Assembly: GCF_008641105.1 (NCBI RefSeq)
Contig: NZ_VTTI01000001.1
Span: forward strand, 393,750 to 457,749
DNA: 64,000 bases
Reading direction: 5' to 3'
Source: Halopseudomonas salina
GTDB taxonomy: Bacteria; Pseudomonadota; Gammaproteobacteria; Pseudomonadales; Pseudomonadaceae
The position numbers and the translations under genes were made by a program. Of the stretch, positions 1 to 64,000 are shown piece after piece. Below the pieces are notes generated by a model. That model was given only the letters and a program-made list of their open reading frames with translations, was not told the DNA's origin and did not search any database. Numbering within the stretch: position 1 is the first letter of the stretch; every line of letters starts with the position of its first letter.

Positions 1-1
1 C

Positions 2-376
2 TACTCCTACGAACCGGTCGGGCCCCGCGCCTACCCGCTGATGCTGCTGATGCTGCTCGGTGCCGGAGCGTTGCTACTGGTGTTCAAACCCGACCTGGAA
101 ACTGGCGGTGAAACCGAGCCGAAGATAGTCCCCGAAATGCTGCGCAAGATCCTGATTTGCCTGGCGCTGCTGCTGGCACTGGCTGCGCTGTTCGAACGGG
201 TCGGCTTTATCGTCACTGCCGCTCTGTTCGGTTTCGGCATGGCGCGGCTCTTTGGTGGCCGCTGGCTGCCCAGTGCAGTGCTCGCCCTCGTATTGGCCCT
301 CGGCCTGTATTTCCTGTTTGACCGCATTCTTGACGTCCCGCTGCCCATGGGCGTGCTGGCCGCACTGGAGAACTGA
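2..376 (+). CDS. tctB: TctB-family small membrane subunit of tripartite tricarboxylate transporter, 5' end outside window
   Basis: The reading frame is open from the left edge and ends 2 bases before tctA, so this is the last 124 residues of a longer gene. The visible part contains the PVGPRAYP stretch typical of the first loop of TctB proteins, then hydrophobic segments separated by a polar loop, consistent with the four-helix small subunit. TctB works with the large permease TctA and a periplasmic TctC binding protein to import carboxylates using an ion gradient. The TctC gene would be expected further left. The immediate spacing to tctA indicates one operon. Substrate cannot be deduced. 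Confidence 0.85.
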   Translation, partial: YSYEPVGPRAYPLMLLMLLGAGALLLVFKPDLETGGETEPKIVPEMLRKILICLALLLALAALFERVGFIVTAALFGFGMARLFGGRWLPSAVLALVLALGLYFLFDRILDVPLPMGVLAALEN

Positions 377-378
377 TC

Positions 379-1887
379 ATGGAAACGCTGCAATATCTCG
401 GACAGGGTTTTGGCGTAGCCCTGAGCCCGAACAATCTGATTACCGCGCTGGCCGGGACCACACTCGGCACCATCGTCGGCTTGTTACCCGGCCTGGGCCC
501 GATCAACGGGGTCGCCTTGCTGATTCCAGTGGCATTCGCGCTGGGCTTGCCACCGGAAACCGCACTGATTCTGCTTGCCTCGGTTTATCTGGGCTGCGAA
601 TACGGCGGTCGTATTTCCTCGATTCTGCTCAACATTCCCGGCGAGGCCTCGGCAGTGATGACCACCCTGGACGGCTACCCGTTGGCACGCCAGGGCAAGG
701 GCGGCATTGCGCTATCCATCTCCGCCTGGAGCTCGTTTATCGGCGGCATGATAGCCACCATCGGGGTGGTCGCCTTCGCACCCTTGCTGGCCAGTTGGGC
801 GGTGTCGTTTGGCCCGGCTGAATATTTCATGTTGATGGTCTTTGCGATTGTCTGTCTGGCCGGGATGGCCGGCGACAAACCGGTCAAGACCGCAATCGCT
901 GTGCTGATCGGTCTGCTGCTGTCCTGTGTAGGTATCGACGCCAACAGCGGCGTCTATCGTTTTACCTTCGGCAGTCTCGGGTTGTCCGACGGCATTCAGT
1001 TTGTCGTGCTGGTACTGGGTCTGTTCAGCATCAGTGAGATACTGATGCTGCTGGAGCGCACCCACCACGGTCAGACGGCGGTGAAGGCCAGCGGGCGGAT
1101 GCTGTTCAACTTCAAGGAAGGTGCCTCGGTCTTCGCTACAAACCTGCGCAGCGGTCTGCTCGGCTTCATTTTCGGCATCCTGCCCGGCGCCGGCGCCACC
1201 CTGGCCAGCGCGGTCGCCTATATGTCGGAAAAACGCATTGCCGGTAGCGACGGGCGTTTTGGCGATGGCGATCTGCGCGGTCTGGCTGCGCCGGAAACCG
1301 CCAACAGCGCATCGGCCTGTGGCTCCATGGTTCCCATGCTGACCCTGGGTATTCCCGGCTCGGGCACCACGGCGGTGATGCTTGGCGCGCTGACGCTATA
1401 CAACATCACACCGGGCCCGTTGCTATTCCAGAACCAGCCGGAGATCGTCTGGGGCCTTATCGCGTCGCTGTTCGTTGCCAACGTGATTCTGATCATCATG
1501 AACATTCCGATGATCAACGTGTTCACCCGCATTCTCTCGGTACCCAACTGGACGCTGGTACCGGCGATTGCCATCATCACCTCGATCGGTGTTTACGCGG
1601 TGCATGCCACCACCTTCGATCTGTTTCTGATGACCGCAATCGGTGTATTCGGATATGTGCTGCGCAAACTGGACTTTCCGCTGTCGGCACTGCTGCTGGG
1701 CTTCATTCTGGGCGGCATGATGGAGAGCAACCTGCGCCGCGCGCTGTCCATATCCGACGGCAATCTGGGCATTCTCTGGAATAGCCCGATCACTCTGGGG
1801 CTGTGGGTTCTGGTGGTTTTCATGGTGGCGCTACCCTTCTGGCGCGCTTACCGCGGACGCCGCGCGGTTCCCTTGCCCGATGCCTGA
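379..1887 (+). CDS. tctA: TctA-family large permease of tripartite tricarboxylate transporter
   Basis: A 502-residue polytopic inner-membrane protein, the usual TctA length. Family landmarks are visible: the glycine-rich GLLPGLGPINGVALL segment near residue 35, SSILLNIPGEASAV near residue 75, its internal-repeat counterpart GILPGAGATLASAVAYM near residue 265, and the ETANSA...LGIPGSGTTAVMLG region near residues 305-335. The two related halves are typical of this permease. It starts 2 bases after tctB and its end overlaps the next gene by 8 bases, so translation is likely coupled. Known TctA proteins take up tricarboxylates or other organic acids. The neighbouring pxp genes make 5-oxoproline or a related acid a conceivable substrate, but that is only inference. 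Confidence 0.93.
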   Translation: METLQYLGQGFGVALSPNNLITALAGTTLGTIVGLLPGLGPINGVALLIPVAFALGLPPETALILLASVYLGCEYGGRISSILLNIPGEASAVMTTLDGYPLARQGKGGIALSISAWSSFIGGMIATIGVVAFAPLLASWAVSFGPAEYFMLMVFAIVCLAGMAGDKPVKTAIAVLIGLLLSCVGIDANSGVYRFTFGSLGLSDGIQFVVLVLGLFSISEILMLLERTHHGQTAVKASGRMLFNFKEGASVFATNLRSGLLGFIFGILPGAGATLASAVAYMSEKRIAGSDGRFGDGDLRGLAAPETANSASACGSMVPMLTLGIPGSGTTAVMLGALTLYNITPGPLLFQNQPEIVWGLIASLFVANVILIIMNIPMINVFTRILSVPNWTLVPAIAIITSIGVYAVHATTFDLFLMTAIGVFGYVLRKLDFPLSALLLGFILGGMMESNLRRALSISDGNLGILWNSPITLGLWVLVVFMVALPFWRAYRGRRAVPLPDA

Positions 1888-2935
1888 CACGGCAACGCTA
1901 TTGGACCGGGCAAAGCTCTGGTCCACGCCGCTGGTAGGTCTGGTGGGAGGCTGGTTGGCCAGTCTGGCTGACTGGCCCTTACCCTGGATGGTCGGCTCCC
2001 TACTCGCGGTCATTCTGGTGCGTTGCACCGGCTGGATGCTGGTAGAAATGCCGGGCGGTCGTCAGGCCGGGCAATGGATAGTCGCCAGCTCCATTGGCCT
2101 GCACTTTACCGCCCCGGTATTGGAGCAAATCCTCGGCTACTGGTGGGTCATCATTCTCGGCTCTTGTCTGACCGTGATGCTCTGCCTGATCGGCATTGGC
2201 GTACTCAGGCGCAGTGGTGTGGATCGCGCTACCGCCTATTTCGCCAGCATGCCGGGCGGCGCCAGCGAGATGGTGGTGCTCGCCCTGCGGCACCAGGCAG
2301 AGCCGGCCAAAGTTGCCGCTGCGCACAGCCTGCGTCTGTTGATGGTGGTGCTGATCATCCCCGCGCTGTTCACCTTCAGCTTGCCGGAGACCCAGGCCCC
2401 CGAGCCGGGGACGACAAGCTGGGGCTGGTTGGCGCTGCTGATGCCCCTGGGCGCGGCCCTGGCCATGCTATGGCGCCGGCTCGGTCAACCCAATCCATGG
2501 ATGCTCGGCCCATTGATCGTTTGCGCTGCTGCCAGCCTGTGGTTTGATCTGGATATAGCACTGCCAGCCGGCGGGGGCGAGCTGGGCCAATGGCTGATTG
2601 GCTGCGCGCTGGGCTGTCATTTCGATCGCAAGTTCTTCCGCAGTGCGCCTGCCTTCATGCTCAGAGTAGGGCTGTTCACCCTGCTGGCGATGATCGCTGC
2701 GGCACTGGGCGCGGAAATACTCAGCTGGTTTGCCGAGGTCGATGACACAAGTCTGATGCTGGGCATGATGCCCGGAGGGATTACCGAACTGTGCCTGACC
2801 GCCGAAGCCCTGCAACTATCGGTGGCGCTGGTGACCGCCCTGCAGGTCCTGCGGCTGTTTATGGTGATGTTCCTGGCTGAGCCGGTTTACCGCTTATGGA
2901 ACCGGCTGCAGCCTTGGAACGGGCCGTTCAGTTAA
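1880..2935 (+). CDS. AbrB-family (PF05145-type) membrane protein
   Basis: A 351-residue, highly hydrophobic protein of the AbrB/ammonia-monooxygenase-named membrane family. It has two related halves, each with a WMVGSLLAV- or WMLGPLIVC-like helix and a SMPGGASEM / MMPGGITEL motif, the hallmark duplication of this family. The name AbrB is historical: it is not the Bacillus DNA-binding regulator. The start overlaps tctA by 8 bases, so it belongs to the transporter operon, a frequent association. The function is not established in the family; an accessory or efflux role in organic-acid transport is inferred from context. The gene end overlaps the convergent DJ-1 gene by 4 bases. Confidence 0.85.
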   Translation: MPDTATLLDRAKLWSTPLVGLVGGWLASLADWPLPWMVGSLLAVILVRCTGWMLVEMPGGRQAGQWIVASSIGLHFTAPVLEQILGYWWVIILGSCLTVMLCLIGIGVLRRSGVDRATAYFASMPGGASEMVVLALRHQAEPAKVAAAHSLRLLMVVLIIPALFTFSLPETQAPEPGTTSWGWLALLMPLGAALAMLWRRLGQPNPWMLGPLIVCAAASLWFDLDIALPAGGGELGQWLIGCALGCHFDRKFFRSAPAFMLRVGLFTLLAMIAAALGAEILSWFAEVDDTSLMLGMMPGGITELCLTAEALQLSVALVTALQVLRLFMVMFLAEPVYRLWNRLQPWNGPFS

Positions 2936-3606
2936 AGCAGCTTGAGTAGCGCTTTGGCGGCCTCTTCCGAGGAAGCGGGATTCTGCCCGGTAACCAGCTT
3001 GCCATCGACCTTAACGTAGGGAGCCCAATCGTCACCCTTGCTGTAGGACCCGCCGCGCTCGCGCAATACGTCTTCAAGGAGGTAAGGCACTACCTTGGTC
3101 AGACCCACAGCTTCTTCTTCCGAATTGGAAAAGCCAGTTACCTGACGACCCTTGACCAAGGGTTCGCCGCTGGCCGTGCGGGCCTGCAGCAATGCCGCTG
3201 GGGCGTGGCATACCGCACCAATCGGCTTGTTCGCCTGGAGGAAAGACTCCAGCAGCGCAACCGAGTGGATATCACGATACAGATCCCACATGGGGCCGTG
3301 GCCACCGGGGTAGAAAACCGCATCGTAATCCGCTGCCTCTATTTCGGTCAGCCGGTGAGTGCTGGCCAGTTGCGCCTGCGCCTCCTGATCCTGGGCAAAA
3401 CGACGGGTTGCATCGGTTTGCGCATCGGGCTCGTCGCTCTTGGGATCCAGCGGCGGCTGACCACCAGCCGGGGAAGCCAACACCACCTCGGCACCCGCAT
3501 CGCGCAACACGTAATAGGGCGCCACAAACTCTTCCAGCCAGAAGCCGGTCTTGTTACCGGTATCACCCAGTTGATCGTGCGATGTCAGTACCATAAGTAT
3601 CTTCAT
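2932..3606 (-). CDS. DJ-1/PfpI superfamily protein (Hsp31-like type 1 glutamine amidotransferase domain)
   Basis: A 224-residue cytoplasmic protein from the start MKILMVLTSHDQ. The frame is open further upstream, but this ATG has a good GGAGG-like site (reading CGGAGGGAATGAC) and matches the usual family N terminus. The nucleophile elbow AVCHAP puts the catalytic cysteine at C133 with H134 beside it. A conserved acidic pair is at E25/E26, and the GG-HG motif (YPGGHGPMWDL) is near residue 100. Members act as chaperones, glyoxalases or deglycases against dicarbonyl damage; which applies here cannot be read from sequence. It is transcribed against its neighbours and stands alone. Confidence 0.88.
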   Translation of the reverse strand: MKILMVLTSHDQLGDTGNKTGFWLEEFVAPYYVLRDAGAEVVLASPAGGQPPLDPKSDEPDAQTDATRRFAQDQEAQAQLASTHRLTEIEAADYDAVFYPGGHGPMWDLYRDIHSVALLESFLQANKPIGAVCHAPAALLQARTASGEPLVKGRQVTGFSNSEEEAVGLTKVVPYLLEDVLRERGGSYSKGDDWAPYVKVDGKLVTGQNPASSEEAAKALLKLL

Positions 3607-3688
3607 GTCATTCCCTCCGCGGGTTTGTTGACTGTAGCTGTTCGACCCATTCTGGGGTAGTTTGTTCAGCTCTACCAAGGACACATGT

Positions 3689-4441
3689 ATGAAGACGTTA
3701 CTGCTCAACTGTGACATGGGCGAGAGCTTTGGCGCATGGCAAATGGGTATGGACGAAGAGGTCATGCCGCATATCGATTGCGCCAGCATCGCCTGCGGAT
3801 TCCATGCCGGCGACCCGGGCGTAATGCGCCGCACCGTCAGGCTTGCGGTCCAGCATGGCGTGCGCATTGGCGCCCATCCGGCATACCCCGACCTGGCCGG
3901 CTTCGGCCGACGCTCGATGAGTTGCTCGCCGCAGGAAATAGCGGATCTGCTGCATTACCAGATCGGTGCGCTGGATGGCATCTGCCGCGCCCAGGGCGCG
4001 CGGGTGACCTACGTCAAACCCCACGGCGCGCTTTACAACGACATGATGCGTGACGCCGAGCTGCTGCAAACAATCATGCGTGTCGTGTCTGCACACGAAG
4101 GGGATCTGCAACTGGTGTTGCTGGCCCGCCGTGACAATAGCGAAGCGCAGGCCATGGCCGACGAATACGGCCTGAGCCTGCTGTTTGAAGCCTTTGCGGA
4201 TCGTGCCTACGACGCCCAGGGTCACCTTGTTTCGCGCCAACTGCCCGGTTCAGTCCATCTCACACACGAAACCGTGGTTGCCCAGGCACTGAGTATTGCT
4301 GCCGAGCGGCCCATAATTGCAGCCGACGGCAGCCCGCTTGTGCTGCAGGCCGACACGCTCTGTGTGCATGGCGACAACCCGGCCGCACTCGCCGCGATAC
4401 AACAGATCCGCGCCGCCATGCAGACTGCCCCTGGCAGATGA
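3689..4441 (+). CDS. pxpA: 5-oxoprolinase subunit PxpA (LamB/YcsF family)
   Basis: A 250-residue protein starting [15 protein letters not shown], with AAGGA placed 8 bases upstream; a longer in-frame start adds nine non-conserved residues. LamB/YcsF signatures are clear: NCDMGE at 7-12, ACGFHAGDP around 36-43, [17 protein letters not shown] around 59-75, [12 protein letters not shown] and CVHGDNPAA near the end. Histidines 39 and 63 fall in the conserved core. With PxpB and PxpC it forms the prokaryotic ATP-dependent 5-oxoprolinase that converts pyroglutamate to glutamate. The next gene starts in an ATGA overlap, so pxpABC is one translationally coupled operon. Confidence 0.95.
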
Positions 4442-5145
4442 ATTATCGTCTCGAGACCGTCGGGCTGGATGTGCTGCTGTTGCGCCTTTTCGAGAAAATT
4501 GAGGAAGCCAACATACCCTGGCTGCTTGGCGCTGCGACCCATCTGCGCAGGGAGTTCGGTACCTGTCTGATCGACCTGGTGCCGTCCTATACCACCCTGA
4601 TGCTGCACTACAACATGGAGCAACTGGACGAGCGCGCCGCACGACAAAGGGTGCACCGCGCGATGCAAGACCTGCAGCCGCAGGAAGCGCAGGGCGAGGG
4701 CTCCCGGCATGAGCTGCCCGTATGGTACGACCCCAGCGTCGGCCCGGATCTGCCTCGCATCGCCACACTCAAAGGTATCAGTGAAACCGCTGTGATCCAG
4801 GCCCACTGCAGCCGCGACTATCGGGTATTCGCCCTCGGATTTGCTCCGGGCTTCGGTTATCTGGGATTGCTTGATGCCGAACTGGCGGCACCACGTCTGA
4901 ATACCCCTCGCAAGCGCGTGCCGGCGGGCAGCGTCGGCATTGCCGAACAGCAGACAGCCATCTACCCGTTGGTATCACCGGGTGGCTGGAATCTGTTGGG
5001 GCGAACCGCAACCCGATTGTTTGATCCGGACCGTGATGGCTACAGCCTCCTGCAACCGGGCGACTCCGTCCGCTTTGTACCGATAGACCGCGGCGAGTTT
5101 ATTCGCCAAGGCGGTGATGACACACCCGTGAAGGCTGACGCATGA
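4438..5145 (+). CDS. pxpB: 5-oxoprolinase subunit PxpB (KipI family)
   Basis: A 235-residue protein whose start overlaps the pxpA stop (ATGA). The C-terminal cyclophilin-like half carries the family's strongest motif, [13 protein letters not shown] near residue 136, followed by the [17 protein letters not shown] segment and [15 protein letters not shown]. These are diagnostic for the KipI/Allophanate-hydrolase-C1-like subunit. It works with PxpA and PxpC in cleavage of 5-oxoproline; the Bacillus homologue KipI also inhibits a sporulation kinase, which is not relevant here. Its end overlaps pxpC by 4 bases. Confidence 0.95.
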
Positions 5146-6101
5146 GCGGGCTACTCGTCGAACACACGCTCGGGCTAGCACAACTGCAGGACCGCGGCCG
5201 CTTCGGCGTACGGCATATTGGCGTTACCCAGGGCGGGGCGCTGGACTGGGTGGCAGCGCACTGGGCCAACCACCTGTTAGGGAACAGCCCCGATTGTGCG
5301 GTAATGGAAATACCCCTGGGTGGTCTGACCCTGCGCTGCGAGCAGGACAGCACCCTGGCCATTACCGGGGCGGACCTGGCGGCGACCCTCGATGGCATAC
5401 CCGTTTATGCCTGGCAGAGTTTTGCGGTACAGCGCGGCCAGCAGCTGACATTCAATCCACCGCTTAGCGGAGTGCGTGGCTATCTGGCGGCACCGGGTGG
5501 CTTTGCTGCACCGCAAGTGCTTGGCTCGCGATCCACCGTTGGCCGTGAGAAGCTCGGCGGATTTGGCGGAGAAGGTCAGCCGCTGAGGCCGGGCGATCGT
5601 CTGGAGTTCGCTGGGGATGTTCGCCCGCTGGTCAGGGTGCCGGAAGCGCTGCTACCGGATTATTCCCGGCCGGCTGTTCTCGAGCTATTGCCCGGTTCAC
5701 GGCTTGCCGGCTTTTCCGGCCGCAGCCTGTTTGATGCTTTCAACCGCCCCTGGCAGGTCGACCCCCGCGCCGACCGCATGGGGGTTCGCCTTAGGGGCCC
5801 GGTACTGCGCTACCAGGGGGCAAGCTTAGTGTCCGAAGGTATACCCCTTGGCGCGATTCAAGTGCCACCTGATGGCCAGCCCATCATATTGCTCAACGAC
5901 CGCCAGACCATCGGCGGCTATCCGTGCATTGGCACCCTGACACCTGAGTCCGTAGCGCGTCTCGCGCAATGTCCGGTGGGCGCGTACTTGACGTTTAGAG
6001 CCATTGGCGTGGAGCAGGCCCAGCGTCAACATCTTGAGCTCCTCAACCAATTCGGCGCACCGCTAATGCCATATCGTGTTGAGCATTTAAGCTTCCGTTA
6101 A
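5142..6101 (+). CDS. pxpC: 5-oxoprolinase subunit PxpC (KipA / biotin-dependent carboxyltransferase-like)
   Basis: A 319-residue protein of the KipA/urea-amidolyase C2 family. The N-terminal QDRGRFGVRHIGVTQGG and LDWVAAHWANHLLGN motifs, the MEIPLGG segment near residue 50 and the later DRQTIGGYPCIGTL motif are all characteristic. It completes the three-subunit oxoprolinase with PxpA and PxpB. The length is normal. No promoter is needed internally because the three genes overlap; the transcript probably starts ahead of pxpA in the 82-base gap after the divergent DJ-1 gene. Confidence 0.94.
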   Translation: MSGLLVEHTLGLAQLQDRGRFGVRHIGVTQGGALDWVAAHWANHLLGNSPDCAVMEIPLGGLTLRCEQDSTLAITGADLAATLDGIPVYAWQSFAVQRGQQLTFNPPLSGVRGYLAAPGGFAAPQVLGSRSTVGREKLGGFGGEGQPLRPGDRLEFAGDVRPLVRVPEALLPDYSRPAVLELLPGSRLAGFSGRSLFDAFNRPWQVDPRADRMGVRLRGPVLRYQGASLVSEGIPLGAIQVPPDGQPIILLNDRQTIGGYPCIGTLTPESVARLAQCPVGAYLTFRAIGVEQAQRQHLELLNQFGAPLMPYRVEHLSFR

Positions 6102-6180
6102 GTTTTCTCCGATATGTTCCTGGCCTCAGCCGCTTGATTCCCCGCCTGAAAAGCGACCGGGAACGTCCGAGGGTATTCAG

Positions 6181-7170
6181 TTGCATCAGATTTCATACCG
6201 CCACAGGCCTCGCAACCTCAAATTTGTGCGACTGCGATTTCCCGGCCCGCGGGCAAGTACGGTGCTAGGTTTATTGCTGCTGTTAGCGCTGATCGTGTTG
6301 GCCGATTACAAACAATGGGACCGCAGGCTGTATTTCCATTTCAAGGCTGCCATCAGTGCGGCAGAAACCAGGGCGCCGGGAGTGTGGCTCTCTTACTATC
6401 AGGTAGTGACGCAGGGTAAAACCGTAGCAGGTATAGGCCGGAACCTGTCGTCGATCGTGCATGACTGGGACGCGGACAGCCTGCTGGCCGTATCCAATGG
6501 CCCGGCATCCCTGATATCGCTGGATAAATCAGGTAATACCCTGGCGACTTATCCCCTTCAGGGTTTTGGCGACATCGAGGCCATTACCTACCTCGGTGCC
6601 GGGCTACTGGTTCTGGTGGAGGAGCGAGCCCACCGGCTGAACATCGTCCGGCTGCCTGACAACCCTGGCCCCATCAACGCCGACCAGGCGCAACACTTCA
6701 GCATTGGCATCAACCTGAACGGCAACAAGGGCTACGAGGGTATCGCCTTTGACCCGGCGAGCGATCGGCTATTCATTGTGAAGGAGCGGGATCCGATGCA
6801 GCTCCTGGTGATCACCGGCCTGGTTGCCAGCCTGGGCACTGGGCTGGCAATTGACATCACTGACCTGAGTACCTGGATTGACGGTTTTTTCGGTACCGAT
6901 CTGTCCTCGGTGCATTTCGACCAGCAAACCGGACATCTGCTGCTACTCAGCGAGGAATCCAGGTTAGCAATTGAGCTTGATAGCGCCGGAGAGCTTGTCA
7001 GCTATCGCAGTTTTTCCAGCTGGACCAGCGACCTTGATCAGTCAGCACCGCACCCGGAGGGGATCACCCTGGATGCCCAGGGAAATATGTTCATGGTGAG
7101 TGAACCCAACCTGTTTTATTCCTTTGCAAAGCCTACCGAATCGCAATCAGCCACTTCAGGTACCCCATGA
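6181..7170 (+). CDS. SdiA-regulated-domain (YjiK-like) protein, membrane-anchored
   Basis: A 329-residue protein. The proposed start is TTG, preceded by GAGGG nine bases upstream; there is no better ATG. An N-terminal hydrophobic segment at about residues 25-40 (VLGLLLLLALIVLADY) would anchor it in the inner membrane. The rest is a beta-propeller-like domain of the SdiA-regulated family, with the typical GFGDIEAITYLG, NKGYEGIAFDPAS and FIVKERDP motifs. The family's activity is unknown; a periplasmic esterase- or phytase-like propeller has been proposed. It lies 129 bases ahead of an LtaS-like gene on the same strand. Confidence 0.82.
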   Translation: MHQISYRHRPRNLKFVRLRFPGPRASTVLGLLLLLALIVLADYKQWDRRLYFHFKAAISAAETRAPGVWLSYYQVVTQGKTVAGIGRNLSSIVHDWDADSLLAVSNGPASLISLDKSGNTLATYPLQGFGDIEAITYLGAGLLVLVEERAHRLNIVRLPDNPGPINADQAQHFSIGINLNGNKGYEGIAFDPASDRLFIVKERDPMQLLVITGLVASLGTGLAIDITDLSTWIDGFFGTDLSSVHFDQQTGHLLLLSEESRLAIELDSAGELVSYRSFSSWTSDLDQSAPHPEGITLDAQGNMFMVSEPNLFYSFAKPTESQSATSGTP

Positions 7171-7299
7171 ATTCACACATCCATAAGTGCAATAGCGCCA
7201 GCCCCCTCAAGGGCGGCAAAGGGCTCGCCCGTATTCTCATCTAGCGGTTCACCAACCAACAAAGCTTTCCGCCTAATCTTTCCGAGACGTATCCCATTC

Positions 7300-9375
7300 A
7301 TGAGCATCAATCCAATCTCTGCAGCCCGCAGCGCAAGCCAGCCCAGGCTGATGGAACATCTGGCATTTCTGACGGGCAGCATTTTTTTCATTCTGCTCCT
7401 GATGCTGCTGTCCCGGATCAGCCTGCTTGCCTACAACCACGAGCTGATCGGCGATACGCCTTTGGCGGACTGGCAAGAGGCGTTTGTGAACGGTTTGCGC
7501 TTTGATCTGCGCGTTGCCGGCTACGTGGCGATACCCCTGCTGTTGAGCATCCTCAGTCCCTGGCTGATGGCTCAGCGCACATGGCAGCGTATCTGGCTGA
7601 CGTTCGCAGCGTCACTGATTGCACTGCTGGGTATCCTGGAACTGGACTTCTACCGCGAGTTTCACCAACGGCTGAACAATCTGGTCTTCCAGTATCTACG
7701 CGAGGACCCCGCAACTGTCATCAGTATGCTCTGGCACGGATTCCCGGTAGCCAAACTGCTACTGGCCTGGGCAGGGCTGACCCTTCTCTGGTGGTGGTTT
7801 TTTTCTGTCATTGACCGATCGACACGTGAATGTCCAACGCTCCACAAAAGGGAATGGTTGAATACCTGGGGCATGCGCGCGGGCGTATTTGTACTCTGCT
7901 TATTGGTGACCGTAGTGGCCATGCGTGGCACGCTGCGTCAGGGGCCACCGCTACGCTGGGGTGATGCCTACACCACAGAAACAGTGTTCGCCAACCATCT
8001 GGGACTGAACCCTGTGATTACGCTGTTCGATGCAGCGAAAAGCCATTTTTCCGCAGCTCGCGACAATGTGTGGCAACCCGTCATGTCCATGGACAAGGCC
8101 CAGAATGTCACCCGCAAGATGCTGCTGACCGAGCGTGATCGGCTGGTTGATCCCAACACCGCTGCAGTGCGTCGGGATTTCACTCCAGCCGCCGAAGGTC
8201 AACTGGCGATCAGAAACGTGGTCGTCATTCTGATGGAAAGCTTTGCCGGCCACTATATCGGTGCCATGGGCAGCCCCCTGGGCATCACACCCTATTTTGA
8301 CCAGCTAGCCGAAGAGGGTCTGCTCTTTACCCGATTCTTTGCCAATGGCACACACACTCACCAGGGCATGTTCGCGACCATGGCCTGCTTTCCCAATCTG
8401 CCGGGGTTCGAATACCTGATGCAAAGCGCAGAGGGCGGCAATGATTTTTCCGGGCTGCCCCAGCTACTCAGCAGCCGCAATATGGATGATGTCTACGTGT
8501 ACAACGGCGACTTCGCCTGGGACAACCAGCAGGGCTTTTTCAGCAATCAGGGCATGACCCGCTTTGTCGGGCGCGACGACTTTATCGACCCGGTGTACTC
8601 AGATCCCACCTGGGGCGTAAGCGATCAGGACATGTTTAACCGTGCCGTGCCGGAACTGGACGCGCTCGCCAGCGAAGGTCCCTTTTATGCATTGCTGCAA
8701 TCGCTATCCAACCACGTACCTTACCCACTGCCCGCCTCCCTGCCCACAGAAGCGGTCACCGGCCAGGGATCACAGGACGAACATCTTACCGCGATGCGTT
8801 ACTCGGACTGGGCGCTGGGTCAATTTTTTGCACAGGTACGCAACAAGCCGTATTTTAATGAGACTTTGTTCGTCATCGTGGGGGATCACGGGTTTGGCGC
8901 TCCGGATCAACTCACAGAGATGGACCTGCACCGCTTCAATGTGCCGATGCTGATGATCGCACCGGGCATCCAGGACGCCTTCGGCACAAGCACCGATATG
9001 ACCGGCAGCCAGGTGGATGTAGTTCCGACCATCATGGGGCTGCTCGGCGGGAAAACCCGGCACCAGTGCTGGGGGCGTGATCTGCTGAGCCTGCCTGCTG
9101 ACGAAAAGGGGCGGGCGGTGATCAAGCCTTCGGGGGGTAATCAGACGGTAGCGATCATTGAGGGTGATCAGATTCTGATACTGCCCAAGGGGCAAGCGCC
9201 CAGCCAGCATCGCTACCAACTGGGCGCTGCGCCGCTGGCGCAGCGGCTGGAAACGGTAGATCAGGAGCTCTTAACCCAGTTGCAGGCCTTTATCCAGGTC
9301 GCAACCAACAGCTTGTTAACCAACGCAGCTGGGGCGACTGCTGATCAGTCCCGCATCAAGGTGAACACTCAATAG
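7300..9375 (+). CDS. LtaS-like sulfatase-fold phosphoglycerol/phosphoethanolamine transferase
   Basis: A 691-residue inner-membrane protein with about five N-terminal helices (residues 25-170, for example IFFILLLMLLSRISLLAYN) and a large periplasmic alkaline-phosphatase-fold catalytic domain. Metal and catalytic residues are visible: E313 in LMESFAGHYIG, the probable nucleophile T351 in NGTHTHQGMFAT, and D529-H530 in IVGDHGFG. Gram-negative members transfer phosphoglycerol or related groups to periplasmic glycans or lipids; the acceptor cannot be inferred. The length is normal for the family. It ends 5 bases from the convergent AraC gene. Confidence 0.87.
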   Translation: MSINPISAARSASQPRLMEHLAFLTGSIFFILLLMLLSRISLLAYNHELIGDTPLADWQEAFVNGLRFDLRVAGYVAIPLLLSILSPWLMAQRTWQRIWLTFAASLIALLGILELDFYREFHQRLNNLVFQYLREDPATVISMLWHGFPVAKLLLAWAGLTLLWWWFFSVIDRSTRECPTLHKREWLNTWGMRAGVFVLCLLVTVVAMRGTLRQGPPLRWGDAYTTETVFANHLGLNPVITLFDAAKSHFSAARDNVWQPVMSMDKAQNVTRKMLLTERDRLVDPNTAAVRRDFTPAAEGQLAIRNVVVILMESFAGHYIGAMGSPLGITPYFDQLAEEGLLFTRFFANGTHTHQGMFATMACFPNLPGFEYLMQSAEGGNDFSGLPQLLSSRNMDDVYVYNGDFAWDNQQGFFSNQGMTRFVGRDDFIDPVYSDPTWGVSDQDMFNRAVPELDALASEGPFYALLQSLSNHVPYPLPASLPTEAVTGQGSQDEHLTAMRYSDWALGQFFAQVRNKPYFNETLFVIVGDHGFGAPDQLTEMDLHRFNVPMLMIAPGIQDAFGTSTDMTGSQVDVVPTIMGLLGGKTRHQCWGRDLLSLPADEKGRAVIKPSGGNQTVAIIEGDQILILPKGQAPSQHRYQLGAAPLAQRLETVDQELLTQLQAFIQVATNSLLTNAAGATADQSRIKVNTQ

Positions 9376-9380
9376 CATCG

Positions 9381-10418
9381 TCATTCACTGGCTGAGCGCC
9401 CGGCTCTGTAACGCGCCGGGGTCGTGCCCTGCCAGCGGCGGAAGGCGCGTACAAAGGCGCCCTCGTCGGAAAATCCCAGCTCTTCGGCGATGGCGACCAC
9501 CCGCTGATCTCCATCTAGCGCCCGGCAGGCCATCTGCTGCAACACGCTCTCGCGCAGACTCTTGAAAGACAGGCCTTCCTCAGCCAGACGGCGATTGAGA
9601 TGACGGCCACTCAGCTCCAGTTCGGCGGCGACCCGCTCCTTGCCCCAGCGGGGATGCTGACGCACCAGCCGCTGCACCGCCGCATTCAGACTGTGCTGGC
9701 CCAGATTGGCCAGCGTCTGGTCAGCCAGTTGCCGCAGATGCTCGCGCAGGGCACTGTTGGCCTGAATCAGCGGCAGGTGCAACTGATCGGCAACAAACCC
9801 CAAGGCGTTGTGCCCAGCATTGAAATGCAGCGGGCAACTGATCAGCCGGGCGTAGTCTTCCGGCTGAATGAGCGGCGCATGGGTCAACCAGAGCCCGGCC
9901 GCCTGAAAGCGCCCGCCGGTGGACCAGCGGGTCAGATTGAGCTGACTGGCCAGCACCGCCTCGACCCGCTCGGCGCGGCGCACGGAATAGTCTGGCAGAT
10001 AATCGATAAATACCAGATCGTCGGCATGTCGCACGCTGAACTCACCGCCGTCGCCGATCACCGGCGCGTACTCGATCAGCCCCTCAAGGGCCTCGCCTAG
10101 AGTATCGGAAGTGACCAGCAGCATACCGGCACTGTCCAGATGCCCGATCTGCATTTCCAGACCCAGGCGCAAGCCGGCCAGGGGATCATCGCTGGCAGAG
10201 CAAAAAGCTTCCCAAAGCGCATCCTGCGTGGCCAGGGGCACACGTTGCCCAGGCCGCAGTTCAGCCAACAACTCAGCGGGCAGAGCCAGGCCGAGGCGCT
10301 GCGCGGCCTGCACTATGGCCTGACTGTAAAGCGGCGTAACGCTGTGTTCGGAAGTCTCGCCCATGGCCTGAATTGCCGGTCCTTTGTCCTGTTTGGTGCG
10401 ATACGCTTGCAAGCGCAT
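9381..10418 (-). CDS. AraC-family transcriptional regulator (arabinose-binding-domain type, OruR/ArgR-like)
   Basis: Up to 345 residues. The N-terminal part (about residues 30-210) is the ligand-binding domain seen in OruR/ArgR-type AraC regulators. The C-terminal 100 residues contain two helix-turn-helix motifs (ERVAAELELSGRHLNRRLAEE and VVAIAEELGFSDEGAFVRAF) ending in WQGTTPARYR, the AraC signature. The ATG at 10418 gives the longest product; an ATG at 10364 (MGETSEHSV) fits the family N terminus about as well and would leave a roomier shared promoter. It is divergent from the monooxygenase operon, which it probably controls. Confidence 0.88.
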   Translation of the reverse strand: MRLQAYRTKQDKGPAIQAMGETSEHSVTPLYSQAIVQAAQRLGLALPAELLAELRPGQRVPLATQDALWEAFCSASDDPLAGLRLGLEMQIGHLDSAGMLLVTSDTLGEALEGLIEYAPVIGDGGEFSVRHADDLVFIDYLPDYSVRRAERVEAVLASQLNLTRWSTGGRFQAAGLWLTHAPLIQPEDYARLISCPLHFNAGHNALGFVADQLHLPLIQANSALREHLRQLADQTLANLGQHSLNAAVQRLVRQHPRWGKERVAAELELSGRHLNRRLAEEGLSFKSLRESVLQQMACRALDGDQRVVAIAEELGFSDEGAFVRAFRRWQGTTPARYRAGRSASE

Positions 10419-10436
10419 CCACTAGACTGGCAAGCA
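10405..10436. promoter_or_regulatory. Possible AraC-regulator operator between divergent genes
   Basis: Two similar half-sites, TGCAAGCGCA and TGGCAAGCAT, lie in direct orientation about two helical turns apart in the very short space between the AraC gene and the monooxygenase. Direct repeats at such spacing are usual for AraC-family sites. This is inferred from layout only. If it is an operator, the regulator more likely starts at 10364 than at 10418. Confidence 0.3.
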
Positions 10437-10465
10437 TAACAACAAAGACACCCGAGGTAGCAGCC

Positions 10466-11794
10466 ATGTACGCCGTGATAGGAGCGGGCCCGATGGGTCT
10501 CGCCGCAGCCCGCAATCTTCAGAAGCTCGACATCCCCTTTACCGGCTTCGACCTGCACAGTGATGTGGGCGGGTTGTGGGATATCGACAATCCGCACAGC
10601 ACCATGTACGAGACTGCGCACCTAATCTCGTCCAAGCGCATGACGGAATTCAAGGAATTCCCCATGGCGGATGACGTCGCGGCCTACCCGCATCACAGCT
10701 CGCTGAAAACCTACTTCCAGGATTTCGCCAGCCAGTTCGATCTGCGTCGTCATTACGAATTCAGCACCCGGGTACTCAGCGTCGAGCCCGCGGGTGAACA
10801 ATGGAAGATCACCACCGAACGCGATGGCCAGCAGCAGACGCGCACATTTGATGGCGTGCTGATTGCCAACGGCACTTTGCACAAGCCGAACATGCCGACA
10901 CTACCCGGCGAGTTCGACGGCGAGCTAATGCACTCCTGCGAGTACCGCACGCCCGATGTGTTCAAGGGCAAGCGGGTGCTGATTGTCGGTTGCGGCAACT
11001 CCGGCGCGGATATCGCCGTGGATGCGGTGCACCATGCAAAGTCGGTGGATATCAGTCTGCGTCGCGGCTATTACTTCCTGCCCAAATTCGTCAAGGGCCG
11101 GCCTATCGATACCCTGGGCGGCAAGGTCAAGCTGCCACGCCCGCTCAAGCAACGCATCGACGGCGCGATGATCCGCATGATCATCGGCAAGCCCTCCGAT
11201 TACGGCCTACCCGATCCGGACTACCGGCTGTATGAATCCCATCCGGTGGTCAACTCGCTGATTCTGCATCACCTCGGGCATGGCGACATTCAGGCGCGCC
11301 GCGATATCAAGAAAATCGAGGGCAAGCAGGTCACCTTCACCGATGGTCAGCGCAAGGAATACGATCTGATCCTGATGTCCACCGGCTACCTGCTGGACTA
11401 TCCCTTCATTGATCGTCAACACCTGAACTGGCCGGCCAATCAGGATGCACCGCAGCTATACATGAACGTGTTCCATCCCGCGCACAACAACCTGTTCATG
11501 ATGGGCATGATCGAAGCAGCGGGGCTGGGTTGGGAAGGGCGCAATCAGCAGGCTCGGCTGGTGGCGTTGTATATCCGCCGGCAGCAGCAGAAAGCGGAGG
11601 CGGCCAAGGCTTTCGACACCATCAAGCGCGAGCGTGCCGGCGTGACGCTGGATGGCGGCTATGACTACATCAAGCTGGCGCGTATGGCCTACTACGTCAA
11701 CAAGGACGAATACCTGCGAACGCTGGCCGAGCATATTACCGAGCTGCAAAGCGGGCTCGAAGTCGAGGAACCCACGCCGGTACCTGCAGCGTGA
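10466..11794 (+). CDS. Flavin-containing monooxygenase (FMO/BVMO class B type)
   Basis: A 442-residue FAD- and NADPH-dependent oxidase. The start MYAVIGAGPMGLAAA places the FAD-binding GxGxxG at residues 6-11 and has GAGG upstream. A second Rossmann motif, IVGCGNSGADIA, lies near residue 175 for NADPH. Between them FDGELMHSCEY fits the FMO fingerprint FxGxxxHxxxY. The YDLILMSTGYLLDYP segment matches the C-terminal ATG/STGY motif of the family. It could oxidise a nitrogen, sulfur or ketone substrate. The next gene starts in a GTGA overlap, so this is the first gene of an operon with a symporter and a reductase. Confidence 0.9.
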   Translation: MYAVIGAGPMGLAAARNLQKLDIPFTGFDLHSDVGGLWDIDNPHSTMYETAHLISSKRMTEFKEFPMADDVAAYPHHSSLKTYFQDFASQFDLRRHYEFSTRVLSVEPAGEQWKITTERDGQQQTRTFDGVLIANGTLHKPNMPTLPGEFDGELMHSCEYRTPDVFKGKRVLIVGCGNSGADIAVDAVHHAKSVDISLRRGYYFLPKFVKGRPIDTLGGKVKLPRPLKQRIDGAMIRMIIGKPSDYGLPDPDYRLYESHPVVNSLILHHLGHGDIQARRDIKKIEGKQVTFTDGQRKEYDLILMSTGYLLDYPFIDRQHLNWPANQDAPQLYMNVFHPAHNNLFMMGMIEAAGLGWEGRNQQARLVALYIRRQQQKAEAAKAFDTIKRERAGVTLDGGYDYIKLARMAYYVNKDEYLRTLAEHITELQSGLEVEEPTPVPAA

Positions 11795-12684
11795 GCGGCG
11801 CCTTGCCGATGGAATTCGACCCGGCCAGCCTGATCCTGCTCAACGTCATCATGGCCTGCATGATGTTCGGCGTATCACTTAGCCTGCGCCTGGAGGACTT
11901 CAAGCGTATTGCAATGGCGCCGATCGCACCCCTGGCCGGCCTGTTCGCCCAGTTCCTGCTGCTGCCCCTGGCGACCTGTCTGTTCACCTGGGCACTGGAG
12001 ATTGATCCCGAACTGGCGCTGGGGATGATCCTGGTCGCCTCCTGCCCGGGCGGCAGTTTCTCCAACATCATGACCTGGCTGGCCCGCGGCAATGTGGCGG
12101 TCTCCGTCAGCATGACGGCCGTCTCCAGCCTGGCCGCCACGGTGCTGACACCGCTGAATTTTGCCTTCTATGGCTGGCTCAACCCGCACACCCGCGAATA
12201 CCTGACCCAGATCACCCTGGAACCGGGCGGCATTCTGCTGCTGGTGCTGCTGGTGCTCGCGCTGCCACTGGTGCTGGGCATGGTCACCGGCCGCAAGCTA
12301 CCGGGGCTGGTTACCCGCAGTGAAAAACCCCTGCGGATCATCTCGCTGCTGGTGTTTCTGGGCTTTGTGGCTATCGCCTTCTCGAACAACTTTGACCTGT
12401 TCCTCGAGCGTTTCCACAGCTTTTTCTGGCTGGTGGTCGCCCACAACCTGATGGCGCTATCCCTGGGGTATGGCATGGGCGTGCTGCTCAAGCTGCCGGT
12501 GGCAGACCGCCGAGCCGTGACCATGGAAGTCGGCATCCAGAACTCCGGGCTGGGCCTGGTCATTCTCTTCACCTTCTTTCCCGAAGCGGGCGGCATGATG
12601 CTGATCACCGCGTTCTGGGGCGTCTGGCACCTGGTGTCGGGCATCACTCTTTCACAGATCTGGGCGCGCACCGCACATGACTAA
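11791..12684 (+). CDS. Bile acid:sodium symporter (BASS) family transporter
   Basis: A 297-residue polytopic protein with about nine to ten helices. Family motifs include MACMMFGVSLSLRLEDF near the N terminus, LVASCPGGSFSNIMTWLARGN near residue 85 and MEVGIQNSGLGLVI near residue 245, the two conserved crossing regions. GTG at 11791 overlaps the monooxygenase stop; an ATG at 11809 (MEFDPASL) is an alternative. BASS proteins import organic anions with sodium. Placement between a monooxygenase and reductases suggests it imports, or exports, the compound the cluster acts on, which is inference. Confidence 0.9.
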   Translation: MSGALPMEFDPASLILLNVIMACMMFGVSLSLRLEDFKRIAMAPIAPLAGLFAQFLLLPLATCLFTWALEIDPELALGMILVASCPGGSFSNIMTWLARGNVAVSVSMTAVSSLAATVLTPLNFAFYGWLNPHTREYLTQITLEPGGILLLVLLVLALPLVLGMVTGRKLPGLVTRSEKPLRIISLLVFLGFVAIAFSNNFDLFLERFHSFFWLVVAHNLMALSLGYGMGVLLKLPVADRRAVTMEVGIQNSGLGLVILFTFFPEAGGMMLITAFWGVWHLVSGITLSQIWARTAHD

Positions 12685-13606
12685 ACGCATATTGATCACC
12701 GGCGCCGCCGGCTATATCGGCCACCAGTTGGGCAACCGGCTGGCTGACCACTTTCCAGTCATCGGCACCGATCTGCGCGGGCGCGACGACCTACGCTTCC
12801 CCCTGGAGATCGCCGATGTACGCGATCCGGCCCTGGCCGACCTGCTGCAACGCGAGCAGATCACCCACGTCGTGCATCTGGCCTCGATACTTCAGGCGTC
12901 GCCGGATCGGGCGCGGGACTATGACATAGACGTCAACGGCACGCGCAACGTGCTTGAGTGCTGCATCAAGGCCGGCGTTCAGCATTTCACCGTCACCAGC
13001 TCAGGCGCGGCCTACGGTTACCATGCCGACAATCCCGCCTGGATCGACGAGCAGGACGCACTGCGCGGTAATACCGAGTTCGCCTACTCAGACCACAAAC
13101 GGCTGATCGAGGAGATGCTGGCCGACTACCGTCAGCAGCATCCGCAGCTGCAGCAACTGATCTTCCGCCCCGGCACCGTGCTGGGCACCGAAACCCGCAA
13201 CCAGATCACCAACCTGTTCATGGCCCCACGCATTCTTGCGCTCAAGGGCAGCGATTCACCCTTTGTATTTATCTGGGATCAGGACGTGATTGGCGCAATG
13301 GAAATGGGCATCCGCGAAGACAAGACCGGCATCTTCAATATGGCCGGCGACGGCGCGCTGACCATGAGTGAAATCGCCAGACGGCTGAACAAACCGCTGC
13401 TGACCTTACCTGTATGGCTGGTCAAAGCAGGATTGCAGGTAGCAAAATGGCGCGGCAAACCCACCGGCCCCGAGCAGGTTAATTTTCTGCGCTATCGCCC
13501 GGTACTAAGCAATCGGCGGCTGAAGGAAGAATTCGGCTATCCGCTGGCCAAGACCTCGGCGGAGACGTTCGAGTATTTTGTCGAAGCCAACGGGTTGAGG
13601 CGCTGA
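12677..13606 (+). CDS. Extended SDR-family NAD-dependent epimerase/dehydratase
   Basis: A 309-residue protein overlapping the symporter by 8 bases. The N terminus ITGAAGYIGHQLGNRL is the glycine-rich NAD-binding motif of extended SDRs, and the catalytic Tyr-x3-Lys is YSDHK in EFAYSDHKRLIEEM near residue 136, preceded by a serine-containing TVTSSGAAYG segment. This is the usual catalytic triad. The substrate is unknown; sugar-nucleotide epimerase-like members share the fold but the context does not point to polysaccharide synthesis. It forms an operon with the monooxygenase and symporter. Confidence 0.9.
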   Translation: MTKRILITGAAGYIGHQLGNRLADHFPVIGTDLRGRDDLRFPLEIADVRDPALADLLQREQITHVVHLASILQASPDRARDYDIDVNGTRNVLECCIKAGVQHFTVTSSGAAYGYHADNPAWIDEQDALRGNTEFAYSDHKRLIEEMLADYRQQHPQLQQLIFRPGTVLGTETRNQITNLFMAPRILALKGSDSPFVFIWDQDVIGAMEMGIREDKTGIFNMAGDGALTMSEIARRLNKPLLTLPVWLVKAGLQVAKWRGKPTGPEQVNFLRYRPVLSNRRLKEEFGYPLAKTSAETFEYFVEANGLRR

Positions 13607-13613
13607 CGCGCAG

Positions 13614-13662
13614 CTTCAAGCTTCAAGCTTCAAGCTTCAAGCTTCAAGCTTCAAGCTTCAAG
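13614..13662. repeat. Tandem array of seven CTTCAAG heptamers
   Basis: Seven perfect head-to-tail copies of CTTCAAG begin 8 bases after the stop of the SDR gene. About 80 bases downstream, at 13746-13763, the complementary unit CTTGAAG appears two and a half times, so the region can fold into a long hairpin. Similar CTTCAAG/CTTGAAG-rich intergenic repeats are, from memory, frequent in Pseudomonas genomes. It is not coding, and the copy number probably varies. Confidence 0.85.
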
Positions 13663-13745
13663 CAAATCAGCATGCACCCGGCAGCCAAAACAACAACAGC
13701 CAGACACCGATATATGACTCACCCAAATCAACTTGCCGCTTACAG

Positions 13746-13763
13746 CTTGAAGCTTGAAGCTTG
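13746..13763. repeat. Inverted CTTGAAG repeat arm
   Basis: Two full copies and one partial copy of CTTGAAG, the reverse complement of the heptamer array at 13614-13662. The two arms could pair in single-stranded DNA or RNA. The Shine-Dalgarno sequence GGGAG of the next SDR gene lies 15 bases downstream. Confidence 0.75.
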
Positions 13764-13788
13764 CCGCTGGCGACCAACGGGAGCCCTC

Positions 13789-14574
13789 ATGCACGTCACA
13801 CTGATCACCGGCGCCGCCTCCGGCCTTGGCTGGGCCATGGCGCGCCACTGGTTCGCTGCCGGCCACAGCCTGGTACTGGCCGACATCGATGCGGCAGGCC
13901 TGGCCGCCCGCGCCGAAGAGCTGGGCGAGGCCGAGCGGGTGCTGACCGTCACCATGGATATTACTCAGGCTTCTGACATCAGCTACCTGATCGATGAAGT
14001 GCAGCACCGCTTTGGCCGCCTGGATCTGCTGGTCAACAATGCCGGCATCACTCACCGCTCGCCCGCGCACCAGACCAACCCGGCGGTATTCCGCAAGGTC
14101 ATGGCCGTGGACTGGCAAGGCCCGGTGGAGTTGACCATGGCAGCGCTACCCCTGCTGCGCGGGTCCGCCGGCAACATAGTCTGCATCGGCTCCATGGCCG
14201 GTTGGATGCCCGTCCCCGGCCGCGCCGCCTACTGCGCCGCCAAAGGCGCGTTGACCCAGTTCTTCGAAGTGCTGCGCCTGGAACTGGAAGCCGACGGCAT
14301 CCACATACTTATGGCCTACCCCAGCTTTCTCGACACCCCAATAGAGAACCACGCCCTGGGCCGCGACGGCACCACCGCCAAGCATCCAAGATCGATGGTC
14401 GGCGGCATGCGCAGCGCCGAATGGATGGTCGAACTCATCGACAAAGGCCTTAAGGATGGCAAACGCTGGATACTCCCCGAACCCGTCTCAAGATTCGGCA
14501 GCCTCCTCTGGCGCATTGCTCCATCGCTATACCTACGCCAAGTACGCAAACGCTTCGCCGGCGAGTTACGCTAA
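13789..14574 (+). CDS. Classical SDR-family oxidoreductase
   Basis: A 261-residue protein starting MHVTLITGAASGLG, with GGGAG six bases upstream. The longer open frame runs back into the repeat region and is rejected. It shows ITGAASGLG cofactor binding, LVNNAGITH near residue 82, the catalytic serine in CIGSMAGWM and YCAAK as Tyr-x3-Lys in GRAAYCAAKGAL. The C-terminal tail is basic and hydrophobic, as in membrane-associated SDRs acting on lipophilic substrates. It is separated from the upstream operon by the heptamer repeat, so co-transcription is uncertain. Confidence 0.9.
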   Translation: MHVTLITGAASGLGWAMARHWFAAGHSLVLADIDAAGLAARAEELGEAERVLTVTMDITQASDISYLIDEVQHRFGRLDLLVNNAGITHRSPAHQTNPAVFRKVMAVDWQGPVELTMAALPLLRGSAGNIVCIGSMAGWMPVPGRAAYCAAKGALTQFFEVLRLELEADGIHILMAYPSFLDTPIENHALGRDGTTAKHPRSMVGGMRSAEWMVELIDKGLKDGKRWILPEPVSRFGSLLWRIAPSLYLRQVRKRFAGELR

Positions 14575-14597
14575 CGCATGCCAGAACAACACTCCCC

Positions 14598-14675
14598 TGG
14601 GAAGGTCGAGTTCCACCTCGGCCAACAGCGCTTCAGAACCCACCCCTCATCGAGATGGAACTCGACGCTCCCAGC
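14598..14675. repeat. REP-like palindrome, single copy
   Basis: The left arm reads TGGGAAGGTCGAGTTCCACC... and the right arm ...GAGATGGAACTCGACGCTCCC, inverted copies of each other with few mismatches over about 24 bases around a 27-base loop. It is the same family as the three tandem copies at 56785-57036. It fills the gap between an SDR gene and the TSUP gene. Extragenic location, palindromic form and recurrence match REP/BIME elements. Confidence 0.8.
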
Positions 14676-14704
14676 CGCCACCACCTACGTGCTAAGGCCC
14701 ACCA

Positions 14705-15445
14705 ATGCTGATTGACCCCTGGATCTGGCTCGGCATCTTCATCCTCCTGGCCTACACCGTAGAAGCCATCACCGGCTTCGGCAGCCTGGTCATCGCCCTG
14801 TCCCTCGGCGCCCTGTTTCTCCCCATCCCCGCCATGCTCCCCGTGGTCGTACCCCTCAACGTCCTGATGACCGGCTACCTGGTCTGGCGCAACCGCCGCC
14901 ACATCTACTGGCCGGTCCTATTCAAACTGATCCTGCCACTGATGCTGCTCGGGACTCTGGCCGGCTACGTACTGCGCCCCTGGCTAGGCGCCGACCTGCT
15001 CAAACTCCTTTTCGGCATCCTGGTCCTCTGGTTCGCCACCCGCGAACTCTGGCGCATGGCCCGCGGCATCGTCATCACCCCGCACCCACCGATGCTCAGC
15101 CGCGCACTCACCTTCGGCGCCGGCATCACCCACGGCCTTTTCGCCTCCGGCGGCCCACTGCTGGTTTACGCCATAGGCGGCATCCAGCTCGACAAAAGCC
15201 GCATGCGCGCCACGTTGCTGGTCGTGTGGTTCACCCTGAACAGCTGCCTGACCACGCTGTTTCTGTTCGACGGCAGTTTGATTCCGAGTTTGCCCAGATT
15301 GGTGGTGTATTTGCCGCTGCTGGTGATTGGGGTGTTGCTGGGGGAGTACCTGCATCATCGGTTGAATGAGCAGCGGTTCCGGCAGGTGGTGTATGGGTTA
15401 TTGGCGGTGACGGGGGCGCTGTTGATTTTTAAGGCTGTTGGGTGA
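14705..15445 (+). CDS. Sulfite exporter TauE/SafE (TSUP) family membrane protein
   Basis: A 246-residue polytopic protein with about seven to eight helices. The N-terminal half has VEAITGFGSLVIALSLGALF, and the related half has FGAGITHGLFASGGPLLVYA, the duplicated TSUP motif. TSUP members export or import sulfite, sulfoacetate or other small organosulfur or carboxylic compounds; the substrate is not evident. A 130-base gap with a REP-like palindrome separates it from the upstream SDR gene. The length is normal. Confidence 0.88.
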   Translation: MLIDPWIWLGIFILLAYTVEAITGFGSLVIALSLGALFLPIPAMLPVVVPLNVLMTGYLVWRNRRHIYWPVLFKLILPLMLLGTLAGYVLRPWLGADLLKLLFGILVLWFATRELWRMARGIVITPHPPMLSRALTFGAGITHGLFASGGPLLVYAIGGIQLDKSRMRATLLVVWFTLNSCLTTLFLFDGSLIPSLPRLVVYLPLLVIGVLLGEYLHHRLNEQRFRQVVYGLLAVTGALLIFKAVG

Positions 15446-15781
15446 AGGCCTGGTAGCGGAGATATGCGCTGAACCGTTTGGCCTGGCTGGAAAAAGAAGG
15501 TTGGCACCCCAGGCAAAAAGTATCACTATGCCAGTAACTGCCAAATTGCAGTCCCCCTCCTCGGTGGCATGGATGCCTGAACTACTCTTTTAGACATCCT
15601 GATCCACCCGCTGTTGTTGGCTGGAGTAGGGTGCGGTTTAACGTGCGTTCGCTTGGATGGGAGAAAAGCAAGCATATGAATATGTTCATGAAGCCTCGCT
15701 GCAACAGCAAAAAGCTAGGTCACGTCTTCACAGCGCGTACGGGCGAATTACTGTTATACGTCATAGACGCACAGTAGCCGT
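15446..15781. other. Intergenic stretch marking the left edge of an accessory insert
   Basis: 336 bases without a convincing gene. No tRNA, attachment core or terminator was recognised. Base composition drops towards AT after about 15600. A short CATATGAA...TTCATGAAG sequence at about 15675-15692 weakly resembles the palindromes found after the next genes, and may be a decayed copy. Confidence 0.5.
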
Positions 15782-16663
15782 ATGAATCTTAGCCCAACAT
15801 CTTTGGAAAAACTGCGGGAACTCATTAACGAGGAGACCGAATACCGTTCGGGCCCGAAGCTTGTGCAGTTCTTCAATCGTCTCGGCTTCCACGATTCCTA
15901 TGGCCAAGGCTTCCCTTCCCGATGGGTTTATACCGATCAGCGCTTGGAGGCAATCAACGGAACGCCAGAGCTGGATAAATGCATTCGGGCGGTCTTGAAT
16001 CCGGCCAATTTCATCGGACGATTTCCCGATCTGGATGCCCACATCATCTCATTCAATCAATTTCTTACTTTCGATAAATGGAAGATTATTCGGGAGGGCG
16101 CAGAGATTAATTTTCGAAGGCTCGAGAAGGTCGAGATTGACGAACCCCAGCCGAACGACGACGGTGATACCGAAAGTGAGTTTCTGAAAAAAGAATTTAC
16201 TAACGTGTCCATTGCAAGGCTCGGGCTAGAAGGCGCGGTTAGTGACGTCCTTGAGCAAAGAATTAGAGAAATTGAGAAGTGCTTCTTTGGCAAAGCCTAC
16301 CTGGCTGTGATCCTAATGGCCGGGAGCACACTAGAGGGAACATTGCTCGGCGTGGCGAACCAACACCCCAGATCGTTCAATTTAGCTGCCGCATCACCAA
16401 AAGACCGCGCCGGAAAAGCTAAGCAATTCCAGGACTGGACCCTCAGCGCTTTTATCGACGCCGCCTACGAACTCAGGCTTGTCCAACATGACACCCAAAA
16501 GTTTAGTCACACTCTCCGAGATTTCAGAAACTACATTCATCCTTTTCAGCAAATGAGTACAGGATTTCGCCCGACGGAGCACACAGCGAAATTATGCCTT
16601 CAAGTGTTGAAGGCAGCGGTTTACGAGCTTGGCGAAAACGTTAGTAGAATCAGGGACAAATGA
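15782..16663 (+). CDS. AbiJ-like candidate phage-defence protein (AbiJ-NTD3-like plus HEPN-like C terminus)
   Basis: A 293-residue soluble protein. The N-terminal 80 residues (KLVQFFNRLGFHDSYG, SRWVYTDQRLEAINGTPEL) resemble the AbiJ N-terminal domain 3 module. The C-terminal part ends in a helical domain with LRDFRNYIHPFQQ, where R246 or R249 and H253 fit the R-x(n)-H active-site pattern of HEPN ribonucleases. AbiJ proteins are abortive-infection factors, so an RNase-type antiphage role is inferred. Codon use is less GC-rich than the neighbours. The stop is 2 bases before a palindrome that recurs after the next two genes. Domain assignment is from pattern recognition, not a profile search. 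Confidence 0.65.
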   Translation: MNLSPTSLEKLRELINEETEYRSGPKLVQFFNRLGFHDSYGQGFPSRWVYTDQRLEAINGTPELDKCIRAVLNPANFIGRFPDLDAHIISFNQFLTFDKWKIIREGAEINFRRLEKVEIDEPQPNDDGDTESEFLKKEFTNVSIARLGLEGAVSDVLEQRIREIEKCFFGKAYLAVILMAGSTLEGTLLGVANQHPRSFNLAAASPKDRAGKAKQFQDWTLSAFIDAAYELRLVQHDTQKFSHTLRDFRNYIHPFQQMSTGFRPTEHTAKLCLQVLKAAVYELGENVSRIRDK

Positions 16664-16665
16664 AA

Positions 16666-16700
16666 CCATATGAACATTAAGCGAAAAACTTCATATGACC
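16666..16700 (+). repeat. Cassette-like palindrome copy 1
   Basis: Perfect 8-base arms CATATGAA and TTCATATG flank a centre containing ATTAAGCGAA, followed by GACC. It begins 2 bases after the stop of the AbiJ-like gene. It is the first of four same-orientation copies (others at 17169, 18001 and 18180). Confidence 0.7.
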
Positions 16701-16728
16701 TCGACTTCTCATTTCCAGGCGGGACAAA

Positions 16729-17163
16729 ATGTTGAAGTGGCTACAGTTCAATCAAAGGCTCGCTGCTCTGGAGCGCGAAAAAAGTGCTCTCTTGCTAAAG
16801 CAAAGGGAGCAGATCGAGAGAGCGCGGAAGAACACTATAAGTGAGAATGATATACAGGGGATATATCAGGACCACTACTTTGATCTGACACAGCTAGACT
16901 CAGAAAGAATGTATCTTGTGACAAGAAATCTTATGGCTTGCGCCTCTCGAATGATGATCCCTACTCCCGAAGAAGATCAATGGGAGCGCTGTGGGGTAAC
17001 TGGATATAGATTTTTGACCACGCGCGGAATACATGAACTACGCAAGGCTATCCGGGGTGAGCGAACGGCAAGGCGGGAAGCCGCACTGTCTTGGATAGGG
17101 GCGACTACCGGACTTGTTGGGGCGCTAACAGGTTTAGTAGCGGTACTGTTTTTTGGCAGTTGA
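16729..17163 (+). CDS. Small hypothetical protein with C-terminal membrane helix
   Basis: 144 residues and no recognised family. The first 40 residues are charged and likely a coiled coil (RLAALEREKSALLLKQREQI). The middle is soluble. The last 22 residues form one hydrophobic helix (GATTGLVGALTGLVAVLFF), giving a tail-anchored topology. It lies between the AbiJ-like and CoiA-like genes in the accessory insert and is followed 5 bases after the stop by palindrome copy 2. A membrane-anchored partner or effector in defence is possible but not shown. The ATG has only a weak ribosome-binding site. Confidence 0.6.
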   Translation: MLKWLQFNQRLAALEREKSALLLKQREQIERARKNTISENDIQGIYQDHYFDLTQLDSERMYLVTRNLMACASRMMIPTPEEDQWERCGVTGYRFLTTRGIHELRKAIRGERTARREAALSWIGATTGLVGALTGLVAVLFFGS

Positions 17164-17168
17164 GTTAT

Positions 17169-17213
17169 TTGGGACCAGATGAACATTAATCTGAAGCCTT
17201 CATCCGACCCCAA
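17169..17213 (+). repeat. Cassette-like palindrome copy 2
   Basis: Arms TTGGG...GATGAA and TTCATC...CCCCAA flank an asymmetric centre with ATTAATCTGAA. It lies 5 bases after the stop of the small membrane protein gene. The centre matches copies 1 and 4, giving all copies the same orientation. Confidence 0.75.
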
Positions 17214-17238
17214 GACCTGTTAATGAAAGAGGGCAGAT

Positions 17239-18012
17239 ATGGAAATCGCACTTGTGGAGGGAACTAGAACACGCCCGGCTCCAGGATTAAAGGGATCATG
17301 CCCACGTTGCGGCCAAGCTGCCGTAGCAAAGTGTGGCTCGCAACTAATATGGCATTGGTCACACAAAGGTAGACGACACTGTGACCCCTGGTGGGAAAAC
17401 GAAACAGAATGGCACAGGGCTTGGAAAGCACATTTTCCTGATCGCATGCATGAAGTCGTTCTCTTCGATGAAGCAACCGGGGAAAAGCATATCGCAGACC
17501 TAAAGACAGACAGAGGGATGGTCATAGAAATTCAGCATTCCGCTATGCCAGTAGAGGAGCTGAAAGCACGAGAGGCCTTCTATAAGCACATGATATGGAT
17601 TGTCGATGGTCGCCCTTTCAGGACACAGTTCGAACTGCGCCCAGAGCCTCTGCCTCATCCGGACTCACAGCTTCTTGACGATGTTGTATTTTTCGAGGGG
17701 CTAGGCACGGTGTTCTGGCGGCGTTCTGAAAATGAAGCGAACCCCGCAATGGTCCTCATGCACAAAGCAGAGGAGATCGGGAGCCAAATTCAAGAGCATT
17801 ACCAAGGGCATCACTTCTTCAAATGGAAACGACCAAGAGAGGTTTGGCTTCAAGCTACAGCGCCCGTCCTCATAGATTTTGGGGGTCATGAAGTTTATAG
17901 AATCTGCGAATATCAGAATCCAAGCAGGCATTGTGTACAACTCATTCAGAAGCGAGCTCTCATCGAGAAAAACGGCGGTTCTTACAACGAATCGTCAATC
18001 GGGGTCAAATAA
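17239..18012 (+). CDS. CoiA-like nuclease-domain protein
   Basis: A 257-residue protein of the competence-protein-CoiA-like family. A zinc-finger-like part at the N terminus has CPRCG at 21-25 and HWSH at 39-42. It is followed by the ETEWHRAWKAHFP segment and a PD-(D/E)xK-type nuclease core, D87 in HIADLK and ExQ (E97, Q99) in MVIEIQHS. These motifs are characteristic of CoiA-like proteins, which often occur outside competence operons in accessory DNA. An intact acidic core suggests an active DNase. The stop codon lies inside palindrome copy 3. The function here is unknown; a link to competence is not supported by neighbours. Confidence 0.8.
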   Translation: MEIALVEGTRTRPAPGLKGSCPRCGQAAVAKCGSQLIWHWSHKGRRHCDPWWENETEWHRAWKAHFPDRMHEVVLFDEATGEKHIADLKTDRGMVIEIQHSAMPVEELKAREAFYKHMIWIVDGRPFRTQFELRPEPLPHPDSQLLDDVVFFEGLGTVFWRRSENEANPAMVLMHKAEEIGSQIQEHYQGHHFFKWKRPREVWLQATAPVLIDFGGHEVYRICEYQNPSRHCVQLIQKRALIEKNGGSYNESSIGVK

Positions 18013-18040
18013 AAATTGAACGAAAAATTCGTCTGACCCC
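18001..18040 (+). repeat. Cassette-like palindrome copy 3
   Basis: GGGGTCAAAT and GTCTGACCCC form the outer arms around an AT-rich centre (AAATTGAACGAAAAATT). It contains the stop codon of the CoiA-like gene, unlike copies 1 and 2, which follow their stops. Confidence 0.75.
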
Positions 18041-18179
18041 ATTTTTACTCGCCCGATGCAAACCGGTTGATGTCGCAGCCGAGCACACACTCAGGGTCAG
18101 GTCTCGCCTTTTGCCTAAAGCTAGAAGCAAGCGAGAGAGCATATGGTCTATAGAGGAATCCGGCCCTTACTGCGTGTAA
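18041..18179. other. Short noncoding spacer between palindrome copies 3 and 4
   Basis: No convincing gene. It contains GGGTCAGGTCTCGCC and a TCTCGC...GCGAGA inverted pair at about 18104-18138, which looks like one arm of a different GGGTCAGG-type repeat. It may be the scar of a lost cassette or repeat element. Confidence 0.4.
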
Positions 18180-18240
18180 TTGGGGTTAGTTCAAATGAAA
18201 ATTAATCAGAACCTTTCATCTGACCCTGAATTTGCCCCAA
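18180..18240 (+). repeat. Cassette-like palindrome copy 4 (long form)
   Basis: Outer arms TTGGGG and CCCCAA enclose inner arms ATGAAA and TTTCAT, with the shared centre ATTAATCAGAA and TCTGACCC. It ends 6 bases from the convergent transglutaminase stop and marks the right edge of the accessory insert. Confidence 0.75.
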
Positions 18241-18246
18241 GTCTAA

Positions 18247-19140
18247 TCACCAGATTCGCTGAAATTCTGACTGCGGCGAGCCTGCAGTTGATAACGCATT
18301 GTCCTGATGCACAGGCAGATCGAGCCCCTGCTGCGAATCTTCGATCGCTTCTATAGTAATCACCGGTAGCGCGGGGTTTGTTGCACCGAATACCGTGGCG
18401 AAGGACACATCGGCCGCGTCCCTGCCGGTGCCGAGGCGCAGAAGCCCCATGACGGGAGACACGCCGCTGGGGTCAAACAGATACCAGCGACCACTGAGAA
18501 ACACCTCGACGTAGGCATGAAAATCCGCCGGCCGGAAAGCAGGGTTTGCGCCGAACTCGATGCCGGAAACAAAGCGTGCCGGCATGTTCAGGGCGCGGCA
18601 GGTGGCAATCATCAGATGGGCGAAGTCGCGGCATACACCCACATGGTCGGTCAGTGTATCCACGGCAGAGGTACTGCTACCCGAGCTGCCCGAGGTATAT
18701 CGGGTTCTCTGGTATACCCAGTCACGGATGGCCAGCACGCGGTTGTAACCGGGCGGCATTTGACCAAATTCATGGTTGGCCAGAGCCTGAAAGCGGTCTG
18801 ATTCACAATAGCGACTGGGATAGATGTAGTTGAAGAGATCCATCGGCAAGTCAGCAACCGCCATCTCTTCCAGGCTCCAGGGGTCCGCCACCGTGTGGTA
18901 GATCTCTACCAGTCCCTCGTAGCGCACCACTAGCTCGCCGCTGTTGGCGCGTAACTTCAACCACCGCGTGCCGTCGTCGTTCTGCATGAACAGTTGCTGT
19001 TGCACTGGCTGGTTGATGCTCAGGGATTCGCTGAGCACCTGTTGGCTGGACGTGAGAGCCGGATGAATGTTGAACAGGAAGTCACAGGTCGCATCCAGCA
19101 CGCCATAGGTGAGTTCGATGGAAAATTTCAGCCGCACCAT
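18247..19140 (-). CDS. Transglutaminase-like cysteine protease family protein
   Basis: A 297-residue protein from MVRLKFSIELTYGV, preceded by AAAGGA. A longer open frame upstream lacks family similarity. The N-terminal beta-rich domain is followed by the transglutaminase core: C170 in DHVGVCRDFAHLM, H208 in DFHAYVEVF and D223 in WYLFDPSG, the complete catalytic triad. Bacterial members of this subfamily are thought to act as proteases or amidases and often sit with ATP-grasp/alpha-E genes, which are absent here. It is transcribed alone, away from the GFA gene. Confidence 0.88.
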   Translation of the reverse strand: MVRLKFSIELTYGVLDATCDFLFNIHPALTSSQQVLSESLSINQPVQQQLFMQNDDGTRWLKLRANSGELVVRYEGLVEIYHTVADPWSLEEMAVADLPMDLFNYIYPSRYCESDRFQALANHEFGQMPPGYNRVLAIRDWVYQRTRYTSGSSGSSTSAVDTLTDHVGVCRDFAHLMIATCRALNMPARFVSGIEFGANPAFRPADFHAYVEVFLSGRWYLFDPSGVSPVMGLLRLGTGRDAADVSFATVFGATNPALPVITIEAIEDSQQGLDLPVHQDNALSTAGSPQSEFQRIW

Positions 19141-19446
19141 GGCAGTGTATCCTTTGATGAACATGAAAAACCGGCAGGGCCGAGGCTCGGCCACGATGGC
19201 AGGACGAGCCGCTGACCCTGCTTGTAGGCGAGAATGATAGCGTTGGACTGCGTGAGGTGATTGCGTCCCGAACGCCAGCCTGCCCATCTTGACAGAGAAA
19301 CCGTAGGAAACTAAGTGGAGGCAGATCAACCGTCATATATTTTCGCTTGATCCGGTCTACTTACCATCTTGTATAACGTTAACAATTTGCTGCCCTACTG
19401 ACTTAACGGCAAACAAGGCGCTAGGCCTCACCACAAGGACTCAGGT
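19141..19446. other. Divergent intergenic region, transglutaminase / GFA gene
   Basis: 306 bases with no gene I can support. An AT-rich part around 19331-19400 probably holds the promoters. A weak stem TTTGC...GCAAA lies at about 19386-19414. No operator or RNA family was recognised. Confidence 0.5.
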
Positions 19447-19860
19447 ATGACGGTACCAATAACTGGCGGTTGCGCATGCGGAGTGATTCGCTATACGTGC
19501 AAGGAGCAGCCTATCGCAATGCTGAACTGTCACTGCCAGGACTGTCAGCGCTCAAGCGGGGCTCCTTTCGCATCAGGCATCGTTGTCGCCGTTTCGGCTA
19601 CCGACATTACAGGTGTGCCCAAGACGCATACCGTACGCGGCAATACCGGTGGAGAAACGACTCGTAGCTTTTGCGCTGAGTGCGGGACTCCACTATTCAC
19701 CCGGGGGGAAGCGGTGTCAGAGTTCATGTCCATCCGTTTCTCAACTCTGGATGACGCCTCCTGGTTCAAGCCCGAGCTGGATATTTGGACTTCACGCTCA
19801 CAGCCTTGGGTTTGCCTCAACCGAGAAATTCCGCAATTCCCTGGGTCGCCTTCTGTATAA
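19447..19860 (+). CDS. GFA-family (glutathione-dependent formaldehyde-activating-like) zinc protein
   Basis: A 137-residue protein with the full GFA cysteine set: CxC at C9 and C11, CHCQDC at C28/C30/C33, and FCAECGTPLF near residue 75. These bind two zinc ions in the Mss4-like fold. The length is typical. Most family members have no proven formaldehyde activity, so a glutathione-conjugate lyase-like or unknown role should be assumed. Its 3' end abuts the remnant of a TSUP exporter gene read in another frame. Confidence 0.9.
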   Translation: MTVPITGGCACGVIRYTCKEQPIAMLNCHCQDCQRSSGAPFASGIVVAVSATDITGVPKTHTVRGNTGGETTRSFCAECGTPLFTRGEAVSEFMSIRFSTLDDASWFKPELDIWTSRSQPWVCLNREIPQFPGSPSV

Positions 19861-19861
19861 A

Positions 19862-20164
19862 CCCAGCCGTGCCATCCATCTGGGCAAAAAGATCAGCGGC
19901 AAAAAATTCAAGTATGCGGTGATTCCGGGTATTGGATTCGCCGACGGTATGTTCGGGCCCGGCACCGGTTCGTTCTTCACCCTGGCCAGTGTTCTATGCC
20001 GAAGAGCGAAGCTGGTGGCTGCCACCGCTGTGGCCAGGCCCCTGAATTTCGCGACCAACCTGTCATCACTGATCGTCTTTGCCGCCTATGGCAACGTCGT
20101 GTGGCATGCCGACCTAGTCCAGCGGCTGGATCGCTTGGTAGAGTCGTGGCCTTGCGGTGATTGA
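19862..20164 (+). pseudogene. Remnant of a TSUP/YfcA-type membrane transporter gene
   Basis: The frame downstream of the GFA stop encodes FKYAVIPGIGFADGMFGPGT, SFFTLAS, and LNFATNLSSLIVFAAYGNVVWHADLV, clearly the second-half motif of YfcA-like TSUP proteins (FGPGTGSF...NF..N...F). The first half is missing, no start codon is associated, and the similarity fades after WHADLV before a stop at 20162. It is therefore a 5'- and 3'-truncated relic. It is not a copy of the intact TSUP gene at 14705. Confidence 0.7.
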
Positions 20165-20182
20165 CCCCCTCGCTGGATGCTC

Positions 20183-20395
20183 TCAATAGCAGGAGTTGGG
20201 GGTGCTCATCGGATTGATGTCTCCGGCGACCTCATCGGGGTCTATCCCATGGGTTATCAATACCTCGCGTACGAAATTGATCTGCTCAAGAATCCTGCTG
20301 GCATCGTCGCCATATTCGAACCGGGTTACTTCTACTGGCTTGGGCATGAATGTGAACGCTGTTTTCAGGGCTTGCAGGGTGTCGGTATCAGACAT
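20183..20395 (-). CDS. Small conserved-looking hypothetical protein
   Basis: 70 residues from MSDTDTLQALKTAFTF, chosen because AGGAGA lies eight bases upstream of this ATG. The longer open frame starts in unrelated sequence. It is acidic and probably helical, with no membrane segment or known motif. It is divergent from the ankyrin lipoprotein gene. No function can be suggested. Confidence 0.6.
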   Translation of the reverse strand: MSDTDTLQALKTAFTFMPKPVEVTRFEYGDDASRILEQINFVREVLITHGIDPDEVAGDINPMSTPNSCY

Positions 20396-20579
20396 GGTAT
20401 TTCTCCTGGGCAATGGGTGCAGATCGATGGTATCGCGCTGATCCTTGATGGGTCGACCCGCTTTAACGCGGGTTTCCTGTTGGCGGTGACACAGCCTTGC
20501 TGATAACCAGAACCGCCCCGTAAGATGCCCAGGCATTTACCCGACCGCCCCGGGCGGCACAGGAAAAGGATGACCACCG

Positions 20580-21470
20580 ATGTACCCACCTAACCGAACA
20601 ATAGCTCGCCTGCCATACGTGCTGCTTATGGCATTGCTTGCGCTGCTGACCAACGGCTGTGAGGCGCCATCCGATAATCGTGATTCGGCCCTGGCGGAGC
20701 TGGCTCAGCGCGGGATCAGCATCGATATGGACGGCTTGAAAGCGTCGACGAGAACCCGCAGCTACGATGGTGCCTTTCTGTTTGATGAGATCGGTTTTTT
20801 CGACGATATCAGTGATGCGGATCTGAAGGAGACCTTGCTCCATGCTGCCAAGTCTGACAACTTTGGGCTCGCCCGTGTTCTGGAACGCCTCGACAGCCGC
20901 GTTCAGTTCGACGCAAGTGAATTGCAGGAGAGTCTTGATATAGCTGTCCGGCGTGGCTCTGGTGAGCTAACTGCGGCACTACTCAGACATGGCGCCCGGC
21001 CAGGCCCTGAGACCCTGTTTCAGGCAGCCTATGCTGATGATTACCAGCAGGCGGAGATGCTACTGCAGCACGACACTGACTTTACCGGCGAGCCCAACAA
21101 TGAAGCTGTGAGGATGGCGGCGCGCTTGGGCAATCTGCAAACACTCAAGGCGTTTGTTGATAGCGGTAAGGCCCCTGACGAGCAGGTCTACCAGGCACTT
21201 CGCTTCGGGGCGCTGACCGAGCAAGCCGCAGTGGTCCGATATCTGGTGGAGTGGGGTGTTCCGGTGGATCACCCCGACAGCGATGGCTGCACTGCCTTGC
21301 ATTACCTGGCGCAGGACGGTTTGGTCGAGGATGTACGTTATCTTGTCGACCAGGGTGCGGCGGTCAATCAGACCTGTCGGGGTAAGGAAACGCCACTGAA
21401 GTGGGCCCACTACGGTAAGAATCAGCCTGTGATTGATTACCTGCTCAGCGTTGGCGGTACCCAACTCTGA
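20580..21470 (+). CDS. Ankyrin-repeat lipoprotein
   Basis: A 296-residue protein. The N terminus has a signal peptide with the lipobox LLTNGC (cysteine near residue 27), so it should be lipid-anchored on the periplasmic side. The rest consists of ankyrin-type repeats, clearest in the C-terminal third (DGCTALHYLAQDGLVEDVRY and ETPLKWAHYGKNQPVIDYLL). Periplasmic ankyrin proteins often bind and neutralise partner proteins, including as immunity proteins. A PAAR gene lies about 400 bases away on the other strand, but no matching toxin is seen, so such a role is speculation. Confidence 0.82.
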   Translation: MYPPNRTIARLPYVLLMALLALLTNGCEAPSDNRDSALAELAQRGISIDMDGLKASTRTRSYDGAFLFDEIGFFDDISDADLKETLLHAAKSDNFGLARVLERLDSRVQFDASELQESLDIAVRRGSGELTAALLRHGARPGPETLFQAAYADDYQQAEMLLQHDTDFTGEPNNEAVRMAARLGNLQTLKAFVDSGKAPDEQVYQALRFGALTEQAAVVRYLVEWGVPVDHPDSDGCTALHYLAQDGLVEDVRYLVDQGAAVNQTCRGKETPLKWAHYGKNQPVIDYLLSVGGTQL

Positions 21471-21530
21471 ACACTTTCGCGTCGGGCACGTGCCTGGCAC
21501 CCCTTCCCACCAACTAAAGTCGAGCAACCC

Positions 21531-21854
21531 ATGCCTACCGATCCGCTGAAAACCCTCTCCGATCTGGTCAGCGAAGCCCATGCGCAGATTCAAGCGGCGC
21601 ATGAGCACATCAACCCGGTGGTGGAAGTGCGCCAGGGCATGCGCAATGCCGGTATCCCCGCCGACGTGCTCACCCTCGACTGCCTGCGCACCCAACGCCG
21701 CATTACCCTGATCCTGCATGACCAACAGCCGGGCGTGGTGCTTTACCAGTTCGTGACGCGGGCAGAGGAAGTCGGCGGTGACTTCAAGCAGATCCCGCTG
21801 GCGGATATGAGCAGCGAGACTCTGGTTGGGTGGATGGAAGATTATTTCGGCTGA
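21531..21854 (+). CDS. Conserved hypothetical cytoplasmic protein
   Basis: 107 residues, no signal peptide or membrane helix. It is well behaved as a gene: an ATG start, codon use like its neighbours, and an amphipathic N-terminal helix (LSDLVSEAHAQIQAAHEHI) followed by an alpha-beta region ending in LVGWMEDYFG. It sits 60 bases after the ankyrin lipoprotein on the same strand and converges with the PAAR gene. No family was recognised. Confidence 0.7.
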   Translation: MPTDPLKTLSDLVSEAHAQIQAAHEHINPVVEVRQGMRNAGIPADVLTLDCLRTQRRITLILHDQQPGVVLYQFVTRAEEVGGDFKQIPLADMSSETLVGWMEDYFG

Positions 21855-21865
21855 GTTGAGCCGAA
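21846..21865. terminator. Hairpin between convergent genes
   Basis: A perfect 7-bp stem TTCGGCT / AGCCGAA with a 6-base loop overlaps the stop of the upstream gene and lies between two convergent genes. The T-run is poor, so only a weak, perhaps bidirectional, terminator is proposed. Confidence 0.35.
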
Positions 21866-21874
21866 TGCAGCCCC

Positions 21875-22153
21875 TTAGCCACCGACCTTGATGGTGCCCT
21901 GTGGCAGGAGGGTGTTGGCCCCCGGCGGACAACCACAAGCCACATAATCACCCGCTCTGGCGGCTGGACCTGCTGGTAGAAAGGCGGTGCGGGGGCCGAC
22001 TGCGACAATGGGGCCAATGCCTTTCTTGCAGGCCGGGCAGGTGGCTTTGTGGCCGACCGATGTGGCGACCAGCCCATCAAACATCACTCCGCCGTTGCCT
22101 TCGATAACGGCGCCGCCGGTTGAGGTTTTCGAGCCTATCCCTATGCTATGCAT
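21875..22153 (-). CDS. PAAR-domain protein (type VI secretion spike tip)
   Basis: 92 residues from the ATG of MHSIGIGSKTSTGG (a TTG three codons upstream is possible but badly spaced from GGGAG). It consists of a single PAAR domain: repeated glycine-rich turns, VATSVGHKATCPAC and GDYVACGCPPGANTLL. PAAR proteins sharpen the VgrG spike and carry or recruit effectors. There is no fused effector domain here and no VgrG or other secretion gene nearby, so it is an orphan tip that would work with a system encoded elsewhere. Confidence 0.85.
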   Translation of the reverse strand: MHSIGIGSKTSTGGAVIEGNGGVMFDGLVATSVGHKATCPACKKGIGPIVAVGPRTAFLPAGPAARAGDYVACGCPPGANTLLPQGTIKVGG

Positions 22154-22299
22154 GTGTGCCAACGCTCCCTGTACGTTTCAGTCCGTCCGGTATCAGGCGA
22201 GGATCATAGCGAATTGGCGATATCGGGGCTGATACCTGCGTCACGTTTCTAGAAACGCTGAGGTGTGGCGGCAGCTATTCGGCTCACCGGTTCCAGTAG

Positions 22300-23913
22300 C
22301 TACACCCCTGCCGACCGAAAACGCTCTGTCAGCTGCCGCATCGACAACGACTCCTGGCGCAGGGATTCGCTGACTTCCCGGGAGTTTTTCACGCTGCCCA
22401 TCAGCACCTGGGAGCTTTCGCGCAGCATGGCGGAGCGCTGCTCGATAAGATCCAGGGCATCACGCTGAAGGGAGACTGAATGCGATACCTGCTGGCTGCT
22501 GGATTCCATTTCAACGAACTGGTCCCCCAGGCGCGTCAGATGGGTTTTCAGTTGGTCCAGATTGCTGCGGTTGCTGGCACCGGCTGCGCGCATTTCGTCC
22601 AGTAGCGAGTCTACGCTGCTGACACCTTCCACCAGATCGAGGACCCATTCGCGAATTTCCCGGGTGGAATCAGCGGTGCGCTGGGATAGAGTCCGCACCT
22701 CATCGGCTACCACTGCAAAGCCGCGGCCATGCTCGCCAGCGCGCGCGGCTTCAATCGCTGCATTCAGCGCCAGCAGGTTGGTCTGGTTGGCGATGGCAGC
22801 AATAACGCCAATCACCTGCTCGATCTTGTTGGTCGATTCACTCAGTGCGTGGATCGAGCCGGACACACGTCCAATCACATCGTTCGCATTGTTCGCCGCC
22901 GCCTCGCTGCTTTGCAGGCCCTGTTGTACCTGCTCGTTAGCCTGCACCGCTTCGCGGATGGTCGCCGCTGATCCTTCGGTTGCGGACTCTATCTCCGAGG
23001 CCTGACCGGCAATCGCGCCCATGGAAAGGCTGACTTTTTCGATCTGTTCGCGGGTCATTTCCGAGGCGGCCTGCAGGGCTTCCGCTTCCTCGTCCAGGCT
23101 GGCAGAACGCTGATTAAGGCCTGCGGCTGATTGGCGGATGTCACCGACGAACTGGTCAAAGCGACCGACCAGACCATTCAGCGCGCGCGCCACACCGGCG
23201 ACCTCATCCTGGCCGGTTACGGCCGGTGTCAGGCTCAGGTCGGATGTTGCATCCATCTGTTTGATATCGCTTTCGATATTCTGCAGGCGCACGATAACCG
23301 TGCGCCTGAGCCAGAGGGTCATGAGGATGATTGCCACCAGAAATACCGCAGAACCAATAATCAGAAACGTCTGTTGATTGTCCAGGTAGGCGAGCAACTG
23401 CGAGGAATCCTGCTGAATCATGCTACGGCTGTTGCGCTTTCGCTCCTCGATCGCCGCGAGCATCGGGTCCAGCGCTGGAAACAGGTCAAAGTCCACGACC
23501 TGGCCAACCCGGTAATAACTTTTTTCGCCGATACCGGGTTCAAGCTTGCCAAGCAGGTCCAGCACGCTCTGAAACTCTTCGCGGTGAGCCATGGCCCAGT
23601 CACTCAATTGCGCGCTCTCTTCGATTACCTGCCAGCGCTGCGGCAGGGACACCACCAATGCTTCGAAAGTGGGCACAATCTCATCCCAGAGCAGCAGTTG
23701 CGCCTTAATCTTGTAGGTCAGGTCCTGCAACTGTCGGTGATCCTGCTCCAGGTCCTCGAGCATCCAGGACTCCTGCAAGCCAGCGGTGATCAACCGTTTG
23801 GAAGCGGTTTCCGTCTCTTTGATGATCAGCAGGGACATGATCGCCAGCGCTGCAAGGGCGCTTATGGACAGAAAGGAGAAGAACAGGATGCGGGTACGGA
23901 CGGTGGACAGCAT
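22300..23913 (-). CDS. Methyl-accepting chemotaxis protein
   Basis: A 537-residue transmembrane chemoreceptor starting [14 protein letters not shown], with GAGG five bases upstream. Helix 1 spans about residues 9-31. A periplasmic sensor domain of about 150 residues, mostly helical, precedes helix 2 near residue 185 ([20 protein letters not shown]). A HAMP domain and a long cytoplasmic coiled coil follow, with the signalling hairpin [19 protein letters not shown] and [15 protein letters not shown]. It follows modABC by 79 bases on the same strand and may be co-transcribed. The ligand is unknown. Confidence 0.93.
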
Positions 23914-23992
23914 GACTACCTCACAGCAGGGTCGGCATCCGGAGGCTATTCCCATGATGTGACACTGCCATTACAACAGACTTATTCTCGCT

Positions 23993-25066
23993 TCAGGTCA
24001 GCAACCCTACCGACTTGATAAGTGCGTAGACCTTCTGGCCTGCTGCCAGATCCAGCTGCCTGACCGCCCTTGGGGTCACTTCCGCCAACAGCAGTTGACC
24101 TTCGGTGGTGCGACAGGCGACCAGGGTCCGAAAGTTGTGCGGCGGATAAATACACTCGATGCTCACCTGCAGGTGATTCTGAATACTGATCTGCCGGGGC
24201 TCGACCAGGGACAAGCTGACATCTTTTGCCAGTACGCGCAGCCTTACGTCATGCGCATCGGTGTTCAGGCCCGACCCCGGCACCCAGAGTCTGGCGCCGA
24301 CTGGGCCGAAAGGTCGCATGCCATCTTCCTCGGCATCCCCCAGGCTACCGACCAGGATGGACGCCGCCCCGGCATCGGCAAACAAGGGCGAATCGGGGCG
24401 ACTGAGCGCCTCCTGCAGGGTCTCGATACGTTCAATCTGCCCGTCGTGCATGAATATGATTCGATCCGCCAGGCGTTCTACTTCTTCCGGGGCGTGACTG
24501 ACCATGATGATCGGTACCTCCGCCTGTGCGGCCATGCGCGAAAGAAAGGGCATGATCTCGCTTTTGGTGCGGGTATCGAGCGCCGCCATCGGCTCATCGA
24601 GCAGTAACAGTTGCGGGCTGATCAGCAGGGCGCGGCCCAAAGAGATACGCTGGCGCTGCCCCCCGGATAGCTGATTGATACGACGATCAAGAAGCTCCTC
24701 TATATCCAGCATGGCCGTTACTTCAGGCAGATGCAGGCGGCGCAGGGCGGCTGGCGTTCGTTTGTAGCCATAGAGCAGGTTATCGCGTACCGACAGATGC
24801 GGCAGCAGGCTGGGTTCCTGGAATACCAGGCCAATGCGGCGCTGGTGCAGCGGCACGAACTGCCGGCTCTGCTGCCAGGCCTGATCGCCAAAGCACACCT
24901 GCGCATCGGGCACACGCTCAAGTCCGGCAATGATCCTCAGCAGGGTCGTCTTGCCACATCCGGAGCGGCCGAACAATGCCGTAACGCCCTGCAAGGGCAA
25001 CTCGCAATCCACCTTGAGCTCAAAACCACTGGCGTGGCGCAGGCGGGCCTGAATCTGCAGAGTCAT
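23993..25066 (-). CDS. modC: Molybdate ABC transporter ATP-binding protein ModC
   Basis: A 357-residue ATPase. Walker A is GRSGCGKTTLL near residue 33, the signature LSGGQRQRISLGRALL near residue 135 and Walker B LLLLDEPMAAL near residue 155, followed by the switch histidine in MVSHAPEEV. The C-terminal 80 residues form the molybdate-binding TOBE/MOP-type regulatory domain that separates ModC from other importers. The start overlaps modB by 4 bases. It powers molybdate import through ModB. Confidence 0.95.
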   Translation of the reverse strand: MTLQIQARLRHASGFELKVDCELPLQGVTALFGRSGCGKTTLLRIIAGLERVPDAQVCFGDQAWQQSRQFVPLHQRRIGLVFQEPSLLPHLSVRDNLLYGYKRTPAALRRLHLPEVTAMLDIEELLDRRINQLSGGQRQRISLGRALLISPQLLLLDEPMAALDTRTKSEIMPFLSRMAAQAEVPIIMVSHAPEEVERLADRIIFMHDGQIERIETLQEALSRPDSPLFADAGAASILVGSLGDAEEDGMRPFGPVGARLWVPGSGLNTDAHDVRLRVLAKDVSLSLVEPRQISIQNHLQVSIECIYPPHNFRTLVACRTTEGQLLLAEVTPRAVRQLDLAAGQKVYALIKSVGLLT

Positions 25067-25749
25067 ACCTTGGCCACCGCAAAGCGCCGGTTGATGCTGT
25101 AGACCACAAACAGGGTGACGAAAGCGAATACCAGCAGCATCAGCGACAGACCGTGGGCGGCGGGGTAGTTCATGGCTTCGGCGTGGTCATAGATCAGCAC
25201 CGACAGCACCTTGGTTTCGCCGGGAATGCTGCCTCCGAGCATGAGTATCACGCCGAACTCACCGAGGGTGTGGGCGAAGGTCAGGGTCGCTGCCACCACG
25301 AAGCCGCCACGGGTCATGGGCAGGATAACCGTGAGAAAGCGATCCACCATGCCCGCGCCCAGGCTGCTGGCCACTTCAACCGGTCGGCGGCCCAGATGAC
25401 TGAAGGCTTCGGTCAAGGGCTGCACCGCGAAGGGCATGGAATAGATTACCGAGGCGATCAGAATACCCTCAAAGGTAAAAGCCAGGTGGTGTAAACCCAG
25501 GTTTTCCAGCGTCTGCCCGACTACACCACGCGGGCCCAGCACGATAAGCAGATAAAACCCCAGAACGGTGGGCGGCAGCACCAGCGGCAGCGCAACAATG
25601 GCCTGCACCACCACCCGGCCGGTTGAACGCTTCTGTGCCAACCACCAGGCCAGTGGCGTAGCCAATATCAGCAGAATGATCGTGGTATACAGGCACAGCC
25701 TGGCTGTAACCTCGATGGCCTGCCACTCCGCTGGCCCCAATGAGAACAT
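25063..25749 (-). CDS. modB: Molybdate ABC transporter permease ModB
   Basis: A 228-residue inner-membrane permease with about five to six helices. The coupling motif EAFSHLGRRPVEVASSLGAG near residue 115 is the EAA loop that docks on ModC. FAHTLGEFGVILMLGGSIPG is highly characteristic of ModB. It sits between modA (26 bases upstream) and modC (overlap), in the normal modABC order. Confidence 0.95.
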   Translation of the reverse strand: MFSLGPAEWQAIEVTARLCLYTTIILLILATPLAWWLAQKRSTGRVVVQAIVALPLVLPPTVLGFYLLIVLGPRGVVGQTLENLGLHHLAFTFEGILIASVIYSMPFAVQPLTEAFSHLGRRPVEVASSLGAGMVDRFLTVILPMTRGGFVVAATLTFAHTLGEFGVILMLGGSIPGETKVLSVLIYDHAEAMNYPAAHGLSLMLLVFAFVTLFVVYSINRRFAVAKV

Positions 25750-25775
25750 GCGTCTTCCTCGCTTTAATTGCTAAC

Positions 25776-26555
25776 TCACTCGGGTATCACAAAACCGTAA
25801 TGGAGCATGCTGGCATGGGCCTGATCAGTGGCCATGAAGTCGGCAAACGCCCACACTTCCGGCTTTTTAGCACCACGCCGGGTGACTACATAGCCCTGGG
25901 TCAGCGGCTGGTGCAGGGTGTCGTCGATAAGGTAATAGCCGTACTTTTCCAGCTCTGGAAACCTGGCCAGCGACAATGCAATGATGCCGACTTCGGCGGC
26001 GCCGGACTGGGTCATCTGCGCGGCATGGGCAATATTCTCGGCAAATACCAGCTTGCCCTGCACCGCCTCCCAAATACCTGCTGATTGCATCGCTTCCCGG
26101 GCGCGCAAACCGTAGGGAGCGTGGGCCGGCTGTGCGATGGCAATCCGCTTGATGGCATCAGAGGTAAGGTCTGCCAGGGTCAGACCGGCGGCATCCAGCG
26201 TATTGCTCCAGAGCACGATACGGCCGATTGCATAAACAGCCGGTTCCGTCGCCGCCATCCCCTTTTCCTCAAGCTTATGCGCAAAGGCAATGTCGGCAGA
26301 AAAAAACATATCGTAGGGTGCGCCGTTGATGATCTGCGTGGTCATCTTGCCTGATGAGCCATAGATCACCTCGATACGGGCATCGGCATGGGCCTGGTGG
26401 TACAGCTCGATAATGTCGTCCAGCGCGTAACGCAGATCGGAGGCGGCAGCGATGCGCACAACTTCACTGGCCTGTACTGACGGAATCAACAGCAAAAACA
26501 GTAGGGCGCCGAGTAGCCGGAGGGGTGGGGCGTAAAAACGATCGAACAACGGCAT
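25776..26555 (-). CDS. modA: Molybdate-binding periplasmic protein ModA
   Basis: A 259-residue binding protein with a cleavable signal peptide (LRLLGALLFLLLIPSVQA then SEVVRIAAAS). The mature N terminus AAASDLRYALDDI and the SGKMTTQIINGAPYDMFFSAD motif are typical of ModA and provide oxyanion-binding serines. The start at 26555 is preceded by GGAGAG; the longer open frame is unrelated upstream sequence. It is first gene of modABC. I saw no convincing ModE site or molybdenum-cofactor riboswitch in the 147 bases upstream. Confidence 0.95.
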   Translation of the reverse strand: MPLFDRFYAPPLRLLGALLFLLLIPSVQASEVVRIAAASDLRYALDDIIELYHQAHADARIEVIYGSSGKMTTQIINGAPYDMFFSADIAFAHKLEEKGMAATEPAVYAIGRIVLWSNTLDAAGLTLADLTSDAIKRIAIAQPAHAPYGLRAREAMQSAGIWEAVQGKLVFAENIAHAAQMTQSGAAEVGIIALSLARFPELEKYGYYLIDDTLHQPLTQGYVVTRRGAKKPEVWAFADFMATDQAHASMLHYGFVIPE

Positions 26556-26702
26556 TGTCTCTCCAGCCTGATTGCCAGCCTCTTCACCAGACAATGATCC
26601 TGGATTGTGGTGCCTGACGGTTGACTGGAGACTATACCAGCCAGGCTGCAGGATACCGATAGGCGGCAATCTCGCGCAGGCGCTGCTGATTTACCGCGCA
26701 GC

Positions 26703-28448
26703 TCAGGCCTGCTCTGGCTCGGCGACAGCACGCTTCTGGTTACCCAGCGTATTGAACGCGATATGCGTACTGGGAAACACTTCACCCACCTGTTCATTGA
26801 TCCAGTCCGTCTCGCCCAGGTGGTCCATTACCGGGCCTTTGACCTCGGCCAGATGGAGATGAATGTCTCTCTCGGCCAGACCCTCGGTGAGTTCGCTGAG
26901 CATGTCCAACCCGGTACTGTCGATGTGGTTCACCGCGGACAGAATAAGCAGCACTTCGCGGGTATCGGGATAATCACGCAGGGCCCGATAAAGAGCGTGC
27001 TCGATCGCCTTGGTGTTGGCAAAGAAGATGTTTTCATCAATCCGCAGGGCCAGCAGATGGGGCTCTATTTCCACCAGGTGGCGCTTGGTATTACGAAAGT
27101 CCTGGGTGCCCGGTACACGCCCGACGACCGCAATGTGCGGCCGGCTACCCCGCCACAGCTGCGCGGCAATCGACAGACAGATTCCCAGTGCGATGCCGCC
27201 CTCGATTCCCAGCAACAGCACCCCGGCGGCCGTACTGAACAGGGTCAGGCCCTCGGCACGGTCGTAGCGCCAGGCCCGTCGCAGACTGGCCACATCAATC
27301 AACGGGGTGACGGCCACAAGAATGACAACCGCCAGTATCACCAGGGGCAGATGCGCAAACAAAGGGGCAATCGTCAGCAGAATAAGGCCAATTATCGTCA
27401 TGGCAATGACGCCTGCCAACGGCGTGTTGGCCCCTGCCTCGATATTCACCACAGAACGGGAAAAGCCACCCGCGACAGCAAAGCCGCCGGTCAGGCCCGC
27501 ACCCAGGTTGGCGGCGCCCAGTGCCAGCAACTCCCGATCAGCATCAATGCTCTGGCGCTTGCGCCGGGCCAGGGACTGGGCGATTGCCACACTCTCGACA
27601 AAGGTGACCAGGCTGATCAGCGCTGCGGGCAACAGCAGTGCTCGTATATCTGAAAACTCCGGCGTAGCCCAGAAAAAGGCAGGCAGCCCCGCAGGCAGAA
27701 AGCCCACTACCGGCACGCCCCGCGCGGCCAGATCACCGCTCACGGTAACCAGCAGCGCGGCAATCACCAGGACGATGGGGGCCAGACGAGCAAGCAGGGT
27801 CGCGGCTACCGGTGGCAGGCCCAGACCGCGCAGGTGCCTGGCCAGCATGCTGCGGGCATACATCAGCCACGCCAGGGAAACGAGGCCAATCCCGAGCACC
27901 AGGGAGTTCGCCAGGGTCCAGCTATCGAGCAGTTGCTGCGGACCGGACGGCAGGGCGGGCACACCCAGCAGGTGCGGCAACTGGCTGATGGCAATAAGAA
28001 TAGCCGCGCCACTGATAAACCCGCTGATCACCGGATGGCTGAGAAAGTTGGCCAGAAAGCCCAGACGTAACAAACCCACTGCAAACAACATGACACCCGA
28101 CAGCAGCGCCAGCCATATCGCCATTTGCAGATAGGCACCGCTGCCTATGGACGCCAGGGGCGCCAGCAGGGTCGCGGTCATCAGCCCGGTTACCGCCACA
28201 GGGCCCACCGAGAGACTCATGCTGCTGCCAAACAGCGCATAGGCCAGAAGCGGCAGCAGGCTGGCATAGAGGCCAATCTGGACGGGCAGACCAGCGAGCA
28301 TCGCGTAGGCCATGCTCTGGGGAATGATCATCACGCTGACCACCAGGCCAGCGGTCAGATCGCCACTGAGCCAGGCCAGACGGTAGTGGCGTAACCAGCC
28401 CAGCAGGCCGGAATCACCCGGTGGCTGAAGCCGCGGATTATCGCTCAT
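26703..28448 (-). CDS. SulP-family anion transporter with STAS domain
   Basis: A 581-residue transporter with the SLC26/SulP core of 10-14 helices. Motifs include MIIPQSMAYAMLAGLPVQIGL near residue 43, PLLAYALFGSSMSLSVGPVA near residue 70 and GFAVAGGFSRSVVNIEAGA near residue 310. The last 120 residues are a cytoplasmic STAS domain (LRIDENIFFANTKAIE, LILSAVNHIDSTGLDMLSEL). SulP proteins carry sulfate, bicarbonate or related anions. Its start overlaps the upstream YeeE-type gene by 4 bases, placing it in the persulfide-regulator operon and making a sulfur oxyanion the most likely substrate. Confidence 0.93.
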   Translation of the reverse strand: MSDNPRLQPPGDSGLLGWLRHYRLAWLSGDLTAGLVVSVMIIPQSMAYAMLAGLPVQIGLYASLLPLLAYALFGSSMSLSVGPVAVTGLMTATLLAPLASIGSGAYLQMAIWLALLSGVMLFAVGLLRLGFLANFLSHPVISGFISGAAILIAISQLPHLLGVPALPSGPQQLLDSWTLANSLVLGIGLVSLAWLMYARSMLARHLRGLGLPPVAATLLARLAPIVLVIAALLVTVSGDLAARGVPVVGFLPAGLPAFFWATPEFSDIRALLLPAALISLVTFVESVAIAQSLARRKRQSIDADRELLALGAANLGAGLTGGFAVAGGFSRSVVNIEAGANTPLAGVIAMTIIGLILLTIAPLFAHLPLVILAVVILVAVTPLIDVASLRRAWRYDRAEGLTLFSTAAGVLLLGIEGGIALGICLSIAAQLWRGSRPHIAVVGRVPGTQDFRNTKRHLVEIEPHLLALRIDENIFFANTKAIEHALYRALRDYPDTREVLLILSAVNHIDSTGLDMLSELTEGLAERDIHLHLAEVKGPVMDHLGETDWINEQVGEVFPSTHIAFNTLGNQKRAVAEPEQA

Positions 28449-28864
28449 GCACTCACGCGGCGGTCATACACCTGGAACGCGAGCATGCCCGCCAACATGG
28501 CCAGCACGAACAGCAACGCCTGGGGCATCCCGGCGCCGACTGCAACAATGGCCGGCCCAGGACAGAAACCCGCAACGCCCCACCCTGCGCCGAACAGCAG
28601 ACTGCCAAGGATCAGGCGTGGGTCAATTTTCTGCTTGCCGGGGAGTGTCACTGGCTCGCCCCTCAGACTGCGACCCGAGCGCTGCACCCACTGCATAGGC
28701 AGAAAAGCCGCACCAATCGCGCCGATCATGACCAGTGCCAGAGAGGGATCCCATTGACCGAACAGGTCGAGAAATCCGAGCACCTTCGCTGGATTGGCCA
28801 TGCCCGAAATAACCAGCCCCAGGCCGAATACCAGGCCAGCCAGTAACGCGGTCAGAATGCGCAT
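28445..28864 (-). CDS. YeeE/YedE-type membrane protein, second half (DUF6691-like)
   Basis: A 139-residue membrane protein starting MRILTALLAGLVFGLG; a GTG five codons earlier lies before the ribosome-binding site GGGGG and is disfavoured. Four helices; GLGLVISGMANPAKVLGFLD is the family motif. With the preceding gene it makes up the two-part YeeE/YedE (PmpAB-like) transporter, which moves thiosulfate or other reduced sulfur. It lies two bases after its partner and overlaps sulP. Confidence 0.88.
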   Translation of the reverse strand: MRILTALLAGLVFGLGLVISGMANPAKVLGFLDLFGQWDPSLALVMIGAIGAAFLPMQWVQRSGRSLRGEPVTLPGKQKIDPRLILGSLLFGAGWGVAGFCPGPAIVAVGAGMPQALLFVLAMLAGMLAFQVYDRRVSA

Positions 28865-28866
28865 GT

Positions 28867-29301
28867 TCAGATCCCCCACAGGTGCCGAAGCACGAAGACG
28901 GTAACAAACCCGCTACCCATGAAGCACAGCGTTGCCACCAGAGAACGCGGGGATAACCGGGCCAGGCCACATACGCCATGTCCACTGGTACACCCCGAAC
29001 CCAGCCGCGAACCGAATCCCACCAGCAGCCCGGCAATCACCAAGGCCACCGGCCCCGCCTCAATCTGAATCTGCGGGCGGTGCACAAAAACCCAGTACAG
29101 CACAGGGGCGATCAGCAACCCGGCCACAAAGGCTGCCCGCTCGCCACTGCCGGGCATCAGCGGCCCCAACAGGCCACCTACCAATCCGCTGATACCGGCG
29201 ATTCTGCCATTGAGCAAAATCAGCATACTGGCAGACAAGCCAATCAGAACACCACCGAGCAAAGCGCTCCAGGGGGTGAAGTTTACCCAGTCAATGCTCA
29301 T
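28867..29301 (-). CDS. YeeE/YedE-type membrane protein, first half
   Basis: A 144-residue membrane protein with four helices. GVLIGLSASMLILLNGRIAG and GFGSRLGSGCTSGHGVCGLA are the hallmarks, including the cysteine in SGCTSGHG known to matter for thiosulfate movement in YeeE. It overlaps the ArsR-type regulator gene by 4 bases. Genes of this pair with a BigR/SqrR regulator are a known arrangement for handling sulfide and persulfide stress. Confidence 0.9.
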   Translation of the reverse strand: MSIDWVNFTPWSALLGGVLIGLSASMLILLNGRIAGISGLVGGLLGPLMPGSGERAAFVAGLLIAPVLYWVFVHRPQIQIEAGPVALVIAGLLVGFGSRLGSGCTSGHGVCGLARLSPRSLVATLCFMGSGFVTVFVLRHLWGI

Positions 29302-29624
29302 TCGGCCTCCTCACTGCAATACAGTTGATACAAGGTGGTGATCACCGCCAATGCTTCGGGACTGGCAATACGATAGTAGACCTGCTTGCCGTCACGTCGC
29401 GTTGCCACCATGTTTTCCCGGCGCAGGACGCCAAGCTGCTGGGACAGGGTCGGCTGGACGATACCCAGAATTGCTTCCAATTGGCCTACATTGCGCTCGC
29501 CCTCGACCAATTGGCAGAGCAGCATCAAGCGGTCACGGTTGCTTAGTGCCTTGAGCAGGGCCTGGGCCTTGTCAGCAGCACCGTGCATGCGTTGCAGATC
29601 AGGTGTTTCGGTGGTGTGTTGCAT
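29298..29624 (-). CDS. ArsR-family regulator of BigR/SqrR type
   Basis: A 108-residue winged-helix repressor. The fold elements ALSNRDRLMLLCQLVEGERN, VGQLEAILGIVQPTLSQQLG (recognition helix) and TRRDGKQVYYRIAS are typical. Cysteines C37 (LLCQLVEGE) and C103 (LYC near the end) match the two cysteines used by BigR/SqrR to sense persulfide through a tetrasulfide bond. It is first in the operon with YeeE-type genes and sulP and probably represses it. Confidence 0.9.
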   Translation of the reverse strand: MQHTTETPDLQRMHGAADKAQALLKALSNRDRLMLLCQLVEGERNVGQLEAILGIVQPTLSQQLGVLRRENMVATRRDGKQVYYRIASPEALAVITTLYQLYCSEEAE

Positions 29625-29650
29625 TGGGTCGTCCGTCTTGCGCTGAGCTG

Positions 29651-29690
29651 ATCACAATATATATAAAAATATAATGTTTCAAGTTTGCCA
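29651..29690 (-). promoter_or_regulatory. Promoter and AT-rich operator of the persulfide-regulator operon
   Basis: On the minus strand TTGAAA, 17 bases, then TATTGT make a sigma70-like promoter. The spacer is almost pure A/T and holds a TATATA...ATATA imperfect palindrome (29658-29673 on the plus strand), the type of site BigR-like repressors bind. It stands out in this GC-rich sequence. Repressor binding over the -35/-10 spacer would block transcription. Confidence 0.6.
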
Positions 29691-29726
29691 GCCTGGTAAT
29701 TCTGGTGTTGGCGCGTTAGATGACGC

Positions 29727-29743
29727 CTTAAGTTTCTCTTAAG
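29727..29743 (+). promoter_or_regulatory. PmrA-box-like direct repeat upstream of methyltransferase gene
   Basis: CTTAAG, five bases, CTTAAG: an exact match to the two-half-site direct repeat bound by PmrA-type response regulators. It lies 46 bases before the methyltransferase start. A second copy occurs at 31133, and a PmrA/QseB-like regulator is encoded 5.7 kb downstream in the same block. Confidence 0.6.
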
Positions 29744-29788
29744 GTACACCTGCGAGCATCAGGCCTTCTATTCCGTGGGAAGTCTGAC

Positions 29789-30487
29789 ATGCAAACCCCT
29801 ATTTCGTTACCTTTCGCTGACAAATACGACAAGCAACATGCCCAGGACTACTGGCAGAAACATCGCCGCGGCCTGGCCCGTAAACTGTCCAACTGGCGTG
29901 ACCAGCAAATTGCACGCTGGGCATTGGAGCAAGCCTGCCAACCGCAACAGGTACTGGATCTCCCCTGCGGTGCCGGTCGTTTCTGGCCGACGCTGCTGGC
30001 CAACGAAACCCGCTCCCTGATAGCCGCGGACAATGCAGCGGCAATGCTGGACGTAGCCCAACAGGTGCACTCGCCAGCTACTCTGGCACGCATCCAGCTG
30101 TTGCAGACCTCCGCGTTCGCCATCGACCTGCCTGATAACAGCGTAGACAGCATCTTCTGCATGCGATTGCTGCATCATATCGAACAGAATGATCACCGCT
30201 TGGCGATGTTGAAGGAATGCCGGAGGGTGACGCGCGACAGCCTGATCATTTCGCTCTGGGTAGACGGCAATGTCAAGGCAGAACGCCGTAGGCGCACTGA
30301 AGCCAGGCGAGCAGCAAGAGGCCCCGGCAATAACACCAACCGATTTGTGGCCCGGCGCGACGAGATAGAAAAACTGTTTCTCGAGGCGGGCTTCACCATC
30401 CAGAGCCATAAGGACTTCATTCCAGGCTACGCGATGTGGCGAGTCTACGTACTGCGCAGCGCTGATCGCAGCAAGCCCTTGCCATGA
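29789..30487 (+). CDS. Class I SAM-dependent methyltransferase
   Basis: A 232-residue enzyme of the Methyltransf_11 type. Motif I is VLDLPCGAGRFWPTLL near residue 54, the acidic residue ending strand 2 is in LIAADNAAAML, and DNSVDSIFCMRLLHHIEQND is motif IV with its post-motif helix. The acceptor is unknown. It overlaps the InaA-type gene by 4 bases and has a PmrA-box-like site upstream, suggesting a role in envelope modification, which is inference. Confidence 0.87.
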   Translation: MQTPISLPFADKYDKQHAQDYWQKHRRGLARKLSNWRDQQIARWALEQACQPQQVLDLPCGAGRFWPTLLANETRSLIAADNAAAMLDVAQQVHSPATLARIQLLQTSAFAIDLPDNSVDSIFCMRLLHHIEQNDHRLAMLKECRRVTRDSLIISLWVDGNVKAERRRRTEARRAARGPGNNTNRFVARRDEIEKLFLEAGFTIQSHKDFIPGYAMWRVYVLRSADRSKPLP

Positions 30488-31137
30488 GCTCCTCCTCCCT
30501 GAACAAGTGGCCGATAACCCAGACGCAGTCCTTCGCCTTTTGGTGGGAGGCGCCCGGTCAGTGGGTAGAGCCGCCCAATATCCGACGCGGCGGCTGGAGC
30601 GGGGTGTTGCGCTGCCGGTGGCAGAATCGGGCGGTCTATCTTAAGCGCCAGCATCAGCACTTCTGCCGGGAATGGCTACACCCCCTCGGATGGCCGACCC
30701 TGTGCCGTGAATACCGGAATTTGCTTACCCTGCAAAAACTCGGCATTCATTGTCCTGCGCCGGTCTACTTTGCCAGAGAAGGTGCTGCAGCCGTACTGGT
30801 AGTGGAGGCGCTCGACGGCTTTGTCGCCCTCGACCAATTACATCTCGAAGCCGGGCCGCAACGGGAGCAGCTGGCCCTGAACCTGGGCCGGTGTCTGGGC
30901 CATATGCACAGACACCATCTGCAGCATGGCTGTCTGTACGCCAAGCATATTTTCGTACGACAGAGCGCAGAAGCCTGGCAGATCGCACTGATCGACCTGG
31001 AAAAGATGCGCTGGAGACCCGCAGCAAAAAAGAGCGCCCAGCACGATCTGAATCAGTTGCAGCGCCATCAGTCCCTGCTTGATGCCGGGGACTGGGAAAA
31101 AATGCTGCAGGCCCATCAACAGTCTTTCACCGCTTAA
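30484..31137 (+). CDS. InaA-family lipopolysaccharide-kinase-like protein
   Basis: A 217-residue protein kinase-fold protein (Kdo/WaaP-like). K54 in AVYLKRQ and E76 in LCREYRNLLTL are the likely ATP-lysine and helix-C pair, and D171 in ALIDLEKMRWR fits the metal-binding DFG position. At the catalytic loop, where HRD-type kinases have Asp, this protein reads HGCLYAKHIF with cysteine at 150. The HGCLYxKHIF form recurs in InaA-type proteins as I recall them, so activity may differ from WaaP. The stop lies inside the second PmrA-box-like site. Confidence 0.82.
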   Translation: MSSSSLNKWPITQTQSFAFWWEAPGQWVEPPNIRRGGWSGVLRCRWQNRAVYLKRQHQHFCREWLHPLGWPTLCREYRNLLTLQKLGIHCPAPVYFAREGAAAVLVVEALDGFVALDQLHLEAGPQREQLALNLGRCLGHMHRHHLQHGCLYAKHIFVRQSAEAWQIALIDLEKMRWRPAAKKSAQHDLNQLQRHQSLLDAGDWEKMLQAHQQSFTA

Positions 31138-31149
31138 GCGAATCTTAAG
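31133..31149 (+). promoter_or_regulatory. PmrA-box-like direct repeat upstream of hemolysin-family gene
   Basis: CTTAAG, five bases, CTTAAG, identical in spacing to the site at 29727. It overlaps the stop codon of the InaA-type gene and lies 41 bases before the next start, so it would give the downstream six-gene run its own regulated promoter. Confidence 0.6.
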
Positions 31150-31162
31150 TTTCACCGGGCAA

Positions 31163-31188
31163 GCTTCTCTCCATCACTGGAGAGAAGC
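31163..31188 (+). promoter_or_regulatory. Hairpin sequestering the Shine-Dalgarno of the hemolysin-family gene
   Basis: GCTTCTCTCCA and TGGAGAGAAGC pair perfectly over 11 bp around the 4-base loop TCAC. The descending arm contains GGAGAG at 31179-31184, ideally placed 6 bases before the ATG at 31191. In RNA the ribosome-binding site would be fully paired. There is no U-run, so it is not a normal terminator. Translational control is inferred. Confidence 0.6.
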
Positions 31189-31190
31189 CC

Positions 31191-31877
31191 ATGTCAAACC
31201 CGCTTACCAACACACCGTCACCGCTGGCTACATTCGACAGTCAATACGTTCTGGAACTGAACACCGATCAGCCCGCCACCGGCCTGCAGCGCACTGAGCT
31301 GGAAGCCTTTGTATACCAACGCTTTGCCGACACTTACGGGGCCTGTGTGAGGCAGTACATGCCGCAACTGCTGGGTATCCGACACAGGGGGACATTGCAG
31401 GCCGTCGTCGGCTTGCGACCGGCCACTACCAGCGCGCTTTTTCTGGAGCAGTATCTCGACATGCCTGCCTGCACCCAGATCCGCATTCGCAGTGGCATGC
31501 CCACACAACGCGAGCACATGGTGGAAGTGGGCAACCTGGCTGCCCTGGCACCGGGCGCAGCGCGGGTGCTGATTATCGCCCTGACCCATTACCTGGCCGC
31601 CCAGGGTTACACCTGGGTGGTTTTCACCGGCACTGCCATGCTGTTAAACAGTTTTCAGCGCCTTGCCCTCAGCCCCATTGACCTGGGTGAGGCCAAGCCG
31701 GAACGCCTCGGCGACCGGCAAGCGGAGTGGGGAAGTTATTACGCAACCCGGCCGCGGGTGATGGCAGGGTACATTCCCGAGGGTCTGGTTCAGCTTGAGC
31801 AGCGCGGCGTTTTCCGGCGACTGGGTTACCGCCCGTTGTACGCACACCAGCGGGAGGCCTCCCATGTCAGCGCTTGA
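31191..31877 (+). CDS. Thermostable-hemolysin family protein (PF12261-type)
   Basis: A 228-residue cytoplasmic-looking protein with no signal peptide. Similar to the Vibrio delta-VPH family: LEAFVYQRFADTYGACVRQY, LEQYLDMPACTQIR, HMVEVGNLAALAPGAARVLI and TWVVFTGTAMLLNSFQRLAL are family-like segments. The middle (VEVGNLA...ALTHYLAAQGY) resembles an acyltransferase of the GNAT type more than a pore-forming toxin, so the hemolysin name may mislead. It is the first gene of a tight run and is preceded by a PmrA-box-like site and a hairpin over its ribosome-binding site. Confidence 0.82.
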   Translation: MSNPLTNTPSPLATFDSQYVLELNTDQPATGLQRTELEAFVYQRFADTYGACVRQYMPQLLGIRHRGTLQAVVGLRPATTSALFLEQYLDMPACTQIRIRSGMPTQREHMVEVGNLAALAPGAARVLIIALTHYLAAQGYTWVVFTGTAMLLNSFQRLALSPIDLGEAKPERLGDRQAEWGSYYATRPRVMAGYIPEGLVQLEQRGVFRRLGYRPLYAHQREASHVSA

Positions 31878-33351
31878 GAATTTCTGGCTGACGCTGGCCA
31901 AGCATGCCGAGAACAGGCAGGACCAGGTTGCCCTTGCCGGTGACCAGGACCAATGCACCTACGGTCAACTGCCCGCAGCCATAAACGCCAGAAGCAGGGC
32001 GCTCGAAGCCAGCGGTTGCCGCAGGGTTGCCCTGTCCATGGCGAACGGTAGCGACTGGCTGCTATGGGATCTGGCTTTGCTGCGCAGCAATCTTGTCTGC
32101 ATACCCGTGCCGCCGTTTTTCAGTGCCGAGCAGGTTTGCCATCTACTCGACAGCGCCACCGTGGATGCCGTTATCGGCGAGTTGCCGGGTGACGTAAATA
32201 TAACGCCGCGGGGCTTCAGCCGGACGAGTCTGGGCTGGCAACGCCTGATGCCCGAGAAGCAGGAAGCCGCAGCAGTCGCGCTTCCCGAAAATACCTGCAA
32301 GATCACTTTTACCTCCGGCACCACCGGCCAGCCAAAAGGCGTGTGCCTGGCGGCGGAGGCCCTGATGACAGTCGCGTCAAGCCTGCAGACAGCCTGCTCC
32401 GAGGTCAGGCCCGAACGCCACCTGGTGCTTCTGCCTCTGGGTGTGCTCCTGGACAACATCGGTGTCTACGCTGCGCTGTTGGCGGGCGCCTGTATTCATC
32501 TGCCCGAACACACTGGCGTGAGCAATAACATGCTGGATATTCAGCTCCTCATGCAGGCGTTACATCAGGCCCGGCCCCATACGCTGATACTGGTTCCGCA
32601 ACTGCTGCAGGGGCTCCTGCAGGCGGCCGATGCCGGCTTGCTAGCGCCGGACAGCTTACGATTTATCGCCGTTGGCGGTGGCCGCGTAGCGCCTGCCCTG
32701 CTCGAACGGGCCGCGCAGTTGCAGTGGCCAGTCTACGAGGGCTACGGCCTGTCCGAGTGCGCTTCGGTGGTCTGTCTTAACCGACCGACTCGGCACCGCG
32801 CGGGGACCGTGGGGCAGGCTCTGCCCCATGTGCAGATCAGCATTGCCGAAGATGGCGAAATTCTGGTGCATGGCAACTGTCCGCTTGGGTATCTGGGTAG
32901 CGCCATACGCGCTCCCGGGCCATGGCCTACCGGAGACATCGGGCACATGGACGAAGGGTACCTGACCATCCTCGGGCGCAAGAAGAACCAGTTCATCACT
33001 GCCTTCGGTCGCAACGTCAATCCGGAATGGGTCGAGGCCGAGTTGACTGCTGAACCGGCCATCGCCCAGGCCTTTGTGCATGGCGAAGCCTTGCCTTGCA
33101 ATCTCGCCCTGATCGTACCGCGCCATGAACAGGTCACCAGCGTCCAGATCGCAGAAGCCGTGGCCCTGGCCAATGCCGGGCTGCCCGGCTACGCACGGGT
33201 CCATCACTGGCTGGTCATCGCCCAGCCATTCACCAGCACCGACGGCCTCCTGACCAGCAATGGTCGGCTCCGCCGTGCTGCCATTTTCCAGCATTACCGT
33301 CAGGCTCTTCAGGGCCTGCTACCCCAGGAGTTAGCCCATGCGTTTTTTTGA
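31864..33351 (+). CDS. AMP-binding (acyl/aryl-CoA ligase-type) enzyme
   Basis: A 495-residue ANL-superfamily enzyme. The start MSALENFWLTLA has GGAGG upstream and overlaps the preceding gene by 14 bases. Motifs: FTSGTTGQPKGV (P-loop) near residue 152, YGLSECASVV near residue 298, TGDIGHMDEGYLTILGR near residue 358. At the C terminus the usual catalytic lysine motif GKxxR reads NGRLRR, with R468 in place of lysine. Acyl adenylation should still be possible; thioester formation may differ. It overlaps the next gene by 14 bases. Confidence 0.9.
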   Translation: MSALENFWLTLAKHAENRQDQVALAGDQDQCTYGQLPAAINARSRALEASGCRRVALSMANGSDWLLWDLALLRSNLVCIPVPPFFSAEQVCHLLDSATVDAVIGELPGDVNITPRGFSRTSLGWQRLMPEKQEAAAVALPENTCKITFTSGTTGQPKGVCLAAEALMTVASSLQTACSEVRPERHLVLLPLGVLLDNIGVYAALLAGACIHLPEHTGVSNNMLDIQLLMQALHQARPHTLILVPQLLQGLLQAADAGLLAPDSLRFIAVGGGRVAPALLERAAQLQWPVYEGYGLSECASVVCLNRPTRHRAGTVGQALPHVQISIAEDGEILVHGNCPLGYLGSAIRAPGPWPTGDIGHMDEGYLTILGRKKNQFITAFGRNVNPEWVEAELTAEPAIAQAFVHGEALPCNLALIVPRHEQVTSVQIAEAVALANAGLPGYARVHHWLVIAQPFTSTDGLLTSNGRLRRAAIFQHYRQALQGLLPQELAHAFF

Positions 33352-34015
33352 TCGTTTACACCAGTGCACGCAAGCCGAGCGTGAATACCTGTTTGCCTCG
33401 CCGCTGATTGAGGCGGCACTGGCAGGGCAGGTGCAGCGTCATAGCTACATTGCCTTTCTGACGGAAGCCTTTCATCACGTCAGTCATACCGTGCCGCTGC
33501 TCATGGCGTGTGGGGCAAGGCTGAGCGCCAGGCAGGAATGGATTCGCAACGCCATGGCCGAATATATCGAGGAAGAGCTGGGGCATCAGGAATGGATTCT
33601 CAACGACCTGCGCGCCTGTGGCGCCGATTCCGAAGCGGTGCGTCATGGCCAACCGGCCCTGGCAACCGAATTGATGGTCAGCACCATGTATGACCGAATC
33701 AACCGGCTCAACCCGGTATCGATGCTCGGCATGGTCTTTGTGCTCGAGGGCACGAGCATCGCCCTCGCCACGCAGGCCGCGGGCAGCCTGAAAAAGGGGC
33801 TGGGGCTGCCAGACAAGGCATTCAGCTACCTGACGTCCCATGGCGCACTGGATCAGGAGCACATGAAGTTCTTTGAACAGCTGGTCAACCAGCTGGATGA
33901 TCCGGAAGACCAGCAAGCCGTTATGCATACTGCCCGGGTCATTTACCGGCTATACGCCGATATGTTCCGTAGCCTGCCCGGCTCGCTGGAGGTGCCCCAT
34001 GCGCTTGCGCGATAG
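33338..34015 (+). CDS. Iron-containing redox enzyme of the heme-oxygenase-like diiron (HDO) family
   Basis: A 225-residue all-helical protein of the TenA/PqqC fold. The metal ligands of the diiron HDO class are all present: E80 and H83 in EEELGHQEW, E137 in FVLEGTS, and H168, D172 and H175 in SHGALDQEH. Relatives include UndA (fatty acid to 1-alkene) and SznF-type oxygenases, so an O2-dependent oxidation of an acyl or amino compound is plausible. The gene overlaps both its neighbours, the ligase and the SDR, tying the three together in one pathway. The substrate is unknown. Confidence 0.85.
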   Translation: MRFFDRLHQCTQAEREYLFASPLIEAALAGQVQRHSYIAFLTEAFHHVSHTVPLLMACGARLSARQEWIRNAMAEYIEEELGHQEWILNDLRACGADSEAVRHGQPALATELMVSTMYDRINRLNPVSMLGMVFVLEGTSIALATQAAGSLKKGLGLPDKAFSYLTSHGALDQEHMKFFEQLVNQLDDPEDQQAVMHTARVIYRLYADMFRSLPGSLEVPHALAR

Positions 34016-34826
34016 CGTTGTGGTACTGACCGGCGCCACCGGTGGCATGGGTCAGGCCATGGTCGCCGCATTATGCCAGGCCGGGGCGCAGGTGTTGCTG
34101 GTCGGGCGCCAGACGCAGGCACTCCAGGCCATGGAGCGCGAATTCGGCTCTCGTGTTTCCTGCGTGCAGGCCGACTTGCGGCAAGCCGATGACCGCGCAA
34201 GAGTGGTTGCAGCCGCGCGCAAACTGTCCGGTTTCAACCTGCTTGTAAACGCGGCAGGGGTGAATCACTTCGGGCTGTTTGAATCCATGGACGATGCGGC
34301 GATAGCCGATCTGATCGACACCAACCTGACCGCCAACCTGCAGTTGACCCGCGCGCTGCTGCCTCTGATGAAATCTGCGCCGCAGGCCTGTGTGGTCAAT
34401 ATCGGGTCGACCTTTGGCTCGATCGGCTATGCCGGCTTCAGCACCTACTGTGCCAGCAAGTTTGCCCTGCGCGGTTTTTCTCAGGCCCTGCGCCGCGAGC
34501 TCGCGGACACGCGAGTAGGGGTGCTGTATCTGGCTCCCCGGGCAACCCGTACAGAAATGAACAGTACCCGGGTGAATGCAATGAACAACGCTTTGCAGGT
34601 CACCATGGACAGCCCCGAGCAGGTCGCAGCCCAACTGATTCGAGCACTGCAGCAGGACCTGCGCGAAGTGCATCTCGGCTGGCCGGAGCGCCTGTTTGTG
34701 CGTCTCAACAGCCTGCTGCCTTCGCTGCTGGACAAGGCTTTACGCCGCCAGTTGCCGACCATTCAACATTACGCCGGTACCGAACCCGACATCGCCCCAT
34801 CCACAGCATTGGAGCAAAGACCATGA
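33999..34826 (+). CDS. SDR-family oxidoreductase
   Basis: A 275-residue classical SDR. ATG at 33999 (MRLRDSVVVLTGATGGMG) overlaps the diiron enzyme by 17 bases; the longer frame is out-of-family. Cofactor motif TGATGGMG at 12-19, NAAG in LLVNAAGVNHFG, catalytic serine in NIGSTFGSIG and YCASK as Tyr-x3-Lys. The C terminus contains a hydrophobic and basic stretch. It likely reduces or oxidises a lipid-like intermediate of the ligase and diiron enzyme pathway. It ends in an ATGA overlap with the TPR gene. Confidence 0.9.
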   Translation: MRLRDSVVVLTGATGGMGQAMVAALCQAGAQVLLVGRQTQALQAMEREFGSRVSCVQADLRQADDRARVVAAARKLSGFNLLVNAAGVNHFGLFESMDDAAIADLIDTNLTANLQLTRALLPLMKSAPQACVVNIGSTFGSIGYAGFSTYCASKFALRGFSQALRRELADTRVGVLYLAPRATRTEMNSTRVNAMNNALQVTMDSPEQVAAQLIRALQQDLREVHLGWPERLFVRLNSLLPSLLDKALRRQLPTIQHYAGTEPDIAPSTALEQRP

Positions 34827-35446
34827 ACATCATCAGACAGCTGGCCCTGACGGCGTCTTTCTGGGGTCTGGCCTTGGCCGCCCAGGCGGCGGACATCACA
34901 CCGCTACAGGAGCGTTGGGCACAGATCCATTACCAGACGCCTGCCAAGGAGCAGCCCAAGGCCTATTCGCTACTGGCCGAGCAGGCACGGCAATTGACCC
35001 GCGCCAACCCCGAGAGCGCTCAGGCACATATCTGGCAGGGCATTATTCTCAGCAGCTGGGCCGGAGCCGAGGGTGGGCTGGGCGCACTGGGCAAGGCCAA
35101 GGAGGCAAAGGCGGAGCTGGAGCAGGCCTTGAGTCTGGAGCCTGAGGCCTTACAGGGGTCTGCCTACACCAGCCTGGGCGTGCTCTACTATCAAGTGCCC
35201 GGCTGGCCGATCGGATTTGGCGACGACGACAAGGCCGGCGAGCTGCTGCAGAAAGCCCTGGCGCTCAATCCCGAGGGTATCGACAGCAACTATTTCTGGG
35301 CGGATTACCTGATAGACCAAAAGCGCTATGCTGAGGCTCGAATAGCCCTTCTCAAAGCCCAGGCGGCACCGCCCAGACCCGGGCGCGAGCTTGCAGACCA
35401 GGGTCGGCAACAGGAGATTCGCGCACTCCTCAATACACTCGAGTAA
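34823..35446 (+). CDS. Periplasmic TPR protein (TatT-like)
   Basis: A 207-residue protein with a signal peptide (LALTASFWGLALAAQA, cleavage before ADITP). The mature part holds tetratricopeptide-type helices: AQAHIWQGIILSSWAGAEGG, AKAELEQALSLEPEALQGSA and GELLQKALALNPEGIDSN. The GFGDDDKAGELLQKAL segment resembles the TRAP-associated TatT family. It would act in the periplasm as a scaffold or binding partner. It is inserted between the biosynthetic-looking genes and the two-component system, 5 bases from the latter. Confidence 0.82.
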   Translation: MNIIRQLALTASFWGLALAAQAADITPLQERWAQIHYQTPAKEQPKAYSLLAEQARQLTRANPESAQAHIWQGIILSSWAGAEGGLGALGKAKEAKAELEQALSLEPEALQGSAYTSLGVLYYQVPGWPIGFGDDDKAGELLQKALALNPEGIDSNYFWADYLIDQKRYAEARIALLKAQAAPPRPGRELADQGRQQEIRALLNTLE

Positions 35447-35451
35447 CGCCC

Positions 35452-36114
35452 ATGCGACTGTTGCTGGTTGAAGACGACAAATCCCTCGGCGAAGGCATAA
35501 TCACTGCGCTCAAAGCCGAGGGCTACACGCTTGACTGGTTACAGGATGGTGCCAGCGCGCTGCACGCCCTGAGCAGCGAACCCTTTGACCTGGCCATCCT
35601 CGACCTGGGTCTACCGCGCATGGACGGCCTGCAGGTGCTCAAGGCATTGCGCGACCGCCATCATGCGGTGCCGGTACTGATCCTTACCGCACGCGACGGC
35701 GTCAGTGACCGCATAGCTGGACTGGATGCAGGAGCCGATGATTACCTGACAAAACCATTCGACAGCGCGGAGCTCAAGGCGCGCCTGCGCGCTCTGCTCA
35801 GGCGCAGCAATGGCCGTGCGGAGCCGCTGATCAGCCTGCGCGGCGTTATCCTTGACCCGCAGAACCAGCAGGTAACACTGGACGGGAAAATAGTGAGTCT
35901 GTCACGCAAGGAATTTGTACTCTTGCACGAATTGATCGCCCAACCTGACCGGGTGCTGACCCGCGACCGACTGGAGCAGGTACTCAACGGCTGGAACGAG
36001 GACGTGGACAGCAACACGCTGGAAGTCCATATCCATCATTTGCGTCGCAAACTCTTCCCGGAGCTGATCCGTACGCTGCGCGGGGTCGGTTACATGATTG
36101 AGCGCCAGGTATGA
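35452..36114 (+). CDS. OmpR-family response regulator (PmrA/QseB-like)
   Basis: A 220-residue regulator. The receiver domain has the acidic pair E7-D8-D9, phospho-acceptor D51 (LAILDLGLPRMDG), T in LILTARD and K in LTKPFD. The DNA-binding winged helix ends with SNTLEVHIHHLRRKLFP and IRTLRGVGYMIE. Overall it resembles PmrA/QseB/TctD regulators, whose targets are CTTAAG-type direct repeats; two such repeats lie upstream in this block. It overlaps the kinase gene by 4 bases. Confidence 0.93.
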   Translation: MRLLLVEDDKSLGEGIITALKAEGYTLDWLQDGASALHALSSEPFDLAILDLGLPRMDGLQVLKALRDRHHAVPVLILTARDGVSDRIAGLDAGADDYLTKPFDSAELKARLRALLRRSNGRAEPLISLRGVILDPQNQQVTLDGKIVSLSRKEFVLLHELIAQPDRVLTRDRLEQVLNGWNEDVDSNTLEVHIHHLRRKLFPELIRTLRGVGYMIERQV

Positions 36115-37475
36115 AATCCATACGCCAGCGCATCTTGCTGCGGGTACTCGGTTTGCTGTTGATTGGCTCGTTGATCCTCAGTGCAATCAGCTACGGGGAT
36201 GCGACCCATGAAATCGAGGAGCTGTTCGACGCCCAGCTCGGTCAAAGTGCTAGGGTGCTGCAGGGTCTGCTACGCCTGCCCCAGGCGCAGATAGATCACC
36301 AGCAGTTGGCTGCGGCGCTAAACGAATCCGCGGGGCAGCAGCCTACCCTGGGGCATCGCTACGAAAGCAAACTGGCCTATCAGGTGCGCGATGCTGATGG
36401 CCAGATTATTGCCCGCTCCTTCAATGTGCCAACCATCGGCAAGGATACCTGGCAACCCGGCTTTGCCAGTCTTGGCGAAGGGGAAGACCAGTGGCGACGC
36501 TATGTACTGGTGGATCCCGAGCAGCAGTTGGCCATCTGGGTCGGGGAGCGCGCCGATGTGCGCGGCGAGCTGGTGGGCAAGATTGTGCGTTCCACCCTGA
36601 TTCCCGACCTGATCGGCATTCCCCTGATGCTACTGCTGGTCTGGTTGGCAATAGGCTCCGGCCTCAAGCCACTGGAGCGTATGGCCAGGCAGATACGTCA
36701 ACGTGATCCCGACAGCCTGCAACCGATGCTGATCAGCGATCTACCCACCGAGCTTGAGCCCATGCAGGCAGCGCTCAACCGCATGCTTGATCAGTTGGGG
36801 CAGCTCCTGGCCCGAGAACAGCGTTTTATCGCCGATGCGGCCCATGAGCTTCGAACGCCCCTGGCGATACTGCAGATCCATGCTGAAAATGCACGGGCGG
36901 CCAGCGACCCGGCCGAGCGCGACGCCGCTCTTGGCCATCTGCTCAATGCAACCGAGCGCGCCACGCGCCTGGTCAGTCAGATGCTGACACTCGCTCGCCT
37001 AACGGACGAGCAGCAACTGCAACGCCAGCCAGTCAACTTGAAGCAGGCATGCCGCGCCGAGCTGGCACAGCTTCTACCCCTGACGTTAAAACGGCATCAG
37101 GATCTGCAATTCGACATCGACCCGAAGCTTCCCGAGACCCTGAAAATGGAGCCTGGCAGCCTGGGCATGTTGTTGCAGAATCTGCTCGGCAATGCCATTC
37201 AGCATTGCCCGGATCACGGTACTATCCGGCTGCATCTGCAACGGGAGCAGGTGTCGACGCATCGTCTATTGCTGAGCATCGAGAACAGCGGTGAGCCTGT
37301 GCCAATAGTCGAGCGGAGTCGATTGCTCGAGCGCTTCTATACTGGCAGCAATCATCCAGGCGCCGGATTGGGCCTGTCCATTGTGCAACGGGTAGTGGAG
37401 CGTCACCACGGCACAATAGAGCTCGATGACAGCAGCCTGGGAGGCCTGCGCGTAAATATTCGTCTGCCTCTTTAA
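36111..37475 (+). CDS. Sensor histidine kinase of the PmrB/QseC type
   Basis: A 454-residue membrane kinase. Helix 1 spans residues about 8-25, a periplasmic sensor domain follows to about 160, and helix 2 (LIPDLIGIPLMLLLVWLAIG) leads to a HAMP linker. The phospho-accepting H245 is in AAHELRTPLAILQIH, the N box is LLGNAIQHC, and the G boxes include GAGLGLSIVQRV. The sensor domain resembles the QseC/PmrB N-terminal domain in size. The signal is unknown; it pairs with the regulator encoded just upstream. Confidence 0.93.
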   Translation: MKSIRQRILLRVLGLLLIGSLILSAISYGDATHEIEELFDAQLGQSARVLQGLLRLPQAQIDHQQLAAALNESAGQQPTLGHRYESKLAYQVRDADGQIIARSFNVPTIGKDTWQPGFASLGEGEDQWRRYVLVDPEQQLAIWVGERADVRGELVGKIVRSTLIPDLIGIPLMLLLVWLAIGSGLKPLERMARQIRQRDPDSLQPMLISDLPTELEPMQAALNRMLDQLGQLLAREQRFIADAAHELRTPLAILQIHAENARAASDPAERDAALGHLLNATERATRLVSQMLTLARLTDEQQLQRQPVNLKQACRAELAQLLPLTLKRHQDLQFDIDPKLPETLKMEPGSLGMLLQNLLGNAIQHCPDHGTIRLHLQREQVSTHRLLLSIENSGEPVPIVERSRLLERFYTGSNHPGAGLGLSIVQRVVERHHGTIELDDSSLGGLRVNIRLPL

Positions 37476-37577
37476 TGCGCCTGTTGATGGCGGATTATCA
37501 CCCCTGCATAACCTGCTGGAGCCTGAGCCTCGCATGGTCGATACTGCGCCAAACACGACTCGCAGGGGACTCAGAAT

Positions 37578-38351
37578 ATGACCGAACAACGCTTTGACAT
37601 GACCGGTAAAACCGCACTGATTACAGGCGCTTCCAGCGGGCTTGGGGAACACTTCGCCCGTGTGCTGGCCGCCGCAGGTGCGCGTGTTGTGGTAGCCGCC
37701 CGCCGCGCTGAACGCCTGGACAAGTTGGTGCAGGATCTGCAGGCCCAGGGTTTTGCAGCCCTGGCAGTGACCATGGATGTAACCGATTCCGACAGCATCG
37801 ATGCCGGCTTCCGCCAGGCCGAGCAGCAGTTTGGCGGTGTGGATGTACTGATCAACAATGCCGGCATTGGTGAAGGTGTGCCCTTTCTGAAAATGACCGA
37901 AGGCAACTGGCGCAGCATGCTCGACACCAATCTCGACGGCGCCTGGCGTGTCGCCCACCGGGCTGCAGTAGCCATGGCAGAGTCCGGCCGGGGCGGTAAC
38001 ATCGTCAATATCGCTTCGATTCTTGGCCTGCGCGTAGGTCAGGGCCTGAGCCACTACGCGGTCGCCAAGGCCGGTGTGGTGCAACTGACCAAGGCCATGG
38101 CCATTGAGCTGGCTCGCGACAATATTCGGGTCAACGCGATCGCCCCCGGCTATTTCCGTACCGAGATGAACAACGATTATTTCGAGTCGGAAAAAGGTCA
38201 GGAATATATCAAGCAGAAAGTACCCATGCGTCGCCTGGGCCTGCTCGAGGAGCTAAGCGGGCCCTTGTTATTGTTGGCCAGTGAGGCGGGCTCGTTCATG
38301 ACCGGTACCGTTATCAATGTGGATGGCGGCCATCTGTGCAATAGTCTGTGA
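37578..38351 (+). CDS. SDR-family oxidoreductase (FabG-like)
   Basis: A 257-residue classical SDR with a full motif set: ITGASSGLG at 14-22, LINNAGIGEG near 94, catalytic serine in NIASILG, YAVAK as Tyr-x3-Lys, and PGYFRTEMN near 192. The last residues VINVDGGHLCNSL match the usual SDR C terminus. A short GAGG-poor leader precedes the ATG. It lies 102 bases after the kinase gene and is probably separate from that operon. The substrate is unknown. Confidence 0.92.
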   Translation: MTEQRFDMTGKTALITGASSGLGEHFARVLAAAGARVVVAARRAERLDKLVQDLQAQGFAALAVTMDVTDSDSIDAGFRQAEQQFGGVDVLINNAGIGEGVPFLKMTEGNWRSMLDTNLDGAWRVAHRAAVAMAESGRGGNIVNIASILGLRVGQGLSHYAVAKAGVVQLTKAMAIELARDNIRVNAIAPGYFRTEMNNDYFESEKGQEYIKQKVPMRRLGLLEELSGPLLLLASEAGSFMTGTVINVDGGHLCNSL

Positions 38352-38390
38352 ATAGATAACCAACAGGGCTCCAAGAGGACTCACAGGCCA

Positions 38391-41300
38391 ATGCTCCGGA
38401 TTGATTTACGCCGCAACGAGCGTCCCTTGCTGGTGACCGGGGTCATTCTGCTCGCTCTGTTTTTTTCCTTTCTGGCCTGGTCAGACCGCAATCAACGTGA
38501 CTCACTGTGGCAGCAACAATTACATGCCCAGTCCGAGATACAGCGCATGGCCGTTGAACAGTCGCAACAGGCTGTGCGACGCCAGGCCCTTATGGCGGCC
38601 AACAGTCTGACGGAAGACCCCGATACCTTGCGGCTGATACGTCGCATTGCCTTGCTCAAAGAGCGCAACGGTCTCGACGACCCTGTGTTGCATCTTCTGC
38701 GTGCCCAACTGCGTAACGACCTCTCCGGCTTCTGGCGGATACTCGAGGAGGCAGGTGCCAATCAACTGCACGTGCATCTAGCACCAGGTGCGGTCAGCTT
38801 GCTGCGTATGCACCAACCCGACCATTGGGGTGATAGCCTGGAGGGCATACGCCCCATGATAGAGCTGGTGCAAGCCCAGGGGCAGGCACTGAGCGGCATG
38901 GAAACCGGCCGCCACGGCTCAGGCATGCGCGGCATTGTGCCCATTAAAAACAGAGCCGGTCCCGACGCAGAAGTCATCGCCAGCCTGGAGGTTGGCTTTG
39001 GCATGCTGCCGGAATTGCAATTGCTGGATGAAGAGTTGCAGGCCAGCCTGGCGCTCCTACTCAACCGGCACTTGCTGGAAGATGTCGTGCTCGACCATGA
39101 CGAGGCTGGCCTGGTCGAACTGAAGGGCAGCCCCTGGTGGCTGAATCAGTCGTCACGTACTGAAGCAATGGATTGGCTCTCCAGCGACTCGGTTGCAAAG
39201 GCCCTGGAGCAGGACGGCAGTGCCGAGTTGGCGCTCAATGGCCGCTACCATCTACTCACGAGCATCCCCCTGGAAGACTTTCAGTCGCGTCTGGATGGCC
39301 AGGGTAATCCCTCGGCGCTGGTTCTGGTCTGGCGCGATATAAATCCACTCTGGCAGCAACACCTGACAGAAAAAAGTCGGGCTTTACTCACCTGGCTGAC
39401 TGCCTTTATCGCCGCCATGCTGTTACTCGGCAGTCTCTTGCTGGCCACCCGTGAAAGTGTCCGGCGGCGCGAGCATGACCACCAGGGTCGTCTCAAGCAA
39501 GAGATAAAGGAGCGCGAGCAGACCGCGCATCTACTGAACATTGTTTCGCAAACCCAGTCTGCCTATATCAAGGCCAGCAACCTGAATGATAGCTTTGATC
39601 AATTACTCGCCCAGATACTTGATCTGACCGGAAGCCGCTTTGGTTTCGTAGGCCAGCTATTGCGCAACGGGGACGGCAAGCCCTTTCTGCAGACCTATGC
39701 CATCAGCAATATCGCCTGGGACGATCAAAGCCGTGCATTTTATGAGGAGCATCAGGCCACCGGCTTGCGCTTTACGCGCCTGGACACCCTGTTTGGCCAG
39801 GTACTGCAAAGTGGCGCTGCATACATAAGTAATGATCCTGTGAATGACCCTAATCGCGGTGGCTTGCCACCGGGCCACCCGGCCCTGGAGAGTTTTGCCG
39901 GACTGCCTATCTTATTCGGCGATCGGATGGTGGGCATGATCGGGCTGGCTAACCGGGAGGGTGGATACAACCTTGAGCAACTGGCCTATCTAACGCCTCT
40001 GCTCAATTCACTCGGCCAACTGATACACGCTCTGCGCAGGGATGAAGAAGAACGGGCTTCCACCCTGCGCATCGAGCTGCAGCGCCAGGCGCTACGCGCC
40101 TTGAACGAGATTGCAGCTCTGTCCAACCTGCGCCTGGAGACCCGCCTGAACAAGGCCCTGGAGCTGGGCTGCCAGTACCTGCGAATGAATGTGGGTATTA
40201 TCAGTTCCATCACTGATGATGATTACCGGGTAGTGGCCCAGTATAGCCCCGATAATAATATTGCCATCGGTCAGTATTTCACGCTTGGAACTACCTATTG
40301 CGCCCTGACACTACAACAGGCCGATGTGCTGGCCATCGAGTTCATGGGTCAGTCACGATTCAGCGGCCATCCCTGCTACAACCTGTTTGGTCTTGAGAGC
40401 TATCTGGGTGTGCCTTTGATAGTCGACGGTGAGCGTTACGGGACGCTCAACTTCACCTCCGAGGAGCCACGGCAACAGCCGTTCGCCGATACCGACCTGG
40501 AGTTTATCCGGCTGATGAGCCGTTGGGTGAATTCCGCTCTGAGTCAGGACGCCGCCAATCGTGAGCGCGAACAGCTGCTTGAACGTTTCAACCGCCTCAC
40601 CGAGCAGTTACCCGGCGTAGTCTACCAATATCAACTCAACAGTGAGGGAGAGACCTGGTTCCCGTACAGTAGCCAGGGCATCATCGATCTTTATGGGGTC
40701 ACCCCCGAGCAGGTCCGAATGGATGCCGATGCAGCCGTGCAGGCTATCCACCCGGAGGACCAGCCGCAGATACTTGAGAGTATTGCCGACTCTGCCAAGC
40801 ACCTGTCGATCTGGCGCAGTGAATACCGGGTCAACCATCCTGTATTGGGGGAAATTTGGGCAGCTGGCAGCGCCGTGCCGGAACGACTGGAAAACGGCGA
40901 TACCATCTGGCACGGCTACATCGGCGATATTACTGCCCGCAAGCAGATTGAACTGACCCTGGAGCACGAAAGAACGCGCCTGGAAAGCATTATTCGGGGC
41001 ACCAACATTGGTACCTGGGAATGGAACGTGAGCACGGGAGAAACTCTGTTTAATGAACGCTGGGCCAATATTATCGGCTACACGCTCGATGAACTGGCCC
41101 CCATCAACATTGATACCTGGGGCCGTCTGACCCATCCGGATGACCTGGCAGAATCCGAGCGCAAGTTGAAGCAGCACTTTTCCGGTGAGGCGGACTACTA
41201 CGACTGCAAATGCCGCATGCGCCACAAGGACGGTCACTGGGTATGGGTACACGATCGCGGCCAACTGATCAGCCGTACCCCTGAGGGTCAGCCCCTGTGG

Positions 41301-42863
41301 ATGAGCGGTACCCATGCGGACATCAGCGCAGAGATGGATCGGGATCAGAAAATCAGCCAGGCCAGGGCTTTCCTGCGGGCAGTCATTGATGCCTCTACCG
41401 AGGTTGCGGTCATCACCACCGACCTGCAGGGCACCATCACCCTGTTCAACAGCGGGGCCGAAAAGCTACTCGGTTACAAGGCAGAGGACATCGTCGACAA
41501 AACCACTCCGGCGGTATTCCACCTGGCCAGCGAAATAGAACGGCGTAGTCAGAAGCTCAGTCAGGAAAAGGGCATTGATGTCACTGGCTTCGAGGTATTC
41601 ACCAGCAATGTTCGTGACGGTGGTGGCGAAACCCTGCACTGGACTTACGTGCACAAGGACGGCGGCCATCGTCTGGTCAATCTGACGGTTACCGGCATTC
41701 GCGAGGAAAACAACGAGCTGACCGGCTTCCTCGGGATCGCTACCGATATCACCGACCTGATTCAGGCCACCCGCGCGCTGCAAAAAAGCGAATCACGCTT
41801 CCGCAGCATGGTCAGCAACCTGCCCGGCGCAGTGTACCGCTGCAACAATGACCTGGACTGGACGATGTCGTATATGAGTGACGAGATTCAGACCATTACC
41901 GGCTATCCGGCTTCAGATTTTGTTGATAACCGGGTACGTAGCTTTGCCAGTATTGTGCATCCCGAGGATCTGCATCTAACCTATGCTACCGCTGAGCGTA
42001 TTCAGCGCCAGGAAGCTTTTGAAGCGACCTACCGGGTTGTTCATGCCCTGGGCCACGAGGTCTGGGTCAGGGAGAAGGGCCGTGGCGAATACAATGCACA
42101 GAACGAACTGTTGTGGCTGAGTGGTTTTATCTGGGACGCTACCGAGCAGCGCCGGATAGATCAGCTGAAGAATCAATTCGTATCCACTGTGAGCCATGAA
42201 CTGCGCACACCATTAACCGCTATTTCAGGTGCGCTTACGCTGATTACCAACAATGTGCTGGGGCCAGTGCCCACCGGGATGCGCGAGATGCTGCAGATTG
42301 CGCAGAAAAACAGCCAGTCGCTGAACAATCTGATCAACGATCTGCTGAATATGGAAAAGCTCGAAGCTGGAAAAATGCATTTTGATCTTCAGCCCCAGGC
42401 GCTTGCGCCGCTTTTGTTGACAGCCATCCAGGGCAACGCCGGCTATGCGGCGCAATTCCAGGTACAACTGGAGCTAGGACATGTTGATGCCGTAGAGGTG
42501 ACAGTCGATGGCCAGCGCATGGGGCAAATACTGAACAATTACCTGTCCAACGCGATCAAGTTCTCCTACCCGGGCCAATCCGTTTTGCTTGAAGCCCACT
42601 ATGCACAGAGCAAGGTGCGTATACGGGTGACTGATAAGGGAATCGGCATCCCTGAAGCCTTCCATGAGCAACTGTTTACCAAGTTCTCCCAGGCAGATGC
42701 CACGGACACCCGTCAGCGGGGCGGCACCGGTCTGGGTCTCGCCATCTGCCGTGAACTGGCGTCACACATGGCCGCCGAGGTCGGCTTTGAGTCATCTCCG
42801 GGGAAGGGCTCGAGCTTCTGGATATTGCTGGATGCCAAGTCCGCATCAGATCAGGTAGGCTGA
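38391..42863 (+). CDS. Large multi-sensor GAF/PAS histidine kinase
   Basis: 1490 residues. Helix 1 is at about residues 13-30 and helix 2 near 335-355, enclosing a 300-residue periplasmic sensor domain. The cytoplasmic part has two GAF domains (roughly 385-545 and 575-715), then four PAS domains (about 735-860, 865-985, 1000-1120, 1130-1250), each PAS with its PAC-type tail (DISAEMDRDQ, IATDITDL, WDATEQRR). HisKA follows with H1269 in VSHELRTPLTAISG, and HATPase with FTKFSQADATDTRQRGGTGL. There is no receiver domain, so the phosphate must pass to a separate partner; the HDOD response regulator next door is the obvious one. Confidence 0.9.
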   Translation: MLRIDLRRNERPLLVTGVILLALFFSFLAWSDRNQRDSLWQQQLHAQSEIQRMAVEQSQQAVRRQALMAANSLTEDPDTLRLIRRIALLKERNGLDDPVLHLLRAQLRNDLSGFWRILEEAGANQLHVHLAPGAVSLLRMHQPDHWGDSLEGIRPMIELVQAQGQALSGMETGRHGSGMRGIVPIKNRAGPDAEVIASLEVGFGMLPELQLLDEELQASLALLLNRHLLEDVVLDHDEAGLVELKGSPWWLNQSSRTEAMDWLSSDSVAKALEQDGSAELALNGRYHLLTSIPLEDFQSRLDGQGNPSALVLVWRDINPLWQQHLTEKSRALLTWLTAFIAAMLLLGSLLLATRESVRRREHDHQGRLKQEIKEREQTAHLLNIVSQTQSAYIKASNLNDSFDQLLAQILDLTGSRFGFVGQLLRNGDGKPFLQTYAISNIAWDDQSRAFYEEHQATGLRFTRLDTLFGQVLQSGAAYISNDPVNDPNRGGLPPGHPALESFAGLPILFGDRMVGMIGLANREGGYNLEQLAYLTPLLNSLGQLIHALRRDEEERASTLRIELQRQALRALNEIAALSNLRLETRLNKALELGCQYLRMNVGIISSITDDDYRVVAQYSPDNNIAIGQYFTLGTTYCALTLQQADVLAIEFMGQSRFSGHPCYNLFGLESYLGVPLIVDGERYGTLNFTSEEPRQQPFADTDLEFIRLMSRWVNSALSQDAANREREQLLERFNRLTEQLPGVVYQYQLNSEGETWFPYSSQGIIDLYGVTPEQVRMDADAAVQAIHPEDQPQILESIADSAKHLSIWRSEYRVNHPVLGEIWAAGSAVPERLENGDTIWHGYIGDITARKQIELTLEHERTRLESIIRGTNIGTWEWNVSTGETLFNERWANIIGYTLDELAPINIDTWGRLTHPDDLAESERKLKQHFSGEADYYDCKCRMRHKDGHWVWVHDRGQLISRTPEGQPLWMSGTHADISAEMDRDQKISQARAFLRAVIDASTEVAVITTDLQGTITLFNSGAEKLLGYKAEDIVDKTTPAVFHLASEIERRSQKLSQEKGIDVTGFEVFTSNVRDGGGETLHWTYVHKDGGHRLVNLTVTGIREENNELTGFLGIATDITDLIQATRALQKSESRFRSMVSNLPGAVYRCNNDLDWTMSYMSDEIQTITGYPASDFVDNRVRSFASIVHPEDLHLTYATAERIQRQEAFEATYRVVHALGHEVWVREKGRGEYNAQNELLWLSGFIWDATEQRRIDQLKNQFVSTVSHELRTPLTAISGALTLITNNVLGPVPTGMREMLQIAQKNSQSLNNLINDLLNMEKLEAGKMHFDLQPQALAPLLLTAIQGNAGYAAQFQVQLELGHVDAVEVTVDGQRMGQILNNYLSNAIKFSYPGQSVLLEAHYAQSKVRIRVTDKGIGIPEAFHEQLFTKFSQADATDTRQRGGTGLGLAICRELASHMAAEVGFESSPGKGSSFWILLDAKSASDQVG

Positions 42864-42948
42864 AACCAAGGAATGCCAGGGGAGGGCTGTAGCGCAGAGC
42901 AGAGACGAAATTCGGTTATAGGTCGAACATGTACAGCGAGTCGAATAG

Positions 42949-44079
42949 ATGAAGATACTGATCGTCGAGGATGATCAATGGATAGCTGAATTGCTCAGAC
43001 AGGTGCTGGAAAGCCTCACCAGCGGGGCCGAACTGAGCCTGGTGGGTACAGTTGGCAATGCGCTCAACGAGATAAAAGCCAACCCCCAGGATCTGTTGAT
43101 TTGTGATCTGAATCTACCCGATGGCAGCGGGCTGGAAGTGATAGAAGCCTGCCGACGGAGAAACCCGAATAGCCACAGGGTGCTTATTACCTCACAGATT
43201 GACCGGGCAACCGTCATTGCCGCTCGCCGGGCTGGTATCACCAGTTTTATAGCCAAGCCTTTCAAGGTGGAAAGTCTGTTTGAACGATTGCGCGAACTGG
43301 TCAACCAGGGGGCGATTGAATGCGCTGCCGGCGTGGACGGCGTGAGTGACTTGCAGGACTTCCTGACCCAACAGCTGCAACAAAAACTGTTTATTCCCTG
43401 GAGCGCGCAGGTCGCTCAGTCCCGGGTGCTCAACCTGGAACGCACCTGCAGCCGGCATGAGATGGTTCGCCTTGCGCGCCAGCAACCGATACTGCTGGCA
43501 GGGTTGATGCATCAGGCAAACCTTGATCAGGGGGGAGAAGGTACCTTCAACTGCATCAGCGTCGAGCAGGCCATTGACCAGTTGGGGTTAGTCAGTAGCA
43601 TCGAGTTGGCGATTCAGCTTGCACGCACGGGGCCGGTACTGCGTGATCCCTTACTGCTTGAAAAAGCTCTTCAGTTGATGAAACAGCAGGCCGCTCTGGC
43701 AAAAGCTCTGACACGACTGGCACATCATCAATCCATCGCGTCCGAGCCAGTGAGGTCGGCAGTCAGTTTATGCCTTCTGGGGGAAATGGCGACGCTCTGT
43801 GCAATACAGAATTTTGTCGACTACGGACAACAGTTCGATCCCCTGGATGTCGATCGCTTGATGCTGAAGTTCGCGCCTGAGTTCGGCAATCGCATCAAGG
43901 TGGGTCTGAAGCTACCTTTCATCACCCGGGAATTGATCGGTGCCGTGTTCAAGTTGCCCCAAAACAGTCTGCGCAAAGACCTCGTCATAATGCGTATTGC
44001 TGCATTGGAAACCGAGCTGGACGATGACCCGATTGAATTGGCACGGTTGCGGAAATGGGTAGGCCTATCCAAAGGGTAA
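42949..44079 (+). CDS. Response regulator with C-terminal HDOD domain
   Basis: A 376-residue protein. The receiver occupies 1-120, with acidic residues E7-D8-D9, phospho-acceptor D53 (LICDLNLPDGSG) and K in FIAKPFKVE. The remainder (about 140-350) is HDOD-like: PILLAGLMHQANLDQGG, VEQAIDQLGLVSSIELAIQL, SAVSLCLLGEMATLCAIQN. HDOD proteins act in signalling and regulation without the phosphodiesterase residues of HD-GYP. It lies 85 bases after the multi-sensor kinase and is its likely partner. Confidence 0.9.
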   Translation: MKILIVEDDQWIAELLRQVLESLTSGAELSLVGTVGNALNEIKANPQDLLICDLNLPDGSGLEVIEACRRRNPNSHRVLITSQIDRATVIAARRAGITSFIAKPFKVESLFERLRELVNQGAIECAAGVDGVSDLQDFLTQQLQQKLFIPWSAQVAQSRVLNLERTCSRHEMVRLARQQPILLAGLMHQANLDQGGEGTFNCISVEQAIDQLGLVSSIELAIQLARTGPVLRDPLLLEKALQLMKQQAALAKALTRLAHHQSIASEPVRSAVSLCLLGEMATLCAIQNFVDYGQQFDPLDVDRLMLKFAPEFGNRIKVGLKLPFITRELIGAVFKLPQNSLRKDLVIMRIAALETELDDDPIELARLRKWVGLSKG

Positions 44080-44141
44080 ACGCGTCCACCTTCTCTGACT
44101 CGTTAGCTGGAGCCGACTCTTGCGAAACTGCTCACTTGATA

Positions 44142-45179
44142 TCAGTCGGCCCCGCCCAGTTTACGGGTCAGCTCTTCGGCGGATATGGCCTGGCAGCCGC
44201 TGGCGTTCTGGCCTGACCACAGCGGCGAAAAGTCACCATTGCCACATGCCTCAGCGGCCTTGCGCAACGGCATTATCGCGGCGCCAGCCAGGGGAAAGGC
44301 TGGCGCCGAAGGACTAATCGGCCCCAATTCGCGTATCACCCGGTTGACGATGCCCCTTGCCGGCCGGCCGGAAAATACATTGGTCAAGGCTGTGTGCTCG
44401 ACTGCTTTGCTGATCAGCGCGTCACGATGAACTTCACTGGTCGTAGCCTCGGGGCATAACAGAAAGGCCGTACCGATCTGCACGCCAGCCGCGCCCAGCG
44501 CCATGACGGCGCGGATACCTGCGGCATCGGCAATGCCACCAGCGGCGATAACCGGCACATCAATCGCTGCGATAACCTGGGGTAGCAGGGCGAAGATCCC
44601 CAACTGTGTAGTGATGTCATCGCTCAGAAACATACCCCGGTGGCCGCCAGCTTCCAGGCCCTGGGCAATCACTGCATCGACTCCGCGAGCCTCGAGCCAG
44701 CGGGCTTCTTCCACAGTCGTAGCGGACGAGAGAATGACCGTACCCCAGCTCTTGAGCTCCGCCATCAGCTCGGGGGCCGGCAGGCCGAAGTGGAAACTGA
44801 CAACCGGGGGCTTGAACTCGCGAAGGATCTCCAGCGTACCGGTATCAAAGGGTCTACGTCCGCCACCAGCCGGGACATCAGTAATGTCTAATCCCCACTC
44901 CTGATAATAAGGCGCCAGCGCAGCGCGCCACTCCAGCTCGCGATCCTCCTCGGGCCTCGGCGGGGTATGGCAGAAGAAATTCACATTCCAGGGACCCACG
45001 CTGTGCTCGACCATCGTCTGCAATTCGGCCCGCAGGGCATCCGGCCCGAGCATCGCCGCAGGCACTGACCCCAACCCGCCGGCGCGGCATACAGCCAGCG
45101 CCAGATTGCTGTTCTGCACTCCGGCCATGGGTGCCTGGATGATCGGCAAGCGAGTTCCAAGTAGAGCCTGAAGGGTCAT
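44142..45179 (-). CDS. Nitronate monooxygenase (2-nitropropane dioxygenase family)
   Basis: A 345-residue FMN enzyme. N terminus LGTRLPIIQAPMAGVQN and the FMN-phosphate region AAGGIADAAGIRAVMALGAAGVQ are typical; QGLEAGGHRG contains the catalytic histidine. The class oxidises propionate-3-nitronate and other nitronates, a detoxification role. It stands alone and is divergent from the aldo/keto reductase gene with 129 bases between. Confidence 0.9.
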   Translation of the reverse strand: MTLQALLGTRLPIIQAPMAGVQNSNLALAVCRAGGLGSVPAAMLGPDALRAELQTMVEHSVGPWNVNFFCHTPPRPEEDRELEWRAALAPYYQEWGLDITDVPAGGGRRPFDTGTLEILREFKPPVVSFHFGLPAPELMAELKSWGTVILSSATTVEEARWLEARGVDAVIAQGLEAGGHRGMFLSDDITTQLGIFALLPQVIAAIDVPVIAAGGIADAAGIRAVMALGAAGVQIGTAFLLCPEATTSEVHRDALISKAVEHTALTNVFSGRPARGIVNRVIRELGPISPSAPAFPLAGAAIMPLRKAAEACGNGDFSPLWSGQNASGCQAISAEELTRKLGGAD

Positions 45180-45308
45180 TGGTGAGTCCTCATATAGTGA
45201 TGGTGAGCGGCTTCACAGATTAACGCCTCACCGAGCTCACTACCACGGCGACCTCGTCGTGGTCTAAGGTGTAGGCAGCGAACTCACCAACAATCAGGAG
45301 CAAAGTGC

Positions 45309-46109
45309 ATGGGCATTCCCACGATCGGATTGGGTACCTACCGTCTGAAAGGGCAGGAGGTCATCGACTCTGTCAGCCAGGCGTTGCAACTTGGATACCG
45401 GCATATAGATACGGCGCAGATCTATGAGAACGAAGCGCAGGTAGGTAAGGCAATCGCTGATAACGGCATACCCCGGGATGAGCTGTTTATTACCACCAAG
45501 ATCTGGATATCCAATCTGGCACCACGCAAGCTGATTCCCAGCCTGGAAGAAAGCTTGAACAAGCTCGGTCTCAAGCAGGTGGATATGACGCTGATCCACT
45601 GGCCCTCGCCAGATGACAAGGTGCCAATGGAAGAATATCTGCCGATGCTGCTGGAAGCACGAGAGCAGGGGCTCACCAAAAAGATCGGCGTGTCCAATTT
45701 CACCATCGAGCATCTGGGCAAGGCCATTGACCTGGTGGGGGCCGAGAATATCGCCACCAATCAGGTGGAGATTCACCCCTTTCTGCACAATCGGAAAATA
45801 GCCGAATTCGCCCGCGAGCATGGCATTCAGCTCACCGCATACATGCCGCTGGCAGTAGGCGCAGTGATGAAGGATCCGGTATTACAGGCCATTGGGCAGG
45901 CGCATGGAGTCACGCCCGCGCAGGTGACGCTCGCCTGGCTGATGCAACTGGGCTATGTGGTTATTCCCTCTTCCACCAAACGCGGACACCAGCAGGACAA
46001 CCTGCGGGCGGCCGATCTGCAGCTCAGCCAGGACGATATGGCGGCTATTGCGGCACTGGAGCGCAATGAACGGATTGCTGACCCCGACTTTGCGCCACAG
46101 TGGGACTAA
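45309..46109 (+). CDS. dkgB: Aldo/keto reductase (2,5-diketo-D-gluconate reductase B-like)
   Basis: A 266-residue NADPH-dependent reductase with the AKR tetrad: D in [18 protein letters not shown] in the same segment, K in FITTKIW and H in [10 protein letters not shown]. The C-terminal cofactor motif [15 protein letters not shown] is also clear. The length and motif spacing match DkgB/YafB proteins that reduce 2,5-diketogluconate and methylglyoxal. The symbol is by family resemblance. It converges with the next gene 6 bases away. Confidence 0.87.
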
Positions 46110-46115
46110 GGCAAC

Positions 46116-47126
46116 TCAGAAGCCTTCCAGCACGATCTTGCCGCGTGACTGATGGCTTTCCAGCAGGCGGTGGGCCTTGAGCAGGTTGGCTGCGTTGATG
46201 CGGCCGAAGTGTTCGCCCAGGGTGGTCTTCAGGGTGCCCTGGTCAATCAGGTCGGCCACGCGGTTGAGCAAGCGACTCTGTTCGTTCATGTCCGGGGTCT
46301 GGTGCAGGCTGCGGGCGAACATGAACTCCCAATGCAGCGACAGGCTCTTGGGCTTGAGTTTGAGTACATCGAGACTCTCGAAGTCGTCGATCAGCCCCAG
46401 CTTGCCCTGCGGCGCCAGGCATTCCACGATTTCTTCGTAATGCTCGACCGTGTGGGTCAACGAAGCAACCAGCTCCACCTGTTCGATGCCCTTGCCCTGC
46501 AGCTGAGCCAGCATCGGCTCGTGGTGGTTGATCACATGCTGGGCGCCCAGGTCGCTGATCCAGCGCGCGCTTTCGGGCCGGGAAGCGGTGGCCACCACGG
46601 TCAGTTCAGTCAGTTGCCGGGCCAGCTGCACCAGAATGGAACCCACACCACCGGCGCCGCCGATCACCAGCAAGGTTTGGCCCGCCCCGCCGCCCTCGCT
46701 CACACCAAACCGGTCAAACAGCAACTCCCAGGCGGTAATGGCTGTCAGGGGCAGGGCCGCCGCCTCGGCATCGCTGAGGCTCGCAGGCGCACGGCCGACG
46801 ATGCGCTCATCGACCAGGTGGTACTCTGCGTTGGTGCCGGGGCGGTCGATAGCGCCAGCGTAGAACACCCGGTCACCCACCTTGAAGCCGGACACCTCAG
46901 CGCCTGCCGATTCGACCGTGCCCACCGCATCCCAACCCAAGACATCAAATTTGCCCGTCAGTGGCGCTCGGCTACTGCGGATCTTCGCGTCTACCGGGTT
47001 GACCGAAATCGCTGCGACCTTGACCAACAGATCACGCGGGCCGGGCTCGGGGCGCGGCAGTTCGATATCCACCAGTGCATCTGACCGGCTCACGGCACCG
47101 GCTTCCTGATATCCCACAGCTTTCAT
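46116..47126 (-). CDS. Zinc-type alcohol dehydrogenase-like protein (quinone oxidoreductase/zeta-crystallin class)
   Basis: A 336-residue MDR-family reductase starting MKAVGYQEAGAVSRSD, with GAGGAG upstream; the longer open frame is unrelated. KVAAISVNPVDAKIRS and VLGWDAVGTVESAG are the catalytic-domain motifs, and LLVIGGAGGVGSILVQLARQ is the NADPH-binding site. The structural-zinc cysteines are missing, as in the quinone oxidoreductase subclass. It is not the qor gene that normally sits in the hemF-tsaC neighbourhood, judged by its position. Confidence 0.88.
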   Translation of the reverse strand: MKAVGYQEAGAVSRSDALVDIELPRPEPGPRDLLVKVAAISVNPVDAKIRSSRAPLTGKFDVLGWDAVGTVESAGAEVSGFKVGDRVFYAGAIDRPGTNAEYHLVDERIVGRAPASLSDAEAAALPLTAITAWELLFDRFGVSEGGGAGQTLLVIGGAGGVGSILVQLARQLTELTVVATASRPESARWISDLGAQHVINHHEPMLAQLQGKGIEQVELVASLTHTVEHYEEIVECLAPQGKLGLIDDFESLDVLKLKPKSLSLHWEFMFARSLHQTPDMNEQSRLLNRVADLIDQGTLKTTLGEHFGRINAANLLKAHRLLESHQSRGKIVLEGF

Positions 47127-47239
47127 ATTCTGGCTCCTCGATTGAATCAACGTGGAGCATTCTGACCCCTGTGAAGCCGGCGCGAAAGCCGATATAGGTC
47201 GCAGGCTGTTGCAGGATTCGCCCGCCAAATGATCTTAAG

Positions 47240-49197
<1,958 letters not shown>

Positions 49198-49201
<4 letters not shown>

Positions 49202-52200
49202 GGCACACTCCGACGGCAATGCGTCATGTATTCGATAAAGGCATCGGCCGGTAGCGGCCGGCTGTACAGGTAACCCTGCACAAAATCGCAACCGGACTGG
49301 CGCAGGAAGTCGCGCTGCTCTTGGGTCTCGACTCCCTCGGCGAGGGTCTGCATGCCCAGGTTCCGGGACAACGTGATGGTCGCATTCACAATGGCGGCGT
49401 CATCACCATCGACACTCAGATCACGGATGAAAGATTGGTCTATCTTGATTTTTTGCAGGTGAAAGCGCTTCAGATAACTCATGGACGAGTAGCCGGTTCC
49501 GAAATCATCCAGAGCCAGATTAAGCCCCAACCGGTTGAGCCGGGCAATGATCTGTATGGCGGACTCAGGGTCCTGCATGGTCATGCTTTCGGTCAGTTCC
49601 AGCTCCAGGGCCTGCGGCGGTACGCCGGTGCTTTCCAGCAGGGCTTCGATCTTGCCCAATAGCTGTCTGTCGCGGAACTGCACGGCTGACAGATTGACGG
49701 CTACACGCATATCGGTAAAGCCCATGCCATGCCATACCAGCAAGTGCTTGAGCGACTCGGCCAGCACCCATTCACCAATCGGAATGATCAGCCCGCTGTT
49801 TTCCGCCACCGGAATGAATTCGGCTGGCGAAATATTACCCAACTCGGGATGATTCCAGCGCAACAACGCCTCGGCTCCCACCAGATGGTCGTCCGTCAGG
49901 CGATGTTGCGGCTGAAAATGCACACTCAACTGACCCCGGGCCATGGCATGGCGTAGCGCGTTCTCGATCTGCAGAGTACGCACGTAATGGGTCTGCAGCT
50001 CCGGCTTGAAGAAGCTGTAGCCATTGCGTCCGTGCTGCTTTGCCCGATACATCGCAATGTCGGCATTACTCAGCAAATTGACCAGGTCCTGCGCATCATC
50101 CGGATACAGGGCAATACCAATCGAAGCCGTCACAGTCAGCTCGTGACCCGCAACGAACATGGATTCAGTCATCGCATTGGCAATGCGCTGCGCGGTATGT
50201 GCCGCACCATTGGCGTCCGTCTCGGGCAAGATCAGCGTGAACTCATCGCCCCCGGTCCGGGATAAGGTGTCCTCCTCACGCAACAACCCCGATAAGCGCT
50301 GTGCAAAGGCCACCAGCAACGCGTCACCGACCTGGTGACCCAGTGAATCGTTGACATTCTTGAAGTTGTCCAAGTCGATAAACATCAGCGCCAGGTGCTT
50401 GCCATGTCGCTCGGCCAGACTCAGGGCGAGCTCGGCACGTTGCTCGAACATGCTGCGGTTAGGCAAGCCGGTCAACACATCAAAATATGCCAGCTTGTGA
50501 ATATGCTGTTCATCCGCCTTGCGTTGGGTGATGTCACTGAGGACCGCCACGTAATGGGTAGCCTCCCCATTGTCATCGAGCATACGACTGACGCGCAGCC
50601 ACTCCGGGTAAAGGGTACCGTCCTTGCGCCGGTTCCAGACCTCGCCCTGCCAGTGGCCCTGACTTTCGATGGCAGCCCACATGCTCTGGTAGAACGCCTT
50701 GTCATGCTGACCCGAAGACAGCAGGGTCGGCGTGTGACCCATCGCATCAGAGGGACTGTAGCCGGTGATGTCGGTAAAGGCCCGGTTGACCTTGACGATG
50801 CGCTGCCGGGCATCTGTTATCAGGAATCCTTCGCTGCTTTGCTCAAACACCCGACCGACCAGTTTCAGCTCCTCACTCGCTCGCACTGTTTCGTCAATGT
50901 CGATATGGGTGCCTACGATGAGGTCGGTAAAGTGTCCGTCCCCATCGCGCAGAAAACGGCCCCGTGCCAGAATCCAGATCCATTCACCCTTGGCGGTCCG
51001 TACACGAAAACGGTTTTCGTACAGTCTGTCAGAGGGATTGCTGAAATAGTTCGTGAAGCGCCGGGCCGCCGACTCTCTGTCGTCTGGGTGGAGCAGGTCG
51101 ATCCAGACCTGCAGCGAACCGAACTGAGGATCACGCTCCTGCGCCACCGGATCGAAACCCAGCATCAGAAAATATTCGTCACTCAACTCCAGGCGACCTG
51201 AGCTGACATGATATTCCCATGCCCCGGTGTTGGAGGCGCTGACAAAGGACTGGTAACGCGCTAACAGTTGCCGATTCAGTTCTCCAGCCCGTTTACGCTC
51301 GGTGATGTCACGGGACAACACGATAAAACGGTCGGTTTCATTGGGCCTCGCTGCCTTGCGTGCCACCGACAACTCGAACCAGCGCTCACCCTCGGCACTC
51401 CCTGGATCGCCCAATGGAAAGCTGTAACCACCTGCCCAACCCTTTTGTGCTGCCTCTGAAATAGCAGTCATGACCTGGCCCGCAGCTGCTCTCGGCAATG
51501 CTTCGTGTACCGTTCTGCCTTGCATCGAATGGAACGGCATTTTCAGCAGGTCAATACGCTGGGAATAAAAACGGTAATAGCGTCCTTCGGCATCCAGTTC
51601 GAACAAGAGATCGGGTATGGCGTGGATTACCGCGGCCATATCATTGCGCGCCGCCACTTCAGAGCGCGTGCGCTGGGCAACCAGGCTGGTGAGATTCTGC
51701 CGCTGCCAGCGCATAGTGAGCACCTGAAGAACCGAATAACCCAGCGCCAAGCTGGTGATGACCCCGATCAACAACATGATCAAGGCCCGCAACCAGAGCT
51801 CGACGCTAGGAGGTTGCTCAACGCTCAGGATCCAATGGGCGTTGGCCAGCTCCAATGACACTTCATGGGAGCGTTGGAAGTCTCCCTCGTCAGCAACCGG
51901 CAGCAGCAGATCCCGCTGGGCCGTATTAGGATCGAGGCGCCATAGACGAAAGCGCAACTGCTGTTCTCGCAGAGCCTGGATCTCCGGCAATGACTGGATA
52001 GTTGTCAGGTCGAGAATTGCGACTACAAAGCCCCAGAATCGCTCGGAACCACTGGCATCGCTGACGAATACGGGCAAACGACCGGCCATCACGCGACCGC
52101 CCCGAGTCTGGTAAAAGGGCCTGGACAAGGTAAGACTCTTGTTCTGCAGGGCCATCATGGCGTCGGCACCGCGCTCGGGATCCAGCAGCAAATCGCGTTG

Positions 52201-52590
52201 CAGCTCCCCTTCATTCCCCGCAAGCGGCCACACCTGACTGATCACACCACCCTCTGCCATGGCGAGAGCGGAGGCGCCGGGGAAGTAGGTACTCAGCTCG
52301 TCTCCGAGCAGTTGAAAATCATCTAGCTGTCCATCGGACACTTGAACCAGGGTGCCCAGGGTATAAACAGCTCCCAGACTACGCAGCACAAAATCGGAAA
52401 TACCCTGTCCGTATCCCTCCACTCGTTGGGCAAACTGCTCCTCCTGCAGCAAACGACTGTGGTGATGGAGGCTGTAGCCGATGATAAAAGCCAGAACGCC
52501 GGTGATCAGACCAGTCAATAGTGCAACCAACCAGTAGGCCCGGGGCGGCTTGAGCAATTCAGCTTCACTCGGTTGTTCATGATCCGTCAT
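49198..52590 (-). CDS. CHASE-PAS-GGDEF-EAL cyclic-di-GMP protein
   Basis: 1130 residues. An N-terminal helix (LVALLTGLITGVLAFIIGYS) and a second near residue 275 flank a CHASE periplasmic sensor. At least three PAS domains follow (about 320-690). The GGDEF domain has an intact motif in SRTGGDEFTLILP near residue 778; the EAL domain has GAEALLRWNHPELGN near 905 and DDFGTGYSSMSYLKRF near 1030. Both catalytic motifs are intact, so it could make or break c-di-GMP. It is translationally coupled to the acetoacetate--CoA ligase gene downstream. Confidence 0.93.
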
Positions 52591-52617
52591 GGATACCCTT
52601 CCCTGGTCCAGATACGG

Positions 52618-53763
52618 TTATCGGTGCTCTTGGGTGCATCCTGGCTCTCTTGTTTTTATTGATTCTGCAGATGAAACAGGCCGATGATCCATTCTTGAAT
52701 CCAAGCTGGCCTCACCCTTTTTTTGCGCCGCCTGCAGCAGTGCGAGCAGCGCTTGCTCACGGCCCGCCGAGGTCGAACTCCCCATTTCTTCTACTGCCTG
52801 ATAAAAAGCCTGCCAATCTTTTCCAGTCTGTTCAAAGAGCATAGCAAAAGCCGGCACCCACTGATCATAAAGTCCAAAGGGTAACAGGCTGGCATTGTTC
52901 AGCTCTTGCGCGAACCAGCCGTCAAATCGTGGGCTGCTTTCCCAGCATTCTGTCTTCCACTGCCTGTAGTCCGTTTGCAGACGGAAAAACGCCTTTTCCT
53001 TTGCTATCCGTTTGGCCACATCAGGTTGTTCGCTGGCGTAGATCTCCCGCAGGCTTTCCCGTGTAGCCATGACCAGCCGGGTAAACTCAGCCTGCTGCTG
53101 CTCGAGCTCGGGATCCGGTGGCGCCAGCCCCCGACTGGCTCGCCACTGGCGCAGACCTTCACTGCCAACGAAATTGGCAAATGATTCGTTGAAAGCAGTC
53201 TCGTCCTTCACATAAAAACGCTGATGCGCCAATTCGTGAAACAGCGTCAGGGCAACATAATCATCATCCCAGTTGAGCATGGAACTGAGCAGCGGGTCGT
53301 CATACCAGCCCAGGGTCGAGTAGGCTGGAATGTCACCAATAAAAACGTCCATACCCTCTTGCCGCCAATGCTGCGCCGCGCCTTGCGCCGCCTCGGGAGT
53401 AAAATAGCCCTTGTAGGCCAGGCATCCGGTAAACAGATAGCAGTGCTGAACAGGCTCTAGCGAGAGTTCCGGCGTGACGAACAGATTCCACAGCACGTAA
53501 TCCCGGGGCAGGGCGCTGTACCGGGTGTAACTGGCATTGTCCGGCAACCCGAGCACATTGCTGGCAAACCGGCGTGCGTCGAGCGCCTGGGCCAGGCGCA
53601 TCTTGAGAGCGGGATCGGTGCCGGGACTTTCCAACAAGTCGACAATGGGCACACTCAGCGCCATCACGTTGCGCTGGCCCTGCCAAGATTGCTGGACGAA
53701 GGCGATACTGCTACACCCACCGAGCAGCGCAACGGTGAGTATCGTCAGATAGAGGCTCTTCAC
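52618..53763 (-). CDS. Putative aminopeptidase lipoprotein (PF10023-type)
   Basis: A 381-residue protein starting at GTG inside a GTGA overlap with the trpI stop. The signal peptide ends in the lipobox ALLGGC (cysteine near residue 16). The body matches the predicted aminopeptidase family: [39 protein letters not shown] and the zinc-metalloprotease-like [15 protein letters not shown], followed by [12 protein letters not shown]. The HELAH motif (HExxH) supplies the zinc ligands and catalytic glutamate. The overlap with trpI suggests co-transcription, though no functional link to tryptophan is known. Confidence 0.85.
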
Positions 53764-54641
53764 AGATTGACCTTCAGCCAGTTCGCCAGCTCGCGGACCT
53801 GTGCCTGCGGTTGTCGTGAAGGGCTCCATAGCGCCAGCTGATTGGATGTTTCGGTGAACCCCCAGGGAGCGAGCAAGCGGCCATTGGCAATGTCATCAGC
53901 TACCAGCAACTCAGGGGCGATCGCCACTCCCAGCCCAGAAAGGGCCGCCTCAAGAAGGTAATACAAATGCTCGAAGCCCTGGCCCTGGCGCAGGGTTTGT
54001 GGTTCGAGCCCCAGCGCCCGCGCCCAGTCAGCCCAGGCGCCGGGGCGCGAGAGGGTATGTAACAGGGGTTCGTTCACCAGTGCACTGGGGGGCTGCTCGG
54101 CAATCGACGCCGCTCGCCCATAGCGCGGACTGAATACCGGTCCGATACGTTCAGCGATCAGCGGATACACCTGCATGTCTGCAGGCCAGGGCGGCTCGGC
54201 AAACAGCAACGTTGCGCTGACACCCGGCTTGCGCGGATCCAGCTCACCTTCGCTGGCGGAGAGGTGCAGATTCAGCGCTGGAAGCTCAGCGTTCAACCGG
54301 TCCAGACGCGGAATAAACCAACGCGCCAGCAAGCTGCCCGGACAGGCAAGAAGGAAAGGTGCACTCACCTGACTCTGACTGATCTCTGCACACACCGTGC
54401 GCAGACTATCCAGCGCTTCGCGACTGGCATCGCGCAGCCGCCGGCCGGCGTTGGTCAATTGCACGCCACGACCCGCCTTCTCGAACAGGGCTACTCCCAG
54501 CTCCGCTTCCAGGGTGCGGATCTGGCGACTGACTGCGCCGTGGGTCACATGCAGCACTTGCGCCGCCTGGCTCACGCTTTCCAGCCGCGCAGCCGTTTCG
54601 AATACGCGCAATGCGTTGAGTGAGGGTAGATCTCGGCTCAT
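53760..54641 (-). CDS. trpI: LysR-family regulator TrpI
   Basis: A 293-residue regulator divergent from trpBA, the classical TrpI position in pseudomonads. The winged HTH at the N terminus reads [20 protein letters not shown] and [18 protein letters not shown]; the effector domain follows. TrpI activates trpBA in response to indoleglycerol phosphate. The 113-base gap to trpB is where its sites should lie, though I could not delimit them. Its end overlaps a lipoprotein gene. Confidence 0.9.
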
Positions 54642-54754
54642 GGCGATACGTCACTTTTTCTCACAGGTTTCAGCTATCTTATCGGTTTTTTTCCTATGCC
54701 GCCTGCCCTAAGGTGGGTGCATTCCAAAACGTATTCCAGATGAAGGTACCGATC

Positions 54755-55966
54755 ATGCAGAACACCAGCACCTTTACCCGTGGGGCAGATGCCCAGGGCC
54801 AGTTTGGCTCCTTCGGCGGGCGCTTCGTTGCCGAGTCCCTGATGCCGCTGATTCTTGATCTTGAAGAGGCCTTCAACACCGCACTCGCGGAGCCGAATTT
54901 TCTCGCCGAGCTGGACCGTTTCCAGGCCGAATTCGTTGGCCGTCCCAGCCCGCTGTATTATGCGGAGCGGCTGACCGAGCTGTACGGCGGTGCGAAAATC
55001 TATTTCAAGCGCGAAGAGCTTAACCACACCGGTGCGCACAAGATCAACAACTGTATTGGTCAGGTGCTGCTGGCCAAGCGCATGGGCAAGACCCGCATCA
55101 TTGCCGAAACCGGCGCCGGCATGCACGGCGTTGCCACGGCCACTGTCGCCGCACGCTTTGGCTTGCCCTGCGTGGTCTACATGGGCGCAACCGATATTGA
55201 CCGCCAGCGTGACAACGTCTCGCGCATGCGTTTGATGGGCGCCGAAATCATTCCCGTCACATCCGGTACCGGCACCCTGAAAGATGCGATGAACGAGGCC
55301 CTGCGCGACTGGGTCACTAACGTCGACAACACCTTCTACATGATCGGCACCGTAGCCGGGCCACATCCCTACCCCACCATGGTCCGTGAGTTTCAGGCCG
55401 TGATAGGTCGCGAGGCTCGCGTGCAGATGCAGGCCCGCGAGGGTCGTTTGCCGGACAGCCTGATTGCCTGCATTGGCGGCGGGTCCAATGCGATGGGACT
55501 GTTCCACGCGTTCCTCGATGACCCGAGCGTGCAATTGATCGGGGTCGAAGCGGCCGGCGAAGGTCTGGACAGTGGCAAGCACGCGGCCAGCCTCAAGGGA
55601 GGTATCGCTGGTGTGCTGCATGGTAACCGCACCTACCTGTTGCAGGACACCGATGGTCAGATCACCGATGCGCACTCCGTGTCTGCCGGTCTGGATTATC
55701 CGGGAATCGGCCCTGAGCATGCCTGGTTGCATGAGCAGGGCCGCGTCGATTACGCCGCAGTGACCGATACCGAAGCCCTGGAGGCATTCCACGTCTGTTG
55801 CCGTCAGGAAGGCATCATTCCTGCACTGGAAACCGCCCACGCGCTGGCCGAAGTAGCCAAGCGTGCGCCGCACCTGCCCAAGGATCACATCATGGTCGTC
55901 TGCCTGTCCGGGCGTGGCGACAAGGATATGCCAACCGTATTGCGTCTGATGGAGGAGAAGGCATGA
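54755..55966 (+). CDS. trpB: Tryptophan synthase beta chain
   Basis: A 403-residue PLP enzyme from [16 protein letters not shown] lies nine bases upstream. The N terminus [15 protein letters not shown] is typical. K96 in HTGAHKINN is the PLP lysine, [15 protein letters not shown] the phosphate-binding loop, and the C terminus [12 protein letters not shown] ends the family match. It joins indole to serine at the end of tryptophan synthesis, with TrpA. It overlaps trpA by 4 bases. Confidence 0.98.
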
Positions 55967-56775
55967 CATCCCGTTTAGCTGGTCGCTTCGCCGAACTGAA
56001 AAGTGCCAACCGCGCCGCACTGGTGACCTACATCTGCGCCGGCGACCCCGGCCATGATGCCAGCCTGGCACTGCTCAAGCAGTTGCCCGGCGCCGGCGCA
56101 GACATTATCGAGCTGGGCATGCCCTTCAGCGACCCAATGGCTGACGGCCCGACCATCCAGGCCGCCGCCGTGCGCGCCCTCAAGGCCGGGCAGACGCAAC
56201 TGAAAACCCTGGAAATGGTCCGGCAGTTCCGCGTCGAAGACCAGACCACACCGATCGTGCTGATGGGCTACTACAACCCGATCTACCGCTATGGTCCGGA
56301 TAACTTCATGCGCGATGCGCGCGAAGCCGGCGTCGATGGTCTGCTGGTGGTCGATCTGCCCGCTGAACACGACAGCGAGCTGGGGCCCCTGGCCCGTGAG
56401 GCCGGTCTGGACATGATTCGCATGGCCACGCCGACCACCGATGCGAAACGCCTGCCGGCAGTGCTCGACCATGCCAGCGGCTTCCTCTACTACGTGTCGC
56501 TCAACGGCGTGACCGGCGTTGGCCAGGCGGATAATGCCACCGTGCGGGATGCGATCGGCGCGATTCGCCAGCAGACCGAGATTCCAGTGTGCGTAGGCTT
56601 TGGTGTGCGCACGCCGGAGCAGGCGGCGCGTTTTGCCCTGGATGCCGAGGGAGTGGTAGTTGGTTCGGCGCTGGTGGATTGCATAGCCAAGGCAGAAACC
56701 CCTGAGCAGGGAGTCAATGACGTGCTGAACCTGGTCTCAGACCTGGCTAACGCGGTACGCCACGCAAGAAACTAG
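55963..56775 (+). CDS. trpA: Tryptophan synthase alpha chain
   Basis: A 270-residue TIM barrel. Catalytic acids E50 ([17 protein letters not shown]) and D61 are in place; [13 protein letters not shown] and [14 protein letters not shown] complete the phosphate-binding site. It cleaves indoleglycerol phosphate and passes indole to TrpB. The start lies in an ATGA overlap with trpB. A longer frame upstream is ignored. Followed by three REP-like palindromes. Confidence 0.98.
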
Positions 56776-56784
56776 CTCAACAGA

Positions 56785-56857
56785 AAGGCTGAGTTCCATC
56801 TCGGCCAATGGTGTTTGCGGCTGACTCTCTGTCGAGGTGGAACTCGACATTCCCGGG
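56785..56857. repeat. REP-like palindrome, tandem copy 1
   Basis: Left arm GAGTTCCATCTCGG and right arm GTCGAGGTGGAACTCGACAT (inverted), loop about 25 bases. The first of three head-to-tail copies in the trpA-aroE convergent gap, same family as 14598-14675. The left arm has lost part of its outer end. Confidence 0.8.
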
Positions 56858-56864
56858 AGGCCCC

Positions 56865-56940
56865 TGGGAGTGGCCGGGCTCTGCCTCGGCAGGGTGGTAG
56901 CAGCAACGCCGCTGGTCGAGATGGAACTCGACGCTCCCGG
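56865..56940. repeat. REP-like palindrome, tandem copy 2 (degenerate left arm)
   Basis: The right arm GTCGAGATGGAACTCGACGC is intact; the left arm (TGGGAGTGGCCGGGCTCTGC) is a heavily mutated version of the family arm. It sits directly between copies 1 and 3. Confidence 0.65.
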
Positions 56941-56955
56941 AGTGCACGTCGCCGC

Positions 56956-57036
56956 CTGGGAGTTGCCGAGTTCCATCTCGGCTGTGGGTGTTTCTGACTG
57001 GCACTTTGTCGAGGTGGAACTCGACATTCCCAGCCC
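56956..57036. repeat. REP-like palindrome, tandem copy 3
   Basis: Left arm TGGGAGTTGCCGAGTTCCAT with TCTCGG and right arm GTCGAGGTGGAACTCGACAT with TCCCA are inverted with few mismatches. It ends about 22 bases before the aroE stop codon and may help terminate both convergent transcripts. Confidence 0.8.
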
Positions 57037-57057
57037 ACCAGCCCACCGGCCCGGACT

Positions 57058-57863
57058 TTAGCGTAGGGCTTTGAGCACCGGCGCGGTATCGGGCCGCACG
57101 CCGCGCCAGAGCAGGAAAGCTTCAGCGGCCTGTTCGACCAACATCCCCAAACCATCCAGGCACCGCGCTGCACCTTGCTCGGCAGCCCAGCGATTGAATG
57201 CGGTCGCTTCACTGGCGTACATCATGTCGTAACACCAGGTATGTCCCGGGCGAATCAGGTTGGGGGAGATATCCGGCAGGTCACCGGCGAGACTGGCTGA
57301 GGTTGCGTTGATGATCAGATCGACCGGCTCCTCAATCCACTGAAAACCAGCTGCGCTGATCGGGCCCTGATCGGCGAACAGCGCAGCTAGTTCCTCGGCC
57401 TTGCTCACGGTGCGGTTAACGATGCACAGCTGTGAAGGCCCGGCGGCAAGCAGCGGCTGAATCACTCCCCGTGCCGCACCACCAGCGCCAACCAGCAGTA
57501 CCTTGAGCCCTGCCAAAGCCAATCCAGCGTTGTGCTGGATATCCCTCACCAGGCCTTTACCATCGGTGTTATCGCCCAACAGTCTACCGTCATCCAGACG
57601 CTGAATCGTATTCACCGCTCCGGCGCGTTCCGCGGCAGGGGTATGCTGATCAACCAGCGCCCAGGCCTGCTCCTTGAACGGCACTGTGACGTTGACGCCC
57701 AGCCCCTCGGCCAGAAATTCGCGCAGCGTTCCGGCAAAGTCATCCAGCGGCGCCAATAATGCTTCATAGGCAATGGGCTGACCGGTCTGTTCGCCGAACA
57801 TGCGATGGATTTGCGGCGACTTGCTATGCCCGATCGGATTGCCAATTACCGCGTAACGGTCCA

Positions 57864-57864
<1 letters not shown>
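57058..57864 (-). CDS. aroE: Shikimate 5-dehydrogenase
   Basis: A 268-residue NADPH enzyme of the shikimate pathway. [15 protein letters not shown] near the N terminus, [10 protein letters not shown] with the catalytic lysine near residue 65, [12 protein letters not shown] near residue 100, and [14 protein letters not shown] for NADP binding are all present. It shares one base with the hemF stop (TGATG), so the two are coupled, as in other pseudomonads. Confidence 0.97.
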
Positions 57865-58805
<941 letters not shown>

Positions 58806-59363
58806 TCAGGCGGGACGGATAATCTGGTCAGTCTGCAAGTCGCGGATGATACTGGGATTGTGCTGCCTGCCCAAGGGGCCGGGAACTACGGCATCCAGAC
58901 ACTCATGGAAATACTGCTCGATACGCAGTCGCGAGCGCGCGGGAGGGCGACCTCCGGGATTGGCCGAAGTGGATACCAGCGGGCCGGTCACCTCGCACAT
59001 TTGTTGAATAAGGGGATGATCGCTGACGCGCAGCGCCACGGTCTGATGGACGCCGGTGATCCAGTGCGGCAGACGATCGCGATGGGGTACCAGCCAGGTA
59101 TTGGGACCCGGCCAGGAAAGCCTTAATTTGGCGAGCAGCCCGTCGGGCAAGTCCCAGAGCAGAAAATCAAATTGCTCGATGTCGCCGGCAACCAGAATCA
59201 GACCCTTTTCCACCGGGCGATCTTTCAAGTCCAGGAGGCGTTCTACTGCATCGGCTTTCCAGGGATTGCAGCCCAATCCCCACACCGCCTCGGTGGGATA
59301 CGCAACCACTCCCCCGGCATGCAAAATCCGGTTGAGTTGTATCAATCGCCAACGTGCCAACAT
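58806..59363 (-). CDS. tsaC: L-threonylcarbamoyladenylate synthase TsaC
   Basis: A 185-residue YrdC-domain protein from [13 protein letters not shown], with GGAGGT upstream. It makes the threonylcarbamoyl-AMP used for the t6A modification of t[18 protein letters not shown] and [15 protein letters not shown] are highly conserved in pseudomonad Tsa[10 protein letters not shown] and [12 protein letters not shown] complete the YrdC signature. It sits between dprA and hemF, its normal neighbourhood. Confidence 0.95.
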
Positions 59364-59482
59364 GCCACCTCCCCCCGATAACCACCGCAACCCCACAGGC
59401 GTTGCCGGCTTTGGAGATGCATTGAACAAGCATACGAAAGAAGACAGTAGCCGAGCGGCGCTTCAGGCTCAAGGGCTACAGA

Positions 59483-60601
59483 TCACGTCAGCCGGGAATA
59501 CCCGTGCGGGGTATGCTGCACAAGACCATCAAGTTCCAGCTCCAGCAACTCCTGCATTACCCGCTCCACCGGCAGACCGCTGCGCTCACCCAGCCAGTCA
59601 ACGCTCACGGGATTATGGTCCAGCAATGGCCAAAGCAGGCCAGGCGGCGCAGTATCGACGCTCTGCGATGAATCGGTATACGCCTCGATAGCTGCACGCA
59701 GTGGCAGGCGCAGTACCTCAAGCACGTCTCGAACGGTCTCGACCAGATGCGCGCCATCACGCAACAACTGGTGACAACCCCGTGCCTGGGTGCTGTGGAT
59801 CGAACCAGGCATCGCAAATACCTCGCGATTCTGCTCCAAAGCCAGGCGCGCGGTAATGAGCGACCCGCTGTTCAGGCTGGCTTCCACCACCAGCGTGCCC
59901 AGACTTAGCCCACTGATGATTCGGTTGCGCCTGGGAAACTGACCGGCGTGGGGTGGCGCGTCGGGGGGTTGCTCGGAAACCAGCAAGCCGCCACGCTCGA
60001 CAATAGCGCTGGCAAGCGTTCTGTGACGTTTCGGATAACAGTTGTCCAGGCCTGTTCCCCAGACCGCTATGGTCTGCCCGCCTGCATCCAGCGCGCCCTG
60101 GTGGCAGGCGCCGTCGATACCCAGCGCCATGCCGCTGGTCACTACCAGACCACTCTCCGCAAAGCTGCGGGCAAACTGACGCGCGGTGGCCGCACCGTGC
60201 GGGCCGGGATGACGGGTGCCGACCATCGCCAATTGAGGGTCATGCAACAGCTGCGCATTACCCTGCAGATAAAGCAGCGCGGGAGGGTCGGGAATGTCGC
60301 GCAACAACGCGGGATACTCTGGTGAACTCAGACATACCACCTGACAGCCTGGACCTTCGAGCCAGCGGTAGACAGCATCAAGCCTGGTGCCCAGCTTGGC
60401 TTCCCCCTGCTGATAGCGCTGGATGATGTCCAGCGCTGCAGGTCGCAGCCCAAGTGATTGCAGGGTGAGCAGATCGGCAGCAAGTGCATCGGCCGGATCA
60501 GGGAAATGCTGGAGCAGACGTGTCAGGGCGTGCGGCCCGACTCCTTCCAACAGGGAGAGAGTAAGCCACGCCTGCAGGGAGGACGGGGTAGCAACTGACA
60601 T
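59483..60601 (-). CDS. dprA: DNA-processing protein DprA
   Basis: A 372-residue protein that loads RecA on incoming single-stranded DNA. The Rossmann-like domain has MVGTRHPGPHGAATARQF, SGMALGIDGACHQGAL, VWGTGLDNCYPKRH and FPRRNRIISGLSLGTLVVEA. A C-terminal winged-helix domain follows residue 300. AAGGATG precedes the ATG. It lies 51 bases after the LysM gene in the same direction, as in Pseudomonas generally. An intact dprA is compatible with natural competence but does not prove it. Confidence 0.96.
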   Translation of the reverse strand: MSVATPSSLQAWLTLSLLEGVGPHALTRLLQHFPDPADALAADLLTLQSLGLRPAALDIIQRYQQGEAKLGTRLDAVYRWLEGPGCQVVCLSSPEYPALLRDIPDPPALLYLQGNAQLLHDPQLAMVGTRHPGPHGAATARQFARSFAESGLVVTSGMALGIDGACHQGALDAGGQTIAVWGTGLDNCYPKRHRTLASAIVERGGLLVSEQPPDAPPHAGQFPRRNRIISGLSLGTLVVEASLNSGSLITARLALEQNREVFAMPGSIHSTQARGCHQLLRDGAHLVETVRDVLEVLRLPLRAAIEAYTDSSQSVDTAPPGLLWPLLDHNPVSVDWLGERSGLPVERVMQELLELELDGLVQHTPHGYSRLT

Positions 60602-60653
60602 TGATCATCCTTGATCAGGGGTAGGCACCGCCAGAGGGCGGTGCCGCAAAGGT

Positions 60654-61679
60654 TCAGGGGTTACGAACCTTGTCCATGATTTCCATCTGACGGCTCGACT
60701 CGAGCACAATGCCATAGCTGGTTTTTTCGTACGGCCGGAAAACCATCAACATGCCGGCACGCTCATCGGGCAGCTGCACGCGCTCGTTCTGAATGCGATC
60801 ACGCACCATTTCACCCGTCTTGTAGATGGTCAGAACGCTACCCTGCTCAAGGCCATCACGCAGGCCCTTGTTGATCACCACTACATCGTACTGACCCACC
60901 TGGGTAACGCCATTGGGCACATCGATGATCAGGCCATTGATTTCGCTGGCCGGCTCGCGGGGGAAAAACGTCGAGTTGATGGGGCGCTCTTCAGTCTGCA
61001 GCAGACGATCGTTGACGCGTACTTCCTGATTACTGCGCGTCACGTTGAGGCTGACAATATCGTCCTCGGTACCCACCACATCGCCGTTGCCGATTTCCTG
61101 TGCGTGAATCCCCAGGAATTCTCCGGTAATCGGGTCGGTATAAGCCGTTCCACGCCGGAAGATACCCATTGCGCGAATATCCGGATCGACTTGACCGCGG
61201 GCGTAGGCACGGCTACCGGCACCAACCACCACGCTTTGTGCTTCACCGCCAAGAATATAGGGGGCATTTTCCAGCACACTGGGATCGTCAATAATGCGGC
61301 CGGCCTTGAGAAAGGCGTTGATCGCTTCGAGTGGAATAGTGGGTATGGCTTCGGCGATAGGCTGGAATCGCACGGTAGGGGACAACTTGATGGTGCCTCC
61401 CTGGCCCCGGCCAACGGTGAGACGTGGCTGGCCATCAATGTAAACCAGCGAAATCAGATCGCCGGGATAAATCAGATGCGGGTTGCTGATCTGTGGGTTG
61501 GCGTGCCAGACTTCCGGCCACTTCCAGGGCAGATTCAGGAAGCGCCCGGCGATGTCCCACAGGGTATCGCCCTTGACGACCTCATAGGTTTGCGGATGGC
61601 CATCCCTGAATACCGGCTCCTGTGCCTGCACCCAAAAGCTCATCGAGAGCAACAGAAGGCCGACTAATGTTTTCCTCAT
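60654..61679 (-). CDS. LysM-domain secreted protein
   Basis: A 341-residue protein with a signal peptide (LVGLLLLSMSFWVQA, cleavage before QEPVF). A LysM domain at about residues 33-85 (YEVVKGDTLWDIAGRFL ... IYPGDLISLVY) binds peptidoglycan. The C-terminal 230 residues form a beta-rich conserved domain of unknown role found in proteobacterial LysM proteins next to dprA. AAGGGA precedes the start. It is divergent from def with a 138-base gap. Confidence 0.93.
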   Translation of the reverse strand: MRKTLVGLLLLSMSFWVQAQEPVFRDGHPQTYEVVKGDTLWDIAGRFLNLPWKWPEVWHANPQISNPHLIYPGDLISLVYIDGQPRLTVGRGQGGTIKLSPTVRFQPIAEAIPTIPLEAINAFLKAGRIIDDPSVLENAPYILGGEAQSVVVGAGSRAYARGQVDPDIRAMGIFRRGTAYTDPITGEFLGIHAQEIGNGDVVGTEDDIVSLNVTRSNQEVRVNDRLLQTEERPINSTFFPREPASEINGLIIDVPNGVTQVGQYDVVVINKGLRDGLEQGSVLTIYKTGEMVRDRIQNERVQLPDERAGMLMVFRPYEKTSYGIVLESSRQMEIMDKVRNP

Positions 61680-61817
61680 GACATGAATCCCTTTATTATA
61701 GAGGCCAGCATTCGGTCTGAAGGCGCATTAGACATGCCAGACCTGTGTTATTTCCTAGCTGCTCATCATCTTAGCAGCACAATTTAGCTTTATTCCACAA
61801 CTGCATCACAAACTGAC

Positions 61818-62330
61818 ATGGCCATATTAAACATTCTGGAATTTCCCGACCCACGCTTGCGTACCGTAGCCAAGCCCGTCGACAAGGTTGATGACCGAAT
61901 CCGCCAACTGGTGGATGACATGTTCGAGACCATGTACGAGGCTCCCGGCATCGGTCTGGCTGCCAGTCAGGTCAATGTGCACGAACGTGTAGTGGTGATC
62001 GACTTGTCCGAAGACAGGAGTGAGCCGCGGGTTTTCATCAACCCCGATCTGGAACCTCTGACCGAGGACCTGGAAGAGATGCAGGAAGGCTGTCTGTCGG
62101 TCCCCGGCTTCTATGAAACCGTCACCAGGCCGGAGCGAGTGCGAGTTCGCGCCCTGGGGCGTGATGGTGAACCCTTTGATGAGATTTGCGAGGGCTTGCT
62201 TGCGGTGTGCATTCAACATGAATGTGACCACCTCAACGGCAAGTTGTTCGTCGACTATCTGTCCAACCTCAAGCGCGACCGGATTCGCAAGAAGCTGGAA
62301 AAATTGCACAAGCAGCAGGCCAGTGCCTAA
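61818..62330 (+). CDS. def: Peptide deformylase
   Basis: A 170-residue metal hydrolase removing the formyl group from new proteins. All three motifs are present: PGIGLAASQ at 43-51, EGCLSVPG with metal ligand C92, and [11 protein letters not shown] with H133, E134 and H137. The length is typical. It is followed by an intrinsic terminator and then fmt, the gene for the matching formyltransferase. Confidence 0.98.
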
Positions 62331-62351
62331 GGTTTTGTTCGTAGATCCAAG

Positions 62352-62374
62352 GGCTTGCTTCGGCAAGCCTTTTT
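62352..62374 (+). terminator. Intrinsic terminator between def and fmt
   Basis: A perfect 7-bp stem GGCTTGC / GCAAGCC with a stable TTCG tetraloop is followed at once by TTTTT. It lies 21 bases after the def stop and 23 bases before the fmt start, so it would reduce read-through into fmt. Confidence 0.8.
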
Positions 62375-62396
62375 GTTTGCCCGCAGCGGGAGCCGC

Positions 62397-63350
62397 ATGA
62401 ACTCTTCAGATCTTCGCATCGTTTTCGCCGGTACACCGGAATTCGCCGCCGCCCACCTGCAAGCCATGCTTGATGCGGATCTCGACATTATCGCGGTGTA
62501 TAGCCAGCCAGACCGGCCGGCAGGACGCGGCCAGAAACTTCAGGTCAGCGCGGTCAAGGAACTGGCGTTGCAACACGGCCTACCGGTGTATCAGCCGGCG
62601 AGTCTGCGCGACCCTCTTGCACAACAGGAGCTGAGCACCCTGGCACCGGATCTGCTGGTAGTGGTGGCCTACGGCCTGATTCTTCCGCAGGCAGTTCTGG
62701 ACACGCCACGCCTGGGCTGCATCAACAGTCATGCATCCCTGCTACCCCGCTGGCGCGGCGCCGCGCCCATTCAGCGGGCAATAGAGGCTGGGGACAGCGA
62801 AAGCGGCGTGACCGTCATGCAAATGGAGGCGGGACTCGACACCGGTCCCATGCTGCTCAAGGTGATGACACCGATTTCGGATACTGACACCGGCGGCAGT
62901 CTGCATGACCGTCTGGCCGAGCTGGGTCCGAAGGCCGTTATCCAGGCAATTGACCTGCTGGCCAAAGGCACTGCCAAGCCCGAATCACAGGATGACAGCC
63001 TGGCAACCTATGCCCACAAGCTGAATAAATCCGATGCCCGGATCGACTGGCAACGGCCCGCCATTGAGCTGGACCGAATGATCCGGGCCTTCAACCCCTG
63101 GCCACTGGCCCATGCCCTGTGGGAAGGCCAGACGCTGAAGGTGCTGGCAGCCAGCCCCACCGAGGATCATGGCGCGCCGGGTCGGATTCTCGAGTGCAGC
63201 AAGGCCGGGCTTCTGGTTGGTTGCGGTAGCGGTGCGCTGCGCCTTACCCGGTTACAGATCCCCGGCGGTAAGCCGCTGTCGTTCAGCGACCTGTATAACG
63301 CCCGCCGCGAACAGTTCGCCCCCGGCCTGCAACTGGGCAACGGCCAATGA
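62397..63350 (+). CDS. fmt: Methionyl-tRNA formyltransferase
   Basis: A 317-residue enzyme formylating initiator Met-t[21 protein letters not shown] at the N terminus, the formyl-folate motif [17 protein letters not shown] near residue 108, and the C-terminal domain [19 protein letters not shown] are typical. The ATG at 62397 is the family start; the longer frame would run through the terminator. It ends in an ATGA overlap with rsmB. Confidence 0.97.
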
Positions 63351-64000
63351 GCCCGCGTCTGGCTGCGGCCAATGCACTGGCCACAGTAATGGCCGGCAAG
63401 GCCTCGCTGGGTACCAGTCTTCCCGCTCAGTTGCAGCACGTAAATGACCGTGACCAGGCCTTGGCCCAGGAATTGGCCTTTGGTACCGCACGTTGGTTCC
63501 AGCGTCTGGATGGTCTGGCAAATGCTCTGCTGGAAAAGCCGCTCAAGGCTGCAGACCGCGATCTGCACGCATTGCTTCTGGTAGGTCTGTACCAGTTGTT
63601 GTTCACCCGCATACCAGCCCACGCGGCGATCGACGAAACTGTCACCGCCGCCAAAGCTTTGAAGAAACCCTGGGCCAGGGGCATGCTGAATGCCGTTCTA
63701 CGCCGGGCGCAGCGAGAACATTCAGAGCTGTTCATCGCACTGGAGCGTGACCCTACCATTCGACTGTCCCACCCCCGCTGGTTACAAAAACGTCTCAAGC
63801 AAGCCTGGCCGGAGCACTGGGAGGCCATCTGTAACGCCAACAACGCGCACCCACCGATGACCCTGCGGGTGAACCAGAGTGTCATTGCTCGTCAGGCCTA
63901 TATGACCAAACTGGCAGAGACAGGCCTGCCGGCCCATGAGACCCCATTCAGCGACCAGGGTATTACCCTGGAGCAATCCTGCGACGTACACCGCCTGCCC
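63347..64000 (+). CDS. rsmB: 16S rRNA (cytosine(967)-C(5))-methyltransferase RsmB, 3' end outside window
   Basis: The first 218 codons are present; the frame is open to the right edge. The N-terminal NusB-like RNA-binding domain is visible ([61 protein letters not shown]-like [18 protein letters not shown]). The segment [20 protein letters not shown] introduces the methyltransferase part. It overlaps fmt by 4 bases. The order def-fmt-rsmB is the usual pseudomonad one. Confidence 0.96.

Follow-up and report, generated by a model that had tools for sequence, protein, structure and literature searches.

Palindromes resembling the ends of Y1-transposase elements in a putative cassette array of Halopseudomonas salina

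Downstream of tauE in Halopseudomonas salina, unrelated genes run into copies of one imperfect palindrome, and the question is what kind of element places such a palindrome behind one gene after another. The original prediction offered two answers, a cassette-type recombination site that collects defence genes or the repeated insertion of REP elements. Here, we analysed a window of 64,000 nucleotides (the whole stretch of DNA considered; features in Table 1) together with related genomes. The reading we prefer, with a probability of about 0.58, is an integrase-less cassette array that was colonised by mini-elements of the TIRYT type, with its attC sites replaced.

Table 1. Positions of the features at the locus, in coordinates of the window
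Feature	Position	Strand	Basis
Promoter-like TTGGCA-N17-CACTAT (Pc-like)	15501..15529	+	consensus match, ahead of variable gene arrays
Conserved leader, ending in a putative decayed attI-like site (15713-15755, ...GAATTACTGTT/ATACGTC)	15530..15755	+	synteny
Variable interval of the tauE hotspot	15640..19853	.	blastn collinearity
AbiJ/HEPN-like gene, 293 aa	15782..16663	+	homology
Palindrome P1	16662-16702	+	read from sequence, aligned, hairpin scan
Tail-anchored membrane protein, 144 aa, near-orphan	16729..17163	+	tail anchor read from sequence
Palindrome P2	17171-17211	+	read from sequence, aligned, core-pattern and hairpin scans
CoiA-like nuclease gene, 257 aa, stop codon inside P3	17239..18012	+	CoiA_N match and homologues
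Palindrome P3	18001-18040	+	read from sequence, aligned, hairpin scan
Relic of a second, GGGTCAG repeat type (GGGTCAGGTCTCGCCTTTTGCC)	18094..18115	+	sequence reading
Palindrome P4	18187-18227	+	read from sequence, aligned, core-pattern scan

The four palindromes form one family with identical direction, arms of 13 nt and loops of 14-15 nt. P1 is overlapped by the stop codon of the AbiJ-like gene (16661-16663), P2 starts 7 nt past the stop of the 144-aa gene and P3 contains the CoiA-like stop (18010-18012), while P4 has no credible gene before it and ends 19 nt from the 3' end of a transglutaminase gene on the opposite strand. The predicted series of same-direction imperfect palindromes near stops is borne out by these four copies, three of which lie at most 7 nt from a stop codon or over it, and it exceeds chance. 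A core pattern with up to 3 mismatches, by which P3 is not caught, matched three times in 64 kb against 0.19 expected, with at most 2 matches in 100 shuffles. Hairpins in which 10 or more of the 13 pairs are Watson-Crick and the loop starts with ATTRA, a cut that P4 falls below, occur three times in the whole window, all within the array; the same criterion gave a mean of 0.002 and a maximum of 1 in 1000 shuffles of 15640-18240 (three-base blocks). Also as predicted, GTTRRRY is absent from P1-P4 and a few flanking bases on both strands. No Rfam family matched anywhere in the window at gathering thresholds, and a plasmid search with the P2 region (blastn) found no match. A stretch resembling the GGGTCAG-type relic is present after a cassette gene in the related locus L057.

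The surroundings resemble an integron platform. Collinearity with two related loci (L049 and L061, blastn) breaks at 15634/15640 and resumes at 19853/19880, and the gene content of this hotspot downstream of tauE varies among syntenic relatives. The Pc-like element was seen at 14 distinct places in the fetched loci, the window counted and most loci having been fetched around tauE. By synteny the leader aligns to those of L061 and L122, whose clear attI-like ends read YTAATCACTGTT; we infer a decayed attI from this synteny only, the window's own site scoring 13.3 bits, which is the second-best match in the window and within background (site-less loci reach 16.2). Behind genes of relatives (L045, L046, L048, L050, L052, L053, L057, L122, L126 and L127) there are genuine attC sites, at the same type of junction as in the window. 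The window itself has none: the attC model R3 gave 0 hits, and a degenerate attC read by eye near 19378-19425 was dropped. Two home-made attC finders had proved unspecific, with 1.58 hits per 10 kb compared with 1.41 in shuffled sequence, and R3 was used instead. The palindromes were rejected as integron attC for want of a RYYYAAC ... GTTRRRY core pair and of any R3 hit. With tblastn at E<=1e-3, three IntI proteins found no match in the window and six protein probes no Y1 or integrase relative, so that no candidate mover is at hand there. Three co-directional plus-strand genes of foreign composition (GC 0.49-0.50 against 0.59 for the window) follow a consensus-match promoter, as in a cassette array. 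With its variable hotspot and the promoter-like element and attI-like leader in front, the locus looks cassette-type.

The AbiJ-like protein has 2315 homologues at E<=1e-10, one of them called HEPN domain-containing by a source; the Pfam search gave no match and PADLOC a partial one alone (Stk2, residues 19-74). Its gene was not found in any of 198 family genomes at E<=1e-10 or of 369 class genomes at E<=1e-50, both searches being run without a positive control. For the 144-aa protein, 2 proteins including itself were found at E<=0.001 among 5.8 billion. The CoiA-like protein matches CoiA_N with E 4.7e-5, under the curated cut-off, and 971 proteins at E<=1e-40; in the 3 of 198 family genomes that carry a relative of its gene (E<=1e-10), the match is limited to the N-terminal half. 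With these two genes, no independent gain or loss of a single unit came to light. The viral relatives of the CoiA-like gene (L002-L008) show, by reading, no such palindrome in the 200 nt past their stops. The C-terminal residue is T, I, A or V in 93 of the best 119 of the 2315 AbiJ-family homologues compared with 34 of the best 120 of the 971 CoiA-like ones (one being a fragment of the window's own protein), the members of each list being related to each other. Such ends are expected if a TAA stop sits within an RYYYAAC core. The window copy ends in RDK, and its stop codon falls on the edge of the palindrome; we count this pattern in favour of attC loss in the window.

The search for the palindrome across related genomes found further members of its family. 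A covariance model built from the four window sites only (R1) matched in 18 of 198 genomes of G164's family at E<=1, several matches being weak, and the matches form clusters in G448, G452, G414 and G365. The genomes were sampled evenly from larger groups. The training set of R2 joined the window sites with 20 sites of relatives first found with R1; the consensus of these 24 is a near-perfect 17-bp inverted repeat with standard pairs in 87.3% of single pairs, and a GTAG/GGAG tag at the hairpin foot is not conserved among them. Strong copies (at least 50 bits) number 1-8 per genome across 8 genomes. These site numbers are lower bounds, since scoring covered a part of the first-look candidates (31 for each listed genome in the R1 scan, 150 in the strong-site scans). 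The 26 sites of the gene table and the 30 of the flank table were picked by score and by eye. An exact-pattern scan gave 0 matches in viral contigs; one match in Flexithrix, from a genome contig collection that probably lacks G448, was judged chance.

In two related genomes the palindrome sequence forms both ends of an element with a Y1 (HUH) transposase gene. One (L107 in G414) has a 240-aa frame matching PF01797 with 51.8 bits against a cut-off of 23, the other (L054 in G365) a frame with one stop. Their left ends are identical to the palindrome consensus at 24/26 and 25/26 positions, respectively, and their right ends at 17/19 each; the relatives' Y1 gene reaches 67.7 bits with NF047646, under the cut-off of 80. 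In the relatives' consensus, GGGGTCAG fits GGGGWSAS, the motif of published TIRYT repeats in the parts of PMC3733652 and PMC6006769 that we consulted. Within the window the motif is intact in the right arm of P3 (as CTGACCCC) and decayed in P1, P2 and P4. Since each half of the palindrome corresponds to one end of a Y1-transposase element with GGGGWSAS, the palindromes are assigned to a terminal-inverted-repeat family of the TIRYT kind, and on this sequence comparison the palindrome itself is transposon-derived. Each side of the alternative originally posed is thus half right, with a locus that looks cassette-type and a repeat derived from a transposon, but the palindrome is not a GTAG REP and nothing found here shows it acting as a cassette site.

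Past activity of the Y1 type is suggested by truncated tandem Y1 copies in L054 and by gene fragments adjacent to hairpins, namely copies of a dnaK-like 3' end in L045 (295 bp at 99%) and L048 (122 bp at 89%). A Y1-like motif in L045 was discarded, as three Y1 probes gave no tblastn match there. The expectation that some recombinase would track the palindromes failed: Y1 genes are found in 29 of 31 genomes and not in G333, which carries three strong sites, and an intact integron integrase, judged from coverage and stops, is present in 2 of the 8 strong-site genomes and 10 of 20 others (p 0.40).

What was not expected is where the palindromes lie. The comparison with 54 attC (E<=1e-3) took in every place scoring 50 bits or more in seven relatives' genomes, 20 strong sites in 12 loci (G296, with one place of 53.4 bits, was omitted, R3 not having been run there). 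The zones up to 2 kb from an attC make up 0.42% of the sequence and contain nine of the 20 sites and 6 of the 12 loci (P 5e-12, with genome sizes partly rounded); the other 6 loci are more than 5 kb from any. R3 was trained on 16 hand-picked attC, 8 of them from four palindrome loci, and with these four loci excluded 3 of 8 remain near attC (P 4e-6). A clear attI is present in three of the six attC-near loci and an integrase fragment beside one; the array of L046 starts at a clear attI adjoining such a fragment. By reading, a palindrome interrupts the R' end of an attC in L057 and lies 2-3 nt past an R' end in L046. Taken together, palindromes are located over R'', over R', just after R' and inside mini-cassettes, so there is no single target rule.

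According to the preferred reading, the platform downstream of tauE would be an integron without integrase, with a Pc-like promoter and a decayed attI, and its genes would be horizontally acquired cassette genes with defence-like products. A TIRYT element consists of a single-strand transposase of the Y1/HUH type between terminal inverted repeats, and the palindromes would be minimal non-autonomous copies in which the left end is fused to the right end. Such mini-elements would colonise cassette arrays and insert at or near attC; subsequent deletion from the element's edge would remove attC and leave gene stops at or in the palindrome. What we infer is that attC once stood here and was replaced, in what order insertion and deletion occurred and what part the Y1 enzyme played; R3 found no attC in the window, so replacement is not seen directly. 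The arrays may also simply tolerate insertions.

The latter leads to the strongest alternative, which we still hold to be unlikely: ordinary TIR- or REP-type repeats would pile up in any unconstrained accessory DNA, with arrays as permissive ground and the position after stops as the usual one. REP-type repeats are indeed described as lying mostly downstream of coding regions in the part of PMC3733652 available to us. Copies stand beside ordinary genes in L051 and L059 and around Y1 genes outside arrays in L054. In L051, L055 and L059 no attC hit reaches 22 bits and no attI score exceeds background, and L059 is close to another Y1 gene. Fixed orientation, claimed from the window, is not general, as 15 of 20 copies including the window's point the same way relative to the array and 5 the opposite way (20 non-independent sites in seven loci, with weak attI calls in the window, L045 and L048). 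Against ordinary repeats stands the strong enrichment near attC; moreover, with so few copies per genome, chance would hardly pile them up in arrays. Furthermore, R3 hits of at least 22 bits occur in 7 of 19 palindrome sources (the window and L045-L062, with L059 and its one hit of 18.1 bits counted as none) and in 0 of 20 loci around related genomes' Y1 genes (p 0.003); these controls, 20 of 50 fetched Y1 loci, are shorter (87 kb in total) and were chosen for their Y1 genes rather than as accessory DNA devoid of attC.

It is improbable that the palindrome works in place of attC, with gene and palindrome moving as a unit via a folded single strand, by integrase or Y1 enzyme. The order gene-palindrome-gene-palindrome with unrelated cargo, in the window and L056, would fit, and so would L056 and L062, which represent one hotspot: they have one palindrome and its flank in common from within 3 nt of the left edge, behind unrelated genes. 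However, this breakpoint lies left of the palindrome, and one made by attC exchange would be expected on the right (R') side. Mismatched inner arm pairs in the window are G.T wobbles on the bottom strand in 10 cases, on the top in 1 and on neither in 2, as in the strand logic of attC, yet among the inner 13 pairs of the other 20 sites the count is 8 against 8, and bottom-strand structure was given up as a general rule. The missing GTTRRRY core also speaks against a substitute, as do the strong-site genomes themselves, of which four out of 8 lack an integrase match at E<=1e-30, a fifth has a fragment and a sixth a copy containing stops; no unit was seen both with and without its palindrome. A long shot, too, is the bolder version that a Y1-transposase palindrome took over the attC role, so that integrase-poor lineages exchange TIRYT-hairpin-ended cassettes in a hybrid system stocking defence genes. 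Least probable is the view that selection keeps the hairpins as RNA elements at the 3' ends of genes (for mRNA stability, or transcription or translation control), their transposon origin being incidental: the hairpins' position at or in stop codons and the DNA folding z-scores of P1-P4 (bottom strand -3.0, -3.0, -3.3 and -1.0; top strand -2.9, -1.8, -3.2 and 0.2) would agree with it, but copies between attC sites without an apparent gene before them (L050 and L046, by reading), the opposite direction of 5 in 20 and P4 behind no gene do not.

To our knowledge, how genes gain or lose attC is an open question in integron biology. A family of hairpin transposons that is concentrated in cassette arrays and occupies attC positions would offer a concrete route for attC loss, i.e. 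the freezing of arrays, and possibly one for site exchange. Array searches based on attC only would miss such arrays, and in a search of that kind the window would go unrecognised as an integron.

Integron cassette arrays without integrase are known as CALINs. These share with our locus orphan single-gene arrays, attC in relatives, a promoter-like element ahead and defence-like cargo; they differ in that the window has no detectable attC and palindromes occupy the attC positions. IS1111-attC insertion sequences and group IIC-attC introns are mobile elements residing in attC sites, which they split at a fixed point so that one half remains on either side. Unlike the palindromes they depend on other enzymes, and attC halves at a fixed point are not seen here. 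REPINs and GTAG REPs with their RAYTs are likewise hairpin-forming non-autonomous repeats ascribed to a Y1 transposase, but our family has few strong copies per genome, not hundreds, and the ends of its element are half-hairpins. In the parts of the two sources consulted, the term integron has no match in PMC6006769 and the sole match to attC in PMC3733652 is a sequence stretch. The closest relatives are TIRYTs or TIRtrons (PMC3733652; subclass 2.1 of PMC6006769), for which the same parts describe GGGGWSAS-type repeats flanking a Y1/HUH gene and short copies that occur singly, as dimers and in clusters. In contrast to these, the short copies studied here concentrate in cassette arrays.

The four palindromes P1 to P4 of the window array belong to one family, all lie on the + strand and occur far above chance expectation; the arrangement described in the original prediction is real. 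Three of the copies sit at the end of a gene, and the fourth has no credible gene in front. The array genes have a GC content of 0.49-0.50 vs 0.59 for the window. A search of 5.8 billion proteins (E<=0.001) with the 144-aa membrane protein returned, apart from the protein itself, a single relative.

Palindromes of the window array
Palindrome	Position	Strand	Relation to gene
P1	16662-16702	+	overlaps stop of AbiJ/HEPN-like gene
P2	17171-17211	+	begins 7 nt past stop of 144-aa membrane-protein gene
P3	18001-18040	+	encloses stop of CoiA-like gene
P4	18187-18227	+	no credible gene in front

On the reading that we consider slightly more likely than not, the palindromes are TIRYT-type repeats, a kind of terminal inverted repeat that flanks Y1 transposase genes; they reside, unexpectedly, in integron arrays and have probably replaced the attC sites of the window array. 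Confidence in this reading was lowered slightly because the attI score of the window does not exceed background.

Relatives were reached via the conserved protein Fmt, starting from an E. coli genome; G164 was the closest among 274 sampled genomes, and the sampled relatives are probably members of the Pseudomonas family near Halopseudomonas. A covariance model built from P1 to P4 (R1) matched 18 of 198 genomes at E<=1, with several of the matches weak. A cleaner form of the palindrome in relatives is AAATTGGGGTCAGATGAACATTAATCnGAAACCTTCATCTGACCCCAATTT. The retrained model R2 matched in 19 of 28 clade genomes (E<=0.1) and reached 50 bits at 21 places in 8 genomes, many of these being R2 training sites as well. 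A wobble bias toward the bottom strand was confined to the window and absent from relatives. The fixed orientation does not hold throughout: relative to the array, 15 of 20 palindromes share one direction and five have the opposite one (p 0.04, the sites not being independent).

In locus L107 (genome G414) a 240-aa Y1 frame is bounded by TTGGGGTCAGATGAACATTAAC and TAATGCTCATCTGACCCCGATTT. L054 (G365) holds a full-length element whose frame contains one stop, together with several truncated copies; all of them begin with the left end seen in L107. The left ends are identical to the palindrome consensus at 24/26 (L107) and 25/26 (L054) positions, the right ends at 17/19 in both. The L107 protein matches PF01797 above and NF047646 below cut-off. 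In two publications, TIRYT elements are described with terminal inverted repeats carrying the motif GGGGWSAS and as having formed short repeat families (PMC3733652, PMC6006769). The palindrome halves are the ends of a Y1 element, and the palindrome is therefore best classed as a minimal element of the TIRYT type. Action of the palindrome as a new recombination site is not demonstrated. No Y1 relative was found within the window, and a Y1-like motif after another hairpin in L045 had no tblastn support.

The attC model R3, made from 16 hand-picked sites, gave 105 hits at E<=1 when scanned over 71 loci. Seven of the 19 palindrome sources (L045, L046, L048, L050, L052, L053, L057) had hits of at least 22 bits, as did 3 of 20 tauE loci (L122, L126, L127), 10 of 12 integrase loci and none of 20 Y1 loci (palindrome vs Y1 loci, Fisher p 0.003, the Y1 loci being shorter). 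In seven whole genomes with 54 attC sites (E<=1e-3), the zone within 2 kb of attC comprises 0.42% of the sequence and contains 9 of 20 strong palindrome sites at 6 of 12 loci (P 5e-12 vs whole-genome sequence). Without the loci supplying training attC, 3 of 8 palindrome loci lie in this zone (P 4e-6); within 5 kb, 12 of 20 sites are included and the 6 of 12 loci are unchanged. Read by eye, the palindrome interrupts the R' end of an attC in L057, lies 2-3 nt past R' in L046, is located inside small gene-less cassettes in L050 and L048, and covers a gene stop in L052 and L062 as at P1 and P3. At L051, L055 and L059, neither R3 nor the attI score revealed an integron context.

A recombinase whose presence tracks the palindromes was not found: an intact integrase is present in 2 of 8 genomes with strong palindrome sites vs 10 of 20 others, and G333 has palindromes with no Y1 gene detected. 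Integrase matches were absent from the window and the other 14 palindrome sources probed and, at E<=1e-30, from the whole genomes G452, G459, G333 and G365. L046 carries an integrase gene fragment (17932-18266; 74 aa, 80% to IntI of L141) adjoining a clear attI at 17777, and both head a cassette array containing palindromes.

Collinearity of the window with L049 (G333) and L061 (G444) breaks off at 15634/15640 and resumes at 19853/19880; inside this gap the gene content of all three differs. The interval from tauE to the sulphate permease (window 15445-26740) is a broad insertion hotspot, spanning about 0.75 kb in L132, 2.7 kb in L128 and about 11 kb in the window. A fragment of a second TauE/TSUP-like gene (window 19583-20164), longer in L049 (2164-2937), lies where the variable interval next to tauE ends on the right. 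A PAAR-type gene region (window 21914-22244) shares 85% identity over 333 bp with an L045 region adjoining palindromes, where a small gene and then a palindrome follow downstream.

The conserved stretch downstream of tauE includes a promoter-like TTGGCA-N17-CACTAT, which was seen at 14 separate positions across the loci retrieved, window included; L056 and L062 have this element only. L061, L122, L057, L124, L126 and L127 share the leader end YTAATCACTGTT and diverge immediately beyond. In 6 of 12 integrase loci (L140, L141, L143, L145, L146, L147) the same end is at most about 250 bp away from the integron integrase gene, which identifies it as attI; it was not found in the remaining six. Canonical attC cassettes follow it in L126 and L127. 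Behind its attI-like ending, L122 carries at 2412-4437 a tyrosine recombinase with a partial TIGR02249 match below cut-off and an apparent IS91-type transposase. Three of six attC-near palindrome loci have a clear attI (L046, 47.0 bits; L053, 42.7; L057, 23.0); L045 and L048 show look-alikes within background, and L050 none. The window counterpart is decayed (ATTACTGTT at 15747-15755). At 13.3 bits, second best in the 64 kb, it does not rise above the background, which reaches 16.2 bits at loci lacking this site, and the window attI call therefore rests on synteny.

R3 detected no attC in the window. A stop codon inside the attC R'' core would yield RYY-TAA-C. Of the best 119 AbiJ-like homologues, 93 have T, I, A or V as their C-terminal residue (T in 71), vs 34 of 120 CoiA-like homologues; the Fisher p of 4e-15 is overstated because homologues are related. 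Since the AbiJ-like C-termini are as expected of RYY-TAA-C, the family is probably often carried as an integron cassette. Such a last residue might be a simple marker of integron-cassette proteins. The homologues mostly have 290-292 aa and end, for example, in GKIST or GRVRT; the window protein ends in SRIRDK, and the edge of the palindrome coincides with its stop. Its last codons alone are altered, which fits a palindrome replacing the R'' end. No strain pair with attC in one and the palindrome in the other behind the same gene was present among the genomes compared.

At other palindrome loci, 6 of 10 neighbouring genes had a PADLOC match (E<=1e-3), two weak and four clear or moderate (AlbA_2/PDC-S50, AAA_13/PDC-S06, GmrSD/NsnA, KAP NTPase/PDC-S20). 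PIN and T5orf172 domains were also present, and one L048 gene had no match in either library searched. In the window, PADLOC gave a partial match for the AbiJ-like protein, a weak one for the CoiA-like protein and none for the membrane protein.

In L056 and L062 (G414, G440), homology resumes at most 3 nt from the left edge of a common palindrome, and the preceding genes are unrelated. In G448 and G452, hairpins are adjoined by duplicated 3' sequence from a dnaK-like gene nearby (L045 6879-7178, L048 11010-11130; 295 bp at 99%, 122 bp at 89%). Both observations are consistent with deletions starting at an element edge and with flanking DNA having been transferred, for which we infer the order of events.

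A second GGGTCAG repeat type (GGTCTTGC...TTTTGCC) is located at array gene ends (window 18094-18115, L057 3410-3460, L045 about 8050), and several TIR families may use this same niche. L061 (5242-5300 and 6080-6110) has an other-armed palindrome (GAGTAA/TTCACTC) and a GGGGTCAGAGTCATTGATT repeat after or before cassette-like genes. In titles and abstract openings of the papers retrieved, no link between integrons and RAYT/TIRYT repeats was found. The binding of hairpins by TnpA-REP has been likened, by analogy, to attC folding in one publication (PMC8266576).
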